This document shows, piece by piece, positions 1 through 64,000 of a stretch of DNA of 64,000 nucleotides. The DNA comes from Paramacrobiotus metropolitanus (taxonomy: Eukaryota > Tardigrada > Eutardigrada > Parachela > Macrobiotidae). The notes beneath the pieces were generated by a model. That model was not told where the DNA came from and ran no database searches. It saw only the letters and a list, made by a program, of their open reading frames with translations. Location: contig NW_026570239.1 of the NCBI RefSeq assembly GCF_019649055.1, positions 248,001 through 312,000 of the forward strand, written 5' to 3'. The number at the start of each line of letters is the position of its first letter. Position 1 is the stretch's first letter. Made by a program: the position numbers and the translations under genes.

Positions 1-1118
1 TCAGGTAGAAAGTAAAACGTAGAGAATTTTTTTCTCTACATTTAGATTCAGAATCTGTCAAGCAAAACTTCCTGAAATAATTTCAGAAAGCATTAAACGG
101 AATAGTCTTGTACTGTATTGCTGCACTGAACTGCCAAGCGAGGGTGTTCGCAAGGTGGCTCAGCAGCTGGAATTTAGATGTTTTCGGTAAAACTCTTTTT
201 GCATTGCTCAGCTTATATTTTGCTGGACAAGTTATATACTGAATTGTAGAGAATTAAATTCTCCACAATCTGGTATGCAGCTAACGGCTGAAATAGCTCA
301 AGAAAACGTAATACAAACGTAAAAGACGTGCGCTCCTGTATATGCCTATGTATAACTCTCTTCTGAAATTTTAACTGCGCAAGCGCTGTACAGGGAAATA
401 GTGGGGTGGTCGTGCACACGGTTAAGGCTTATGACAAGAGTAGCATTTTTCGCAAATACCACATAAAAAACCTCAGGCACCTACACGTATTTAGCCGGCG
501 TTATTTTGTCAGTAGTGACGAAAACGCTAATTTTCCAATGCTTACCGGTAGCAAAATGTCAGCAACTGAAATACATAGATAGATCAGGTCATTCTGTCAT
601 TAATAACAAGCAGCGCCAGAAATCATGTATACAGGTTTGGGTGCACGGGAGCCGGATCAGATGATTACCAAAACAAAATGCATGTGACACAGTCTCCGGA
701 CATGTTGAATCGAATGGCGTTAGCAGTTTTTCGATTAATTTTTCGGTTTGTTCTGACCAGATCGTACGGGGTTTTCCGTTGTAATATGGATCTTTTCCTT
801 GATATATGCGCCGATATTATAAAAGTGTTCCACTTATTGCTCGAAAAACCTATCGCGAGGAACTCTTCGAATTAAGTTATTGGGTTTTTATCATAACAAC
901 TGTCTCAGGCACAACATTATTACCACAGTAACAGAACTTTATTTGCTTTTTAAAAGCGCTAATCAGCCACCCGTCGCGCCCTTCTTGACTGGGAATCAAA
1001 GATTTAGTTGGCCGAATATGAAAATTATTGCGACGTTGATTACGATAAGGTTATTTTCATATCTGTTTAGTGCATCAGCTTAATCGACCGGAGCGCAGCG
1101 AAGATCCTCTAATTCAGC
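1..1118. other. no gene recognised
   Basis: AT-rich sequence with only short chance ORFs (under 70 codons) on both strands. No domain motif, splice-supported exon or repeat array was recognised here. Confidence 0.5.
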
Positions 1119-1148
1119 CAAAATTAAAAAGTGTCTGTCTGTCTGTCG

Positions 1149-1285
1149 CTTACGGAAGTAAGAAATGACATGATACAAGGAAGTAAATGTCGTTATACAA
1201 GGAAATAAAAATGATGTCATCTAAGGAAGTAAAATACGGCGTCCAATAAGGAAGGGAAAAATACAGAAAGGTGAAATCAAAGACT
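1149..1285. repeat. degenerate AAGGAAGTAAA tandem repeat
   Basis: Four to five imperfect copies of a short purine-rich unit (core AAGGAAGTAAA or AAGGAAATAAA), spaced roughly 25-35 bases. The flanks up to position 1983 hold no recognisable gene. Confidence 0.5.
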
Positions 1286-1983
1286 CGCTAGCATGAGCAG
1301 TCATACATATCACCTTAAAATGTGGAATCTGCAGCTGAAGTTTTCCACATCTATCTGTCCGTCTCAAGAATATCAAATTAAGCAATATACGAGACCTACT
1401 CTAGAGGACTAGAACGCCATCAGCTTACGAACTACTATGCAGAATAATTCAGCATCGTGACTACGTTTGCAAAATTTGTATGGTCATACAAGTTCCGATC
1501 GAAAAATTGTACAGTATAAATGTGTTGTTAAAACCTGGCTGTAAGTCCTGAACTTATCAAAGAAGTACACTTTTCCAACACTTAAATCATTTTTCGATTC
1601 CAGAAAAATCCATTCAACGTGCCATTTCTGGATAAATCAAACTTTACCCATAAAACTACCGGATTGCCTCTTCTGTGGAAGTTAAACGTAAGTATATATT
1701 ATTATTGCACCGATGAAAGTGTATTTAAAGAAAACGTCCCTGTACTTGGCATCAAATTCGTGTTCTTACTTGAATTGGAGTACAGAGTATTTGCTTTCGC
1801 ACAATCCAAAACACTTTTTCGGGTGCCGTTTTTATGATACCGGGTCCAAGGTTTACTAAGCGTTACTAAACTGCAATACGCCAGGGAATAACTGGAATCT
1901 GTTGGATATATGTACGAGTACTTATGTAATACGTTGGCGGATGTTTAACCATACAGTTAAAATCATTTTCCACATTGACCTCT

Positions 1984-2515
1984 TCATCTTCCATACAGTA
2001 CATCGAACTCTTCTTCTATCAAATTGGTGCGCCGTGCACCATCCCTCTGCTGCTCTTTCTCCTTTGGGTCGGCGCGACAGGCCCTGGCAAGGTGGCCATA
2101 CTTACCACAAATGCCGCACCGCAAATCTTTTGCCCAGCATTTTCGGCCCTGCGGTTGTCGCACTCCCCGCATTCATAACACCGGCCATTTTATCCATTCG
2201 GTCTCCTTCAGCGTCATCACAAACGCTTGCTCCAATTTCTCCGCCAGCTGGTCCGCATCGTTAGTCCAAATCGTCCGCACTGGCAGGCAGGCACATGGAA
2301 ATAAGGATTTCCAGCGCCTTTACGCCTAAGGCGTCCAGCAGCACCGCTTTTTGCTCGGCCGTGTCCGTGACCTTGTGCAGTGCTACGTAATTTTTGTAGC
2401 GATACTGCCAGGATCGCCAGGTCATCGCGGCTGGCTCAAATCTCATTAATCCACCAGTGGCCTCCTTCCTTCCTCCCGGCAGCATAGCTGCACTACTTCC
2501 CGAAGGCATGACCAC
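1984..2515 (-). pseudogene. retrotransposon gag fragment with CCHC zinc knuckle, frameshifted
   Basis: Two adjoining minus-strand frames make a broken gag-like protein. The first (2515 to 2261) contains WRSWQYRYKNYVALHK followed by an Ala/Leu-rich helix (QKAVLLDALGVKALEI), the layout of the capsid helices of Ty3/Gypsy-type gag. The second (2172 to 1984) carries a clear zinc knuckle, C-GI-C-GKYG-H-LARA-C (CX2CX4HX4C), the nucleocapsid signature. Between them the frame shifts, a stop occurs near 2174, and a degraded CYECGE stretch may be a first knuckle. No pol or LTR is visible nearby, so this is a relic. Its upstream end lies about 80 bases from the left terminus of the KDZ transposon. A cellular CCHC protein is less likely given the capsid-like part. 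Confidence 0.6.
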
Positions 2516-2596
2516 ACTGTTCGTAAACGCTTTATCCCTCTACCCGGCAATGAGCTCGGTTCCTCACGCCAGATTGTCATGTCCTCATAAAGTGAG

Positions 2597-2619
2597 GGTA
2601 GGCACACTTCGGGACATTA
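2597..2619. repeat. left terminal inverted repeat of KDZ element
   Basis: 23 bp that match the reverse complement of 5550-5572 without mismatch. It begins GGTAGGCACACTTCGG. Confidence 0.85.
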
Positions 2620-2639
2620 GTGACAGAAATGCAAAACAG

Positions 2640-3010
2640 CGAGGCTGCTGGTGTTATCCGCTGTTTGCACGGTTCAAAATTGCTGGTCACTGTTTGCTGC
2701 TGTATGTAGTAACTGTTCACCGCTGTTTGTTACTGTTTGCTACTAGTATTCACTGTTCGCCGCTGTTAACTGCTTTTTGTCAGTGTTCTTATCTGTTAGC
2801 CACTGCTTACCGCAGTTTGCTGCTGTTCAGTGTTCACTACTGTTCACCACTGTTAGTTGCTGCCTTCTACTTTTTGCCGCTGTTGACCGCTGTTTGTACG
2901 CGTTTGCTGCTGTTTCTTACTTTTTGCTACTGTTAATCGCTGTTTGCGCAGATTAATGCTGCTAATAATTGTTCACCGCTGTTTACTGCATTAACTGTGC
3001 TCAACAGGTG
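2640..3010. repeat. CTGTT-rich 10-bp subterminal repeats
   Basis: Roughly 10-bp periodic words (CTGTTTGCTG, CTGTTCACCG and variants) just inside the left end of the KDZ element, downstream of the transposase stop. They are the reverse-strand counterpart of the AACAG repeats near the other end. The apparent ORF on the + strand here is low complexity and not a gene. Confidence 0.6.
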
Positions 3011-3133
3011 ACTGCTTCCAGTAACTATTCTTTTTAAGAATAACCTGTATTTTGGTATTTAATAGGCAGCTAAACGCGCACGAACCTTTATTGAAGCCAC
3101 ACAAACAAACTGTGAAATTAGAAAATGCCGTGT

Positions 3134-5100
3134 TCACATTGTATTACTTCGCCTTCGTCCGTTAAAATGTATTGGAAAACAACCTTTTGCCATCGACTTT
3201 TCCACGTGACAATTATGCATACGGCTTATAACATGCAAAAAAAATTCTTGTCGTCTTTTTCCCATAACGAAAAGCGAGGCTTTGAAATTACGCAGTTGGG
3301 AAAACACTTGCTCTGCAGATTCCGTGTTGATCGAAGTCCCGTTTCCGTGTATGGCGGCTAGTTTTTCGTCGGCGTTGTACTTAGTGAAGCATTCAGGCTT
3401 GTGGTTACGCATATGGAACCTGTTGATTACGTTTCTGGCTGTACAGACTTGTTTTAAGGTGTCTAGATATAAAAGTTAAATTACCTGTCGATCACTTTCT
3501 GTACTTTAAACCACATTGTTGAGTAAGGTGCCGGGTATGGCAGCTCTTCTGCTGCTTGTCGCAGAGCGTTCAAATGGCACATATCGTCATAACAGAGTGT
3601 AAAACGCGCATAATCTGCTGGGTTTCGCGTAGACAGCTCCTGGAACAGGTATTCTACTGTATGGAAAAACACTTGCGAAGACGATTCTGACCTACAAAAA
3701 AGTTCATCATGATAATACTCGCTTATCATTTAAGAACTATAAGATTTAACTAACCCATATAAAGGTCGAAACATTCGAATGATACCACCGGCTGTTACGA
3801 AAAACAGCCAGCCACGAGATCGTGATTTCAGATATCTGTGTTGGCCCAAGTTTTTGTGGCAAGCCAAGGTTGTGGTAAATATCTCGGCAGTTTCGCTCTC
3901 AGTTTCCAGAGCTGCTGCTACTAAGGTATCATTAAGCCTTGCTTTTCTTTCGGCTGCAGCAGTAACCGGAAGACCTTCCGCTCTGGCAATATCAATGTGC
4001 GCTTTGCAATATAAAAAGCCAGGTAGCGGCTCCTCAGTGCACTGACGAGGAAATTTAAGGAGCGGGAACTTTGAATGAGTTTTCTGAAATTTTTACCGTT
4101 AGCTTGTGTGAGCAATAATCATGTGGTTGTGAAATATTACTTTTTACAGTGTAACCATGTCACCTTAATGAGGAAAGAGCAGATCACGTGGCTAAATTTC
4201 CAGTTACCATCCATAGCCACAACGTCCCTGCATCCCCTTCCAATACAGATTTCGTGATGGTTATGTGGCAGCAGTTCAGATCTAAGCGTTTGATTGAGAT
4301 CTGTCAGCGATTCATCCCAGTCGTTTTCCGCCGCCGCAGATATTCTTCTATATGGTACTTAAAAAAAGCCTCCGCAAGTTGCTTACGATTGTAGTCTGTA
4401 ATTATATCAGATTTTTTATATTACGTCCTGAATGTATCCCAGTGCATTACGCTCACCTTCGGAAATGCCGAAAGCGTTCTGTACACACGAAGAAAAAGCT
4501 TGAAAGCTGCATTGCTTAAAATACCTGAAAGAAAACTACTTGTAGCGGAAACCTAAATTACAAGTAATCAAATATAAAAAGCGGGAGAGTATCTTACATG
4601 TCACTAGTTATTAAAATGCACAGTCGTCTTGTGCAACAAAGTTCACGCGAAATTTCAACATATGGTCGCGGTGTGTCATATAAGAAAAACTTTTTCTTAT
4701 CTGAGTCGAAGAATGTGGAATAGCGATAGTAGCTTTTGCAAGAACGACAGCGAAGGTTAAATCTCCAGCATTTTGTGTGAGTGCCATCGATGTCGCTGAC
4801 GGTGCACTGCAAAAATAAACACAAATGCTAATTTCGGAAGTTCGTGTACAAGTATTATTACTTTACCAGATCCGGAGAATCATGATGGGTGTGTAAAGCG
4901 GAAGGGTCACTTTGTTGACCGTTTTTTGAATTCCGGATTTGACGGCAGCCGTTAAGCAAACACTTGGAAGTAGGTGGCAAAAGGATTATGGGGTCGCGGG
5001 GATTACGCGCAAACATTTCGAAAACATCGGGGTGCTTTTTTAGTTCGTTTGCAATTCGCAGCAGAGTTGACTGGTCGCAATCAAGATGCAGTGTAATCTT
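3134..5100 (-). CDS. KDZ-family (Kyakuja-Dileera-Zisupton) transposase, multi-exon
   Basis: Minus-strand exons read in order: 5100-4867, 4806-4598, an unresolved part, an exon ending at 4164, then 4041-3755, 3691-3485 and 3419-3134 (stop TGA). Introns have GT/AG ends; the last two are 63 and 65 bp and join in phase: LYG|SESSSQ and VIDR|FHMRNHK. KDZ hallmarks seen: a Cys cluster (CWRFNLRCRSC), AMDGNWKFSH, then C-x4-P-x2-GFLYCKAH, GWLFFVTAGG, CYDDMCHL, VIDRFHMRNHKPEC and the C-terminal INTESAEQVFSQL. Candidate DDE residues are the D of MDGN, the D of YDDM and the E of NTESAEQ. Between about 4165 and 4590 the frame changes, so there is either a tiny intron (near 4350-4390) or a frameshift. The N-terminal exon is not identified and may lie in or beyond the 5101-5370 repeats. 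Activity is unproven. Confidence 0.75.
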
Positions 5101-5370
5101 CTGTAACAGCGAGAGCAGTAAGAAACAGTAAGAAACAGCAGAGAACAGTTGGAAACAGTGGACAACAGTTAGAAACAGCGAAGTACAGTAAGAAACAGCA
5201 GAGAACAGTGGACAACAGTTAGAAACAGCGAAGTACAGTAAGAAACAGCAGAGAACAGTGGACAACAGTTAGAAACAGCGAAGTACAGTAAGAAACAGCA
5301 GAGAACAGTTGTTAACAGTGGACAACAGTTAGAAACAGCGAAGTACAGTAAGAAACAGCAGAGAACAATG
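5101..5370. repeat. 50-bp tandem repeat built of AACAG 10-mers
   Basis: About five head-to-tail copies of a 50-bp unit (starting AGAAACAGCGAAGTACAGTA at 5171, 5221, 5271 and, after a 10-bp insertion, 5331), itself made of 10-bp AACAG words. It directly abuts a splice acceptor (TTACAG at 5101) of the transposase, so it is either intronic or 5' transcribed sequence. The hydrophobic minus-strand ORF read through it (CCFLLYFAVSNCC-like) is a repeat artefact. Confidence 0.8.
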
Positions 5371-5549
5371 GGGTGCAAAAACAGCGGTGAGTAGTTTAAT
5401 ATTTTTTTCGAAAATTAATGATAGTGGTTTAATAACTTTAATAATACTTGCTTTAATATTTCGCTTTATACTGACGTTCCATGCCGCATTATTCGATGCT
5501 GTTATGCGCTGTTTGCTGCTGTTCCTTGCTGTTTCCTGCTGTTATTCCT

Positions 5550-5572
5550 TAATGTCCCGAAGTGTGCCTACC
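5550..5572. repeat. right terminal inverted repeat of KDZ element
   Basis: Perfect inverted match to 2597-2619. It directly follows a CTGTT-rich run of 10-bp repeats. Confidence 0.85.
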
Positions 5573-6239
5573 ATGGAGGGCATAAGTCATTTACTTCCTC
5601 AACTCTTCACAGCAACTGGCAGCTTATTAAGCTGCTGCTGTTCACAATAATATACGTTGCTATGTCACATCATCACGCTATGCTAAGAAAAACCTGGGTG
5701 TGCAATAGTGAAAAGGGTAAACCCTTGAGTTTTTCAAATTTTGCTGCAAGCGAGATAAATTTTAAACACGAATACGTTAACTAAGTTTTGTTCTCGTCAA
5801 AAAACAAGCAGGAAAGTTGATAACAGCAACAACACATTAGTGTTACAATTAGTACAAATGTGGGTAAGAAGAACTAAACGACCTGGAGAGGTAGGAAAAT
5901 AATATTGAGAAAACTTTTAGAACGCCCTTTGTGATTAACGCACAGCACTGGCAAGGTGCACATCGACAAAAGCTGCGGTCTGGTCTGATCTGGTCTGCCA
6001 ATGAACCATCGGTGCATTTTTTTAGTACATTTCTTTTTGGTGAATTTTTAAGCAGTTCAAACATAGGTAGACGCGGTTTATCTTTACCATGCTTTGTCTC
6101 TTTAATTTATGTGCATTATAATCTACAAGCTCATTACTGCTGCCAGAAGTTTACATTCACAGTTTGCTTTTTGCTTTTAAATTAAAATAGTTGATAGTTG
6201 ATAGAATTTATTTTTCATATCGCGGAAGCACTAGAATGC
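5573..6239. other. no gene recognised
   Basis: Flank of the KDZ element. Only short ORFs are present and no motif was recognised. Confidence 0.45.
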
Positions 6240-6610
6240 ACTTGTCATTAGTGACACGGCTAAACATGTGAGATGCAGCGCAGACCTACATGTGGTCACT
6301 TTGTCATTATGTCACTAATGACATAGTGGCATCAGCTTACTCGAGTGCTGTAGATACCAGTCTGACCACTAGCGGTACTTGTGCATTTGTCGTTATGTCA
6401 CTAATGACACAATGACAACATTACGGTAACTTGTTCTGAGATCAGTGCGGCACTTACCTGGGTGACCTTGTATAGTATCTAGTCATTATGTCATTACTAA
6501 CATATTGAAACCAGAGACGGCAGCTCGCTCCTTTATAATGTGTACTAGTTCGCCCCAATGTGCAGTCCGGCCTATCATTGTGTCATTATTGATTTAATGA
6601 CATAACTTAC
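6240..6610. repeat. dispersed TGTCATTAGTGACA palindromes
   Basis: Five or more copies of palindromic words around GTCATTAGTGAC / GTCATTATGTCACTAATGAC at about 6243, 6302, 6390, 6480 and 6575, spaced 80-100 bases. This is a diverged tandem repeat with a near-perfect 14-bp palindrome in each unit. No transcript context is visible. Confidence 0.6.
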
Positions 6611-6775
6611 TTAATATTGGTGGTCGAAGTTTAAAACTTTTTGGGCCAAAACTCGCCAGTACACATTGTTTTGATGTCCGTTTATTGTTTGCTCACAATC
6701 ACAACAATTTTTACGAAGCACTTTGCGGTACACCTATCATTTCAGCGCGCTTGACATTTATTAACGGCCCCCTGG

Positions 6776-6870
6776 GGCGTATTTTAGGGGGGTCACCCCC
6801 CCGGGGGTGGCCTTATTTTTCAAACAGGGTCGGGGAGGGGGGCTTGTTACAGGGGGGGCTCTTATTGCGG
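6776..6870. repeat. G-rich tract with GGGGGG/CCCCCC hairpin
   Basis: Runs of 5-7 G and a GGGGGGTCACCCCCCC hairpin at about 6788-6803, then several more G runs. Possible G-quadruplex or simple-sequence tract. Confidence 0.5.
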
Positions 6871-6951
6871 GGGTAACTACAAATTCGATAATTACGGTAT
6901 ATCTTTACATTATCCACAGCGAATATGATTCAATCAATGATTCAAAACCTT

Positions 6952-7679
6952 TGTTCCTGGCTATGAAAGATCTCATTCCTTCCAAATATGCAGGTTATTT
7001 CTGCGGCGTGAATAATACTCTGCGCCTTGTTTCTGCCACATGCTTGCCGTCGTTGCATTTGCTGATCTGCCAGAACCGCGTCTGGGCCATCGTGTATCCA
7101 TTGCCGTACCAAGACATAGCCACTCGCTGGCGGTGGGTATCTGCGTATCCGCCATTGTGGCTATCTATGTTATGGTCTATCCTACACCGATTCTCAACCG
7201 GCAGTGTGCGGCAAACGTGCTAGCCATTCCAGCATGGGCGAACATCATCAGTTACGTACGCTATATCATTCCCAAGATCCTCATTTTTGCCTCGCCATAA
7301 TTCTTCGTGGATCGCTTGAAATTTTGCCGGGCAACTTGCGCTGCCATGGTGTCCTTGCCCGTGCGCGATGCTGACGCGACTTTTACCAAAACGGGTGTGG
7401 AGCGGGGTCAGCGCGCGCGAATCAAGGCATCGGCGCATTCTTTTTTGATTTTAACGCTGCTGACCGTTAGTGTGTTTGTGTGCTGGACACCCAGCAATCT
7501 GTTCTGTACCCTGGCCGGATATTCCGGTGCTGATTGCCTACTGATGATAGGGAACGACCCCAGAACGTTACCGAAACCGTGCTGGCTATTGTGGATCCAG
7601 TGCTATTCATTATCCCCACGGCAGATGTTCGAGCAGCTTGTTTAAGGTTTTGCCCCGTGCAGCTCTTAAACGCTCATGT
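6952..7679 (+). pseudogene. rhodopsin-like GPCR pseudogene (TM3 to TM7)
   Basis: Successive frames spell a class A GPCR. TM3 and its cytoplasmic end: CQNRVWAIVYPLPYQDIATR (in place of a DRY box, with the typical IVYPLxY). TM4-TM5: VSAIVAIYVMVYPTPI and IISYVRYIIPKILIFAS. ICL3-TM6: RARIKASAHSF then LTVSVFVCWTPSNLFCTL, with the CWTP signature. TM7: ETVLAIVDPVLFIIPTA, where DPxxF stands in for NPxxY. A +1 shift occurs near 7130 with the two frames overlapping, so there is no room for an intron. An in-frame TAA lies at 7298-7300 and another shift near 7555. TM1-TM2 are not seen. Peptide receptors share these motifs, but the ligand class cannot be told. Confidence 0.7.
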
Positions 7680-7750
7680 ATAACCCCCGACAAATATTCT
7701 GAGTCTTGATTCGGAGATTTGTCTGAAGTGAAGCCTGTGAGAAATTAATC

Positions 7751-7957
7751 CACTAAAGCTAGCCTATTACGAAGTGGCTATTTTGCCGCAGTGTTTGCGG
7801 CTAAATAGCCGATTGGCTATTTTGCCGCACTAAGGTGGGCGAAATAGCTTGTTGGCTATTTCACCGCACACTGCGTTCAAATAGCTGCCCAGCTATTTTG
7901 ACGCACTATGGTTGGCAAAATAGTCAGTTGGCTATTTTGCCACACCATTATTGCAGC
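7751..7957. repeat. GGCTATTTTGCCGCA repeat cluster
   Basis: At least six direct and inverted copies of a word around GGCTATTTTGCCGCAC, so that the segment can fold on itself. The same family recurs at 18004-18106. Confidence 0.7.
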
Positions 7958-8340
7958 CTGTCTCATTAGTTGCCGCGCACTTTCAAAGCGCTCTGTACGG
8001 TAAAGTGCCGGATATTCTGCAAAACAGCGTTACTTACTTAAAACAGAATTTTACAGAGCGTGTTACAGAGCGTCTTACAGAGCGCTACAGAGCAACTACT
8101 CAGTAGACACTCCAACTCAAAATGTGTCACTGTTAGTCGAATTAACATTTATTTTCAAAGCAAGCATGCATCGAAGGTTTTAGTCAAGCTTTCAGTACTG
8201 TAATCAACAACACAACATAGAGGTTAACGATTGTAAACAGCTTTACTGAGAAATCAATAAACTGGAGCGAACAGGCAGCACGAAAATGCCCATCTGGAGC
8301 GATCTGCACCGAGCCTGATCGTTGTAGCGCTGTATTTTAT
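7958..8340. other. no gene recognised
   Basis: Includes a short TTACAGAGCG direct repeat at about 8050-8095. Nothing else was recognised. Confidence 0.4.
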
Positions 8341-11300
8341 GGCTTCATCCGAGCAAAGCCCGTAGGTTCACCTCCGACCACCAGGTCACTCCGCGTGAGG
8401 ATCCCAATAACAGCCGGCATCTCAGGCTACATATCCAGTCCGGTAAGAAATCGTGATTACCTAAAATCACTGGCTTCCTGGACCTGTATGGGGTATTCTC
8501 GGTTGATCCAAGTCTAGGTCCATACTTTAGGGGCTTTTTGGCTTTGGTCAGGTCCAAGCTCCACGGTCCGGGGTTCTTCGCTCGTACCGTACGAATACCA
8601 TTTCTATAACGGTCAGTGTGACCGAAGCCTATTGGGTCAAGGTCCCGTTAACAGCTGGTATGCTACGCATGGTTAGTCCAATACGATCCTTACTAGTCGA
8701 TTATATCGTTTCTCTGTTATGAACATCCTCCTTGGTGATGGAAGATAAAAACTGTCGTTCTGCCGGGACAAACAAGGAGGTATTATCTCTTCCGGAGTAA
8801 TCCCGGTCCGGAAATATAATTCTCGTTCGAACGTCAGTCAAGAAAGGTCCAGGTAATACATCTGCCTATATACCTCTAAGCCGGATTTGTGGTCACTGTG
8901 GGAACCAGGCAGTTTTGTTCAACTATCTCGTTCGGCGGAAACTGCGGTGACGTTTCGTAGGGTGACAGGTATAAAATTCGTATGTGCCGGGGTCGTTTGG
9001 GTTAGGTAGTAGGTTGTGGTTGGAGGCCGCGATCTGCGGCAATTAAGTTTACCACGTCCCCATCTGGGGATGTGTTAAATTGACACGACAAAAATTCGAT
9101 GAGGTTAGTCCTTAGTAGCCTGTCGTCATGTCTGTTTACCGGTTTGCGGTTAGCTTTGTCTTTTATTGACATCGGTCACATCACGGTTCGCCTGTGGTAC
9201 CCTCAGTAAGCTGGTGGTAAACTCGGAGTCCGTATGAAGTCTGGGTCTCCGACGCAGGCTTCGAAGTCCCGGGAAACCGAGAGGACGCGCTGCTATCTGA
9301 CTGGGTGGCATAGTGGCGTCAAACTATTCTACTGGCGACGGTGTCCTCCCGCTCCGGGGTCCCGACGGCTCGAAAATCCGGAATGTTGGCGGGATTTTTG
9401 CCGTCGGCAGCCTCTGCTGTCGATTTCGGTTTCCGCGCCGACTGTGAGGTTCCAAACCGGGTTGTTTTGATCGCTGTTGAGTCACTCTTTACTAATAATC
9501 TAGTTATCGCCATGACTCTGTTTAACCGGTAATCTCGTGGCTCTTGTCGGGAAAATCGCGATTTTGACGGGTCCGATAGGTTTTTTGGTGGGGCTGCTGT
9601 CAGGGTTTTCAGATACACCGATAATGAATTCGAGATCAGGACACTAAGTTTGGGAGTCTTGACCGGTTGCACAACCTACAAAAGTCCAGAGGTTTTCCCG
9701 TGGTTTTGCGGTTCTTCTCCGGTAAAGCCAGGTCACCTTCTGGTTATATCAGTTTCCGGACCGGTGAAATTGGGTTAGTCATCGTTTACCTGCGTTGCAA
9801 AGTCGTCCTCTGGGACCATGTAGTCGTTCCTCGGTTGATGTCCAGCTTAAGTTGAGTACCATGTAACCCTGTTGGGGTGGCCCCAAGTCGCCTCAGTTTT
9901 GCGAAGCCGCGGCACTAGTTGGCGCCTGGTGCAACGTTCCGTTTCTGAAGAAATCAGTTTATTGTGGCCCCTGTTGGGCGCTCAAGACCGGAGTAAGGTT
10001 TCACTGGGTTCGCAACACTCCCACCTAAGTCTAAAAGGCATACTGACCCCGGGCTCAGCTTTAATTGGCTCGGAGGAAGTTTTGTTCTTGGCCGCCCTTA
10101 TTACTGTCAGATGGTTCAAGCGGGTAGGTTAGTTCCTGGTTCTTTGCTTCTGTCCGTCGGGTCTGAACGGGTTGGATATTCCACTCTTTGCCTTACCGTA
10201 GCTCAGAGAAAACCTGCTGTGGTTTCTACCAGCCTTCCATCGGCTGTACACACGGTTAAGGGTCCAGAAAGCATTATTGCGTCCTGGGAAGTCGTAGCGC
10301 AATGTCTCGCTAAACCTCGAGGTCCGGTAGCCCTGACCATGTTTGCGGTGCTTTCCGGTTTGTCGGAGATTGGCACAGGCCGGTCAGACGACGTTGTTGG
10401 CGCCAATCGATCGATCCGGTGGCGTTACTGACACAGGGCAACACGGCTATATTTTGGGTGTCGTGTAGTTCAATAAACATATTTTATCCTGTTGAGACCC
10501 ACTGAAGCCTGCTTGGACTATCATAGCGGATCTGAACGCCGGTGTGGTTGCTTCGTCTGGTAAGCCAACTTGTCACGAGTGGGCACTAACCATATCCGGA
10601 GCGATGCGACGGCGTTATCGTCGACAGTGTGTCTAATGGTATCTTGCGTTTACGACGCCCAGCTGGGTTATTGCTTCCGGGTGGATCGGTTCTGTGCAGT
10701 CCGTCCAAGGTTCTCCTGTCCGGTTGCAGTTCGCCGGAGCAATTTTGGCAACTGTAGCCGATCTCGCTAAAGTTAGTGTTTTCAGACTTTTACGATTACA
10801 GTAAAATCTGTGTACTTTGAACACCTGCGGTTCCGTCAAAAGTGTTCAATGTAGATGAGTGTTCAATATTCGCAGTAGCTCCCCTTGGGGGTACCGCATG
10901 GGGTGCCCCCTCGGAGCAGCTACCGGGGGCACCTCATACTGTACTGTTCGTTCAGAAAGCCTAAATTATGCTATACGGTAAGTCCAAAGCGTCTGCGCTA
11001 GCTTTTGGCACTTCCGATGTCATTTTCGAATGTAAGAATACTCTAAAGCAACCAAAACAAATCAGCTCTATTATGATTGGGTAAATAAAAACGGCAGATC
11101 AATGCCAAATTCTAGTTAGTAAATGGCCCAATGCGCTCATAAACCAGAAATTTATTTAAAATCTTCTTTGGTTGTAGTACGGTCCCGATTTGGGCTTTTA
11201 GTCCGACAAGAGTTTTTTTCGCCGGGCGAGGCTTATTGGCGCAATATCGGGCACATGCACTATGTGGCTGTATTCTCGGTTTCTTCCGCTCCCCTGTGAC

Positions 11301-11700
11301 GATTTTCTGACGCACAGGGTTTTCCTTATCCGCTGCTTTGTTTGGTGGCAGGAGGTCAGTTGAGCCACCATTGCTCACTGACCATACACGTTTTCCGTCG
11401 GGTAAACCGGGGGCTCTCGACCACCGTTGGTAAAAAGAAAGGAAATCGGTCCTGGGTATGACGGCTGCAGAGCTATCAGCTTTTGCGTTTGGCCGGAGAA
11501 GGTTTAGTATCGCCTTGGCCATGGTATTACCCACCAACGTGCGGTAGGCTCTCTCAGTTGGCTCCGATTTCGGTGCCAGGAGGTAAGATGACGGCAACTC
11601 GCAGTCTATCGCGTCTCGTGGGCACGGCGGTACAGTCTAGGCTGCGCGGTTCGGGTTTGCCGCACCTTAAAGGGCACTGACATCAAGACTCTTATGCCAG
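8341..11700 (-). pseudogene. possible decayed retroelement coding block
   Basis: GC content and strand composition change at about 8.3 kb, and minus-strand frames become longer and more open than in flanking DNA. At 8557-8345 a frame contains RKPVILGNHDFL followed, in another frame, by PEMPAVIGILTR. This resembles the ILGxDFL...AVI core of LTR-retroelement aspartic proteases. Longer open stretches at 9672-9319 and 11597-11112 (161 codons) match no family I recognise. No reverse transcriptase or integrase motif was found. It may belong to the same element as the 13.1-15.7 kb block. The assignment is an inference from weak motifs. Confidence 0.25.
10898..10937. repeat. GC-rich hairpin
   Basis: Arms ATGGGGTGCCCCC (10898-10910) and GGGGGCACCTCAT (10925-10937) pair with one mismatch or G:U across a 14-base loop. 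Nearby GTAGCTCC / GGAGCAGCTAC words extend the symmetry. Confidence 0.6.
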
Positions 11701-12084
11701 TTCATGTACCAACCCCCGAATCGGATTACTGGCGACGGCGTACGCGCATGTATTGCTAAAGTGTTCTCCCACATAAAATAGCCGTATGGTGTCCCATTTC
11801 GGTGCCTGAACTGGTTCTTTTGCCTGTTTCTAGGTTCCTTTGGTTTTCTTATTTAATCCGGGCAGGTTCTTACTATTTTGCCCAGGTCTCTCCCCTTACC
11901 CTGGTTATTACGCCGCCATTTCCGCTGCTGCTTTCTCCGTTGTAGCTTTCGTTCTGACTAGTTAGTGAATCCGTTACCTGGACTACAGGCTAATGCCACT
12001 ATTATCACCGTAGTAACCAGCGGGTTTCGGGTCTGCACGGGCGGCATCCATTTTGCGAACGCACATAGGTCGCTCGCCCAAAAG
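11701..12084. other. no gene recognised
   Basis: Sequence between the retroelement-like block and the GC minisatellite. No feature recognised. Confidence 0.4.
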
Positions 12085-12627
12085 GGCACCGCCGGGAACG
12101 GCACCGCCGGGAACGGCACCGCCGGGAACGGCACCGCCGGGAACGGCACCGCCGGGAACGGGGAACGGCACCGCCGGGAACGGGGAACGGCACCGCCGGG
12201 AACGGGGAACGGCACCGCCGGGAACGGGGAACGGCACCGCCGGGAACGGGGAACGGCACCGCCGGGAACGGGGAACGGCACCGCCGGAACGGGAACGGCA
12301 CCGCCGGAACGGGAACGGCACCGCCGGGAACGGGGAACGGCACCGCCGGGAACGGGGAACGGCACCGCCGGGAACGGGGAACGGCACCGCCGGGAACGGG
12401 GAACGGCACCGCCGGGAACGGGGAACGGCACCGCCGGGAACGGGAACGGCACCGCCGGAACGGGGAACGGCACCGCCGGGAACGGGGAACGGCACCGCCG
12501 GGAACGGGGAACGGCACCGCCGGGAACGGGGAACGGCACCGCCGGGAACGGGGAACGGCACCGCCGGGAACGGCACCGCCGGGAACGGCACCGCCGGGAA
12601 CGGCACCGCCGGGAACGGCACAGCCGG
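12085..12627. repeat. GC-rich 15/22-bp minisatellite
   Basis: About 540 bp of two interleaved unit types: a 15-mer GGGAACGGCACCGCC, mostly at the two ends, and a 22-mer that adds a second GGGAACG, in the middle. Because 22 is not a multiple of 3, the array runs through all three frames. Five overlapping ORFs of 193-262 codons on both strands are by-products of this (GNGTAGNGERHRRERGTAPP-like on one strand, RSRRCRSPFPAVPFPV-like on the other). No start context, splice signal or homology supports a protein. Confidence 0.9.
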
Positions 12628-13061
12628 TGTTAATAAAAATTTGCCAGGTTTTTTTGCGTTGAAAAGGGCTAAGAACGCTATGGCTTTGCTGTCGAGCACC
12701 CCAATTCATATTGTTAATGTGTCCGGAATGCGGAAACGTTAGAGTACAAGAACTCTCTAATGTAACCTGCAGCACAATGAGCCTGAAGGCCATCGTAGTG
12801 GCATTGTTTGATCAGTTGATGCAGCCGGTAGAAAGGCTGATGACCTTAAGAGAAAGGGTGATGATCTCTGGCAGAATGGTTGATGACCTTCATTGAGCGT
12901 AAACCATCCTCCCGGCAGCCATCCTGCCGGCTACAGGCTGCTTCCGTCTTGGGTGCAACCTGGCTCCGGCTGCCATTGAAAGTAACGACCCCGTTGCCGG
13001 CTGTCTGGCAACCCGATATCTCGTGTTCCAGGTGGAAGCGCCAAGCCGGGACGGTCAGGAT
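12628..13061. other. no gene recognised
   Basis: Flank of the minisatellite. A GTTGATG(A/C) direct repeat lies around 12815-12890. Nothing codes recognisably. Confidence 0.35.
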
Positions 13062-15650
13062 TCACCGCTCTGAAGAGTAATCTGGCGTTCTAGCGACGGC
13101 GCCAATCCGGGTACCAGCGTTGGTACGGTTCTGGTTCCAGTCGCCGGCCGCGAATCCACAATTGCCGTCGCATTGATCCCCGGCATGCAGCACTAGCAGG
13201 TAATCGCTCAGGTGTGCGCCCGTCGGTGCATGTTCCGTTCCCTGCTCGCTGTACCCGTCCGTCGTCTCCGTTCCCCAGCGTCGTGCCGGGCCAGGTCGAC
13301 TGGTGCCCACTAGGTTTCCGAAGTTCTGGCAGGCTATATTGCATTCCTCTTGGTTGGTTAAGTTCTGATCGAGGTAACCTCCGCCAAAACTGCCGCGGAC
13401 CCGATTTCGCGGCTGGCAAAAGTTCCCTCCATATCCGGGCTTCTGCCGTAGTTCCCGCCGCATCCTTAAGTGCCTCTACCATACCTGCCGGCCCCCGGCG
13501 AGCTCGGTTGTGGACGACCGTACTGTGGCGGGGATGCATACGCAGGGCCGAAAGGTGTCCAGTTTACGGCAAATGCATGTCCGGGCGACGCGGATCTTTA
13601 TTTCGCCTGCACCGGCCAGCACAAAGATTACACTTTCGGTCGGCGCATCGAACCGTAAACTTGGCCATCCAGACATCGAATGGCCAACCGTCCTTCGGTT
13701 CTTCTGCCGTCGGTTCCTAGTACTAGTCAGCCACATGTCCGGTTGGAGTCCGCTCACGGGCGACCGTGAACTCTGCGATTACTGCCCTACCGACTAATTC
13801 GTGTCTTTTGTGCAGGCGGCAAAGCTGGTATACCCATCCATCCAGTTTTCGCATATCGCCGTCGAACTTGACGGGAGGTCCGTCATCCGGCTGGCCGATG
13901 TCAGCGCTCGCCCGAGACTATTCGATTTGCTAAGGTTGTGTCGACTCCGATCAACATCGGCCCGGCCTCACGATTTCTCTTTCCGATCGTATTGTTGGTC
14001 TCGGTCGGCATCGGTCTGGTCATCCCGTCGACCAGGGCGCTTCGCGTCCCGGCGTTCCGGCATGACGCAGTACTGGAGCATGAACTTTAGACGCCGGTCG
14101 GTCGGATGTATCAGCAGGCCGTATTGCACACGGGCTTAGTGCAGCAGAGACAGCAACCCGTCTTAGTCAGAGCGCAGCCTTGCCCGGCACACTTGCCAGC
14201 TGTCGGAGAACAATGGCCAGCCGCGGTCATACGACAACCGAATGGTGAAACCTGTCGGCCAGAAAGGACTGTGCGGCGGCTCACGCTGGCGCTAACGCGA
14301 CATCGGACCTAGGACCGACGTCAACGATACCCGTGTGAAACTGAGAGCTAGACAACGGCGGCCTTCGACATCGAAGATTATCCTTGCCGCCGACCTAAAG
14401 TGGTCCGGCCTCAGCGAGACCCGAAATACGGCGCCGGATTAATTGACGGAAAAAGTCGCGCTATTGACACGACCGACCGGGTTTGGCAGCAAACCACAGG
14501 AAAATGCGGGAGGCTCTGTGCCGGGCTCATGTCAAAAGTTAATCCTGTCGGATGTACCGCAGTCGTCCAACACGTCGATTGGATACATGTCAAAACTTAA
14601 TCCTGTCGGATGTACCGCAGTCGTCCAACACCTCGTGTTAGCCTGTTCCTGTTTAGATCCATCGCTCAGGGTGGTTCGTACGGCTGCGGCGTTCGATCTT
14701 GAAGCCTCCTATCTGTTCTGGTCTGTTTCGACTGTCCGTCCGGCTTCGGTGGGTTTGTCCGTCTTGCCGCATCGGTAGTCCGGGGTGCCGTGTCGTTCAA
14801 TTCAATCGAACCAACAGGCCGCGTAGTAGCACTCCGCTGCGCCGGGCTGTCGTCAGATTCGTCTCCAAGCTGGCTGCTCGTTTCAAAAGCTGTTCCGTCC
14901 AATGTATCGCTGTTCCCAGTTCCTGTTCTAGGTTGACGTATTTCAAAAATACATCTGTAAGCTCCTTCGGAGTTGACGGTTCATGCGATGAACTCGGTTG
15001 ACTCGACCAGAGAAATTTTTTGAGCTTTTCCTTGTACGCGTCCTTTCTTTTGTTGCCGTCCCCGAAGCTGTCGCTGTAGCATCTCTCTCGCTTCGGTTCT
15101 TTTGCTGCACTCCTGCAAAGGTAGACAAACTCGGTCACGAAAGTGTCCACCCGTTTTGGAGTCGCTTGGTGGCTTCTGCCATATCCGCATTCTCCGTTTT
15201 CAGGGTGGTAATAGTCGCAAGGTTGTCTTCTTCCGGTCGACCTTGTTCTGGGCGGCTGCTAACTGGACTACCAGATGGGCCGATTGTTCGTTTATCGTGC
15301 CATCACTGATCTGGTCTGGCGGCCTGTTAAGTTTTGGAACTGCCGTCCTTCCGGCGTCTGCAGTATCGGTTCGTTAGGGTTGAGTTGAGTTCTGTCCGCC
15401 TTCGGTGTCGATTCCGGACTGCCGTCTACAACAGACACTGGAACAAATCCGGCAGGAACAGTTTGACCGGCAACGGTATGGTCGACTCCCCGGCAAGCGG
15501 TCGACTGAGATCTCGGTCGAACTCTGCCGAGTGACCGTTGGTGTCAGCTGGTCCGCTCCATCCAGGACGGGTGATCTGGCTGCCGTGCCGGGTTACAAAA
15601 CGACCTGCGGTTGTCTGAGACGACTGGTCGTTTTGAACGGTTACAGACGC
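13062..15650 (-). pseudogene. possible gag-like retroelement relic (GC-rich block)
   Basis: GC-rich sequence whose minus strand carries broken but protein-like frames. From 15340 down there are coiled-coil-like segments (LVVQLAAAQNKVDRK; TLKTENADMAEATKRL), then KDAYKEKLKKFLWSS and LTDVFLKYVNLEQELGTA, then a polar Pro/Arg-rich stretch. At 13463-13300 a segment with PGYGGNF, NQEECNIACQNFGNLV follows, which could be a worn zinc knuckle. The order (helical part, basic linker, Cys motif) suits a gag polyprotein read on the minus strand. Several frameshifts separate the pieces, and no pol is visible. This is an inference; a host low-complexity gene relic is an alternative. Confidence 0.3.
14528..14631. 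repeat. 46-bp tandem duplication
   Basis: 14528-14573 and 14586-14631 are identical except for one base and lie at a 58-base period. It is a recent local duplication inside the GC-rich relic. Confidence 0.85.
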
Positions 15651-15659
15651 ACACTATGC

Positions 15660-16035
15660 AAATGTCACAATGAATGATTAATATCTGTCTGGTGTTAGTT
15701 CGTTATGGCGGACAAAATTATCCTAATAAAATCTCGGACAAATAAAAAACATACAATAACACCGATATTACTTTCCAGTCTAAAGGAATCGACTTTTGAT
15801 CGTAGGCAAAGGCGACAATGGCTCGGGTCTCGTCTACGCTCGTAACTTGCGGTATAATCTAAAACAAGCACAGCGCGCGGCGCTTACGCGCCGCGCTGTA
15901 GTGCAAAGGCGGTTCTTGTCGGCTGGGCGTTTTTGCTAAACGATTTGAAGTGAAACGGTTTTATATGCTAAGTAAGTCTTATTGAAAGGACGATACAGTC
16001 AGCTAGAGACGGGTTTGCAACCGAAATTCTTCGGT
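15660..16035. other. no gene recognised
   Basis: Contains an 18-bp palindromic stretch around 15876-15900 (GCGCGGCGC...GCGCCGCGC) and one GTAACTTGCGGTATAA word of the family listed at 56284. Confidence 0.4.
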
Positions 16036-16053
16036 CAAAAAACCCTTTAAAGC

Positions 16054-17062
16054 ATGGACACACCACGCGTGGCCTTCGGTTACCAAAATCATCAAACGGC
16101 GAGTACCGCACGCGAGGCCTTCGGTGACCAAAGGCTCAAAAGGGCGGGTACCGCATGCGAGGCCTTCGGTGACCAAAGGGCAAAGGCTCAAAAGGGCGGG
16201 TACCGCACGCGTGGCCTTCGGTGGCCAAACGCTCATAAATGGGTACCGCACGCGGGGCCTTTGGCGACTAAAAGCTCAAAAGGACGGGTACCGCACGCGT
16301 GGCCTTCGGTGACCAAACGCTCAAAAGGACGGGTACCACACGCGGGGCCTTTGGTGACCAAAGGCTCAAAAAGGCAAGCACAGCCCGCTTCGCGCTGCAG
16401 TGCAAAGGTGATTTCAGTCGGCTGCATTTTTCCCTGAATGAATTCCAGTTAGAAGGTTTAAAAAGCTTGGTAGGATTTAGTAAAAGCAAACTAAGGTCAG
16501 TTAGGAGCAGGCTAAACCAAGAGCCTTCAGTTACAAAAGGTTAAAGCAGTGGGTACCGCACGCGTGATCATCGGTTACAAATAGCTTAAAAAGGTGGATA
16601 CCGCACGCGTCGGCTTCGGTTAAAAAAGCCTTAAAAATTTTGGTGCCGCACGCGTGGCTTCATTTACAAAAAGCCGGAAAGGGTGGGAACCGCATGCGTG
16701 GCCTTCACTGATCAAAAGCTTAAAAGGCCTTCGGTGATCAATGGCTTAAAAAGCCTTCGGTGACCAAAGGCTTAAAAGGCATTCGGTGACCAAAGGCATA
16801 AAAGGGAGGGTAACGCACGCGTGGCCTTTGGTGACAAAAGATTAAAAAAACCTTGGGTGACCAAAGGCTTAAAAGGCTTTCGGTCACCAAAGGCTTATAT
16901 AGGCGGGTACCGCACGCGTGGCCTTCAGTGACCAAAGGCTTAAAAGGCCTTCGGTTTCCACAGGCTTAATAAAGCAGGTACCACATGCGTGCCTTTCGGT
17001 GGCCAAAGGCTTAAAAGGGCGGGTACCGCACGCGTGTCATTCGGTGACCACAGGCTCAAAGG
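16054..17062. repeat. ~45-bp satellite array (GGGTACCGCACGCGTGGCCT)
   Basis: About 1 kb of diverged tandem units with the core GGGTACCGCACGCGTGGCCT followed by TCGGTGACCAAAGGCTTAAAA; some units lack the first half. Divergence rises toward the right. Frames through it on both strands read as periodic peptides (AGTACEAFGDQRLK-like) and are not genes. Each unit contains KpnI-like GGTACC and MluI-like ACGCGT palindromes. Confidence 0.85.
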
Positions 17063-17460
17063 GTGGGTGCCGCAAAATTTTTTAAGGTAATTAAAATTAT
17101 CAGGTTTGTTAAAGCACTAAGGACTTAAAGCTTAGTATGGAATAAAGCTAAATGTGAGATTCGGTTTATCAGGTGAAGGTTTTACAGGTAAAGGTACTAA
17201 ATTTTGGAAGCTTAGTAAGGATAAAGACGTAACAGCACAGGTTTAATGGGCTGCAAAAGCTTAAAAGTCGCTAGGCGGGTTCCGGCCAATCCGACACGTA
17301 AGGCTGGTTCTAGCCATTCGAAACGTTTTGGAGGCGGGAGCGTTCCGGAATCAGATCTCTGCTTTAATATATAGGATACTTTTTCCTTGCATGAATATCA
17401 AAACTCGTAGCGTAACTCGCACGCTCGTTACACTTGTTTTTTGAGATAGCGCATCCAGAA
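17063..17460. other. no gene recognised
   Basis: AT-rich tail of the satellite, then unique sequence that includes GTAGCGTAACTCGCACG at 17408, a member of the GTAACTCG word family. Confidence 0.4.
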
Positions 17461-17524
17461 AAACTGCCCGCACTAGCTGTTAGCCTCTGATGTCGAAGGA
17501 ACCGATAACTAGTGCGGGCAGTTT
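17461..17524. mobile_element. short hairpin MITE (CTGCCCGCACTAG family), copy 1
   Basis: A 64-bp unit with perfect 16-bp arms (AAACTGCCCGCACTAG / inverse). Its centre (CTCTGATGTCGAAGG) resembles that of the larger element at 59594-59739 (CTTTGATGTCAAAGA). Both share the CCGCACTAG arm ends and the palindromic centre, so they appear to be one family, with this copy the core only. Confidence 0.7.
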
Positions 17525-17584
17525 AAGGGGATGTGTTAGCAGAGTTTCCCTTTATTACCGAGTCCCTTATTGTAATTACAGTAT

Positions 17585-17949
17585 GCCTGCGTGCACGGGT
17601 GATCTTTTTGGGTCCGCACGGGTGTTGACTGCGTGCACGGAGTTTGGGAACGAGCGTTGGCTGCGGACACGGGTGATTTCTATTATTTCAGAATTACTAT
17701 ATTTTAAATTGGAAGAAGATTATAAACTGGATGAAGGGCATAATATCGTAGTGAGAGATGCCAAAAGCAGCAGGAATTGGAATGCGATAGCCATGGCTAC
17801 CGCGTTCGTTTTCGGAATGGATCCTGGAACGGCCGTTTTGGAGTTGGATCCGTTGCGCACTCACCGTGCAAGCAGCCAACACCCGTTCCCGAACTCCGTG
17901 CACACAGCCAACGCCCGTGCAGTCACCCGTGCACGCAGCCAACACCCGT
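17585..17949. mobile_element. foldback element with GTGCACGGGTG repeats
   Basis: Left arm 17585-17675 and right arm about 17860-17949 are inverted copies rich in CGTGCACGGGTGTTGGCTGC. About 190 bases of unrelated sequence lie between. The 177-codon + strand ORF across it is created by the repeats and is not supported as a gene. Confidence 0.65.
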
Positions 17950-18003
17950 GTTTCCCCGTCCACGCAGCATCGACATTATACGTAATTATCCTTTTCCCGT
18001 CCA

Positions 18004-18106
18004 TAGTGCGGCAAAATAGCTAACGAGCTGTTTTAACGCAGTGTGCGGTAAAATAGCCAACAAGCTATTGCGGCCACCATAGTGCGGCAAAATAGCCATA
18101 GCCAAA
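18004..18106. repeat. GGCTATTTTGCCGCA repeat cluster, second site
   Basis: Four copies of TAGTGCGGCAAAATAGCC-type words, the inverse of the cluster at 7751-7957. Confidence 0.7.
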
Positions 18107-18258
18107 CTATTAAAAGCGGTAGCGTAGCTCCATGTTGTACATAACTACGGTGAAATGCAGCGGACATGCAGGAGTGCCGCTGGTTACCACATACAGTTGG
18201 AAGTAGGTAAACACGCTTAGAAAGCTTTCTAAGCAGAGGCAACTAAACGTCTAGACGA

Positions 18259-18955
18259 AGGACATTTAAACGCACCCGGACATTTGGGAGTGTGACATTT
18301 TGCCGCAATTAAATTCGACGCACGGCTTTTCGCTGCGAAGACATTTCGCCGCGGGACATTTTGACGCTGGGACACTTCGGTTTAAAACAATCTGCATTGA
18401 GACATTTTAACTTTGCGACTTTTTGTCTCAACACGTCTAGTCGAGGACACTTCGCCGCAAAAGAATTGACACGCTTACTTTTCCGGGTTTCTTAGAAGGT
18501 TTTCTTGGGTTTTTAGGTTTCTTAGACTTGTTAGGTATTTTAAGTTTCTTAGGTTTCTTAGATTTGTTAGGTATCTTAGGTTTCTTAGGTTTCTTAGGTT
18601 TTTGGGTGATTTAGGTTTCTTAGGTTTCTTAGGTTTCTTAGTTTTCTTGGGTTTCTTAGGTTATTTTTTTGTGTGTTCCGAATTATTTTTAGGTTTTGCT
18701 CGACTGTTTCAATTGACCTGATTGAGTGTTTGTCTGCCAAAGAGGACTTTTCGTCGAAACAGCCTCGCGGCGAAATATATCGGCGTCTAAACGGCCTGGC
18801 GACGAAATGTCTCGAGGCGGGATGTCCAGTCGAATAAATGTCCCGCGACGGAATGTCGCGAGGCGAGATGACCTTGCTGCAAAATTTCTGCGACCAAACG
18901 TCCTGCGACGAGTTGTCGGCGGCGAAATGTCGCGGTGCCCATTTAAATAGGGACG
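18259..18955. mobile_element. foldback element with GACATTTCGCCGC arms
   Basis: The left arm (about 18259-18486) consists of diverged GACATTTCGCCGCGGG words. The right arm (about 18735-18955) has the same words in inverse sense (GGCGACGAAATGTC). A TTAGGTTTC array fills the middle. The arms are only imperfectly paired. Confidence 0.6.
18487..18680. repeat. TTAGGTTTC 9-bp tandem repeat
   Basis: About 15 to 20 degenerate copies of TTAGGTTTC (variants TTAGATTTG, TTGGGTTTC). The unit contains TTAGG, the arthropod-type telomere word, but in an interstitial, decayed array flanked by inverted repeats. Confidence 0.75.
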
Positions 18956-18959
18956 TTTT

Positions 18960-19814
18960 GCGATGATTATCATGGTAACAAAAATACGAACATAAATAAT
19001 ACTGGTACTTGTACTTCGAAAACCTCTGTTGGTCATCTTAAGCAAAGGCTGCGCAATCTGCTTCTCAATATTGTACGTTTTCAAAAACCGATTGATTTTG
19101 ATGCCGGTATTTCCAGGCGTCATACTTTGTTTTCTTCAGACGCAAATTTTGAAAATCAGTTGTTGCGGTTTGCGTCTTTAGATATCCATGTAAAGAAATT
19201 ATTCAGAAGATGATTAACCTTGTGAAATTGTTTAAAAAAATATTTGTATCGTAACTTGCGTTATAACCCATAGTTCGAGTTACTGTAAATAGCGTAGCTG
19301 TCGTAGCGTCAAATTTCCATAACTGCACAGGTTCGATATGATATGAACATTTAAGATGCACCAGCCATTCCAAATAAACCTAACGCGCAAATTCTGACGC
19401 GGCGGGCCATGCGTGATCTGAAGTTCAGCATAACCAATGAATTTGTATCTCTCGCTGTATCTTTACGCATACGATACAGTAGATCACCGGTGCAACACCT
19501 TGTGCAAAATCCCGCTAAAGGCCATAGCTCGTAGGACAACGCTACAATTCAGTTAGTCACTTCGGCCACATGTTTGATCGTCATTAAGGATCGGCCAACT
19601 GGGCTTGCGAAACACTCACCGATGTGTTATGAAGATAGGAGAGAAGCAAGCGTGAATGTTAGTTACGGGCTACTTACGGCCGAGGGCTTGACCCAATATT
19701 TATGTTTTCAGTCATTTGCGAGAGCAAAGCGCTCTGTTAATGGTGAAACGACCCATGCCTTTGCGTCTTACGTAATAACTAACTTATTCTCTGGCAAAAT
19801 CTTGTACCACTGCG
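18960..19814. other. upstream region of gene A, no gene recognised
   Basis: Only short ORFs. It should contain the promoter and any 5' UTR of gene A, but no TATA or initiator element can be assigned with confidence. Confidence 0.35.
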
Positions 19815-22800
19815 ATGGGCATAAAAGCGGCTGTCCACGTCTTATTTATTTTTAATAACATAATTCAGCCTAATGCTGGATTGGGGGACAACAGAGATTA
19901 CCATGACGATCTGGACGATAATTCCGATGATCTGCCCTATGGTAAATTGGCATCGAGCTGTGTTTTTATTGCTTTTTATTTTATTTTTATTGTCGAGCTA
20001 TATTTTTGCCTTCTACAATCGGCTTTGGTCATTTCATTATAGTCCACGGCAGAGGCTAGAGCTGTCCAATCGGTAGCGGTCCAACTGAGATACTGAAAAG
20101 CTATTTGTAATCAGGAAGTCCAAATATTTTCCCTTTCTGTCACTCTATTCATAATTTCACTAAAGCTAAATAACTAACTAATGCATCAAAAACTTTCAAA
20201 AAATTACTTTACGTTCATCAAAATACTGTTGCTCTGAATTTCCACTTCGACAAAGAATTCGTTGATACCTCGGGCATTGCCGGGATAAACAACAGTAATA
20301 CATACAATACAGATGAAAACGCCACAAAATTGCCCTAGCCTAAAGAGTTCAGCTGACATGAAGCGCGCCATGCACGAGGCACAAAGCCATGGAACTTCAA
20401 AATTTTTTGCGTTCATGATGCGACCAAAGCTCCGGAGAGCCTTTGCGTCCCGGACACTTTTGTCGGAGCACTACTTCGACCCGGACACTTTGGTCGGAGC
20501 ACTATTTAGACCCGGACAGTGCTCCGACCAAAGTGTCCGGGTCGAAATAGTGCCCCGACCAAAGAGTCCGGGTCTAAATAGTGCTGCGATTAAAGTGTCC
20601 GGGCCGAAGTAGTGCTCCGACCAAAGCGTCCGGGACGCAAAAGCTCTCTGGAGCTTTGGTCGCATCATGAACGCAAAAAATTTTAGGTGGGCAAAATTTA
20701 CGGCGGACGTTTTTTTGGCCCCCGGACGGTTTGGTCGGTTTAACGACCAAAACGTCCGCCGGACGTCTTGGTCGTCCGGACGTTTTGGTCGGTTACAAAC
20801 GTACACGCCAATCCGTACGGTCACCGCTGCTGCTGACTAACGACTTCGCAAACAGGCCTGACGGGCCGTGCAATCAGTCGTCACCCATCTACAGCCCTGC
20901 TCCACCACATGCGGGCAGTTGCACAAAGTAAATTAAAAAAGCGCCGTTTAGCGTCCTTCTTTATGATTTTCTAGTGTAACTTTTGCTACGATTCACAGGT
21001 ACTAAAATTAAGATTTTTCGAAGTGTCAGTAGCGTGAAGGGGGTAGCGGTCATTTTATTGATGCTTATATCTGTAGCTGCCTCCATAACAATTTCAACAA
21101 CCGATGTTTGAGTGGGCCCTTCTGTAAAGCATTAAGGCACCCAAGATGCATTTATTACTGGGTAACCTTGCGCGATCAATGATCGCTACTCGAGATGACC
21201 GCGAAACAAGATCCATCTCCCATAGACTTATATGTTAAGCGGTACCTTCCAAAGAATGTGGTTACCTAAAGAACCACTCCAGCCGTTGTAGAGATGATGT
21301 TAGACGGAAGTTGGAAGGGGCCACTAGAATACTACGTTAACACTCCCTTTCATCCGCCTAAATTTTTAAAGAGATAGGAATGAAATTTGATTATTTCTTG
21401 ATAAGCAATCTGATTTTTGCGAATAAGATAAAACTTTTGCTCCCATCCCATGCTCTTTAGCTTCTTGCTAAGGAAAATCTTTTAGAAAGTTGCTATTGAC
21501 CAAGGATTATCTCCAAAAATTACGCAAGGATGGTAGACTTACACATTCGAAACAAAGGATTTTTTTTTACTTCCCGCGTGTGGTGGAGCAGGGCTGTAAG
21601 TCCAAACCGCGCTCGTACCTTTCAAAGCTGAAAGCCCAAATGCCTATCCGTTTAGCTACATGGAGTGTGGCCTCGGTGTAGCTAAATGCTAAAGTTTTAT
21701 TTAATTTTCTGGTTAGATCGCTGGACCTTTGGTTTCAAATTCATAATGTAAATAAGTAAAATAACTACTTTAGCTATGTATTTTGTAATTACGAACTCCA
21801 CTTCAAAATATGGTTTTTTTCGTATTGGTAGACTGGCAAGACCGCATCCATCCGGCCACCATTCGAGCCTATTTGTCGGACTTAAATGGCAACAGGAAAC
21901 TGGCAAACGACATTATATTTGCCGATGCTGGCACTGGATTCGGCTATAATGACACCTCAGGTATATGAATTGAATGAAAAGCTTCAGTCATACGTAAACA
22001 GGAGCCGGTGACATGGACCTGGTGATAAAACCTAATGTGCTAGCATGTGTGCAGTACTGGCTAATTAGGCGATTTTAAATTACGATTGACCACGCCTACT
22101 TTGATCACAGCAGCTGAAAATATTTTTTTAAATGTCCTGCACATGTGTACTACCTTCCTGCAAAAAATCAGATTTTTTTGAAGGGGGAGGACCCCTATGT
22201 GCCCTGGTAAGATAACATTTGATAACAAATAGAAAACACATCCAAGGCCAAAAACCGAGAATCCAAAAGACATACGGAGACTTAATGAAACACTAAGAAG
22301 CCTAAAAAACCCAACAAAAGCACTCAGGAAACCAAAAACCCTAGAACGTGATCCATAAGCAGGCTGTCGGTCTGCAGAATAGACTCCGCAAAACGTCGGG
22401 CAGCAAAATTGTAGAAAAGCGAACTGTCGGTCAGCAATCTGATTGTCAGCAAGTCGTGTTAATCAGCAACATGTGGGTCAGAAAATTGTCGTGCAGCAAA
22501 ACGGAGGTCAGTAAACTAATGTGCTACCGATTTTCACGCGCATCCTAAAATGCATACTTCGACAAGTCCCATATTCCGGCTCTCAGCTGGCTGAAAATGC
22601 CCTTTGAACCGAATTTAATTGAAACGTGTGAAATTTTTTCGGACTGCAAAACCATTTTTTCTAATAACAACATCAAAACTAAACAAATGAATAGCTCACT
22701 GAATGTTTTCACACCTGTACGATATCGGATATTCAATAATTCCACACAAATTCACAAAACATTGAAAATTTTGAATATCGCGCAGCCGGCACAGGTGTAA

Positions 22801-25800
22801 ATAACACCAAGTGAGATTTTTGTTTTTTTATTTTCTTGTTGTTATTGGAATATCTGATTTTGTAACCAGAGAAAAGAATTTTGCCAAGCAGCGTAGGAAG
22901 CTGTGCACTGCGCCAGTAGATTGGTTTCTCTTTGCACAAAATTGCATTTCAGTAGTTCGAAGCGACACAACAGCAATTTAAAATGATTTAAGATTTTCAT
23001 ATGTAGAATTTACCTATGGAAATAATTTTAAATGTAATTACTATTTGTAATCGGAATTTTCTCTTTTCACATTACACCGGTGCACATGAAGTCGCCTATC
23101 GGGAAAGAAAACAGGAAATTACAGAACGGTGATTTTAAAGCCTTCCAAAATACAAAGTACAACCGGAATTACGATGTTCATCTGGGCGGTTCCAACTGTA
23201 CCACACGCTGGATATAAATTGAATTTGTTTACTTGACTTGTTTGACTAAGAAACTCGTAAATTTTAGTGTAATCAGGGACAGGTAAGGAGACTGCAACGT
23301 GTTTGTAGCAAAAGTGGCGATACGCTGGAGTAGGATACAATTACTTACTAATACGTCGACAAATTCCATATTCCGGCTCCCGTTTAATTTCGATCCCATA
23401 GTACGATCCCGACTAGTTCAAACTGCCCTTTGAAAAGAATTTATTGGAAACATTGGCATAATTATGGTGTCAGTCTCGTGATTTAAAATTGTTGGTACAC
23501 TTTTTACATTATGATTAACTGGTGTTTACATCTTAGCACCTTCCTGTTGAAATGCTGTACCTAAACGAAATGCTGTGCCTATGCTGAGCTGCTCCTACGT
23601 GTACCTGTGATTTTCTAACTCAGTTTTTAACATCATGTCGGCTGTATGATTGTAGTCATGAAATTGCGCTTAATAACGTATGTACGAGTACAAATGCGAC
23701 ATCGCTGAACGCATCAAGGCTTCTAGCTGTAGAAAAATTTTTCGTACCACCCAAATTACGGCTGTACGAGTGAATTCTCGTACAGATACTCGCTTAATAA
23801 GTGAATTATAACATTAAATGATGTTTACATTTCGATACTAATTTCTTGCTACACAAATGCAGGAAACCAGACACTGACATTATGGGCGAATGGAAAAGTT
23901 CCCTATCAAATCAGCGAGTTATATGGTACGCTAGAAACCCTTTTTAAAGTTTTAATTCTTCTGCCTAGATTTTTTCGTAGACTGCAATTTATACTTTAAC
24001 GACCCGGTTATTTTTTAGGATTCCAAGACCGTTTTATTATCGAGCAAGCAATGTTGAATATTGAGCATAAATCACTCCATTGTGTGACTTTTATAGCGAG
24101 AAAGACCGAGGCAAACTATATTCACTTCAAGCCTGGAGACAAGTATGACATTTCATTAGGTTGTACCGTTGTACTGACGTGAAAATGTGCTCTTCAGAAA
24201 AAAATTCGCGAAAAATTACGTACTGATAATTTTTTTGGCCATGCTCTTTGAGCCTCTGCAGATGAAATTATTTATTTTAATTACGTATACTACGATGGTG
24301 CACTTGTTTTTGCAAAAAACGAGATTTTTCTGATTTTGGAGCAGGAAAATGTGCCGTGTTGAGTGTTAAGTGCACAAACATAGCAGAAACAAAACACAGG
24401 TAATTAGGAAGGCTAAGTAGTACGAAATCCCATGATCCCTCCCAATAACTGGCCCTTAACTTCAGGCTGCGTAAAACGAGCGTTTACCCCTAAGGAGTTG
24501 TAAGCGTTTGTTTTCATCTGATCGCATCACTGTGTTTTTCTTTCCATAATCTGTCTTTTAGTACTTCGTTTATACTTGCAACGTGATACTTATTAAAGAC
24601 CATCGTCCCGTACGAACTACCTTACACCTATTATTTCGTATTATGTAAGTTTAGTGATTATGCACAGCGCTAACCTAAGCGCTCAGATAACTGGAGGCTA
24701 GGGTTAAAAGCACGAAGAATAAATTAAAAGAAAGAGATTTTTAAAGGAAGGAAATGTTTGTGATTACAAAGAGAAAGGAAAGATTGAGATTGAAAAGAGA
24801 AAAAGAATTTTCGCGAAAAAAATGTTTAGCGCGAGCTCGTATTTCACAAAAAATGATCGAGCGAATCGAGCTTGTGTTACATAGATCGGATTTAAGTTTA
24901 GCGACGCGGAGACTTCCCAGGCGTATTTGTTTTGCAAATTACAGTTGTTCGTCTTACGTTGGAGTTCGCGGCGGTATGCAACCGGTATTTCTGCATCCAA
25001 GCGAGTGTATTCAGCTAGGAATAGTGCAGCACGAGATTCTGCACGCCCTCGGTTTGTTTCACGAACACAGTCGGAGCGACCGAAATTCTTATGTGGCTAT
25101 CTACGAAGGGGAGATTATGGAAGGCCACGAATCTCAGTATCGTGCTATTCCAAATATGCCAACTTTCGGAACGGCTTACGATCTAGAATCGCTGATGCAC
25201 TACGGTCCATACGATTTCTCGAGAACCGTGAGTCGCCCTGTCATAATTCCTAGACAGAAAGGAGTCCATCGCATGGGACAGCGTGAGGGTCTAAGTGTCC
25301 GTGACGCTGCTAAACTGCGCAATGCATACAGATGCCAGGTAGGCCGCGACGATCATGGTGAACAAGAACGCTTGTTTCCTGGTTTTTCGAAAGAATCTAT
25401 GAAAGCCGAACAGTGTGCGCTACAGTTCAATGAACACTGTGGATATTCGGGATCTACCAGAGAAAACTGCACGCATCAAAAGATATTGGTGATCGACTGC
25501 AGCGACACAATGAACGCTTCTGCTTTAGCACCTATGGCCACGGCGCTGGGAAGGCCGCCGTTGCGCCCATTGATTGTCTTCCTCATCGATAGCCAAATAA
25601 CCACGTATTCGCTGTCTCCGGTTGATAAACAAATAATCAAGTTGACTTTAATGAACTGTATTGTGCGTGATCCCACGGCAAAGCTCTCCAGGTTCTCCTT
25701 TCTTAATCTGCAGGAGTTGAAAATATTCAATTGTTGGGATATGCGAATTAAAAAATCCGACTTTTATTCCGTACATAAGTTGAAACTAATAATTTTTGAG

Positions 25801-28800
25801 CAAGCTACTGTTTTGTACTTGGAAGAAGGGACTTTCACAAATCTCCTGGAGCTGCGAGCAATTGCATGGCACAAAAAGCTCCCGTATAATTTCGGCACGC
25901 GCATTCATGAACCACCCTACGATATCAATCATATCATCAATGACTATTCCTTCTTAGTACGCAGCAGGCAGAATTATTTGGAGCGGATTCACTGCGACTG
26001 CGAATTTTCATGGTTAAGAAAATGGCTGCATCAAAAGAACTTACTCAAGGCAGTACCAGGAAATTCTGAAATTTTTTACTATGCTACGGGAGGCGGGAAC
26101 AGCGATGTAGAGGTCAGTGACGTCTATATCCCGATTGACTGTGCAGCGCACCCGTTTCCGACCGACCTTGGTATGATCAACTTCAACCAGGCTGCCTTTT
26201 CCGTTAACGAAAGCGAATGTGCACCGGACCATTTCAATTCGACTTATGAAAGTTTAAAATTTAAAGAAACCTTTTCCAGCTTCGAATTTAATTATGCGCA
26301 GTGTACGTCGCTATTTGGGCGAACATGCAGGCCAAGTGGCGTCTCCTTATCGTTTCCTGGCTATAGAACAGAGGAGGTTATGCACTACTATTGTCTGCAG
26401 TTTTTCGCTAACAATTCCACACCGAATCTCAGGTCTCTGGATGTCGAGTGTTGGGCTAACAGCACAGTGCGGGAGGTACGAGAAATCAGTTTCGCTCTAG
26501 CTAAGCCGCCCGTACGCAGTGTGGACTTATCGCTGTTTGATGGAGACTACATTGTGTACCGTGCCTTTGCACCGATGAGAATGCAGGTCTCGAGAATGAT
26601 TCTGTCGGACTGCATTGGAGACCGCCCCGCAGCGTATCTATCTGTTTTACAAATGAGTAATTTGTTACAGTTCGTTGTCAGTAGTTGTCGAAATATTGTC
26701 CTACAAGCCGCAGATTTCACACTGGTCCCTAATATTCGTGTTCTGGTGCTCACCAAATCAACGGTTGTCTCCGCTACACCGTCCATCTTTGCCGCTTTAC
26801 CAAATCTCCAAATTCTCTCATTGGAGTACAGAATGAGCGAAGTGCTGATGAATAGTTTTCCAAGTGACTATCAGCAGTATCTCCATAACCTGCACTGTGA
26901 TTGTGAATTTGCTGACTACCGCAACTGGCTACAGTCGCAAATCATCGACCGATTGCACATTTGGACGCCACAAGACATTTTTGATTTTAATACCACTGTG
27001 CAGTCGCTTTGCAACGATAACTTTCTCCCTGCCGGTGCGATAATACTTTCCCTGAACTTAAAAGAGTATGATGTCGGACGGCTTAATGAATGGCTGTGTA
27101 TAAAAAAAGAAGACCTATATTTACCTATTAATTGTGCCGATGCACGTGGTGGCAGTAGCGGAACAACGATAGACTTTCAACAAAGGAACTATTCAATTAA
27201 CGTTCCCAGATGCGAGAAGGCGGTCTCGCGAACGTGGCTGACAGGATGGCCCACTTCACCAGAAGGCTACGCAAATCATACAAAGCCGACACAAAACGGT
27301 TTGTATACTCAGATACTGATACTGCAGGGGTTTGCATATTTTCTACCACATTTTTAGTATGCCGAAGCACAACAGTATCTGTACAGCAACGTATGTACTG
27401 CTTGTGCAGACTTATTGGAAATACATACACAGTCCGTTTACTGATTTCCTGTATACGCACTGTGTAGTAGTGCAAGCGACTACAATAACTTCATTCTTCG
27501 TTACGATTTTTTTTGCTGACGGTGCTGCGTTCCAGATTGGACAAAAAAGCTCAATCAGCAAATTCTAAGAGAGCGACGATCCGAGCTGACCACAACAACA
27601 GTCGGATCAGACGGCAGACTGTACCACTATGACGATCAAATGCTGGATATTGATCTTGTTTCAGCACCTGGATACTTATCTGACGACAAATTTTGGCCGA
27701 ACAACGACACGCATATTCCTTATTTAATTAGCGATTACTTCGGTAAATACCAAGTACTGCCTAAGACCAGGGTCAGAAACAGGAAGACATCTATAAAAGA
27801 AGGGAATTGTTTTGTCAAAAAAGAGCATAGAATATTTTGTGCAGAAAAGTTTCTGCGTTAAATTCCCCAGAGTTATTTCCATCGCAGACATTTACTTCTC
27901 CTTCCTTCTTTTTAACCATTGATATTTCCTCCATCTTTTGGACAACGAAAATTTCCTTCCTTTAGAAATGCCTTCTTCTTTGTGACCCTGACGGTCTGAC
28001 CGACCACAACGCTCCTAACGACAAGCTGTAACTCACTCACTGGGTACTGCCAGAGTTTTTAAAGAACTTTGATATAACCTTTTTGTGCTATTGTAGAATT
28101 AGATAATCGATTTTCGCGCTATCGTAAATAATCTAAATAAATTCGACGACTCTTTGGTATGCCCAGATAATGCCGACCAAGTAGCGATCCAGGACGCACT
28201 GAATTCGATCTCCTCCTTTACTTCATACTGCATAACATTTCAAACCCGCACCGAAGAAAATGACTATATTTTGTTCATGCCAGGATACAGGTAAATATGC
28301 GTTAAACGTTGTTAAGAAGTTAGAACAAGCCTGTCCAAAATAGCCCTACGCACCCAGCTGATGGACAAAATGTATGTATTTCCGAGGCATTACGTAGCTT
28401 TCGTAATGCCTCGGTATTTCCTATCCGAGCTCAAGTAAGTTAGACAAACCTGCATATATTTACCTGCCTTAAAATCTATAAATTCGTCTTTCCACAGTTT
28501 AAGCCATCCAAAACTTCGAAATTTAACATAATGTCATACCGTAGTACTGCTTACAGATGTCAGTCTCAGGTGGGCAGGCAAGGCGGTCGGCAGAGTATCA
28601 CCTTAACGCATGCTTGCATTTTCTGTGGGGCCATTCAGCACCTGGTTCTTCATGCGCTGGGATTCGTTCACGAACATCACCGAGCGGATCGTGACGATTA
28701 CTTGCAAATTTATTTGAATCATACGGAACTTTCGCCAGACAACATTGTATTCCGTAAATTTCCACAGATGCGCACGCACGGCGCAGAATACGATCTGGAA

Positions 28801-30885
28801 TCGATCATGCACCTTGGCGCTTTTGACTTGACAAACCCTGAACATCCGCATCTCCCAGTACTCCTTCCAAAGGTTAATCTTTCACTGAAAAAGCGCATTC
28901 AAATGGGACAAAGACGAGCCTTGAGCGCAAGAGACATCGTCAAGTTGAACACCGCCTACAACTGCACGATGCTACGGTCTGGCATGCATACTGCTGAGCC
29001 CCTCCCGCATTTTGAGAAGAGCCATGTTCCGATGGAAATGTGTACGACACTGTCTAAATTAAGGTGCGGTGATAAGAGGTTACGTGAATGCTCCAAGAGT
29101 AAAATGATAGAGCTAACGTGCGGCGGCGGTACTACATCTGATGACTGGCAAACTGCTGCGATGACAGTTGCATATTCGCCCCTACGGGCCGTATGGTTGA
29201 ACCTGGAAGACACATTGCAGAGGCATGATATGTCCGGCGCATTTTGGCACATTAGACGGCTAATCTTGGGAACTCAACTTTATTTGTGCAAGAATGCGCA
29301 TTGCACATCTGTCCTTCGTGGTCTCGGCTTTGTGAACCTTATGATATTAAGGGTATCTTACAGCAGTGGCTTGATCATCAAGAAAACGGATTTCTGCAAA
29401 TTAAACAAGCTGCAGAGCTTGATATTCAGAATGGCAACTGTACAAAACCTCGAGCCGGGAACCTTCAGCAATCTATTGCATTTAAAAGTGTTGAGCATGG
29501 AATCAGATATTCTTATTGCGGCCGAAATAAATAAAAATCTTAGTGTTATTCATCGCCTGGAATACCTACACAATTTACACTGCAGCTGCGATTTCGCGGA
29601 GTTTCGCCAGTGGATGAAAAACAACAAAGCATTGCTGTGGGAGTTAGGACCCGAAGAGCTTAGCTATGTTGATGGCATATTGAGCTTTGCCCCATTTGCG
29701 AGAAGCACACTCTACAACCCGGTAGACTGTCGGGAAAATCTTACGGCAAATCTGCACACGGCTATAAACTTTGATCAACTGGAATACTCCATTAACGAGC
29801 CGTTGTGTAAGTAATCAAAGAAACGGCCGCTTTTTGAAACTTTAAGTTGGCATTTTCTTTGAATTTTGAATATTTTTAATTTGAATTTCAGTTTTTATGC
29901 GCTCGGATAAAGATCCCAATCGACAGTCAGCTAATGACTATTTTTGACCCTTGTATTAGCATGTTCACACGTCATAGAATGTATGGTCACGTATGTTTGG
30001 TCATAGAATCGAGGACGTTATAAATGTTTTGTAAACATTTTTAACCGACTTACATGGATATTTCTCTGGCATAGGTGAAGAAAGTGTTGCTCCAATAGTT
30101 CAGTTTTGTGAACCGGATATTTCCTCAAGAGAGGGTGTGGAGTCGCCTGCTGGAGGGGGTGCTCTGTAATACTCTGTAAGCACCATTTTTCCAGTAGAAA
30201 TTTCTTAACGCCTTTAAGGGATCTATATGACTGTAGTTCACTAGCGACCATAATTTGCAGTGGCGCACGGTTTGCTGGCATGTCCTTGTCACCGGTAGAG
30301 AAATAAACTGGCCGATGATCATAGGAGCCGCATCAGCCTTTCTGCCGGAAACCGGCAGAATTGCGGCACACTGACCGTCAATCACCGACTCGTTTATTTT
30401 TCTACCGGCAACATGCGCTGCCAACAACACAGCAACGTGTCGGCTGCAGGTAATTTCTCAATCTTTGCATTCGTTGGCGATAAATTATTACAACTATGTT
30501 TTGTAGCGCATCCAGTTGAACTAGTAAGCGCTAGCCAACACACCAAACTCGAGGGTCAGTCTGCAGTCACCAAGCAAGGGTAGCCTAAACTGCAGCGTTC
30601 AAAAGAATCGTTTATGTTTTTGGCAGACAGATTTGTGAAAGAATCGGATACGTTCAGTTATTTTTTGAGACAGCACTTTATTATTAATTTTGTGTGGTTT
30701 GCAGGCCGTCTTGGGCACTCTGTCACGCGTGTCTAATTGCTGGAATGGCGCTACCGGTCGTTTTAACGTGTCATCCGATCAACAGAGCAGGAATTTCGTT
30801 CGCTTCGTACTCCTGTTGCTACAAAAAGAAAATAAAAATGTTTATCCTGGCGCGTGCGGCTCTAAGGGTCGGTGTAATCGGTTAA
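19815..30885 (+). CDS. gene A: membrane-anchored tandem astacin / pseudo-astacin with LRR units
   Basis: Exons: 19815-19941, 21832-21960, 23863-23925, 24019-24142, 24945-27298, 27536-27742, 28167-28290, 28557-29806, 30075-30165, 30705-30885. All have GT/AG introns and stay in phase, giving 1,549 aa. Order: hydrophobic leader (MGIKAAVHVLFIF), acidic propeptide, M12A astacin domain starting TLTLWANGKVPYQIS with zinc site HEILHALGLFHE (about residues 177-188) and Met-turn SLMHY; two LRR units each closed by an LRRCT motif (HCDCEFSWLRKWL near 497, HCDCEFADYRNWL near 798). A second propeptide (WTKKLNQQI) leads to a second astacin domain (FWPNNDTHIPYLIS), whose site reads HLVLHALGFVHE near 1071 (Glu to Leu) with Met-turn SIMHL (Tyr lost). 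A third LRR-LRRCT (HCSCDFAEFRQWM near 1384), one TM helix (ACLIAGMALPVVL) and a basic tail follow. Joining of exon 5 to 27536 and the last two exons is inferred from phase and from gene B; the ATG is the first upstream of the leader. Two separate genes remain possible. Confidence 0.8.
20399..20684. mobile_element. foldback element in intron 1 of gene A
   Basis: Arms beginning AAAATTTTTTGCGTTCATGA (20399 on) and the inverse ending 20684, each followed by two or more ~31-bp words CCCGGACACTTTGGTCGGAG. The + and - ORFs over this segment look alike because of the symmetry and are not genes. Confidence 0.8.
20700..20805. repeat. GGACGTTTTGGTCGG palindromic cluster
   Basis: Direct and inverted copies of CCGGACGTTTTGGTCGGTT next to the preceding foldback. 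It shares the word TTTGGTCGG with it. Confidence 0.6.
22557..22965. mobile_element. foldback element in intron 2 of gene A
   Basis: Imperfect palindrome centred near 22750. ACACCTGTACGATAT (about 22711) pairs with ATATCGCGCAGCCGGCACAGGTGT, and CTAATAACAACATC pairs with the TTGTTGTTATTGG segment near 22840. A diverged direct copy of its outer part (CATATTCCGGCTC, CCCTTTGAA) occurs at 23350-23460. Confidence 0.55.
28381..28414. repeat. hairpin in gene A intron 7
   Basis: Perfect 13-bp arms CCGAGGCATTACG and CGTAATGCCTCGG around a short loop, between exons 28167-28290 and 28557-29806. Confidence 0.8.
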
Positions 30886-32202
30886 TACATCTGATAGTTA
30901 TCGGCACTTACACAGGGTTCATGATCGGAAACCGCTAACATAGCAATCAGAAGCGTTCCAGGCTGCCTATACGTAAACCGGGAATACGAAGTTAGAGCAA
31001 CGGCCACATACCCACTGTATGTGGTGAATGGCAACATGTGCCACTGCAATATACAGCTACTGTAGTTATTAGTTATGTAGGACATGTCGTATTTATTTAG
31101 TGCAAACTGCGAGCGAGCCTCTAATAAGTAACTTGGTCGCGCGGCTGCACTGCTCGTTCTTAAGGAGGCGAGATCTACCGGCCAAACACGGTTGACAGAA
31201 TATTGCTGTTGTTTACAGTAAATAAACAAGAAACAACCCCTTTACCCGAAACACTAACTTGAGACAAATTATCTTACTTAGCTGAAAAGCAGTAATTTTT
31301 AGTTTTGGAATGGGTAATTTCAAATTTCCGCTTCCAAGACATCCTCGAAATCTACCCAATCTTTCAAAATAATTCATAAAAACGTTGAATCCTGAGATAA
31401 TCTTGGTTTAACTTGAAATTTCTATGTTAAAAACATTGCTTTTTCGAATGTAACTAAAATAATGACAGTCAAGCACTGGTCGGATCCAGCGCGCCATGGT
31501 AAATCAGACCGACATTTTGTTCAGCCACCCGGTAGTAACTAGGATTCACCTCATCCAGTACAGTACGGTAAACGTTGCGCGGAAAGCTAAAGGTGAACTT
31601 AAAAGCGGGTATAGAACGGTAGTACAGCAAGTACTGTACAATACACGCCGCCGACCACAGACAGCCTCAAGTTCACTCACTGATGAATGCGAGAGCGATC
31701 AGCAGGGCATCAAGTGATGCGCGTCTGAGGAAGGCAGTGATCCTCTTTCGACCTTTACTCGTTACGAGTTCTCCTCCAGGCACGTCAAAGCACATACAGT
31801 ATTTCGAAGAACAGATCGCTTACGTGTTCAAAGTTTCTAGGTACAAAAATTTCGAAAGTAACTGTTATTTGCATAATCACCAGTTTGCATACAAGCACTT
31901 GAACATAAAGTCTCCGATGATAGAGAACTCTGTACAAGCACTAATCTCGCAGTGAAAACAAAACTTTCGAGCTAAACACCTCTCAGCCAGTTGCAGAAAT
32001 ACATGGTACGGGAACTGCGTCACGCGAGATAATGTGAGGCGTGGACTTGTGTGCTGTATTATGTGCAAAGATCAAACTTTTTTAGGAAATCTGAATGTTC
32101 GGGTGTGTATTTGTTCAACGTATATGGTCTCGTGAATGTGAACTTCTTCACGTTCTCGATGGTTGTCTCTTCTCGGGATTGACAGAGCATTATACTTTTT
32201 AG
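30886..32202. other. no gene recognised between genes A and E
   Basis: Short ORFs only. Exons equivalent to the first three of gene F were looked for here and not found. An AATAAA at about 31220 could be a poly(A) signal for gene A but lies far from its stop. Confidence 0.4.
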
Positions 32203-33037
32203 GGAATGGGCCAACCAACCGCGATGCTGTCGTACTATGTGGATCTACACTATCCTCATCGAGAGACCAGCTATCCGGCTCTCTTGTCGCTGTTCGACAC
32301 AGTCATATCGCCGGGGACGGAACGCTTCTATGTGGTATGGATTGGGATCATTGCGGCCATGTTCTTGCTGCCGACAATTACCGCGATGCTGGCACAAGTA
32401 GTTGTAATTGCTGTGTTCTGCGGCTGGGGCGTGGTCAACTTGCTGCTCTGTTGTGTCACTCGTCTTCAGCGCATCTGGTAGGCAGATTCCCTCACTCATT
32501 GCGTTGTCTATACTTACTTCGACGGTGTTCTTATTAGAAAAACACCGTAACTGTTCAAGTACAGCAAAGGTGTTTTGCGTACGAAAAAAACATCGGCATA
32601 AATACGCAAACAATTCCCGCCAACCCACGTTTTTTAACAGGAAGCCGACAGAAGCCACAAACGATGTGACGCGCAACAAGAAGGAGGAGAAACCGAAGGA
32701 CCCTGATCAATCGGCTGTACGGACAAACAAACAACACAAGTGCATGTGCGCTTCGTGGATGGACCTTGAGCGCCGCATGATCGTTGTAGTATCCCGCTTC
32801 ATGTTCTGGACATTCATCCCGTTACCGGTGCTGGGACTGGTTGTCCCGGAGCCGTTCCAGCTGCCGGCTTTGTTGCTTCTACTGAGTGTCATTGAATTGG
32901 GCATCTGCTATTGGCTGTTCGACAGTGTTTGCAGCGGCAAGGGTCCGAATCCCAGTGGTGCTGAAAGAGTCGGCCCTGTGGAGACAGTGAAAGAACCGGA
33001 AGACGATGAGGACAAACCCATGTTGACACCGTGTTGA
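32203..33037 (+). CDS. gene E: short paralogue of multi-pass membrane protein F
   Basis: Two exons, 32203-32477 and 32641-33037, joined in phase (RLQRI-W-KPTEATND) by a 163-bp GT/AG intron. From the ATG at 32206 the product is 222 aa. They match the last two exons of gene F: MLSYYVDLHYPHRETSYPALLSL here against MLSYWMDLGYPRWNTSQPALLSL there, a long hydrophobic segment (IGIIAAMFLLPTITAML and on), a polar acidic or basic linker, then C-x-C-ASW, two hydrophobic segments and VPEPFQLPALLLLL. The equivalents of F exons 1-3 are absent upstream. It is therefore either a 5'-truncated copy or a short gene starting at 32206; the frame itself is unbroken. Function unknown; predicted polytopic membrane protein. 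Confidence 0.55.
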
Positions 33038-34606
33038 CGAAGACTACATTAGCGTGACCTTTTGACGGAATTGTCCTCTACGCTGCCTACGCCACCCATT
33101 TGTCACTTATTTATTTGCAAAAACTTCCCATATATATACCGTTAGATGTTGATTTATCGTTATTACACATGATTTATGTGCAGGAGCGCGCTCGTGCAAA
33201 ATTTTTGCTGCTTTCTGTAACGCCTAATTGTCCGCATAATATAATAGCGTTAAAACGCTTATGTGCAACGTGGCATTCTGAATGACGTTATTGTAGTATG
33301 AGTGTTGTGAACTGTATGAGTGCGATCTTACAATATCCACTTCCCGTTTTCCCTACCTTCTTTACAACTCACTGTTCTTCGCCTATAAAAAATTGTTAAC
33401 CCGGCATTTTGTGGAAACGACACCTCGATGATCGACAAGTTGCTAATCGACCGTTTATTAATCCCGACATTTTGTGGACGACCATCTGCTGATGTGAAAA
33501 AAACAGAACAATATAATAAACTATATCTAGTGTTTTTCGGTTTCTTATGATTAGTTTTTGTTAGGTGGCCCATTTGTCTGGTGGCCAATGTGGGTATCGT
33601 CCCAGCTATCCGTATTAAGGTATGGGGCATACATCTGCCGTTTGGCAGACAGCATTTTAATAATTATGTTATGGTCGAAATTTGCTTGCCTGCAAAAAGC
33701 AAACAATCTTACAGCTTGCTGACCAGGCTCTCTTTGAAGATCCATTATCTTGTTCGTCTAGGTTATATTATTGTTTTACCGTCAGCTGGCTCTACGCTTT
33801 GACTTTTTCTACCTGCAGAGAGTTCGACAACATTGGCAGTATTTGCCGATCATGCTTAAGATTCTGATTGATCATCGTATTACTCTTTTTCTCATTATTA
33901 AAGGGTGCTGGTCGTAGGTAACACAGGCACAGTATGGCCGTCTGGCGCGCATGCTGATATGTGTACATACAAAGGACAACCCCGAAATAAATTATTCCTA
34001 TTTTGCATCTCCCCGTTAATTGCATTCAGCTAAAATTATCCAGTTACACACGTCCTTCCGGGAGAAACTGAAGGAAAGTATATCTAACAACAACTACGAA
34101 CTTAGAAACAACGAAAGGCAATAAACAAACAGAAACAAAAACAACAACAAAAGGCCAGATAGTAACTATTAGTCATCTAAACTAATTACATTCCGTGCAA
34201 TATGGTTTTAGGGCTATGGGTTCTAAGGATTAGACGTTTCTCTTTCCCGCGAATATGGGAAATCAATGGTGAGTAGCTAATCGATACGGCTTTCCTTATA
34301 TCTTATGAATAGTGTAAACCTTTGTCGCTGCCTGAACGGAAACCATTAGAAAATCTCTTCAGCGTGCGTGTGCAGTGAACATGTCGGCGTAATGTACACG
34401 TCAAAGGAGGCAGAATCAAAGCAGCAGGAAATGCACAGGATGTTGCAGCATGCTATCAGGAGTTTCGGTATACGTATCGATCCAGTTGAAGGGTTCTTTA
34501 CTTCTTACTGTACCACATATGGTATCAAATGCCCACATTGTAATCGTGTTTTCGACGCCACTGCTCTGTTTATCTGGATTATTACAGCGTTTAGTTAACT
34601 TCTACA
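33038..34606. other. spacer and upstream region of gene F
   Basis: No coding exon recognised. The part from about 34380 to 34500 (with CGTCAAAGGAGG and a GATCGATCCAGT-like word) is also found upstream of gene G at about 39700-39800, although no frame is conserved there, which suggests a shared 5' UTR or promoter. The 76-codon ORF at 34368 is not supported. Confidence 0.45.
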
Positions 34607-37600
34607 ATGGCAATTCGAACAACAGTGGGAAAGTTGCTCGACCGCAATCGGGTGTGGGCTTACCAGGAGATCATGGCAGAAGCCCTGGTTGTACTGTGGT
34701 TTGCCCTGCATATCGCGGTAAAGTTCGGCACGCGGTTCTTTCCGGAATGGAGTAATACCCGTGTCGATCCTGATTTCCGGACTGGATTGGACATCGTTCT
34801 ACGTTGGTTCGGATATGTGAGTAGTATACTGAGTACAAGTGCAGATGTCAATACAATTTAGTTAAATTATTGGCGAAATAATACTATTCTCCACATCCTT
34901 TAATTGAAACTGAAGCTACGCTTAAACTGCACAATTTAGTTAAATGATGGGCGAATTACAATTAAAGTATTTTCGACATCATTTAAGTGAAACCCGAGAT
35001 TAACCTTAACTGATACGCTCAACTACGCAAATGCAGAATAGATCTTGGGAGTGTTCGAAGCTGTGAAAGGGATACGAGTAACCTGAAATCTTAGGTTTGG
35101 TTACCCGCAATTGCTCTTCTTTAGTTCGTTATTAACCTTCTCACATGCGAAATATCTTCTGTTATAATCCACCCTGTATCTGCAAGAAAAGTATTTGCAT
35201 GCGCATACACTTTTCATCGATGCGGAGAAATACTAATTGCCGACTTTACAGAATTTTGGAAGGATTATTAAATGTATAACTTCATTAATTCTGTGATTTT
35301 TTTTGCATCGGTATAAACAGTATAAAACACGGGTACTTCGGAACTCGATATTGAAGCGTTTTAATAGAAACATGTATTTTGCTGTAAGGTTGAAAAAGGA
35401 AGAAAGGAGCCTTTGTTAAATGCGCAGTAATTACTTGATAGTATGCAAAATAACAATGTTATCGTTTTGGACAGAAAATGAATGGATGCGCGTGGGACCA
35501 TGTCGTGGCACCATGGATGGCGCGTAGCATATACACCTTTAACGGCAGTGATATTGTGCCAACCACAGCGGCCAGCGATATTCGCGGTCATCTGGGCTAT
35601 GCAGGTACTTTAGCGATCGTATGTGCCACGAGCCTTCTGACCATCTCCGTGGGATGTTGCCTATTCGCCAACCGCCATTGGAAATATCCGTTGTGGACGC
35701 AACACTTCCACCGCTGTGAACACATCCGCGCTTTTATTGTCCGCAAAGTGAGAAGCGATTCGTGGAAATGCCATAAACTAACAACTGCCCTCCTTACGGT
35801 TGGGCTCATGGTCTTCTCGGGGTTCTGTGCAGCTCTCACATGTGTATGCTTTTTCATCTGGCTGGCACTGTGGGCACTCCCGGTTGTGTTAATGTGTGGG
35901 GCTGCTGTCGGGTTGACCATTCACGCGGTCGGAAGCGAGGCCGTGCTTCCCTGTTGTGTCCTCTCAGTATGCATTTTGTGTGTCCACTGTACCGGGCGAA
36001 TTTGGGGATTGTGGATGAAGGAGACCTATTTCAGCCGGATTAACAATACATTCAGGTTGTTTTTAATTGCTGTAAAATTGCTCGAATAGATGGCACCATA
36101 AAAAAATGTGATTTTTGAAAGATGTTAGAATTTTTATGCAGTTCGTCCAGGAAATGTTTCTGTGTTCGCAGATCAAAATTACACATATATTTAGAAAGCT
36201 GCTCATCAGTATTGTTAGCACTGCTAACAACATTGCGAGTCTGCTACTCGATCGGTTTTAATAATCAAGTTGCATAGTATAATTATGGATTCATCCGTCT
36301 TCTTAGGCGGATGTGTGGTGCGCCGCTCGTCTTGGAAGCCTCATCGGTCAAATGTGCTCCTGTACCAGCGGTACATCTTGAGAATCTCCACCAACCCAAG
36401 ACTCTGAAGGCACTGAGGGAAGAACGGAAGGACGCCACCATCCCTATCTTAAATGTGAAATTGTGTGTGTTCTTTGTCTGCTGCTTAGCGGTGTCGGCGG
36501 ATATCGATACAATCCGAGAGGAAATTCCATTGGCCAATGTAAGCGCTCGTGCTAAGGATTTCTGGGACCGATCCATTTTCTTCGGTTACAAGCGCGACTG
36601 CTATCCCATTGGGTTAACGGTAAGGATCGTTCGATTGCCCGGTTTGCCCCGACATATATTCGTGCAGTATACAGCTGGTGCTGGCTGGCCAAATCTAATT
36701 TAGCACGTGTTTTTTAAACCTTATCCATTTCCGGTGTGTTCTGAAGTTCCCATGTGTCTGTTCTCTGCAGGGCCTACAACACTCGGAAGCCATGCTATCG
36801 TACTGGATGGATTTGGGATATCCGCGCTGGAACACCAGCCAGCCTGCCCTGCTGTCGCTGTACGAATCCACATTCTTCTCGGATTTGTACATTTTTCTCC
36901 GGGTGTGGATCGTCTTGCTGTCCTACATAGTTTGCGCACCGATGCTGTACATTATCATCCGTTTTATTCGATGGCTGCATAAGCGCTGGCACGCCCGTCG
37001 GGTTCTTGACAGGTGTGTAGGATCATCCGGAAACGTCTTCCCTTTATTTAGAGTATTTCGAATATCTTTACGTTTCCGGTCGTCCGTACGTGCAAATGAC
37101 CAAAACTTTTTTACTTCCTCCGTGCTCTTAGTTTAGCGAAATATAAAATCTAATAGTATTCATGTTCATCTTCCAACTACGATAGAACGAGGTCCGGAAG
37201 TATGCGGGCTATGTGATCGAAAGCTGGAAGGGGCAACCGGCAGGAGTCGTGCTCGGCTTCTACGTATGTGAGCAGCGATCGACTCGCCCTGCCTGCGCCT
37301 TTCTACACTTTGACACTTTATTTCGAGATTGGGCGTAACTGAGAAAGCGCAACAGGGACGTCAGTCCAGCGAACATTATTCAAATTTGACATGTTAAATT
37401 ATCTTTTACGCAGATAATTTGGCCAACTGGTAACTCCCTAACATGCCACGATAGAACGCGCAAACAATCTAAAAGCCAGTTTTCTTCAACGTGCTCAAAT
37501 GCACTTTTCGTCGTTAAATGTAGAACGTTATTATCTAGACGTCCGTTTGGCGGACCAATGAACAATTTATTAAAACTTAAATAAAAAGGTCAACGTGAAA

Positions 37601-38287
37601 CCATTTTTTCAGCGGTCATTGGGAAAACCGATCGAGGTTATTCCAAATGAATCTTTGCGGTCTGTATCCGGTTTTATGGGACCGCGATTATAGGGCGAAA
37701 TATATGGGACATTTAGTGCATTTTTCAGAAGATTTTCTGCAAGTACAGTACTGTGTCACCGATCTTAAATCCAGCGATTCGGAGAATAAAGTCGTCATAC
37801 TGCGAACATAAATTCTTGTATTTGATTTAGCGCCCCAGTACCTACGGAAGCCGAGGAAGAGCCAACCGAGCCACCACATGACTTGGCAGCCGACGGTTGC
37901 CCTGCTGCGGCCGTTGATGATGAACAGTCTGGCCCTGACGATACCAGCAGTTGTACACCCATCGTCATGGAAAACACGGTGGCCGAGCCATCGGACATCG
38001 CTCCCTGTATGTGTCCATTTTGGGTCAGTATTGTGGCTTTCCTGGTGATTACAAATCGCCGATATCTGTGCTGGAGAGCCCTTCCCTATCCGTTGGTGCA
38101 ACTGTTCATCCCGGAGCCGCTTCAACTGTGGGTGTTGCTTCTGCTGCTTACCACATATGGCGTATGGATCATCTGGAAGTTTGCCGTGGAAGTCCACCAG
38201 ATTCGCCAGGAACGGCAGACGTTGATCCCATCAAGCGTCCACGAGAAACAGGGTTCTATTCGCGTGTTCCCCCGCTTCCTCGAATGA
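34607..38287 (+). CDS. gene F: unrecognised multi-pass membrane protein, intact copy
   Basis: Five exons: 34607-34816, 35475-36055, 36307-36619, 36771-37012, 37831-38287, all with GT/AG introns in phase, giving 600 aa with an unbroken frame. The start is the ATG that opens the exon conserved in gene G. Hydrophobic segments: one in exon 1 (IMAEALVVLWFALHIAV), four or so in exon 2 (TLAIVCATSLLTISVGC; LTVGLMVFSGFCAALTCVCF; WALPVVLMCGAAVGLTI; VLPCCVLSVCILCVHC), one in exon 3 (VKLCVFFVCCLAV), one or two in exon 4 (FLRVWIVLLSYIVCAPMLYI) and two in exon 5 (VSIVAFLVI; QLWVLLLLLTTYGVWII). An acidic Pro-rich loop precedes the last pair. It is Cys- and Trp-rich. No family signature is known to me; a lineage-specific receptor or channel-like protein is possible but not shown. 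Confidence 0.65.
34840..35000. repeat. short direct duplication in gene F intron 1
   Basis: CAATTTAGTTAAATxATxGGCGAA occurs at about 34853 and 34941, each followed by a similar ACAT(C)..TTTAA(T/G)TGAAAC stretch. An old ~90-bp duplication. Confidence 0.5.
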
Positions 38288-39911
38288 TGTCTGGGTAGCG
38301 AAAACCGAAAGCGATTTGGTTATGATATTTATTACCGTTTTAGCTACAGAAATTGGAAAACATGAACGTCCGTGTCCAGATTGCATAACACACAATTCAG
38401 GCAATTTGAAGCGGTTGAAATAACTATGCCACTAGCCGTAGCCTCAAGCTGCCATATTACTCGTATATACTTTGAAATTTCTCATCAGTTTCGTTTTCGC
38501 TTTTCGGACTGGTTGGCACTGATACTGAAGACAACACTTCGGGTATTTTGTCGGCAACGTTTAGTACAAGTATTGCAAGCCTGCAAGCGAGAGTAAAATT
38601 AAGAAATTGTTCCATTAGATGCAAATACGAGTACATGTTGATGTGACCATTATTAATGTAGGCGGGAAAGAATTTGCGTGCTAGTAGGGAACAATAGAAG
38701 AGAAAGCAATCAGGTGCGAGTAGCTGGAAAAGAACGGAACCATTTAAGCTGATGAAGTTATTCCTAAGATTACGCTAGTTAGCTCTACGGAATTGTGCAT
38801 TTTGCATTGCACATTTAACATTTGAATTCAATGTACTTTCTTTCCAGAACATGGGTCAGCCGACGAAAAATGGGATATAATTTTTTTCTGCGGTAATGCA
38901 AGGGTGTCATGGTAAACGATTCTGTAATAGGCAACAGTAGCAAATGTAAACGGTAATTGGGCTACAGTGTTAAGGTCTAAAGAGTGGCTAACTATGAGTC
39001 TTGACTAAGCGATGCTACCCAGGATGTACAGTATGCCTCATCATCGTATACAAAATTAATATAATAATTGCATTAAGTTTAGTTCATAAACGCGCATACA
39101 TTACAGATTGAAAAGAAACAGTAAAATCACAACAACAGAATCTCATTTAATGCTGCCGCTCCATCCAGTGTTCCGAGTACTGAAGCGGCGTTGCCCTTTG
39201 AATTTCTAGAGCTAACCGTTGGCGGAGGGATTCATGGGAGCGCGGTTCACCCGTGTGCAGTTGAAGTCGTAATTGTATTAAAAATGCAACTTCTAATAAA
39301 TCATAAATGATAATAATTGTCTTAAAATGCAACACTTGCGTACACAGAGGAACGGGACTTGTAAGAATTCAACGCAATGACATTGCCGCATAGCGACTAT
39401 TCGTAACCGGCTCATATGTACGCACAAACAATATGTATTAACGCTGTCTGGATCTTTGCCGAGGACAGCAGCAGCGGAAAATTACTCCCACACTATAGTT
39501 CTACCCTAAGCCGCTGGAGTGATTGGATCTGCAGGCATTCGCTATGGCCGATTAACCTCTCGCTTTACCTCGTTACAGTTGTGACTGACGAACAGCCTGG
39601 TTTGGATCATATTAATCATGTAGAACGCTGTTGTTGGTCGAGCGAAAATATAGGAAGATCTCTTTCACGCGTGTGGGTGTAGCGACCATATGGTAACGGA
39701 TTGTGTGCGTCAAAGGAGGTGCACTCGAAGCGGCGCAGGATCCAAGCATGTCGTAACATATTTTCGCGTTGCGGTAAATTTCAGTGGATCGATCCGGTGA
39801 AAAGGTCCTGCGTTCACCTCCGTCCCATATAAAATGCCTAAACCCTGATCGCTTGTTTCGCATTCCTTCAGTGTTTACTTGGACTAGTTATCCGCTTAAC
39901 TGGCTTCTGTA
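38288..39911. other. spacer between genes F and G
   Basis: No coding exon recognised. The last 200 bases resemble the region upstream of gene F and are likely the remains of a duplicated promoter or 5' UTR. Confidence 0.45.
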
Positions 39912-40349
39912 ATGGGCAAATATCGGAAGACAATCCTCGATTTTCTGGACCGTGATCAAGCATGGGCTCATCAGGAAATTATGACGGTAGCCCTGCTTCT
40001 ACTCTGGCTTGCGCTCCAGATCGCGTTGAAATTTGGCACACGGCTCCTTCCGGGATGGAAAAACACTCGCGTCGACCCGGACTCATGGACTGGTTTGGAT
40101 AATGTTCTACGATTCCTGGGATATGTGAGTACCTCTGCAGATGCCCCGTTCCCGTACAATAAAGCCGACTTTAAGCCAGTATAGGGAGAAGCAGAAACCT
40201 TTTTGTTTCTTGTTGCTTGTCGGAAAAAATACGTTGCAAGTTGCAGTTGATAAAATGCAGATGCAGTTTGTGACTTTACGAACTTTGAAAAAAGCTTGCA
40301 AATACCGTAGCTATTCAAATTCTAGGCATTTATTAGCTGAATTTTTCAC

Positions 40350-40465
40350 CCATATCAGATATGGGTAAAAAATCATAACAACTTAACAACACATCATGTT
40401 ATCATAACAACATTTACAGTATTATAGCATTATTATAATATTGTAACTGTTGTTATGATAACAGC
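40350..40465. repeat. nested hairpins in G intron 1
   Basis: CCCATATCAGATATGGG (about 40351-40367) and a second hairpin with GTTATCATAACAAC against GTTGTTATGATAAC, spanning about 40398-40462. Confidence 0.7.
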
Positions 40466-42919
40466 CCTGTAATTCGCCATACTTCAGGAAGGAAACGTTG
40501 TGCTCACGTATTAGATTTGCAATAAAAGTACCCCTCAAAAGTGAAATCGACAAAGAATAAACCCATACCGCAGTATACGTAATTTTTTGCATTTGAACTT
40601 GAAAATTTTGATGAAGGCTTAATTTCTGGCAGTTCTGATGCCTTCGATAACTCGGCATCACTGCTGCTACTCAAAATAAACTCTTTATTGCTTCCGACAG
40701 AAGATGAATGGGTGTGTGTGGGACCAGATAGCTTCACCACGGAAAGCGTCTAGCCAAGCCCTCGTAGGCGGTAGCGGTGACGTCGTATTGTCGCCGGCAC
40801 GACATCCGCGGCTATCTTGGTTATTCCGGCACCTTGGCCACCGTTTGCGCCACGGCCCTCCTGAGTGTCTCCGTTGGCTGTTCCATGTTCGTCAACCGGA
40901 ATTGACGGTATTCGGTACGGACGCAGCACATGCCCCGCTGTGAGCATATCCGGCACTTCGTCGAACGCATAACGTACACCATGAACTTGTCAGAAGACTC
41001 TATAGTAGCCAAATTCTTTCTGGCTGTCGGATTCGTCGCCCAGGTGCTGACTGCCACTGTTCTCACTCATGGCTCCGTATTCATGCGGCTGGCGTTGTGC
41101 GCACTTCCGGTCGTGCTGATGGGCGGAGCCGCAGTCTGGTTGACCACTTATGCGGTTGGACGAGAGGCCGTGCTTCCCTGTTGCGTCCTGTTCATATGCA
41201 TTTTGAGTGTGTACTGTAGCGGACGGATTTGGGGATTGTGGACGAAGGAGACATACTTCAACTGGATTAACCTGGCATTCAGGTACGACTAAATTAAGTC
41301 ATAGCATAATCGCCTAGAATTCCCAAAAGGAACGCACACGCATTATGCGGCTGTGAATCTGTAATGGTCACTTACCTGTTTCTTGCAACGGGAACTTCAA
41401 TACACAAGGCGCACGCAGTGCAAAAAATACTTTGTGTACAAAGGTTTAAAGTTTACATTGGAAGAATCCAACAATGGAAAGCAGCTGTTAGTCATTGTAG
41501 TAATAACCCCGGAGATGTACTTTTTCACTAAGAGCCAGATGTGAAGATAAGGTGTACGGCTTGTACGCAGTCCTACAGATAACAAGGGATTCGGTTCGTG
41601 TCATTCACCTTCAATCCATTCAGCTTTAAAATGAATACGAAGTGATTGCACAGCAAGTGTACAACCACACTCAGAATCTCTGCGACTGCGACAAAAATTC
41701 TAAACGGGATGTATGGTGGATGTATGGTGTATTCGTCGACCAAATGCCAAGACAAAATTTTCTGTCTGGCTGATAATATTTCAATCTGACAGATGAAAAT
41801 GTTTTAACCTGCACACGCGTATTCAGGAAATATCCACCGAATTGAAGCCGTGCAAATAAACCGTAAAACAGCATTGAAAAGTAACTTCAAGATTTTTCTT
41901 TATACTTAGGCAGATGTGTGGTTCGGCACTAATTGTGAAGGCATCAGCGGTCAAACGTATTCCTCTCCCAGCGGCATATCTCGGTAATCAACCCAAGACC
42001 CCTCAGGAACATGAGAATGAACGGAAGTTCTTTCGCTTGTTCGCATTATTCATAGAATGGGGTATATTCACCCTGTGCTGCATGACTGTGGCGGTGAATG
42101 TTGAAACCATCCTCGATCAGATTCCTTCGGCTAATCCGAGCGTCCGTGCTTCGGAATTCTGGGATCGTTATACCTTCGCTTTCAACCGTACCTGCAACAC
42201 CGGCTTTATAACGGTATGAATCACTGGCACTGCTCAGTCAGTCGTAAATACACTTATATAATTTTTGTGGTGCCTGAATCGTTTCTAATTCAACCTTGCA
42301 CTGAGTTCTGAGAAATCTCTATATGCTCATACGTGATAGGGTTTGAGGTACTCCCAAGCCATGCTATCGTATTGGATGGATTTGGGATATCCGCGCTAGA
42401 ACACCAGCCAACCCGCTCTGCGATCCCTCTTTTCATCTACCTTTTCGATGGACATGTATATACTTCTCCGAGTATGGACTATTTTGCTGTTCAGCGTCCT
42501 GTGGGCACCGTATCTTTACCTGCTTGTCCAGTGTGTGCAATGGATGCGGCATCGCTGGCGCGCTGGCCGAGTGCATGGCAGGTAGGCAGCGTCCGGAAAA
42601 TATTCCGCCTTTAATAGACGATACAGGTAGTTTACGGCAATATGGTGGATCGTTGGTGATCCCGTCTTTGGGACCCTTATGTCTGGGGATAATCCAACAA
42701 GCGACTGGAAAACCGGTTCTTTAAGTTGTATTGAGTGCAGCATTAGCTTTATACTTCAAAACGTTAATTTCCCGCCTAACTGCGAGATTATTAAACCGGC
42801 TGACAAAAATTTGAAAGGCAAAGGCGACGCACATTTGACCGCAGTATAAAATCGGAACCTCAACTGGCAAACCGCTTTTCTGTCTCTCATCAGATGTCTA
42901 ACAATGTTACACGTGTGTT

Positions 42920-43211
42920 AATCTACAACAAAAATCATAGCATAACCCACTTTTCATCGCAACTCGCAAGCAACCGATTCTGCTTGGTTGACACCTCCCA
43001 TACAAAGCCTGCGCACACTGTGACTAACGCAATATTACTTGGCTGTTCTAAAAGAAGCGATACGCGACGGAAAGATAATAGTTTCTTAATTTTGTACATT
43101 TTAGTGCGAAACAGTGTGCGCAGGCTTTGTATGGGAGGTGTTAACCAAGCAGAATCGGTTGCTTGCGAGTTGCGATGAAAAGTGGGTTATGCTATGATTT
43201 TTGTTGAAGAT
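42920..43211. mobile_element. MITE with ~100-bp terminal inverted repeats in G intron 4
   Basis: 42920-43020 and 43112-43211 are inverted copies with very few mismatches (inner end GCGCACACTG / CAGTGTGCGC; shared CAAGCAACCGATTCTGCTTGGTTGACACC). The core is about 90 bases. The high arm identity suggests recent insertion. Confidence 0.85.
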
Positions 43212-43739
43212 TGCATGTCTGTATTGTCGCTTCCGCCGGGACGGCAAGGCTTTAAAATGGTAGTAAAAATTATTCGCTTTTCTTTAATTCAGCATTCCAG
43301 TATCGACTGAAGAGGACGAAGAAGAAGCCGAGCAACTGGAGGAAATGCTCGAAGAAGATTGTCTGGCTGAAGCCGAGGGTGCTGTCCAACCTGGCAGTTC
43401 CAGCACGGCTATCGCCATTGAGGACACGGTGGACGAACCACCGCACTGCGTTCGTTGTGCATGTCCAGTGTGGGCCGGCATCGTGGCTGTCTTTGTGATT
43501 ACAAACATCGCTATCTGTGCTGGAACCATCTTCCCTACCCGCTGGTGCAGCTATACATCCCTGGATCACTACAACTGTGGGTTTGGCTTCTGCTGATGAC
43601 CGCCTATGCCATATGGATCATCGGGAAGTTCGCTGTGGATGTGCGCCAGATTCGCCAGGAAGAGCGCGTACTGGTGTCACGACCGCCCGGACAAAACTAT
43701 CCCCGTTTTTGTCAGGTGTTTGCGCGGTCTTTGGGCTGA

Positions 43740-44266
43740 GAAGATCCATTATCCCTGCATCACAACGGAAACCGGCTGGCTGGAGATATTTGTCTACATA
43801 ATTTCCTTTGCGCTACGAAATTATATTGACAGTAATAAATTGTCAGACATTTACCGTGAACTGTTATGCCAACAGAATAAGTATTTCAGGCTGGTCAGCC
43901 GTACCTTTGACAAGTTGACAACTGATCGAATACAGTACTTCATTTAATTATACCGTACTCGTACTTATGGTTTGCAAACTTGTCTTCACTGTGTCTGTGA
44001 TGATTGTTACGTCAAAGAATAATATATGAATACATTTATTAAGTGAATTATTCCATCGACAATTCCTAGTTTTCATGGTGTGATTCTTACTACATCTAGC
44101 ACCGGAAGCCCTTGGTTAAGGAGATGGCCCGGTACATAGTGTCAAAAAGGGGATACATGCACTAAAACTTTACCTTTCGCGCATTCCGAATCACTTTTTT
44201 GTGATACTTTCTGTCATTCTGAAGGTAAATCATTTGTATGCATGGATCTGAAAACCGTTTGTGCGC
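43740..44266. other. no gene recognised
   Basis: Downstream of pseudogene G. No feature supported. Confidence 0.4.
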
Positions 44267-44650
44267 GCAACATCCGGTTGCCGAGATATGGCGAACCAAA
44301 ATGGGCGAAAAGTTTAAATGTATTGTGGTCTACCAAAAGTCTGGTTATTTCCCGATCTTCTTGAAACTTTGCTGCAAAAGACGCATAGTCGTAAAGTCAA
44401 AAGTGAACCAATTTCACGTTCGTAGCACTTTCCCATAATTTTAAAACGAATTTTAAAATTTTTGAAAATTATTTTAAAATCGGAAAAAAATGCTATTAAT
44501 CTGATATTGGTTCACTTTCGACCTCATGGTCAAGTGTCTTTTACAGCAAAGTTTCAAGAAGATCGGGTAATAACCAGACTTTTGGTACATGACAATGATT
44601 TAATCTTTTCGCCCATTTTAGTTCGCCATATCTCGTCAACCGGATGTTGC
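44267..44650. mobile_element. foldback MITE with ~150-bp arms
   Basis: The left arm starts CAACATCCGGTTGCCGAGAT at about 44268. The right arm, ending near 44650, is its inverse with scattered mismatches; shared segments include GAGATATGGCGAAC, ACCAAAAGTCTGGTTATT and CCCGATCTTCTTGAAACTTT. The centre is A/T-rich with TTTTAAAAT words. Confidence 0.85.
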
Positions 44651-45012
44651 CGAGATATACTGCCTTGGTGCTGGAGGGTGGATCGAACTAACTTTTAACT
44701 GGGCACCGCATTACTTACTAACGTTATCTGCGTCGTACATTTACAACCACCGTATGTGCACAGAGTGGCGAACAGATATTCACACACGGCAAGTTTTCGG
44801 TGCTCGCTCGGGGCAAAACAAACCGCTTTTATTGTTCCAATAAATTACGATGACTAAGAAAAAGTCTGTAAGTCCTCTTGATGGCTGTTGAAACAAAAAC
44901 TCTTTGAACCAAGCTCAAGTGGAGTTCATTTTGGTGCACTGGAAGCTTTTTAAATTTTGAGTTCGTACACAGTGGATGTACAGAAAGATCAAAGTTTTTA
45001 ATTGCGAAAAAA
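44651..45012. other. upstream region of gene B
   Basis: No coding sequence recognised. It presumably includes the promoter and 5' UTR of gene B. Confidence 0.35.
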
Positions 45013-48000
45013 ATGCTCCGTTTCTGGGTGATTTTCTGCATCAGCGTAATTCAGTCTATAAACGGCTTTTGGGATGACAGGGATTATCACGACGATTTCC
45101 ATGACGATTCGGATGAGCTGCCTGATGGTAACTACCAACTTATGAACGTAGAATTAACAGTTGCTCGCCGCTGACTCACTTTCAACAGGTCTACATCAAC
45201 AAGGAGCCACAGTTCCCAATTGCGAAAAGATTTATACAATGACACGACCGTACACCATAAGTTCTTACAATTAGTTATGCCAGTAATGATAGTTGTCGCG
45301 GACTTGTACATCTAACTTTCTAAGCTATCTGGATTCTTTCTGTTTGTGTGCATTGGTGTAGCGTATCTGACTATCTGTTCCGGTCAATCGACTTGTTGGC
45401 ACAAAAAACATTTTCGGCAAATCACATAAAACCGAAAGGTTGTTAATAATTATCACTTTCTTAAACGAAAAAATTAGAAAACAAAGAAAACTGTCAAGTA
45501 TCGCAGTTAAGCACTGTTTTTGGCAATATAGGTTGGGTGGCTCGCATTGACCCGGATATCATGAAAGCCCACTTGGCCAATCTGAACCGTCGTGGATCGT
45601 TGGAAAACGATATCATGTTTGCTGATTCTGGCCTCGGCATCGCATCGGAATACGTTGGAGGTACCCCTGGACCAAGTGTAAAAAATGCTGACATAAAATT
45701 TCCGAGTTGACCCTGCAGGACAAAAATATGGCGTCAGTCAATGCCAGTCCAAAAACGTCTTTAATATAAGGAATTTCTTCTATTTTTTTAATGGTAATAT
45801 CTGCACAGTAAAACGTGACGGTCACTTTGTACGGCCGGATTATGCGAAGCAAAATTTGTTTGTCTTTATGTTACTATTAAGTAGTGTACTTTTATTTTTC
45901 ACGTAGTGAATGTGTTACGCTTGAAGTCATTCTGGGTCGCAAAGCACTACAACCAAAATACTTGTACTCGTATAAAGAAAGTGCTACTTTAGAATATAAA
46001 CCTTGTTTTTGAACGCTTCTTACTGACGCAGACGGATGCAGTTGTTGTTCTTCTATGTTTTAAGGAAGGAGAAATCTTACGCTATGGCCATCCGGAAAAG
46101 TCCCTTATCACATAAGTGACGCATTCGGTGAGGTCAAAAGATATTCTGCGTCCGGATTTTTGTTCAAAAAGCAGCATGCTTATTAAAGATACATTCCTGC
46201 TCCAGCGTATCATACGTTTGCAATTGCAGGATCCCAAGATGTTTTCCTTATTAAGGAAGCAATGTTAACAATCGAAAGCAAAACTTTTCGTTGCGTGAAA
46301 TTTGTGGAGAGAAAAAGCGACCGGAATTATATAAGTTTCAAGCCCGGAAAAAAGTAGGCCGCTGAAATACTCGTAGAACGATTGAGGTAGCTGTATTACG
46401 ACAAGCTTTCTAAAATACGTATGCGCTTCGGGTAGACGTTTTCAGTTAGTCGTGGACCAGGTACCATGGGCGGCTGAAGTTGTTAACAAATTACGTACAC
46501 AACTGAATGAGAGAACATATTTCAAAGCTAAGTCGGATGCCATTCAGTAGGCGTATTAAGCGGTGATCGCCGTCACTTGTACATTGTGACCTTGTTGATA
46601 GTTGATGATTTTACGCACTGGTTCGCCAAAAAGTGGATGCGGATTAGCAGATCCGACCAAATGCTTAAAAGATCTTTCATTGTCTGTGGCCTACAAAAAC
46701 TTAAAGAACTGGTGCTTGTTTCAAGCTTTAATGATCCATGTAGTGATGAAATTATAGACACCGCACCATGGTGATTTTACCTTCGAACTTCGAAGGTAAA
46801 TTACCAAGGTGGAGTATTTCGAAATTCAAAATACTTCATCGTGTAGCGAGTACTTTGTAGTGTTAGTATTAGCTGTTGTTCAGAAGCGTTTTAATGTCGA
46901 GGCGCCTGAAAGCAGCAGAGTCGCTTTTAGCCGGAGAAGTAAGAAATAAACTACTGTACTTTCAGATTGATAGCCCGACACGAGTACCCTAATGCATAAT
47001 AACTTTTAACAAGCCCGCAGAGACCGTGAATAGCATTGTGCTAGTACCTACCAACAGTTTCACCTTACAATGTTGAATAATAATAATGAAGTTTATTGTC
47101 CTTGCAAACGGAGCGGTTGCCCCCTCTAGGCTTCAGACAGCAGAACAACATCAAGAAATTACACCACAAAATGACGCTAATATGGAGAGGTGGTACCATG
47201 AAAACATGAATATTATTACGACGACACGCAAAATAAACAAAGCGAAACAAACAACCGTCAGTACAAGAAACAGCACAGCTAATGCTTTCTATGAAGTAGT
47301 TCGTACGGTTGCGATACGTCAATGTTAATGTGGAAAAAGGGTGGGAGGCGATCGCGATGGGGTCGATGCATAAAACCAAAACCCACATACGTTAATTGTT
47401 AAATTACAAATTTCTGAAAATTTTCAAAATTGTTTTTCAAAATAAAACCGTGGAAAAAAGGAAAGCAAGGACACTTACGCGCGTAATTGCCGTCTGTATT
47501 TCCAACTGAATCGCAACCGTTGAGATAGGAGGTAATAAGGGCGATGTCAGGATATAACAAAGATAACGAAACACAACAAGTGAAAATGTTGCCGAAAATA
47601 ATAGGGAGTTTCTTCGTACCTGCTGAACAAGGGGATGGCGATGATTGACCGCACAAAGTTTGGTATTTAAAGCGCAGCTTTATGCTTTCTTTTAGATTTT
47701 TGTTTCTGCAGTACTTTGGAGTCCCGTTAACATTTTGGTGATTACTTAGAAGGTTTGATATTTTAGTTGCTCGTCCTATGTTGGTCTTCAAGATCTTCAA
47801 GATGGTCAGCCGGTGTTTTTGGATCCAGACAGGTGCATGCAGCTAGGAGTAGTTCAGCACGAAATTCTGCATGCTCTCGGCTTGTTTCACGAGCACAGCC
47901 GGAGTGACAGGGATTCTAGTGTAATCATCTACAAAGACGAGATAATGGACGGTTACAAAGCGCAGTATGACATCATTCCCAACATGCCTACTTTTGGAAC

Positions 48001-51000
48001 GGATTACGATCTGGAATCCTTGATGCACTATGGTATGTACGACTTCGCTAAGACCATGGACTGGCCTGTTATCATTCCCAGAAAAGATGGAGTTTATCGT
48101 ATGGGTCAACGCGAGGGTTTAAGCGTACGCGATGTCGCAAAGTTGCGTAATGCTTATTACTGCCAAGTTGATCAGGGGTTCGAAGATCAGGATCCTGAAA
48201 AGCGGTCGTTTTCGGGATTTTCCGGGTTACCGATGCAAACCGATCAATGTGCTTTACAGTTTAATTCTTACTGTGAAAATAAAAAGCCAAAAAAGTGCAC
48301 AAAAGATAGAATGTTGGTGATGAATTGTAAGATTTCCGCAGACGCATCTTTTTTGCGTACAATGGCCACGGCCATGGCAAAGGCGCCGGTGCGGCCGATC
48401 GTAATATCCCTAACGGATATTCAAATAACCTCAGAAGCATTGTATCCGATCGAGAACCAGGTGGTGGAAATGTTGATGAGTTATTGCCGCACCCGTGACG
48501 CAACGGCAAAACTTTCAAGTTTCTCTTTCGCAAATCTCCAAGTTTTGACATTCGGGCGTTGCATAGACCTTCGAATCAAGAAGTCCGACTTTAAATTTTT
48601 GCCCATGTTAAGAGTGGTAACTTTCCTGGATACAACTATTCTGTATTTGGAAGAAGGAACCTTCACGAACTTACCGAAACTACTAGTAATCGCATGGCAC
48701 AGTGAACTTCAGCCTAACTTTGGTACGATAAAGCGCCAGCTTGCCTCCGGTGGGGACGACCACGGCCACATTGCCGAGAGAATGGTGGCATATTTGAAAC
48801 GAATGCACTGCGACTGTGAATTTGCTTGGCTGAGGAGATGGCTTCATGAGAGCGGCATGCTTGAGCATGCTCCTAAGGGATCTGAAGTCTATAATTTCAA
48901 TGACGATGAGTTGTTCGTCATCCCGGAAATAACGAGGAACGACATTTATATACCGATTGACTGCGCAAAGCAGCCCTTTCCTATTGATTTTACCATGATT
49001 GATTTTGCCCAAACAGAATTTTCTGTCAATGAACCACATTGTCCAGCACCCATAGTCAACGCGACATACGATTCTTTTAAATTTAAACGAACTTTTTCTC
49101 GCTCTCGGATCAGCATCGCACAATGCCGGTTACAGTTTGGAAAGTCTTGCAAGCCGTGGCACAGGAGTTCAGTGCGCTCAGCTACGGAATCGACAGTATT
49201 GGATTATTGCCAAAACCAGCTCAACAGCTCCCAATTGGCACTGGTTATTGGATGTCCGGGTAATACTACAGTGAGGGAAGCGCAAGAAATATCATTTGGG
49301 CTGGCCAAACCACCATTGCGTACGATAAACTTGAATGTGGATGACGGAGATTATTTGGTCTACCGTGCCTTTGCACCCGTTAAAACACAAACTCTAAGCC
49401 TGAGACTCTACGATTGCGTAATGCAGCAGACAACCGCAAAACTACGTTCTTTGGGTTTTGAGGGTCTGTTATATCTTGCATTCGCTTACTGCCAAGATAT
49501 GATTGTGCAAACAGACGATTTCGCCGCTGTCCCAAATATTCGCGTTTTACTATTTTTCCAGTCAACATTGGTCGACGTCACACAGTTCACCTTTGCTTCT
49601 CTTCCGAATCTTGAAATTCTATCCATGGAATACAAAGCGGTCGCAGTGCTCGATGTTGACCTTAGTTACTATCAGTATCTACGTAAACTGCATTGTGATT
49701 GTCAGTATTCTTTGTTTCGTAAGTGGCTACAGCGGCGCATCATACACCGGTTGCAAAATGCTCCCTTGAATAGCGTGAATAACTCGTATGACAATGGAAA
49801 CATGACCCATTGTCTTGTTGAAGAGCGGCGTTTGCGGTCAACATTCCTCAGATTTGATATCGAGGGCGGAACCTACTCGAATAGGTTTGAATGGACGCAG
49901 GAGGAATTGTATCCGTCGTTCGACTGCGCAGACGAGCATTCCAAAAGCGGGTTTCGGCGCTCAATACACATTTGTAACCGTGGACCGTTAAAATACTCAT
50001 TTAACGTCCCAAGCTGTAAAAGCACCGTTGCGACAAGCCTCTTACCAGTAACATTAAGCGAAGCGAAGCCATGGGACAAAAATGTTACAGTGGAAAACAG
50101 AACTGCCACCCCGGAGAAAGGTGAGTGCCTAATTTAACGTAACACATGTCACTTGAAGCTATCCAAAGATACGAGAACTGTTATCTGGACTCACACAATC
50201 CTATTTTGAAACAATTTCGCTATGCGGTTCATTATTACTAGAAAACACTCAGATGCATTGACAGCCCTTTTGCGCGCGGGCAACATACACAAATTCAATG
50301 TTCAGTAAGTTCGTTTTCTGGCTGAATGCGATAGCAGACTCCATGCAGTATGCGTGTATTCCAGTGTGTGGCTGGTGTTTTGAAAAATAAATTCTATAAT
50401 GTACGTGTTTTGATTAAGCGATGAGCGGAAGTGCATATTATAACCAATGACCGAAAAACACTCACAAAAAGTGAGAAAGCAACTCGATAATGGACAGCCA
50501 GCACAACTACCATGCCGATAATCTCATTTCGAAACTATGTCAGCTGCTATCAAAGTTCTCTCTTAAGACTGAGTTAAAAATTCACATTTCTAGCCTTTTT
50601 CTAACACTTTAACACGCATTGTGATTAATTTAGGAACGTCCGCATACGTCTTTGCAGCCGTGATCTGGACACTGTACTACCGGCCGGCAGCTGACTTTTT
50701 TATCGTGTGTTCCAGATTGGACCGTCAAATTGAGTAAACCAATCCTGCAAGAGCGACGATCCGAATTTACGGCACAGGCAGTGGATGCGGCTGGCAGTGT
50801 GTACCATTACGACGACCAAGCGCTTAGCACCGACCCGGCTGGGTTTTCCGGGCTTTTGGCTACCAGCCGCTTCTGGCCGAACAACGGCAAAGATGTTCCA
50901 TATTTAATCAGCGAAGCTTTTGGTACGAATAGCCGTATAGCTTACGGCCAAACACAATCAACCAGTCTGACTGCAGCTAATAAATACTTCGCTTACTGCT

Positions 51001-51774
51001 CCTGCTGCTGCTTATAATACTTCCTTATATGGGCTCCCCTGATATTATTTTCCCTTATCTGGGCTCCCGGCTAGTGAGCAATACCCGTCAAATTATTTAT
51101 CGGATTTATAGCAGAACCCTTTTCTACGTCTTTCAACCGGATTTACAAGTGAGCACACCAAAGAATTCCGAAATTTTACATCCGAATTACATTTATAGAA
51201 TTATATTATCTGTATATATTTTTCATTAATTTCAACCGGATTTGCCAATGAACAAACTAAAAAATGCCACAAACGTTGATACAAACTCAATGCTACAAAA
51301 GTACTGGCGAAATAACTATTTTACATATATCTAAATTTTCATCCAGTCATAACACTGATAACAGCTGCAAAACTGTGAGTAATAACGTAACCGCCGATGT
51401 AGAGGGTTGCTCATATTGCTCGGGATAAGGGGAGCCCATATAAGGCAGTAAGCGAGGTACAGTATATTTAGACCAATCTGAAGTTACTGTACTGTAGCCG
51501 CTAGATGAAGTGAGACCACAGAGTCTGGTGTACGAAAAAATGCAAGCCCAATATACACACTTTGCTCCATTGCAAAAATGTTTTCGATTTCAAACCGTTT
51601 CACTCTGCTGCTACCGATATATTGCATGTTTTACTGTTTTTTGATATTTTTTCATTTTTTGCAGCGAAAGGTAATTATTGTAAGAGCACAATGTCAAACC
51701 TCTGACAGTTTTCTGATTGTATACCTGATCTGTTGTGGTTTTTGGGGTTCCCCTGGCATGGCTATATTAGCCTA

Positions 51775-51836
<62 letters not shown>

Positions 51837-54800
51837 CTCATGCAGTTACGCTGCCCCTGGAAAGGGCAGTACAGTACGAAATGCAAATGCAAAGTGTGCG
51901 CCCCCCGGTGGGAGGAAGGATCGTGCTCAATGCCCGACGAGAGAAGGCATCGCCCTGATCTAACACAGGTCTCACTCTTCATCTAGCTGCTACAGTACCC
52001 TAACCCTGCACTTGACGGAAATTTGTATACAGTGCACTGAGTGCAGCCACACGCACTTGTTCGATCGAATTCACCATTCACATACACGGCTTGCAGTTAG
52101 TGCACGTGAGAACTCGAATCGGCTGAACGTTTATCCTGCTATACCGCACCGTATCGCTCATAGCGTACAAATTTCCGTTAAGAACATGGTTGGAGTACAG
52201 TATCTGTCGTTTGTTTTGCAAAGATATCTCAGACAAAGAGGAAGTGAAGGACTCATTGTCTTCCATCTCAACCTACACTTCGCAATGTGTAACATTCAAG
52301 GCCAGAGAAATGGAAGAGGATTACATTTTCTTTCGGCTGGGACAAAGGTAAATTGTACAATAACTATTGACAACGGTGCCATTAGACGTGCCGATGGTAG
52401 GCGAGGCGTAGCATGCCTAACGCTTGTCATTTGGAATGAGAGAATTACGCGAGAGATGCGGGACTCATTTACAATCATATGCAAAGCTCCATTCGGAATC
52501 AGATCTGTTTTCACCAAACATCGTAGTTTCATGCCGTTTTGCGTTTAACGACATTTATTATAACAACAGTTAAATGAAATTCTATTTGTGATTGTTGAAA
52601 TGTCGTATGTATGGAAGGTATCCGTCTGGATGAATTAGCTAATTTGATTATGACTGATTGGAAAATTCTACCAAAAACACGCGTTATATAAAAATTTATT
52701 TTAGATCTCTTAGGACGGTAAGAGTTGAAGACCCATCGGCACACTGCACAGAAAATTTGACAACTTAAAATTATGTAGAAAGCGGAATGGCTTTTTCCCG
52801 TTCTATTTGTTAACCTACCCGGTCCTACCGTAAACTACAAGTAAATATAAAAAATACAAGGTAGCATAAGTTTTTCCTAAAAACTTGTCATGAATCGTTT
52901 TTTACAATCGCCGTAACGACAAAAAACGATGATCAGACCTTACGGTTTCTGTACAAGAGTAAATGGAAAGCCATGCAAGTGCAGCGTAGTCGCCGCCTTG
53001 GTTAGGTGTATGGAGCTATAATTTGAGAAAATATTTACTCTTGCAAAAAACGATGTGTAATATTTTATGAATACAACTAAAATTGTTAAGACTAGTTTAG
53101 TTGTGTAGTAATTTTGATGCTGAATTAGTCCTCTTTAATTCTATTCAGAAAAAAAGTAGAAGAGCGTGTGCACTTCGAAATATGGACAGCCCTGGTGCTT
53201 TTCCCATAGACGCATATTCTTAACCTTGCGAAGGGTCTCATTCTAAATGACACAACAGAGCCGAAATCACACCTCATTAGCGATCGATGGTATCGTTGTC
53301 ATTTGATAGAGTCCGTACCTCATAAAATACCGCCCGACTTCAATAATTATGTTCTTCGGTTTATGCTTTCTAAAACGAAAGACACCGAAAGTTCCGCATA
53401 ACCCGGCCTAAAATAGTGTAAAGGCTATACTGGCTGCCCCCTTGGGAGAGACATTTCGAAAACCCCAGCCTTCCTTCCCCCTTAAAAATTAATGGTAATA
53501 TCTTACGCAAAGTCAGACACTCCAGTATCGTTCAAACGCCAGTTTTTTTATGCATAATGCGCATATACAGTATAACGACTGGTAACATGTGTCATCACAG
53601 TCAGGAGCTAATCTCCGCTCCGAATGATCAAGGATGCTTTCTCTGTTCCCAAATTTATCTCTGTGAATCATAACCTGCACCAAAGTGCTTTGCACTGAGG
53701 GTAGCCCGGTCAGAGTGAAAAGGGGGTAGACCGGTCAGAGTGATGTCTGACTACTGTATGCGTATTACAAATTTCTTGCTTCTCCTGACGGTTTTCGCGT
53801 AAGCAGATTTGACTCGGTTGAGCGGATGGGCACTCAGATCCCAGAATACGGTGACATACTACGATGAAAAATTCATGTTGGTAATATATACCATATTAAA
53901 AGCGATAGTGCTCGTTCAATTTGTATGCGGAAAACAGGGTGTCGGGAGAAAATTCAAAAATTCCATAAGTGTTACTGTTGGCGTGTAGGCAGCGAATGTT
54001 TTCGCCGCGAAAATTGTTAGAAAACTCTGCAGCGTAGAAATACAAAGCACATCGTGTATTAAAAAACAAAAAGAAAAAGACACGGTGTTATTTATATTTA
54101 TTTAATAAAAACTACAGAAAAATGTGCTTTTTCCGACAGAACAATTTTGAACACAAGATTTTTCATTAAAAAAATTACAAAAACCATAAAGATCTGGATC
54201 GTATAGGTGCATGATGATTGGTGCATGCATAAGTTTTTTAGTGCATTGTTATTGTAATTATATGGTGTAATTTTGTAATTTGAAATACAATCGTCGCCGT
54301 GTTGTAAGTACTATTGTCAAGTGTCCATTGTTTTATTTATTGCCGTAAACGTGTAATGCACTGTTGACTGACTACTGTCGTCGTCCCATCCGTATTATTG
54401 CAATATCGATTATGTTCGTCACCGTCAAAGTACTGTAACTGTTACCCCGTTATTTGTAATTCTCCCTGATGCAGTTCAGTCATAGTATCGCCAAGTTAGG
54501 GTGTTTTGGTTTCATCAGTATGTTTCAACAGCTGCTCTGTTGAAACGCGTTTCAACGGCACTAATAACGGTTTCAGCTGTAAAGTTTCTTAAAGGCTATA
54601 AAGTATGAATAGGTTATTGCGCTGAAACTTGTGAGAAAAAACTGAAACCCGCTAAAGCTTAGTGAAACCGAGTGAAACTAAATGAAACTTGCTGAAACCC
54701 ACTTCGACCCGCTGAAACGCGTAGAAACCTACTGCGACCCGCTGAAACACACTGAAACGCGTGGAACCTACTGCAAACCACTGAAACACACTGAAACGCG

Positions 54801-57800
54801 TTGAAACCCCCTGCGACTCACTGCCGAACCAAACTGCAGTTAATTATGCTTACACGCGCTGTAACTACCTTGTGACCTTTATGTCGATTCATCATTTGCG
54901 AAACTTTGCAAAACAAAATTATTTCTTGCAACTAACACGAAGCAGAATGCACTTGAGAGTGGTATTTTCTCGTCGAGCAGTCAATATTGTGTACTGATTG
55001 CACAAGCGTGTAATACCCAAGCCCTTGGGAAACAGCAGTGGTCAGTGATCAGGAATGCAGGTATCACTGACAGCAATTGACAGTCATTGGCAGCAAAATT
55101 TACTGTTGCAAAACTGTACTTATTGTGTAGAGGTCGTCGTTCTGAACGTTAAGTACTGCATTGGAATTAATTGGAACGCACCGAATTTTGTATTGTGTCG
55201 TACAAATACTATCTGATCAAATACAATCCCATTATTAATTTGCATTAGGTTAAACTTTGCACAGCGCTAACGTAGTCACTGCAGTACGTGTAGTTGCTAC
55301 TTTACTGTTACTGTAGTTACGGTACTATGTTGCTGTCTATAAAGTACAGCCTGTTATTCGAAGTGCTTTAAAATGATGTCATATTGCTTTGCATACTGTA
55401 TTGCCTGGAGACAGTTCTACTATACCAAAGTGACCCTCCTGAACAACGCCGAACAAGCCGAAACAAACGATCAAGTGCTGAGACATTCTAAAGTACTGCA
55501 ATACTTGAAAAGCTCGGCAGTACATACAACAGTACTTTACATACAACAGCACATACTACAACAACATGTAGGGGGAATTTAACTGCGGATGCCAGCACTC
55601 CCTGTACTTGTTGTCGTCACCCGCCTAGAGTGTGACGTTACGGCAATACATAAGGTTAAATCAGGCGCGGTACATAAGCACCATGTTTAGCCACAACGTA
55701 AACCTCCAGCCGGGTGACGGCAGCAAGTACACGGAGCGCTGGCTTCAGCAGTTGAATTCCCCTTATACAACGTGCATACATACAACAGTACATAAATACA
55801 ACAGTACTTTACACACAACAGTCCATACAACAGTTGAAATACAACAGTACTTTCAAAGTATCGCTGCATGGCACAGCATGACTCTGAAAGTACTGCTGTA
55901 GTTTGGAAGTGTTGCTGCGCTTTTGAAGTACCGCAATACTATAAAATGTCTCAGTGCCTGATCGTCTGTTTCGGCTTGTTCGGCGTTGTTCGGGAAGGAC
56001 AGTTTGGAAGCAATTTTCTCAATCAACGGCTTCAGTGTGTTATATCATGGCGGTACTAAAAGGCGTACACGCGGCACTGGTGACGCCACAGAAAGGCAAG
56101 CAGCCCATTAGTGCAGTCCTTTAAGGCTCGTAGACTCCATAGACTGCAATGGTGAACTCGTTCTACGTTGCATTACGATTGATGAATTGGTGAATTGCAC
56201 GTGCCAACGAGCGCGACAAGCATGTGCTGCAAGTCTCATGGATGGAAGAAAGTATGGCTCAGACCTGGGCAGTTATATATAACTTAAAGCGAGTTTCCGA
56301 GGTTTTAACGTAACTCTGAAGCGTAACTCGGTACCCCAAAAACGTAACGCTAACGCAACTCGCCTAAAATCTGTATGTATTGTCTATGGTAGCGTAACTC
56401 GCGGTATAACTCGAAGCTCGGTTTTACTTGCGTAGGTAGCGTAACTCGCACGCTTCCTGTAACTCGTAACTCTAACGGTAGGTGCTTTTTCTACAACTGC
56501 CCTGGTCTGGGGCCCGACTCTATGGCTGTGCTTTGAAGGCAAACCAAACTTTGAAAATGACGTGATACTTTTAAAGTACTTTTCCCGAAGATCCCCGAAC
56601 AGGCCGCAACTGGCGATTAGGAGCTGGGACATTTGACAGTATGGCTGTACTTTGAAAGTAAAGCAATAGTTTGAAAGTGAGGTAGTTCTTCCAAAGTACT
56701 GGTGTACCATAGTGACCTTCCCGAACATCCCCGAACAGGCCGAGACGCGCTTCCCGTGATGTGGGGTCATCGAGTTGTTGCTCAAAAGAAAGGGAAAGTA
56801 TTTCAAGTTTTGTGATGCAGATCTCATCAGTAATAAAAGCGGAGAGAGAATTAAAACTTTTGAAAGTTAGCCGAGTTAGCATACACAGCCATTGCATGGT
56901 CGGTCCGTGCCGCTCCGACCGCTGTGTTCTAATGCATACGTGTTTAGACCTTTTTAAAACATTCAATCGTCCTTAGTTGCACACATATTATGCATAGAAA
57001 GTCTTAGATACTCCCAGCTCATTTCAAACATCTAAAACTTAAAATCGGTGCAGAAACAACTGCACGGGCGCATTATGGTGCCGACGACGACAAATACTTG
57101 GCCCTACAGTACTTATCGTTAATTTAAACTATGTTGCACAATAGGTTTTCGCATTAGCTTACAGTGCAATGAATATGTGCGTCGCCGACAACGGCAACGA
57201 CAACAAGCCACAATATAATATAATTCTCATAATACTACCAAAGATAAGAATAACATTGCTTGCACCGTGTACGGAAATATCAAAAAATTACAGAAACTTA
57301 TTATTGTGGCCCGTAACAAATTGTTCCAATAACTTTGTTGCTATACAAGGCAGCGGCGGCGGCGGTTGACAAAGTCTTAGTTGCAAACAAGGGTGCGATA
57401 TGTGTCGCTGACTTTATTTCCTCTTTTCTGGCATAATAATACTTTTTGGTATTGGTAGTTTTAAGCGTGTAGTTAAATCAGACACGTCTGCACCGTGGTC
57501 CAGCGACGACGACAGCAAATGCTTACTGCGAACCGCACATCTGCACCGTACTGGTACAGATTTTTACCTTTACCAAAAATTCATATGTGATTTTCACAGA
57601 TGTCAGTCAAGCGTTGGCCGACAAGGCGGTCAGCAAAACATCACTCTATCACAAGCATGTATTTTCCGCGGAGCTATACAGCATCTGGTTCTTCATGCAC
57701 TGGGACTTTTTCACGAAAATCAGAGAGCCGATCGGGACGAGTATTTGCGCATATACCTCAACCGTACGGAGCTTCCATCAAATAGTATTCTGTTGCGCAA

Positions 57801-60027
57801 ACTTCCGCAGATGCCCAGTTACGGAACAGAGTACGATCTGGAATCGATCATGCATTACGGCGCGTTCGACCTGTCAGACCCACAGCGCCCCGATCTGCCA
57901 GTATTTCTTCCCAAGAAAACAGTGCAGAAAGGTAAGCGCATTAAAATGGGTCAAAGGCGGACTTTGAGCGCAAAGGACATTGTCAAGCTATACACTGCAT
58001 ATAATTGCACGATGCAGGCTGAACCCCGTGGTGGTTATGAACCACTTCCCAATTTTTTAAAAAGCCGTCTTTCACCGCCTGTGTGTGACCAACTAGCTAA
58101 GGTGAAATGTGCCAGCGCAAACATGAATAACTGCACATCGCAAAGAATGATTTTTCTGTCATGTGACAACAGCACGACCATAGAGGACTGGGAGCAAGCT
58201 GCTGCTGTATCGAAATTGCAATTGTATGTCGTCGTGTTGGACATTTCGGATAGCGGTCACATGGATGCAGCGCCCGACGCCTTTCGCTCAATTCGAAGGC
58301 AAATCCTTTTAGCGTCGTTTTCCTACTGCCGAGACAGTCGTTTTACAATGATTCTTGCAACGTTCGGATATGTTAACGTCATGGATATAGATTTGCAGTG
58401 GTGCTACGGATTGATAATAAGAAAAAAAGACTTCTGCGGATTCCCCAGGTTGCAGATTCTGACTTTCAGTAGCAGCACTATTTCTTATCTGGAAGCAGGG
58501 ACGTTCACCTCGCTGTCAGATCTGAAATTGTTAAGCATCGAGCAAGATCTGTTCGATCCGACGAGCTTGGCTTTTAATGTTAGCCGGACGCAGCTGGTTG
58601 ACTATCTATACACGATCCACTGCGGCTGTGATTTCGCAGACTTTAGAATGTGGAGAAAAAACAACAAGGCACTACGAATGGAACTGGAACCAGGCGAAAT
58701 AACGTTTCTCGAAGTCGTTGTTGAAAATGGAAGAATATCGAGAAGGGACGTTTTCTTTCCAGTAGACTGTCACAAAAGAGATGCCGAATTTAATCTTGCC
58801 CAAGTGGAATATTCCATCAACGAGCCGCTGTGTAAGTGGATATTTTTCAAACTGTCACGTGAATTCGTCTCTGCTAATTGCTATCGCATATCCGAGCGCT
58901 TTACGCATTAAGGTACGCATCATGCGCTTGGCACTCGTTCTTCATAGCATATCTGTTTAATGTAACAATAATGTTAAAGCCGAAAGTTGAGTGACAACGA
59001 AAAGTACAGTAGTTTTATGTAGCCAAAATAATGATACCACAAGCCTCTCATTATTTGCTCGTTTGAATCTGTAAACATGTTAAGTTGCACAGCGTAGTTT
59101 CACGCTAGCCTTGAGAACACGTTTGTTGTTTAGGTGAGGCCGGCACCACATCATCTACAGTTTCCTCTGACGCAGACCCATGTAAAGCAGCATTTATGAA
59201 ATATTCCCATAAATTTGGTACGTTACAATTTGCTACGAGGACGGTTGAGTACCGTGAACATACTGTGCACGATTTGGGTGCGATGAACATCGGGCTACGC
59301 GCAATGTGCGTTTCAGTTTATGCATTTGCACCGTAATGCCAGTAGCGCAACGCTGCTAGCGTTGTAACTATGGCATAGGCTAACCCGGTTGTTCGTACTT
59401 CGTAGCATCCTCATATTCTTTTTCTGCGTCCCAGAGCACTATTCTGGGCTTTTGTTATTTATTTTTCATGTGTGCTTGTGAATGCATGCTATTCAGAAAA
59501 ACGGCCTCCGCTAATGTTATCAGAGAACACATCGCAACGCGCAACCCATGAACGGGAGCCGCCTTATCCAGTTAATGGTGAGCAACGTTTTTGTACTGTA
59601 CCCGCGCGAGTTTAAGGGACAGTAAATTCCCCTGGACCGCCCGCACTAGACGTCGGTTTCTTTGATGTCAAAGAAGCCGACGCCTAGTGCGGGCGGTCTG
59701 GGGAAATTTTCTGTCCCTTAAACTCGCGCGGGTACAGTATTAAATAGTTTATTATCAATCCTTTTTCGTCGTACGATTTATTTCGCAGGAGCCACTGGCA
59801 CGGTGTCATATTCTGCTCCATCTTTTCATTGGATTTACGGCTGTCTTGGAGGAGTTGCTGCGTTATGCGTTGTGCTGGCTCTTTACTTGGCTCGGCGACG
59901 TATTGGTCGCCCATTTCGCCGTGGTGGGAATTCGACAACTTTGGAGAGCGGTCCACTGCTGGCTGGAAACGTCGCGACTGTTGGAAGGCCAAGAGTGTAC
60001 AGATTTCTACCGCGTCTACAGAGTTGA
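45013..60027 (+). CDS. gene B: membrane-anchored tandem astacin / pseudo-astacin with LRR units
   Basis: Paralogue of gene A. Exons: 45013-45127, 45532-45660, 46065-46127, 46230-46353, 47767-50120, 50716-50922, 52233-52347, 57600-58831, 59134-59217, 59789-60027, all GT/AG and in phase: 1,553 aa. Exon 5 is 2,354 nt, exactly as in A; exons 2, 3, 4 and 6 also have identical lengths (129, 63, 124, 207). A clear signal peptide (MLRFWVIFCISVIQSING) precedes an acidic stretch and propeptide. Astacin domain 1 (LTLWPSGKVPYHIS) has HEILHALGLFHE and SLMHY. Two LRR-LRRCT units (HCDCEFAWLRRWL, HCDCQYSLFRKWL) follow. Domain 2 (FWPNNGKDVPYLIS) has HLVLHALGLFHE, with Glu lost, but keeps SIMHY. Then come a third LRR-LRRCT (HCGCDFADFRMWR), a Ser/Thr-rich stalk, a TM helix (GCLGGVAALCVVLALYL), a stop-transfer ARRR and a ~45-residue tail. 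Introns 6 and 7 are inflated by repeats. The long fusion is inferred from splice phase; a transcript would settle it. Confidence 0.8.
46766..46813. repeat. palindrome in gene B intron 4
   Basis: CACCATGGTGATTTTACCTTCGA and its near inverse CTTCGAAGGTAAATTACCAAGGTG form a ~48-bp hairpin. Confidence 0.7.
50634..50744 (+). other. possible alternative terminal exon of gene B (after module 1)
   Basis: An acceptor (ATTTAG) at 50631-50633 is in phase with the donor at 50120. The frame from it reads TSAYVFAAVIWTLYY, continues through the 50716 acceptor region and stops after LDRQIE at 50742-50744. If used, it would end the protein after the active astacin and two LRR units with a weak hydrophobic segment, skipping the pseudoprotease half. 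No matching exon is seen in gene A, so this may be chance. Confidence 0.25.
51023..51445. mobile_element. MITE with CCTTATATGGGCTCCCC ends in gene B intron 6
   Basis: 18-bp inverted ends at 51023-51040 and 51428-51445 (outer CCTTATATGGGCTCCCCT). A second TTATCTGGGCTCCC word follows inside the left end. The centre is unique AT-rich DNA. About 420 bp, nonautonomous. Confidence 0.75.
51776..51833. repeat. (TA)n microsatellite
   Basis: About 27 uninterrupted TA units inside intron 6 of gene B. ORFs that read YIYIYI through it are artefacts. Confidence 0.95.
54500..54832. repeat. GAAAC 10-bp periodic repeat
   Basis: About 25 degenerate words of the type CTGAAACNNN (CTGAAACGCG, CTGAAACACA, CTGCGACCCG), with a short inverse-sense start (TGTTTCAACAG...TGTTGAAACG) at about 54525-54560. 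Confidence 0.7.
55425..56008. mobile_element. ~580-bp foldback element in gene B intron 7
   Basis: Almost the whole segment is a palindrome. The outer left arm GAACAACGCCGAACAAGCCG (about 55440) pairs with CGGCTTGTTCGGCGTTGTTC (about 55972). AAAGTACTGCAATACTT pairs with GTACCGCAATACT. Inner GGGGGAATTTAACTGC pairs with CAGTTGAATTCCCC. The centre is near 55690. Confidence 0.8.
56284..56482. repeat. GCGTAACTCG word cluster
   Basis: Eight or so copies of GTAACTC(G) with small variations. The same word appears singly at about 15845, 17408 and 19252. Unit spacing is irregular. Confidence 0.6.
56516..56745. repeat. ~125-bp imperfect tandem duplication
   Basis: TATGGCTGTxCTTTGAAxG...AAAGTACT...CCCGAA.ATCCCCGAACAGGCCG occurs twice, starting at about 56519 and 56640. 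The words CCCGAACA and AAAGTACT relate it to the foldback at 55425-56008. Confidence 0.7.
59594..59739. mobile_element. 146-bp near-perfect hairpin element (CCGCACTAG family), copy 2, in gene B intron 9
   Basis: Arms of about 70 bases (outer TACTGTACCCGCGCGAGTTT) pair with only a handful of mismatches around the tip TTTGATGTCAAA. The inner 60 bases match the element at 17461-17524 in layout and in the CCGCCCGCACTAG words. It ends 49 bases before exon 10, which encodes the TM anchor. It is also an excellent RNA hairpin candidate. Confidence 0.85.
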
Positions 60028-60676
60028 CCCACCCTTATATGGGCGATGTGGACGAAGTGCCGCATACCGATTTGGTGACCACCGAAGGCACAGAACTATT
60101 ACCGTTGAGCAGCAATATGGCTGACAAAAATATTCAGCATGATCCATCCTAGTGAAATTGTTGATTGTTCCGAGGAAATAGCCCGGAAACGGTGCATTCC
60201 GCATTTATCAACTTTTTTATGAAAAACCTAACTACATAGTTTTGCACAGCACTATTATACCGTCTTCCAGCGCAGAGATACTGTTCCACTGTGAAGCCAA
60301 AACCTTTTTTCTGAGTTGAGTATTCTAGAATTGTGTATGCACGAATTGGGAGGTAAGAAGAAGCTAACATTATGTCCCGTCCGCTAATCAAATTTTGATA
60401 CAGAAGAAATGGATCAGTTTATGCTGGATTTGTAAATCTGCAGCAACTCTGTTAACCGGAAACTGCACACTGCTGGTTCATCGCATGACATCAGACAATG
60501 ATGTAAATTACAACGACAAACTTTTTAGCTGTCCGTAGTGAAGTAGTAGAGTTACACAACTGTACCATATACAACAAGGTTTGATGGTTCGTCGGCGACC
60601 GTTGGTGATATTGATGAACTTCACGAATCATCCAAAAATCAAATTATTCAGTTTACGCACGCACCCAACACCTGCA
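60028..60676. other. downstream of gene B, no gene recognised
   Basis: Expected 3' UTR and intergenic DNA. No motif is assigned. Confidence 0.4.
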
Positions 60677-61000
60677 TCACGACATTAGCACTTTAACGTT
60701 CTTCCAATCGCGAAAAATCTGATAAGCCGTGTAGCCCTGAATAAAATCTAAAAACAACGGGCACAAAGGATCCCTGACCAGAATGCCTTTGCGACTCTCC
60801 ACCATCATCCCACCGTTATTTGCCAGCCGCCGCGGGGCCGCCATGATTCACACAGTACTCCACTTCTTCAACTTGCACTTTTCGTGATCCAGGTTCAGCA
60901 CATCGCGCATCAACATCCTTAAAGGCGGGCCATTCCGCACCGCCATCACGGCTCGTACGGTAATATTACTGGAAACGATCTGGGCCAAGATATCATTCTA
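60677..61000 (-). pseudogene. unrecognised coding-like relic
   Basis: The minus strand, in one frame family, reads ILAQIVSSNITVRAVMAVRN...LRMLMRDVLNLDHEKCKLKKW, then a TGA, then after a one-base shift MAAPRRLANNGGMMVESRKG...LVRDPLCPLFLDFIQGYTAY and FRDWKNVKVLM before a stop. Residue use looks protein-like (dense charged and aromatic residues, no low complexity), and the two parts could be one ancestral frame with a break at about 60850. I cannot name the family; transposon-derived protein or host gene fragment are both possible. Confidence 0.3.
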
Positions 61001-61434
61001 GACTTAACTGGTGATCGGAGACCAGCGGCGCGTGATGTGTGCAAATTCTCCGTTATGGAAAACCAATGTTTTCACTGCGGAAGTTTTCCGGCCGGGAGCG
61101 GCCAGCCTGAAAAAGCTCGGACATCAGTCCCCAAAGAGACGCAAAGCCGTTTAAGCCTAACCCTTTCTGCCGGACCGAGTAAAAATTTTTGCCGACGGCA
61201 TGTTGGATGTGCAGAGTCGCAAATCTTTCTGTCGCGACATTGTCGCCGTTTTAAGATAAAACTCAGCCGCTATTGTGCGCATGCGGTCTGTCAAGCTTCC
61301 GTTCAACCGTAAAGATTTATGGTGTGGCGAGGACGGCGCACACTAGTGATCAGAAACTCAGTTTTTATGGTTGAACGGATGCCTGGCAGACCTGCATGCA
61401 GTTTCCAACATCCATGTATCCAGCATTTTCACAG
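61001..61434. other. no gene recognised upstream of pseudogene D
   Basis: No equivalents of the upstream exons of genes A and B were found. Confidence 0.4.
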
Positions 61435-62856
61435 ATGCCAGTCACGCGTTGGCAGACAGGGCGGTTAGCAGAATATTACGCTGCCTCAATCGTGCATTTT
61501 CCGTGGCGCTATCCAGCATCTGGTTCTTCATGCACTCGGACTTTTTCATGAGCATCACAGAACAGACCGCGATAAGTACCTGCGCATTTATCCAAATCGA
61601 ACAGAACTCCATGCAAGCAGCGTTCTTTTTCGCAAGCTCCAGCAGATGGCCAGTTACGGGACAGAATACGATCTGGAATCAATCATGCATTACGGCGCAT
61701 TCGATTTGACCGACACACAACATCCCGAACTTCCGGTATTTCTTCCCATCGTGACGACGCATAAAGAAAACCCGTCAGAATGGGACAACGTCGAACTTTG
61801 AGGGCAAAGGACATTGTTGAGCTGTGTACTGCTTATAACTGCACGATGCAGCCAGAATACTATGGAGCTTATGAACCAATTCCAAAGTTTGCTGCAACCC
61901 CTCTCTTTTCGACAGTGTGTAGCGAGCTGGCGGCACTAAATTGTGTCAATATTCGCAACTGTACATCACAGATTAACATACATTTGGAATGTGGCTACAG
62001 GACTAGGATAAATGATTGGAAGCAAGCTGCTTGAACTGTGGCAAAACTGCCATTGCATGTTGTCCGACTGGATCTGTGGGGCATTGGTCAGATGAATGAA
62101 ACGCCCAGTGCGTCTCGGCCAATTTGAACACAAATACTTTTCATGATGTTTGGTCGCTGCTGTCATGATGTGAGTAACGCATGCTGGCCACATGTATATC
62201 TCATGTACTCTAATGACGTCAATCCTGTTCTAGCTTATAAGCTGCTACTGCACATGCATTAGGAATCATTCTGTAATCAATGTAGAAACATTCTACATCC
62301 GCGTTACTTTACACATTAAAGAACCCAGTTTTACACTGCCAAGACTGTCGTTCTACATATATGCTCTCCATTTTCGGTTTCATTAATTTAACGGATAGCG
62401 AGTTGTGGTTGTGTTACGGGCTTATAAAAAGAAAAAAGGATTTTCACGGGTTCCCAGATTGCAGTTTCTAACTTTTAATAGCAGCACTATACAAAATCTG
62501 GAAACTGGGGCTTTCATTTCGCTACTAAATCTCAAAGTGCTTAGAACGGAAGAAAGACTGTTCGATCCAGTCAGTACTTTGCTCAATATCAGCCGGTCTC
62601 AGCTAACAGATTACCTATTCAGAATCCATTGTAGCTGTGATTTCGCCGAATTTCGCAAATGGAGGAACAGTAACAAGGCATTACGAATGGAACTGGAGGA
62701 AGGCGAAATAACGTTTTTTTCCAGGCGGTGTTGGAAATCCCCGAATTACGAAAAATGAAATGTTTTATCCTCTCGACTGTCTTGCCAAACTGTCGAATAT
62801 TACTGAGCCAGTATTCGATTTCTCTTAACCGGAGTTTTCTGTTAACGAACCGCTTT
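61435..62856 (+). pseudogene. pseudogene D: decayed copy of the pseudo-astacin/LRR exon
   Basis: Equivalent of exon 8 of gene B (57600-58831), with both splice sites preserved (TTTTCACAG before 61435; CTTT|GTAAGT at 62856). It reads CQSRVGRQGG, then TAG at 61466-61468, then QHLVLHALGLFHEHHRTDRD and YDLESIMHYGAFDL, so it too has Leu in place of the catalytic Glu. A frameshift follows near 61770 before MGQRRTLRAKD. TGA at 62032 follows ANDWKQAA-like sequence, and about 190 extra bases interrupt the LRR region (about 62150-62400). The LRRCT (HCSCDFAEFRKW) and the SVNEPLC end are still legible. No other exons of the gene are near, so only a fragment was duplicated or survived. Confidence 0.85.
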
Positions 62857-62983
62857 GTAAGTGTTAGTCCTATAACCTGGACGACTAATCTGTTCTCAGC
62901 GCTTTACAGTCTTCGAATTTCGCGCTCCCTTTCCCTTTTGGAGGCGTAGGCAAAATAGATGCTCTAACCAAATATGCTTCTTC

Positions 62984-63033
62984 TAACGATGCTTTTGCCA
63001 ATAACGACGCTTTTGATTGGCAAAAGCATCATT
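62984..63033. repeat. short hairpin GATGCTTTTGCCAA
   Basis: GATGCTTTTGCCAA (about 62989) pairs with TTGGCAAAAGCATC (about 63016). Confidence 0.7.
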
Positions 63034-63088
63034 ATAGGAGGCAAGCTGTGAAAATCTGAAGAATATTCTTATGCGCCTGTAGCCATGA

Positions 63089-63131
63089 ACGAAATTATAC
63101 CAACATAATCATTATGTTGGTATAATTTCGG
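63089..63131. repeat. perfect AT-rich palindrome
   Basis: CGAAATTATACCAACATAAT followed directly by its inverse, with almost no loop. It could extrude as a cruciform or mark a tiny MITE. Confidence 0.85.
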
Positions 63132-63214
63132 CATTATGCAAACATGTTCGGTGGCCGTATATCAGTTCAGACCACTTGCAACTCGTGATATCTGTCACCC
63201 GGTCATCCAGTGCA

Positions 63215-63566
63215 CAGTTTTACCGGTTCAAGCGCAGGATCATTTACTGTACGACGAGAATTCTGGTTGAGTCGGTAGCGCATTAGCTGCAGCGAGTTTA
63301 AACTGAACACCAGTTCCGTTAGCCATTGGCGTAACAGTCAACCGCGGATGGGTCATGAACCAATTACTGCGCAACAGCCAGCCGTGGTGACTGCATTATT
63401 CACTTACCAACCTCAGCTGTTGGTTTAGGCATCCACGGTTCGCTGTTACGTCAACAGTTTAACCAAATTAGTGTTCAGTTTAAACTCGCAACAGCTAATG
63501 CGCTACCGAGTCCACCAAAATCCTCCCCGTACAGTAAATAACACTACATTTAAACCGGTAAAACTG
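63215..63566. mobile_element. MITE with ~96-bp terminal inverted repeats
   Basis: 63215-63310 and 63471-63566 are inverted copies with scattered mismatches (outer CAGTTTTACCGGTT; shared TCGGTAGCGCATTAGCTG and GAGTTTAAACTGAACAC). The 160-base centre has its own weak symmetry (CAACCGCGG / CCACGGTT). Confidence 0.85.
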
Positions 63567-64000
63567 TTCCCAAGTCCAGGAAAACATTTTTCGAAAATTT
63601 TGCCGCCTACACTGTACATTATTTTACTTTTCGATTCGGCCAACTGGACTTCCACCAGTGAAATTCCTAACAAAGCAATTGTATACAAAAGTGTGAGAGC
63701 GTGAACAAACGATTTTTAAAATACACGGGAGAGTCTGACAAAAAATGTGCATTGTTCGCCCTGTGAACATTTCGAAAATGGGCTTTTTTGATTAGAAGAG
63801 AGCATTACATGGAAATGATAAGAATGAACTGATTTCTCGATAATGAACGTTATTGTCGAAATATCACCACGTGCGTGAAGCATGGTAGAGATCGCTGCAG
63901 TGTCGTAAAAAGTTTCTGGTACAAAGGGTTTTACCTTGCACCTCGACAAAACCGTACGCTAGCGAGGACACTCGCAACTGTAAAAAAAACTTGTCAGGCC
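63567..64000. other. no gene recognised at the right edge
   Basis: Short ORFs only. Confidence 0.4.

Follow-up and report, generated by a model that had tools for sequence, protein, structure and literature searches.

Positions 45013-60027 on the + strand of the window (the whole 64,000-nucleotide stretch of Paramacrobiotus metropolitanus DNA analysed here, C19:248001-312000) are predicted to encode a single-pass membrane protease in which an active astacin and a catalytically dead twin share one chain with leucine-rich repeat (LRR) units, where the two halves have been copied jointly and where the dead half would act as a docking or regulatory module, a reading to which we assign a probability of roughly 0.6. 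Ten exons, with GT-AG at every border, combine into a single frame of 1,556 aa with zero internal stops (Table 1); the first-pass annotation had proposed the same ten in-phase exons and single frame, with a length of 1,553 aa that needs correction. The nine intron phases are 1,1,1,2,1,1,2,1,1. The predicted order is signal peptide, propeptide, astacin 1, LRR units 1 and 2, propeptide 2, pseudo-astacin, LRR unit 3, a transmembrane (TM) helix and a tail. In the N-terminal half, WDDRD lies at about residue 20, NDIMFAD at 64, HEILHALGLFHE at 175 and SLMHY at 228, followed by LRR units 1 (residues 301-570) and 2 (592-894). After the splice that joins the halves come DWTVK (929), ERRSE (941), YHYDDQ (958), HLVLHALGLFHE (1067), SIMHY (1121), LRR unit 3 (1197-1450) and ESGPLL (1530). 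The N terminus is hydrophobic and a single Kyte-Doolittle TM peak is predicted, at residues 1489-1514, in agreement with the one membrane anchor initially proposed.

Table 1. Features of the LRR-astacin gene, in window coordinates.
Feature	Position	Strand	Basis
Exon 1: signal peptide, acidic stretch WDDRDYHDD	45013..45127	+	Gene model; similar exon in L001, L002, L011
Exon 2: propeptide 1, ..NDIMFAD.. (FXGDI-like)	45532..45660	+	Gene model
Exon 3: beginning of astacin 1 (LTLWPSGKVPY)	46065..46127	+	Gene model
Exon 4: N-terminal subdomain of astacin 1	46230..46353	+	Gene model
Exon 5: astacin 1 core and LRR units 1, 2	47767..50120	+	PF01400 120.7 bits; gene model
Intact zinc motif HEILHALGLFHE of astacin 1	47858..47893	+	Motif reading
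Linker intron between halves, phase 1	50121..50715	+	Place and phase kept in seven paralogs
Exon 6: propeptide 2 with ERRSE, YHYDDQ; open frame without ATG	50716..50922	+	Gene model
Exon 7: N-terminal subdomain of pseudo-astacin	52224..52347	+	Gene model
Exon 8: pseudo-astacin core and LRR unit 3	57600..58831	+	PF01400 108.8 bits; profile and fold matches
Zinc motif HLVLHALGLFHE of pseudo-astacin: three His present, catalytic Glu replaced by Leu	57682..57717	+	Motif reading
Exon 9: short, juxtamembrane	59134..59217	+	Junctions match L006 (q1450, q1478) and L005 (q1450, q1480)
Exon 10 as first annotated: TM helix and tail, frameshifted end	59789..60027	+	Gene model; tail comparison
TM helix, residues 1489-1514	59821..59898	+	Kyte-Doolittle
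ESGPLL, acidic-dileucine-like motif	59944..59961	+	ESGPLL in L006, ENGPLL in L005, ESGQLL in L001
Conserved tail QISTASTELTHPYMGDVDEV.., another frame, approximate limits	59998..60152	+	Tail comparison with paralogs

Both protease domains are recognized by the Pfam astacin model PF01400 (cut-off 22.5 bits), astacin 1 at 120.7 bits and the second domain at 108.8 bits; their PDB matches include BMP1/tolloid, and all peptidase matches belong to the astacin family. Astacins are defined, in the accessible part of a review of the family, by HEXXHXXGXXH followed by EXXRXDRD (PMC9848320). Astacin 1 fits this definition (HEILHALGLFHEHSRSDRD) and has its Met-turn and tyrosine in the form SLMHYG (family form SIMHY). 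Its propeptide reads LENDI, with Asp and Ile present and Phe and Gly absent relative to FXGDI, which the same part of the review gives as the aspartate-switch motif of astacin propeptides (PMC9848320). The second domain preserves the three zinc histidines, EXXRXDRD and the Met-turn (HLVLHALGLFHENQRADRD, SIMHYG) and is without the catalytic glutamate of HEXXH, reading HLVLH, with Leu at this position in 18 of the 18 domains of its clade. It is therefore a homolog of M12A and not an active-type member. With both PF01400 scores and HL at the second site, the earlier suggestion of an active and a dead astacin in one frame is borne out.

The LRR assignment rests on profiles and folds. LRR_8 scores below its Pfam cut-off of 27 bits in both exon 5 and exon 8 (P0002 18.4, P0001 13.9), the units being individually too divergent to reach it. 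LRR_8 does match 13 of 24 aligned members at E <= 0.01 (best E 1e-6), and a 24-row profile built from exon 8 relatives matches TLR13 at E 4.7e-22 across both the repeats and the C-terminal cap and, among the best 60 of 150 matches, also LGR5, TLR3, TLR4 and others. The AlphaFold models, computed for exon 5 and exon 8, are usable in their LRR parts only; the low pLDDT of the astacin parts is probably due to exons 3-4 and 6-7 lying outside the modelled stretches. The modelled LRR unit 3 superposes on the LRR domains of LGI1 (Z 11.3, 178 aligned, rmsd 3.9), Slit/Slit2 and lamprey VLR with VIA Z scores of 9.7-11.3, a range in which, for repeats (Z < ~13), the fold tool warns that only a common arrangement may be meant. 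Foldseek with the exon 5 model returned poor superpositions. The three units are mutually homologous (BLASTP 7e-20 to 1e-33), and this, together with the profile and fold matches to LRR ectodomains, supports the three LRR-LRRCT units described at the outset.

At the C terminus, exon 10 with its TM helix stands as first annotated, and the last residues do not: RVYRFLPRLQS is out of frame relative to the tails of L005 and L006, in comparison with which the conserved tail (QISTASTELTHPY...) resumes in another frame past 2 extra bases near 59990-60000, and the tail match of this copy falls apart into two segments (query 7-72 and 70-116) that differ in frame. The 2 extra bases mean that the assembly is wrong here or that the tail of this copy is altered, and RVYRFLPRLQS appears unlikely to be the normal tail of the family. 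Conserved copies of the TM-tail exon lie at six sites (C58 twice, C6, C104, C19 twice), and other TM-like ends occur in L002 and L003_4; the other pairs either yielded no such end or their stretches stopped short. The ESGPLL- and TELLPL-like tail motifs resemble what we take to be acidic dileucine sorting signals, and would suggest regulated uptake to endosomes. Intron 9 holds an inverted repeat (window 59584-59749, 82-bp arms, 88%), one arm of which has 69 matches in the genome, often adjoining inverted copies, and which is thus probably a dispersed foldback element. Elsewhere in the window, a GC-rich 22-bp minisatellite (12139-12573, 20 copies, 98% match) lies inside a GC peak at 12-14 kb.

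The architecture recurs across the genome (169,799,020 bases, 533 contigs searched), in which at least 164 PF01400 matches were found, a lower bound with 150 of 445 candidates scored. The zinc site was read in 142 domains (from 144 rows, of which two have a gap at this site; some twelve further matches did not enter the count). Of these domains, 111 have Glu at the catalytic position, 19 have Leu and 12 have some other residue. All three histidines are intact in 18 of the Leu domains; the exception, L048, has lost them and falls on another branch. Same-strand active/dead pairs were found at 15 loci or more. When 13 same-strand neighbour pairs were picked by frame size alone, their motifs still unseen, 12 read HE..H in the first and HL..H in the second domain, the one active/active pair being C173 (L012/L013), and three further active/dead pairs were found at C58 (L017/L016), C7 (L022/L021) and C131 (L052/L018). 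Active/active same-strand neighbours occur also at C55 (L024/L023) and C43 (L053/L054), so pairing is not always with a dead partner. No pair has the dead domain in first position; pairs were, however, defined by that order. Glu-to-Leu domains for which the stretches read show no upstream partner are those at C31 (searched over 8 kb upstream), at C252 (where the contig ends) and in the 61.4k copy of the window. No dead partner was seen for L028, a domain of the first type, and L027 is close to the end of a contig.

Several copies are incomplete: both main exons are open in only about 10 of 15 pairs, a stop and frameshifts interrupt L011 and L014, the C58b, C7b and C131 copies have stops in one half, and L001 needs a frameshift in exon 2. 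Within the window itself, positions 24946-29811 hold another active/dead LRR-astacin pair of like architecture, with a 237-bp linker intron and a stop-free modelled frame, and positions 61418-62719 a third copy of the dead unit, broken by stops, with a conserved tail exon beyond it at C19:314029-314259. LRR-astacins are numerous in this genome, where the dead unit has at least 89 matches and exon 5 at least 61. Single-unit LRR-astacins also exist, as a cluster on C36 and as scattered relatives, and the active/dead pair is one branch of this larger LRR-astacin family. Ten single-unit LRR-astacins have a degenerate zinc site in mostly open frames (L030-L033, L037, L045, L046, L048-L050). These branch apart from the Glu-to-Leu clade, and pseudo-astacins therefore probably arose at least twice in the LRR-astacin family.

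In a tree of 64 LRR-astacin domains, computed with the catalytic residue masked and two fragments dropped (L034 and one window piece), the 18 His-intact Glu-to-Leu domains form one clade (100/99, present in 100% of 200 bootstrap trees), which shows the predicted dead domains to have a common origin. The 15 first domains of pairs, with L027 and L028, form a separate clade (100/99). Few positions besides the masked one (4 columns) separate first from second domains. Distances among first and among second domains of the 15 pairs are closely matched (Mantel r 0.914, with 0 of 20,000 permutations as high and a top value of 0.766), indicating that the two domains were for the most part copied jointly, and the identity of only 25-35% between the two domains of a pair suggests that the joining is probably old. 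The arrangement is best read as two LRR-astacin units brought together at a phase-1 intron, either through tandem duplication or through the fusion of two lineages; in the tree the dead clade joins the C36 group at 67/23 and is not placed as sister to the first-domain clade, which favours neither origin. As a separate observation, a Thr at about residue 56 of exon 8 is found in 16 of 16 second domains compared, the first domains having Ile, and it completes an N-x-T sequon just past the zinc motif in 17 of 18 dead domains.

As to mechanism, the protein would be secreted and oriented in the membrane as its signal peptide and TM helix predict, kept latent by its propeptides, and located at the cell surface or along the endolysosomal route, and its LRR units might select partners or substrates. 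The dead domain may bind zinc without cutting; as its task we propose docking or regulation of the active domain or its substrates, the kind of role that dead domains have in other metallopeptidases. Sheddase activity and regulation of the active domain by the dead one, both raised in the first-pass annotation, are plausible possibilities. Were the dead domain instead a substrate- or matrix-binding module for adhesion, with no effect on the active domain, the presence of its zinc ligands and the strong conservation of its astacin core would be accounted for, and pseudopeptidase ADAMs, whose surface loops assemble synaptic complexes according to the abstract of a review of pseudo-metallopeptidases (PMC11266112), offer a precedent; we consider this unlikely, as adhesion alone leaves unexplained the frequent joining in cis of the dead domain to an active one.

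Rather improbable, too, is that the chain is a polyprotein cut at the conserved dibasic site where propeptide 2 begins, with the active half then held by pairing with the anchored dead half. Such an arrangement has a precedent in meprin alpha, which the available portion of the review describes as released by furin and membrane-bound only with meprin beta (PMC9848320). A dibasic [KR]R-S lies past the linker in 11 of the 11 propeptide-2 sequences read, extended to RERR in winA and L002 and to KERR in L008, L011 and L014. The site of the present gene is however QERR, presumably not a full furin consensus, and the dibasic site may be simply the ancestral propeptide site.

That the two halves form one gene, as had been claimed initially, is strongly indicated by the gene structures. 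Junctions were mapped over 13 stretches with a splice-aware aligner, which inserts spurious small exons in the divergent L008, L009_10, L014, L003_4 and L074_15, and only those agreeing across loci were counted. A phase-1 junction at residue 929 (q929) was found in 8 of the 13 (the present gene, winA, L001, L002, L005, L006, L007 and L011); in L003_4 and L014 it was placed at 928, in L008 and L009_10 it came out close by amid spurious pieces, and in L074_15 none was credible. The linker intron measures 62 bp in L011, 237 in winA, 282 in L006, 507 in L002, 595 in the present gene, 872 in L007, 940 in L005 and 1,532 in L001, to which L008 adds 148 bp as read by eye from its sequence. Exon-1-like exons occur upstream of unit 1 in L001, L002 and L011. 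The linker itself has no hydrophobic stretch between the halves (Kyte-Doolittle maximum 0.84). That each half has its own propeptide, and that the halves lie about 12-20 kb apart in C63, C326, C58b, C7b and C131, would favour two adjacent genes, one active and one dead LRR-astacin, merely co-duplicated. Linker introns of 62, 148, 237 and 282 bp, however, leave no space for a terminator, a promoter and a signal exon; neither exon 6 nor the open frame holding it contains a methionine; the junction is constant in place and phase in seven paralogs; and, of the open fragments of >=22 aa common to >=3 loci, none falls in the interval from the exon 5 frame to the exon 6 frame in the eight loci compared (winA, winB, L001, L002, L005, L006, L007, L008). 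Given the short linker introns, the missing start codon and the conserved junction, we rejected the two-gene reading as very improbable.

Turning to whether the dead half of this predicted gene is maintained, dN/dS between paralogs more than 50% identical was computed over the astacin core and amounts to 0.04-0.14 in dead domains where computable (12 of 18 used) and 0.04-0.25 in active ones (10 domains used), figures that are rough since dS is near saturation. The predicted dead core is under purifying selection by this measure. Among the 14 second domains with a Met-turn read, the zinc tyrosine, kept in the present gene, has become Phe, Leu or Val in six, and the Met of the Met-turn Leu in three, which fits a domain that would hold its fold and zinc ligands while catalysis is no longer selected. 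Decay into a functionless second domain, to which these losses, the missing Glu and the stop-broken third copy at 61.4k of the window might speak, is hardly credible against an identical Leu with intact His in 18 of 18 clade domains and pN far under pS in the astacin core, and was rejected on the strength of dN/dS and of the Leu being fixed. The retention of the pair from paralog to paralog, combined with purifying selection, argues for some function of the dead domain, and suggests that the dead half may have a selected job of its own.

Among known systems, the best analogies for the putative dead astacin would be carboxypeptidase D and the meprin alpha/beta pair. The meprins share with the present protein an astacin with propeptide, a membrane-bound multidomain build and, as far as the accessible review text goes, two partner chains of which one is furin-released and held (PMC9848320). 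Here, by contrast with the separate genes for alpha and beta and their MAM, TRAF and EGF modules, one chain has two astacins, one of them dead, and the five translated stretches searched (exons 5 and 8, parts of exons 1, 6 and 10) gave no Pfam match to MAM, TRAF/MATH or EGF at any E value up to 1. Membership in the meprins or tolloids was discarded in the absence of any MAM, TRAF, EGF or CUB match in these stretches. Carboxypeptidase D (M14) presents the same succession of signal peptide, tandem peptidase units with an inactive last unit, TM and cytosolic tail, in the part of the account available (PMC11266112). It belongs to another peptidase family, and the M14 carboxypeptidase domain is absent here, where all peptidase matches are astacin-family. 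To our knowledge carboxypeptidase D has no LRR.

In ADAM22 with LGI1 a dead metzincin and an LRR protein act together, and the LRR unit here is nearest in fold to the LGI1 LRR (Z 11.3); the two are nevertheless separate proteins, the metzincin family is another one, and the fold match covers the LRR only and no function. BMP1/tolloid shares the astacin catalytic domain, as its PDB matches indicate, and differs in having one catalytic domain, accompanied by CUB and EGF modules. Toll-like receptors and other LRR-LRRCT ectodomains share repeats and C-terminal cap (TLR13, E 4.7e-22), while the LRR stack is short here; we know of no protease domains in them. The Figure 1 legend of the 2023 astacin review lists about 30 accessory domains with LRR not among them (PMC9848320), and to that extent the claim that an LRR-decorated double astacin is undescribed holds. 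The terms leucine-rich, LRR, tandem, inactive and pseudo are absent, as words and as word beginnings, from the text of this review (PMC9848320), and neither an LRR-astacin nor an active/dead astacin pair appears in titles or abstract starts among the matches listed in the literature search. The gene is a new architecture inside a known protease family, and a built-in pseudoenzyme is of a kind known from other families.

A more far-reaching proposal, in our view a doubtful one, would be that in tardigrade LRR-astacins the zinc-binding dead twin is an obligate anchored partner, that a dibasic cut frees the active half while still holding it, and that LRRs diverging over at least 15 copies give each pair its own target. 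Many of the pseudo-proteases studied are separate genes, which makes it difficult to single out what they do to the active relative. An active and a dead astacin fused in one chain, with one Glu-to-Leu loss kept in 18 of 18 domains of a clade, would make the function of a dead metzincin testable by deletion within a soluble construct. The architecture further adds LRR to the accessory modules of astacins, and reveals in a tardigrade a large family of predicted membrane proteases unmentioned in the literature found, in the parts of it that were accessible.
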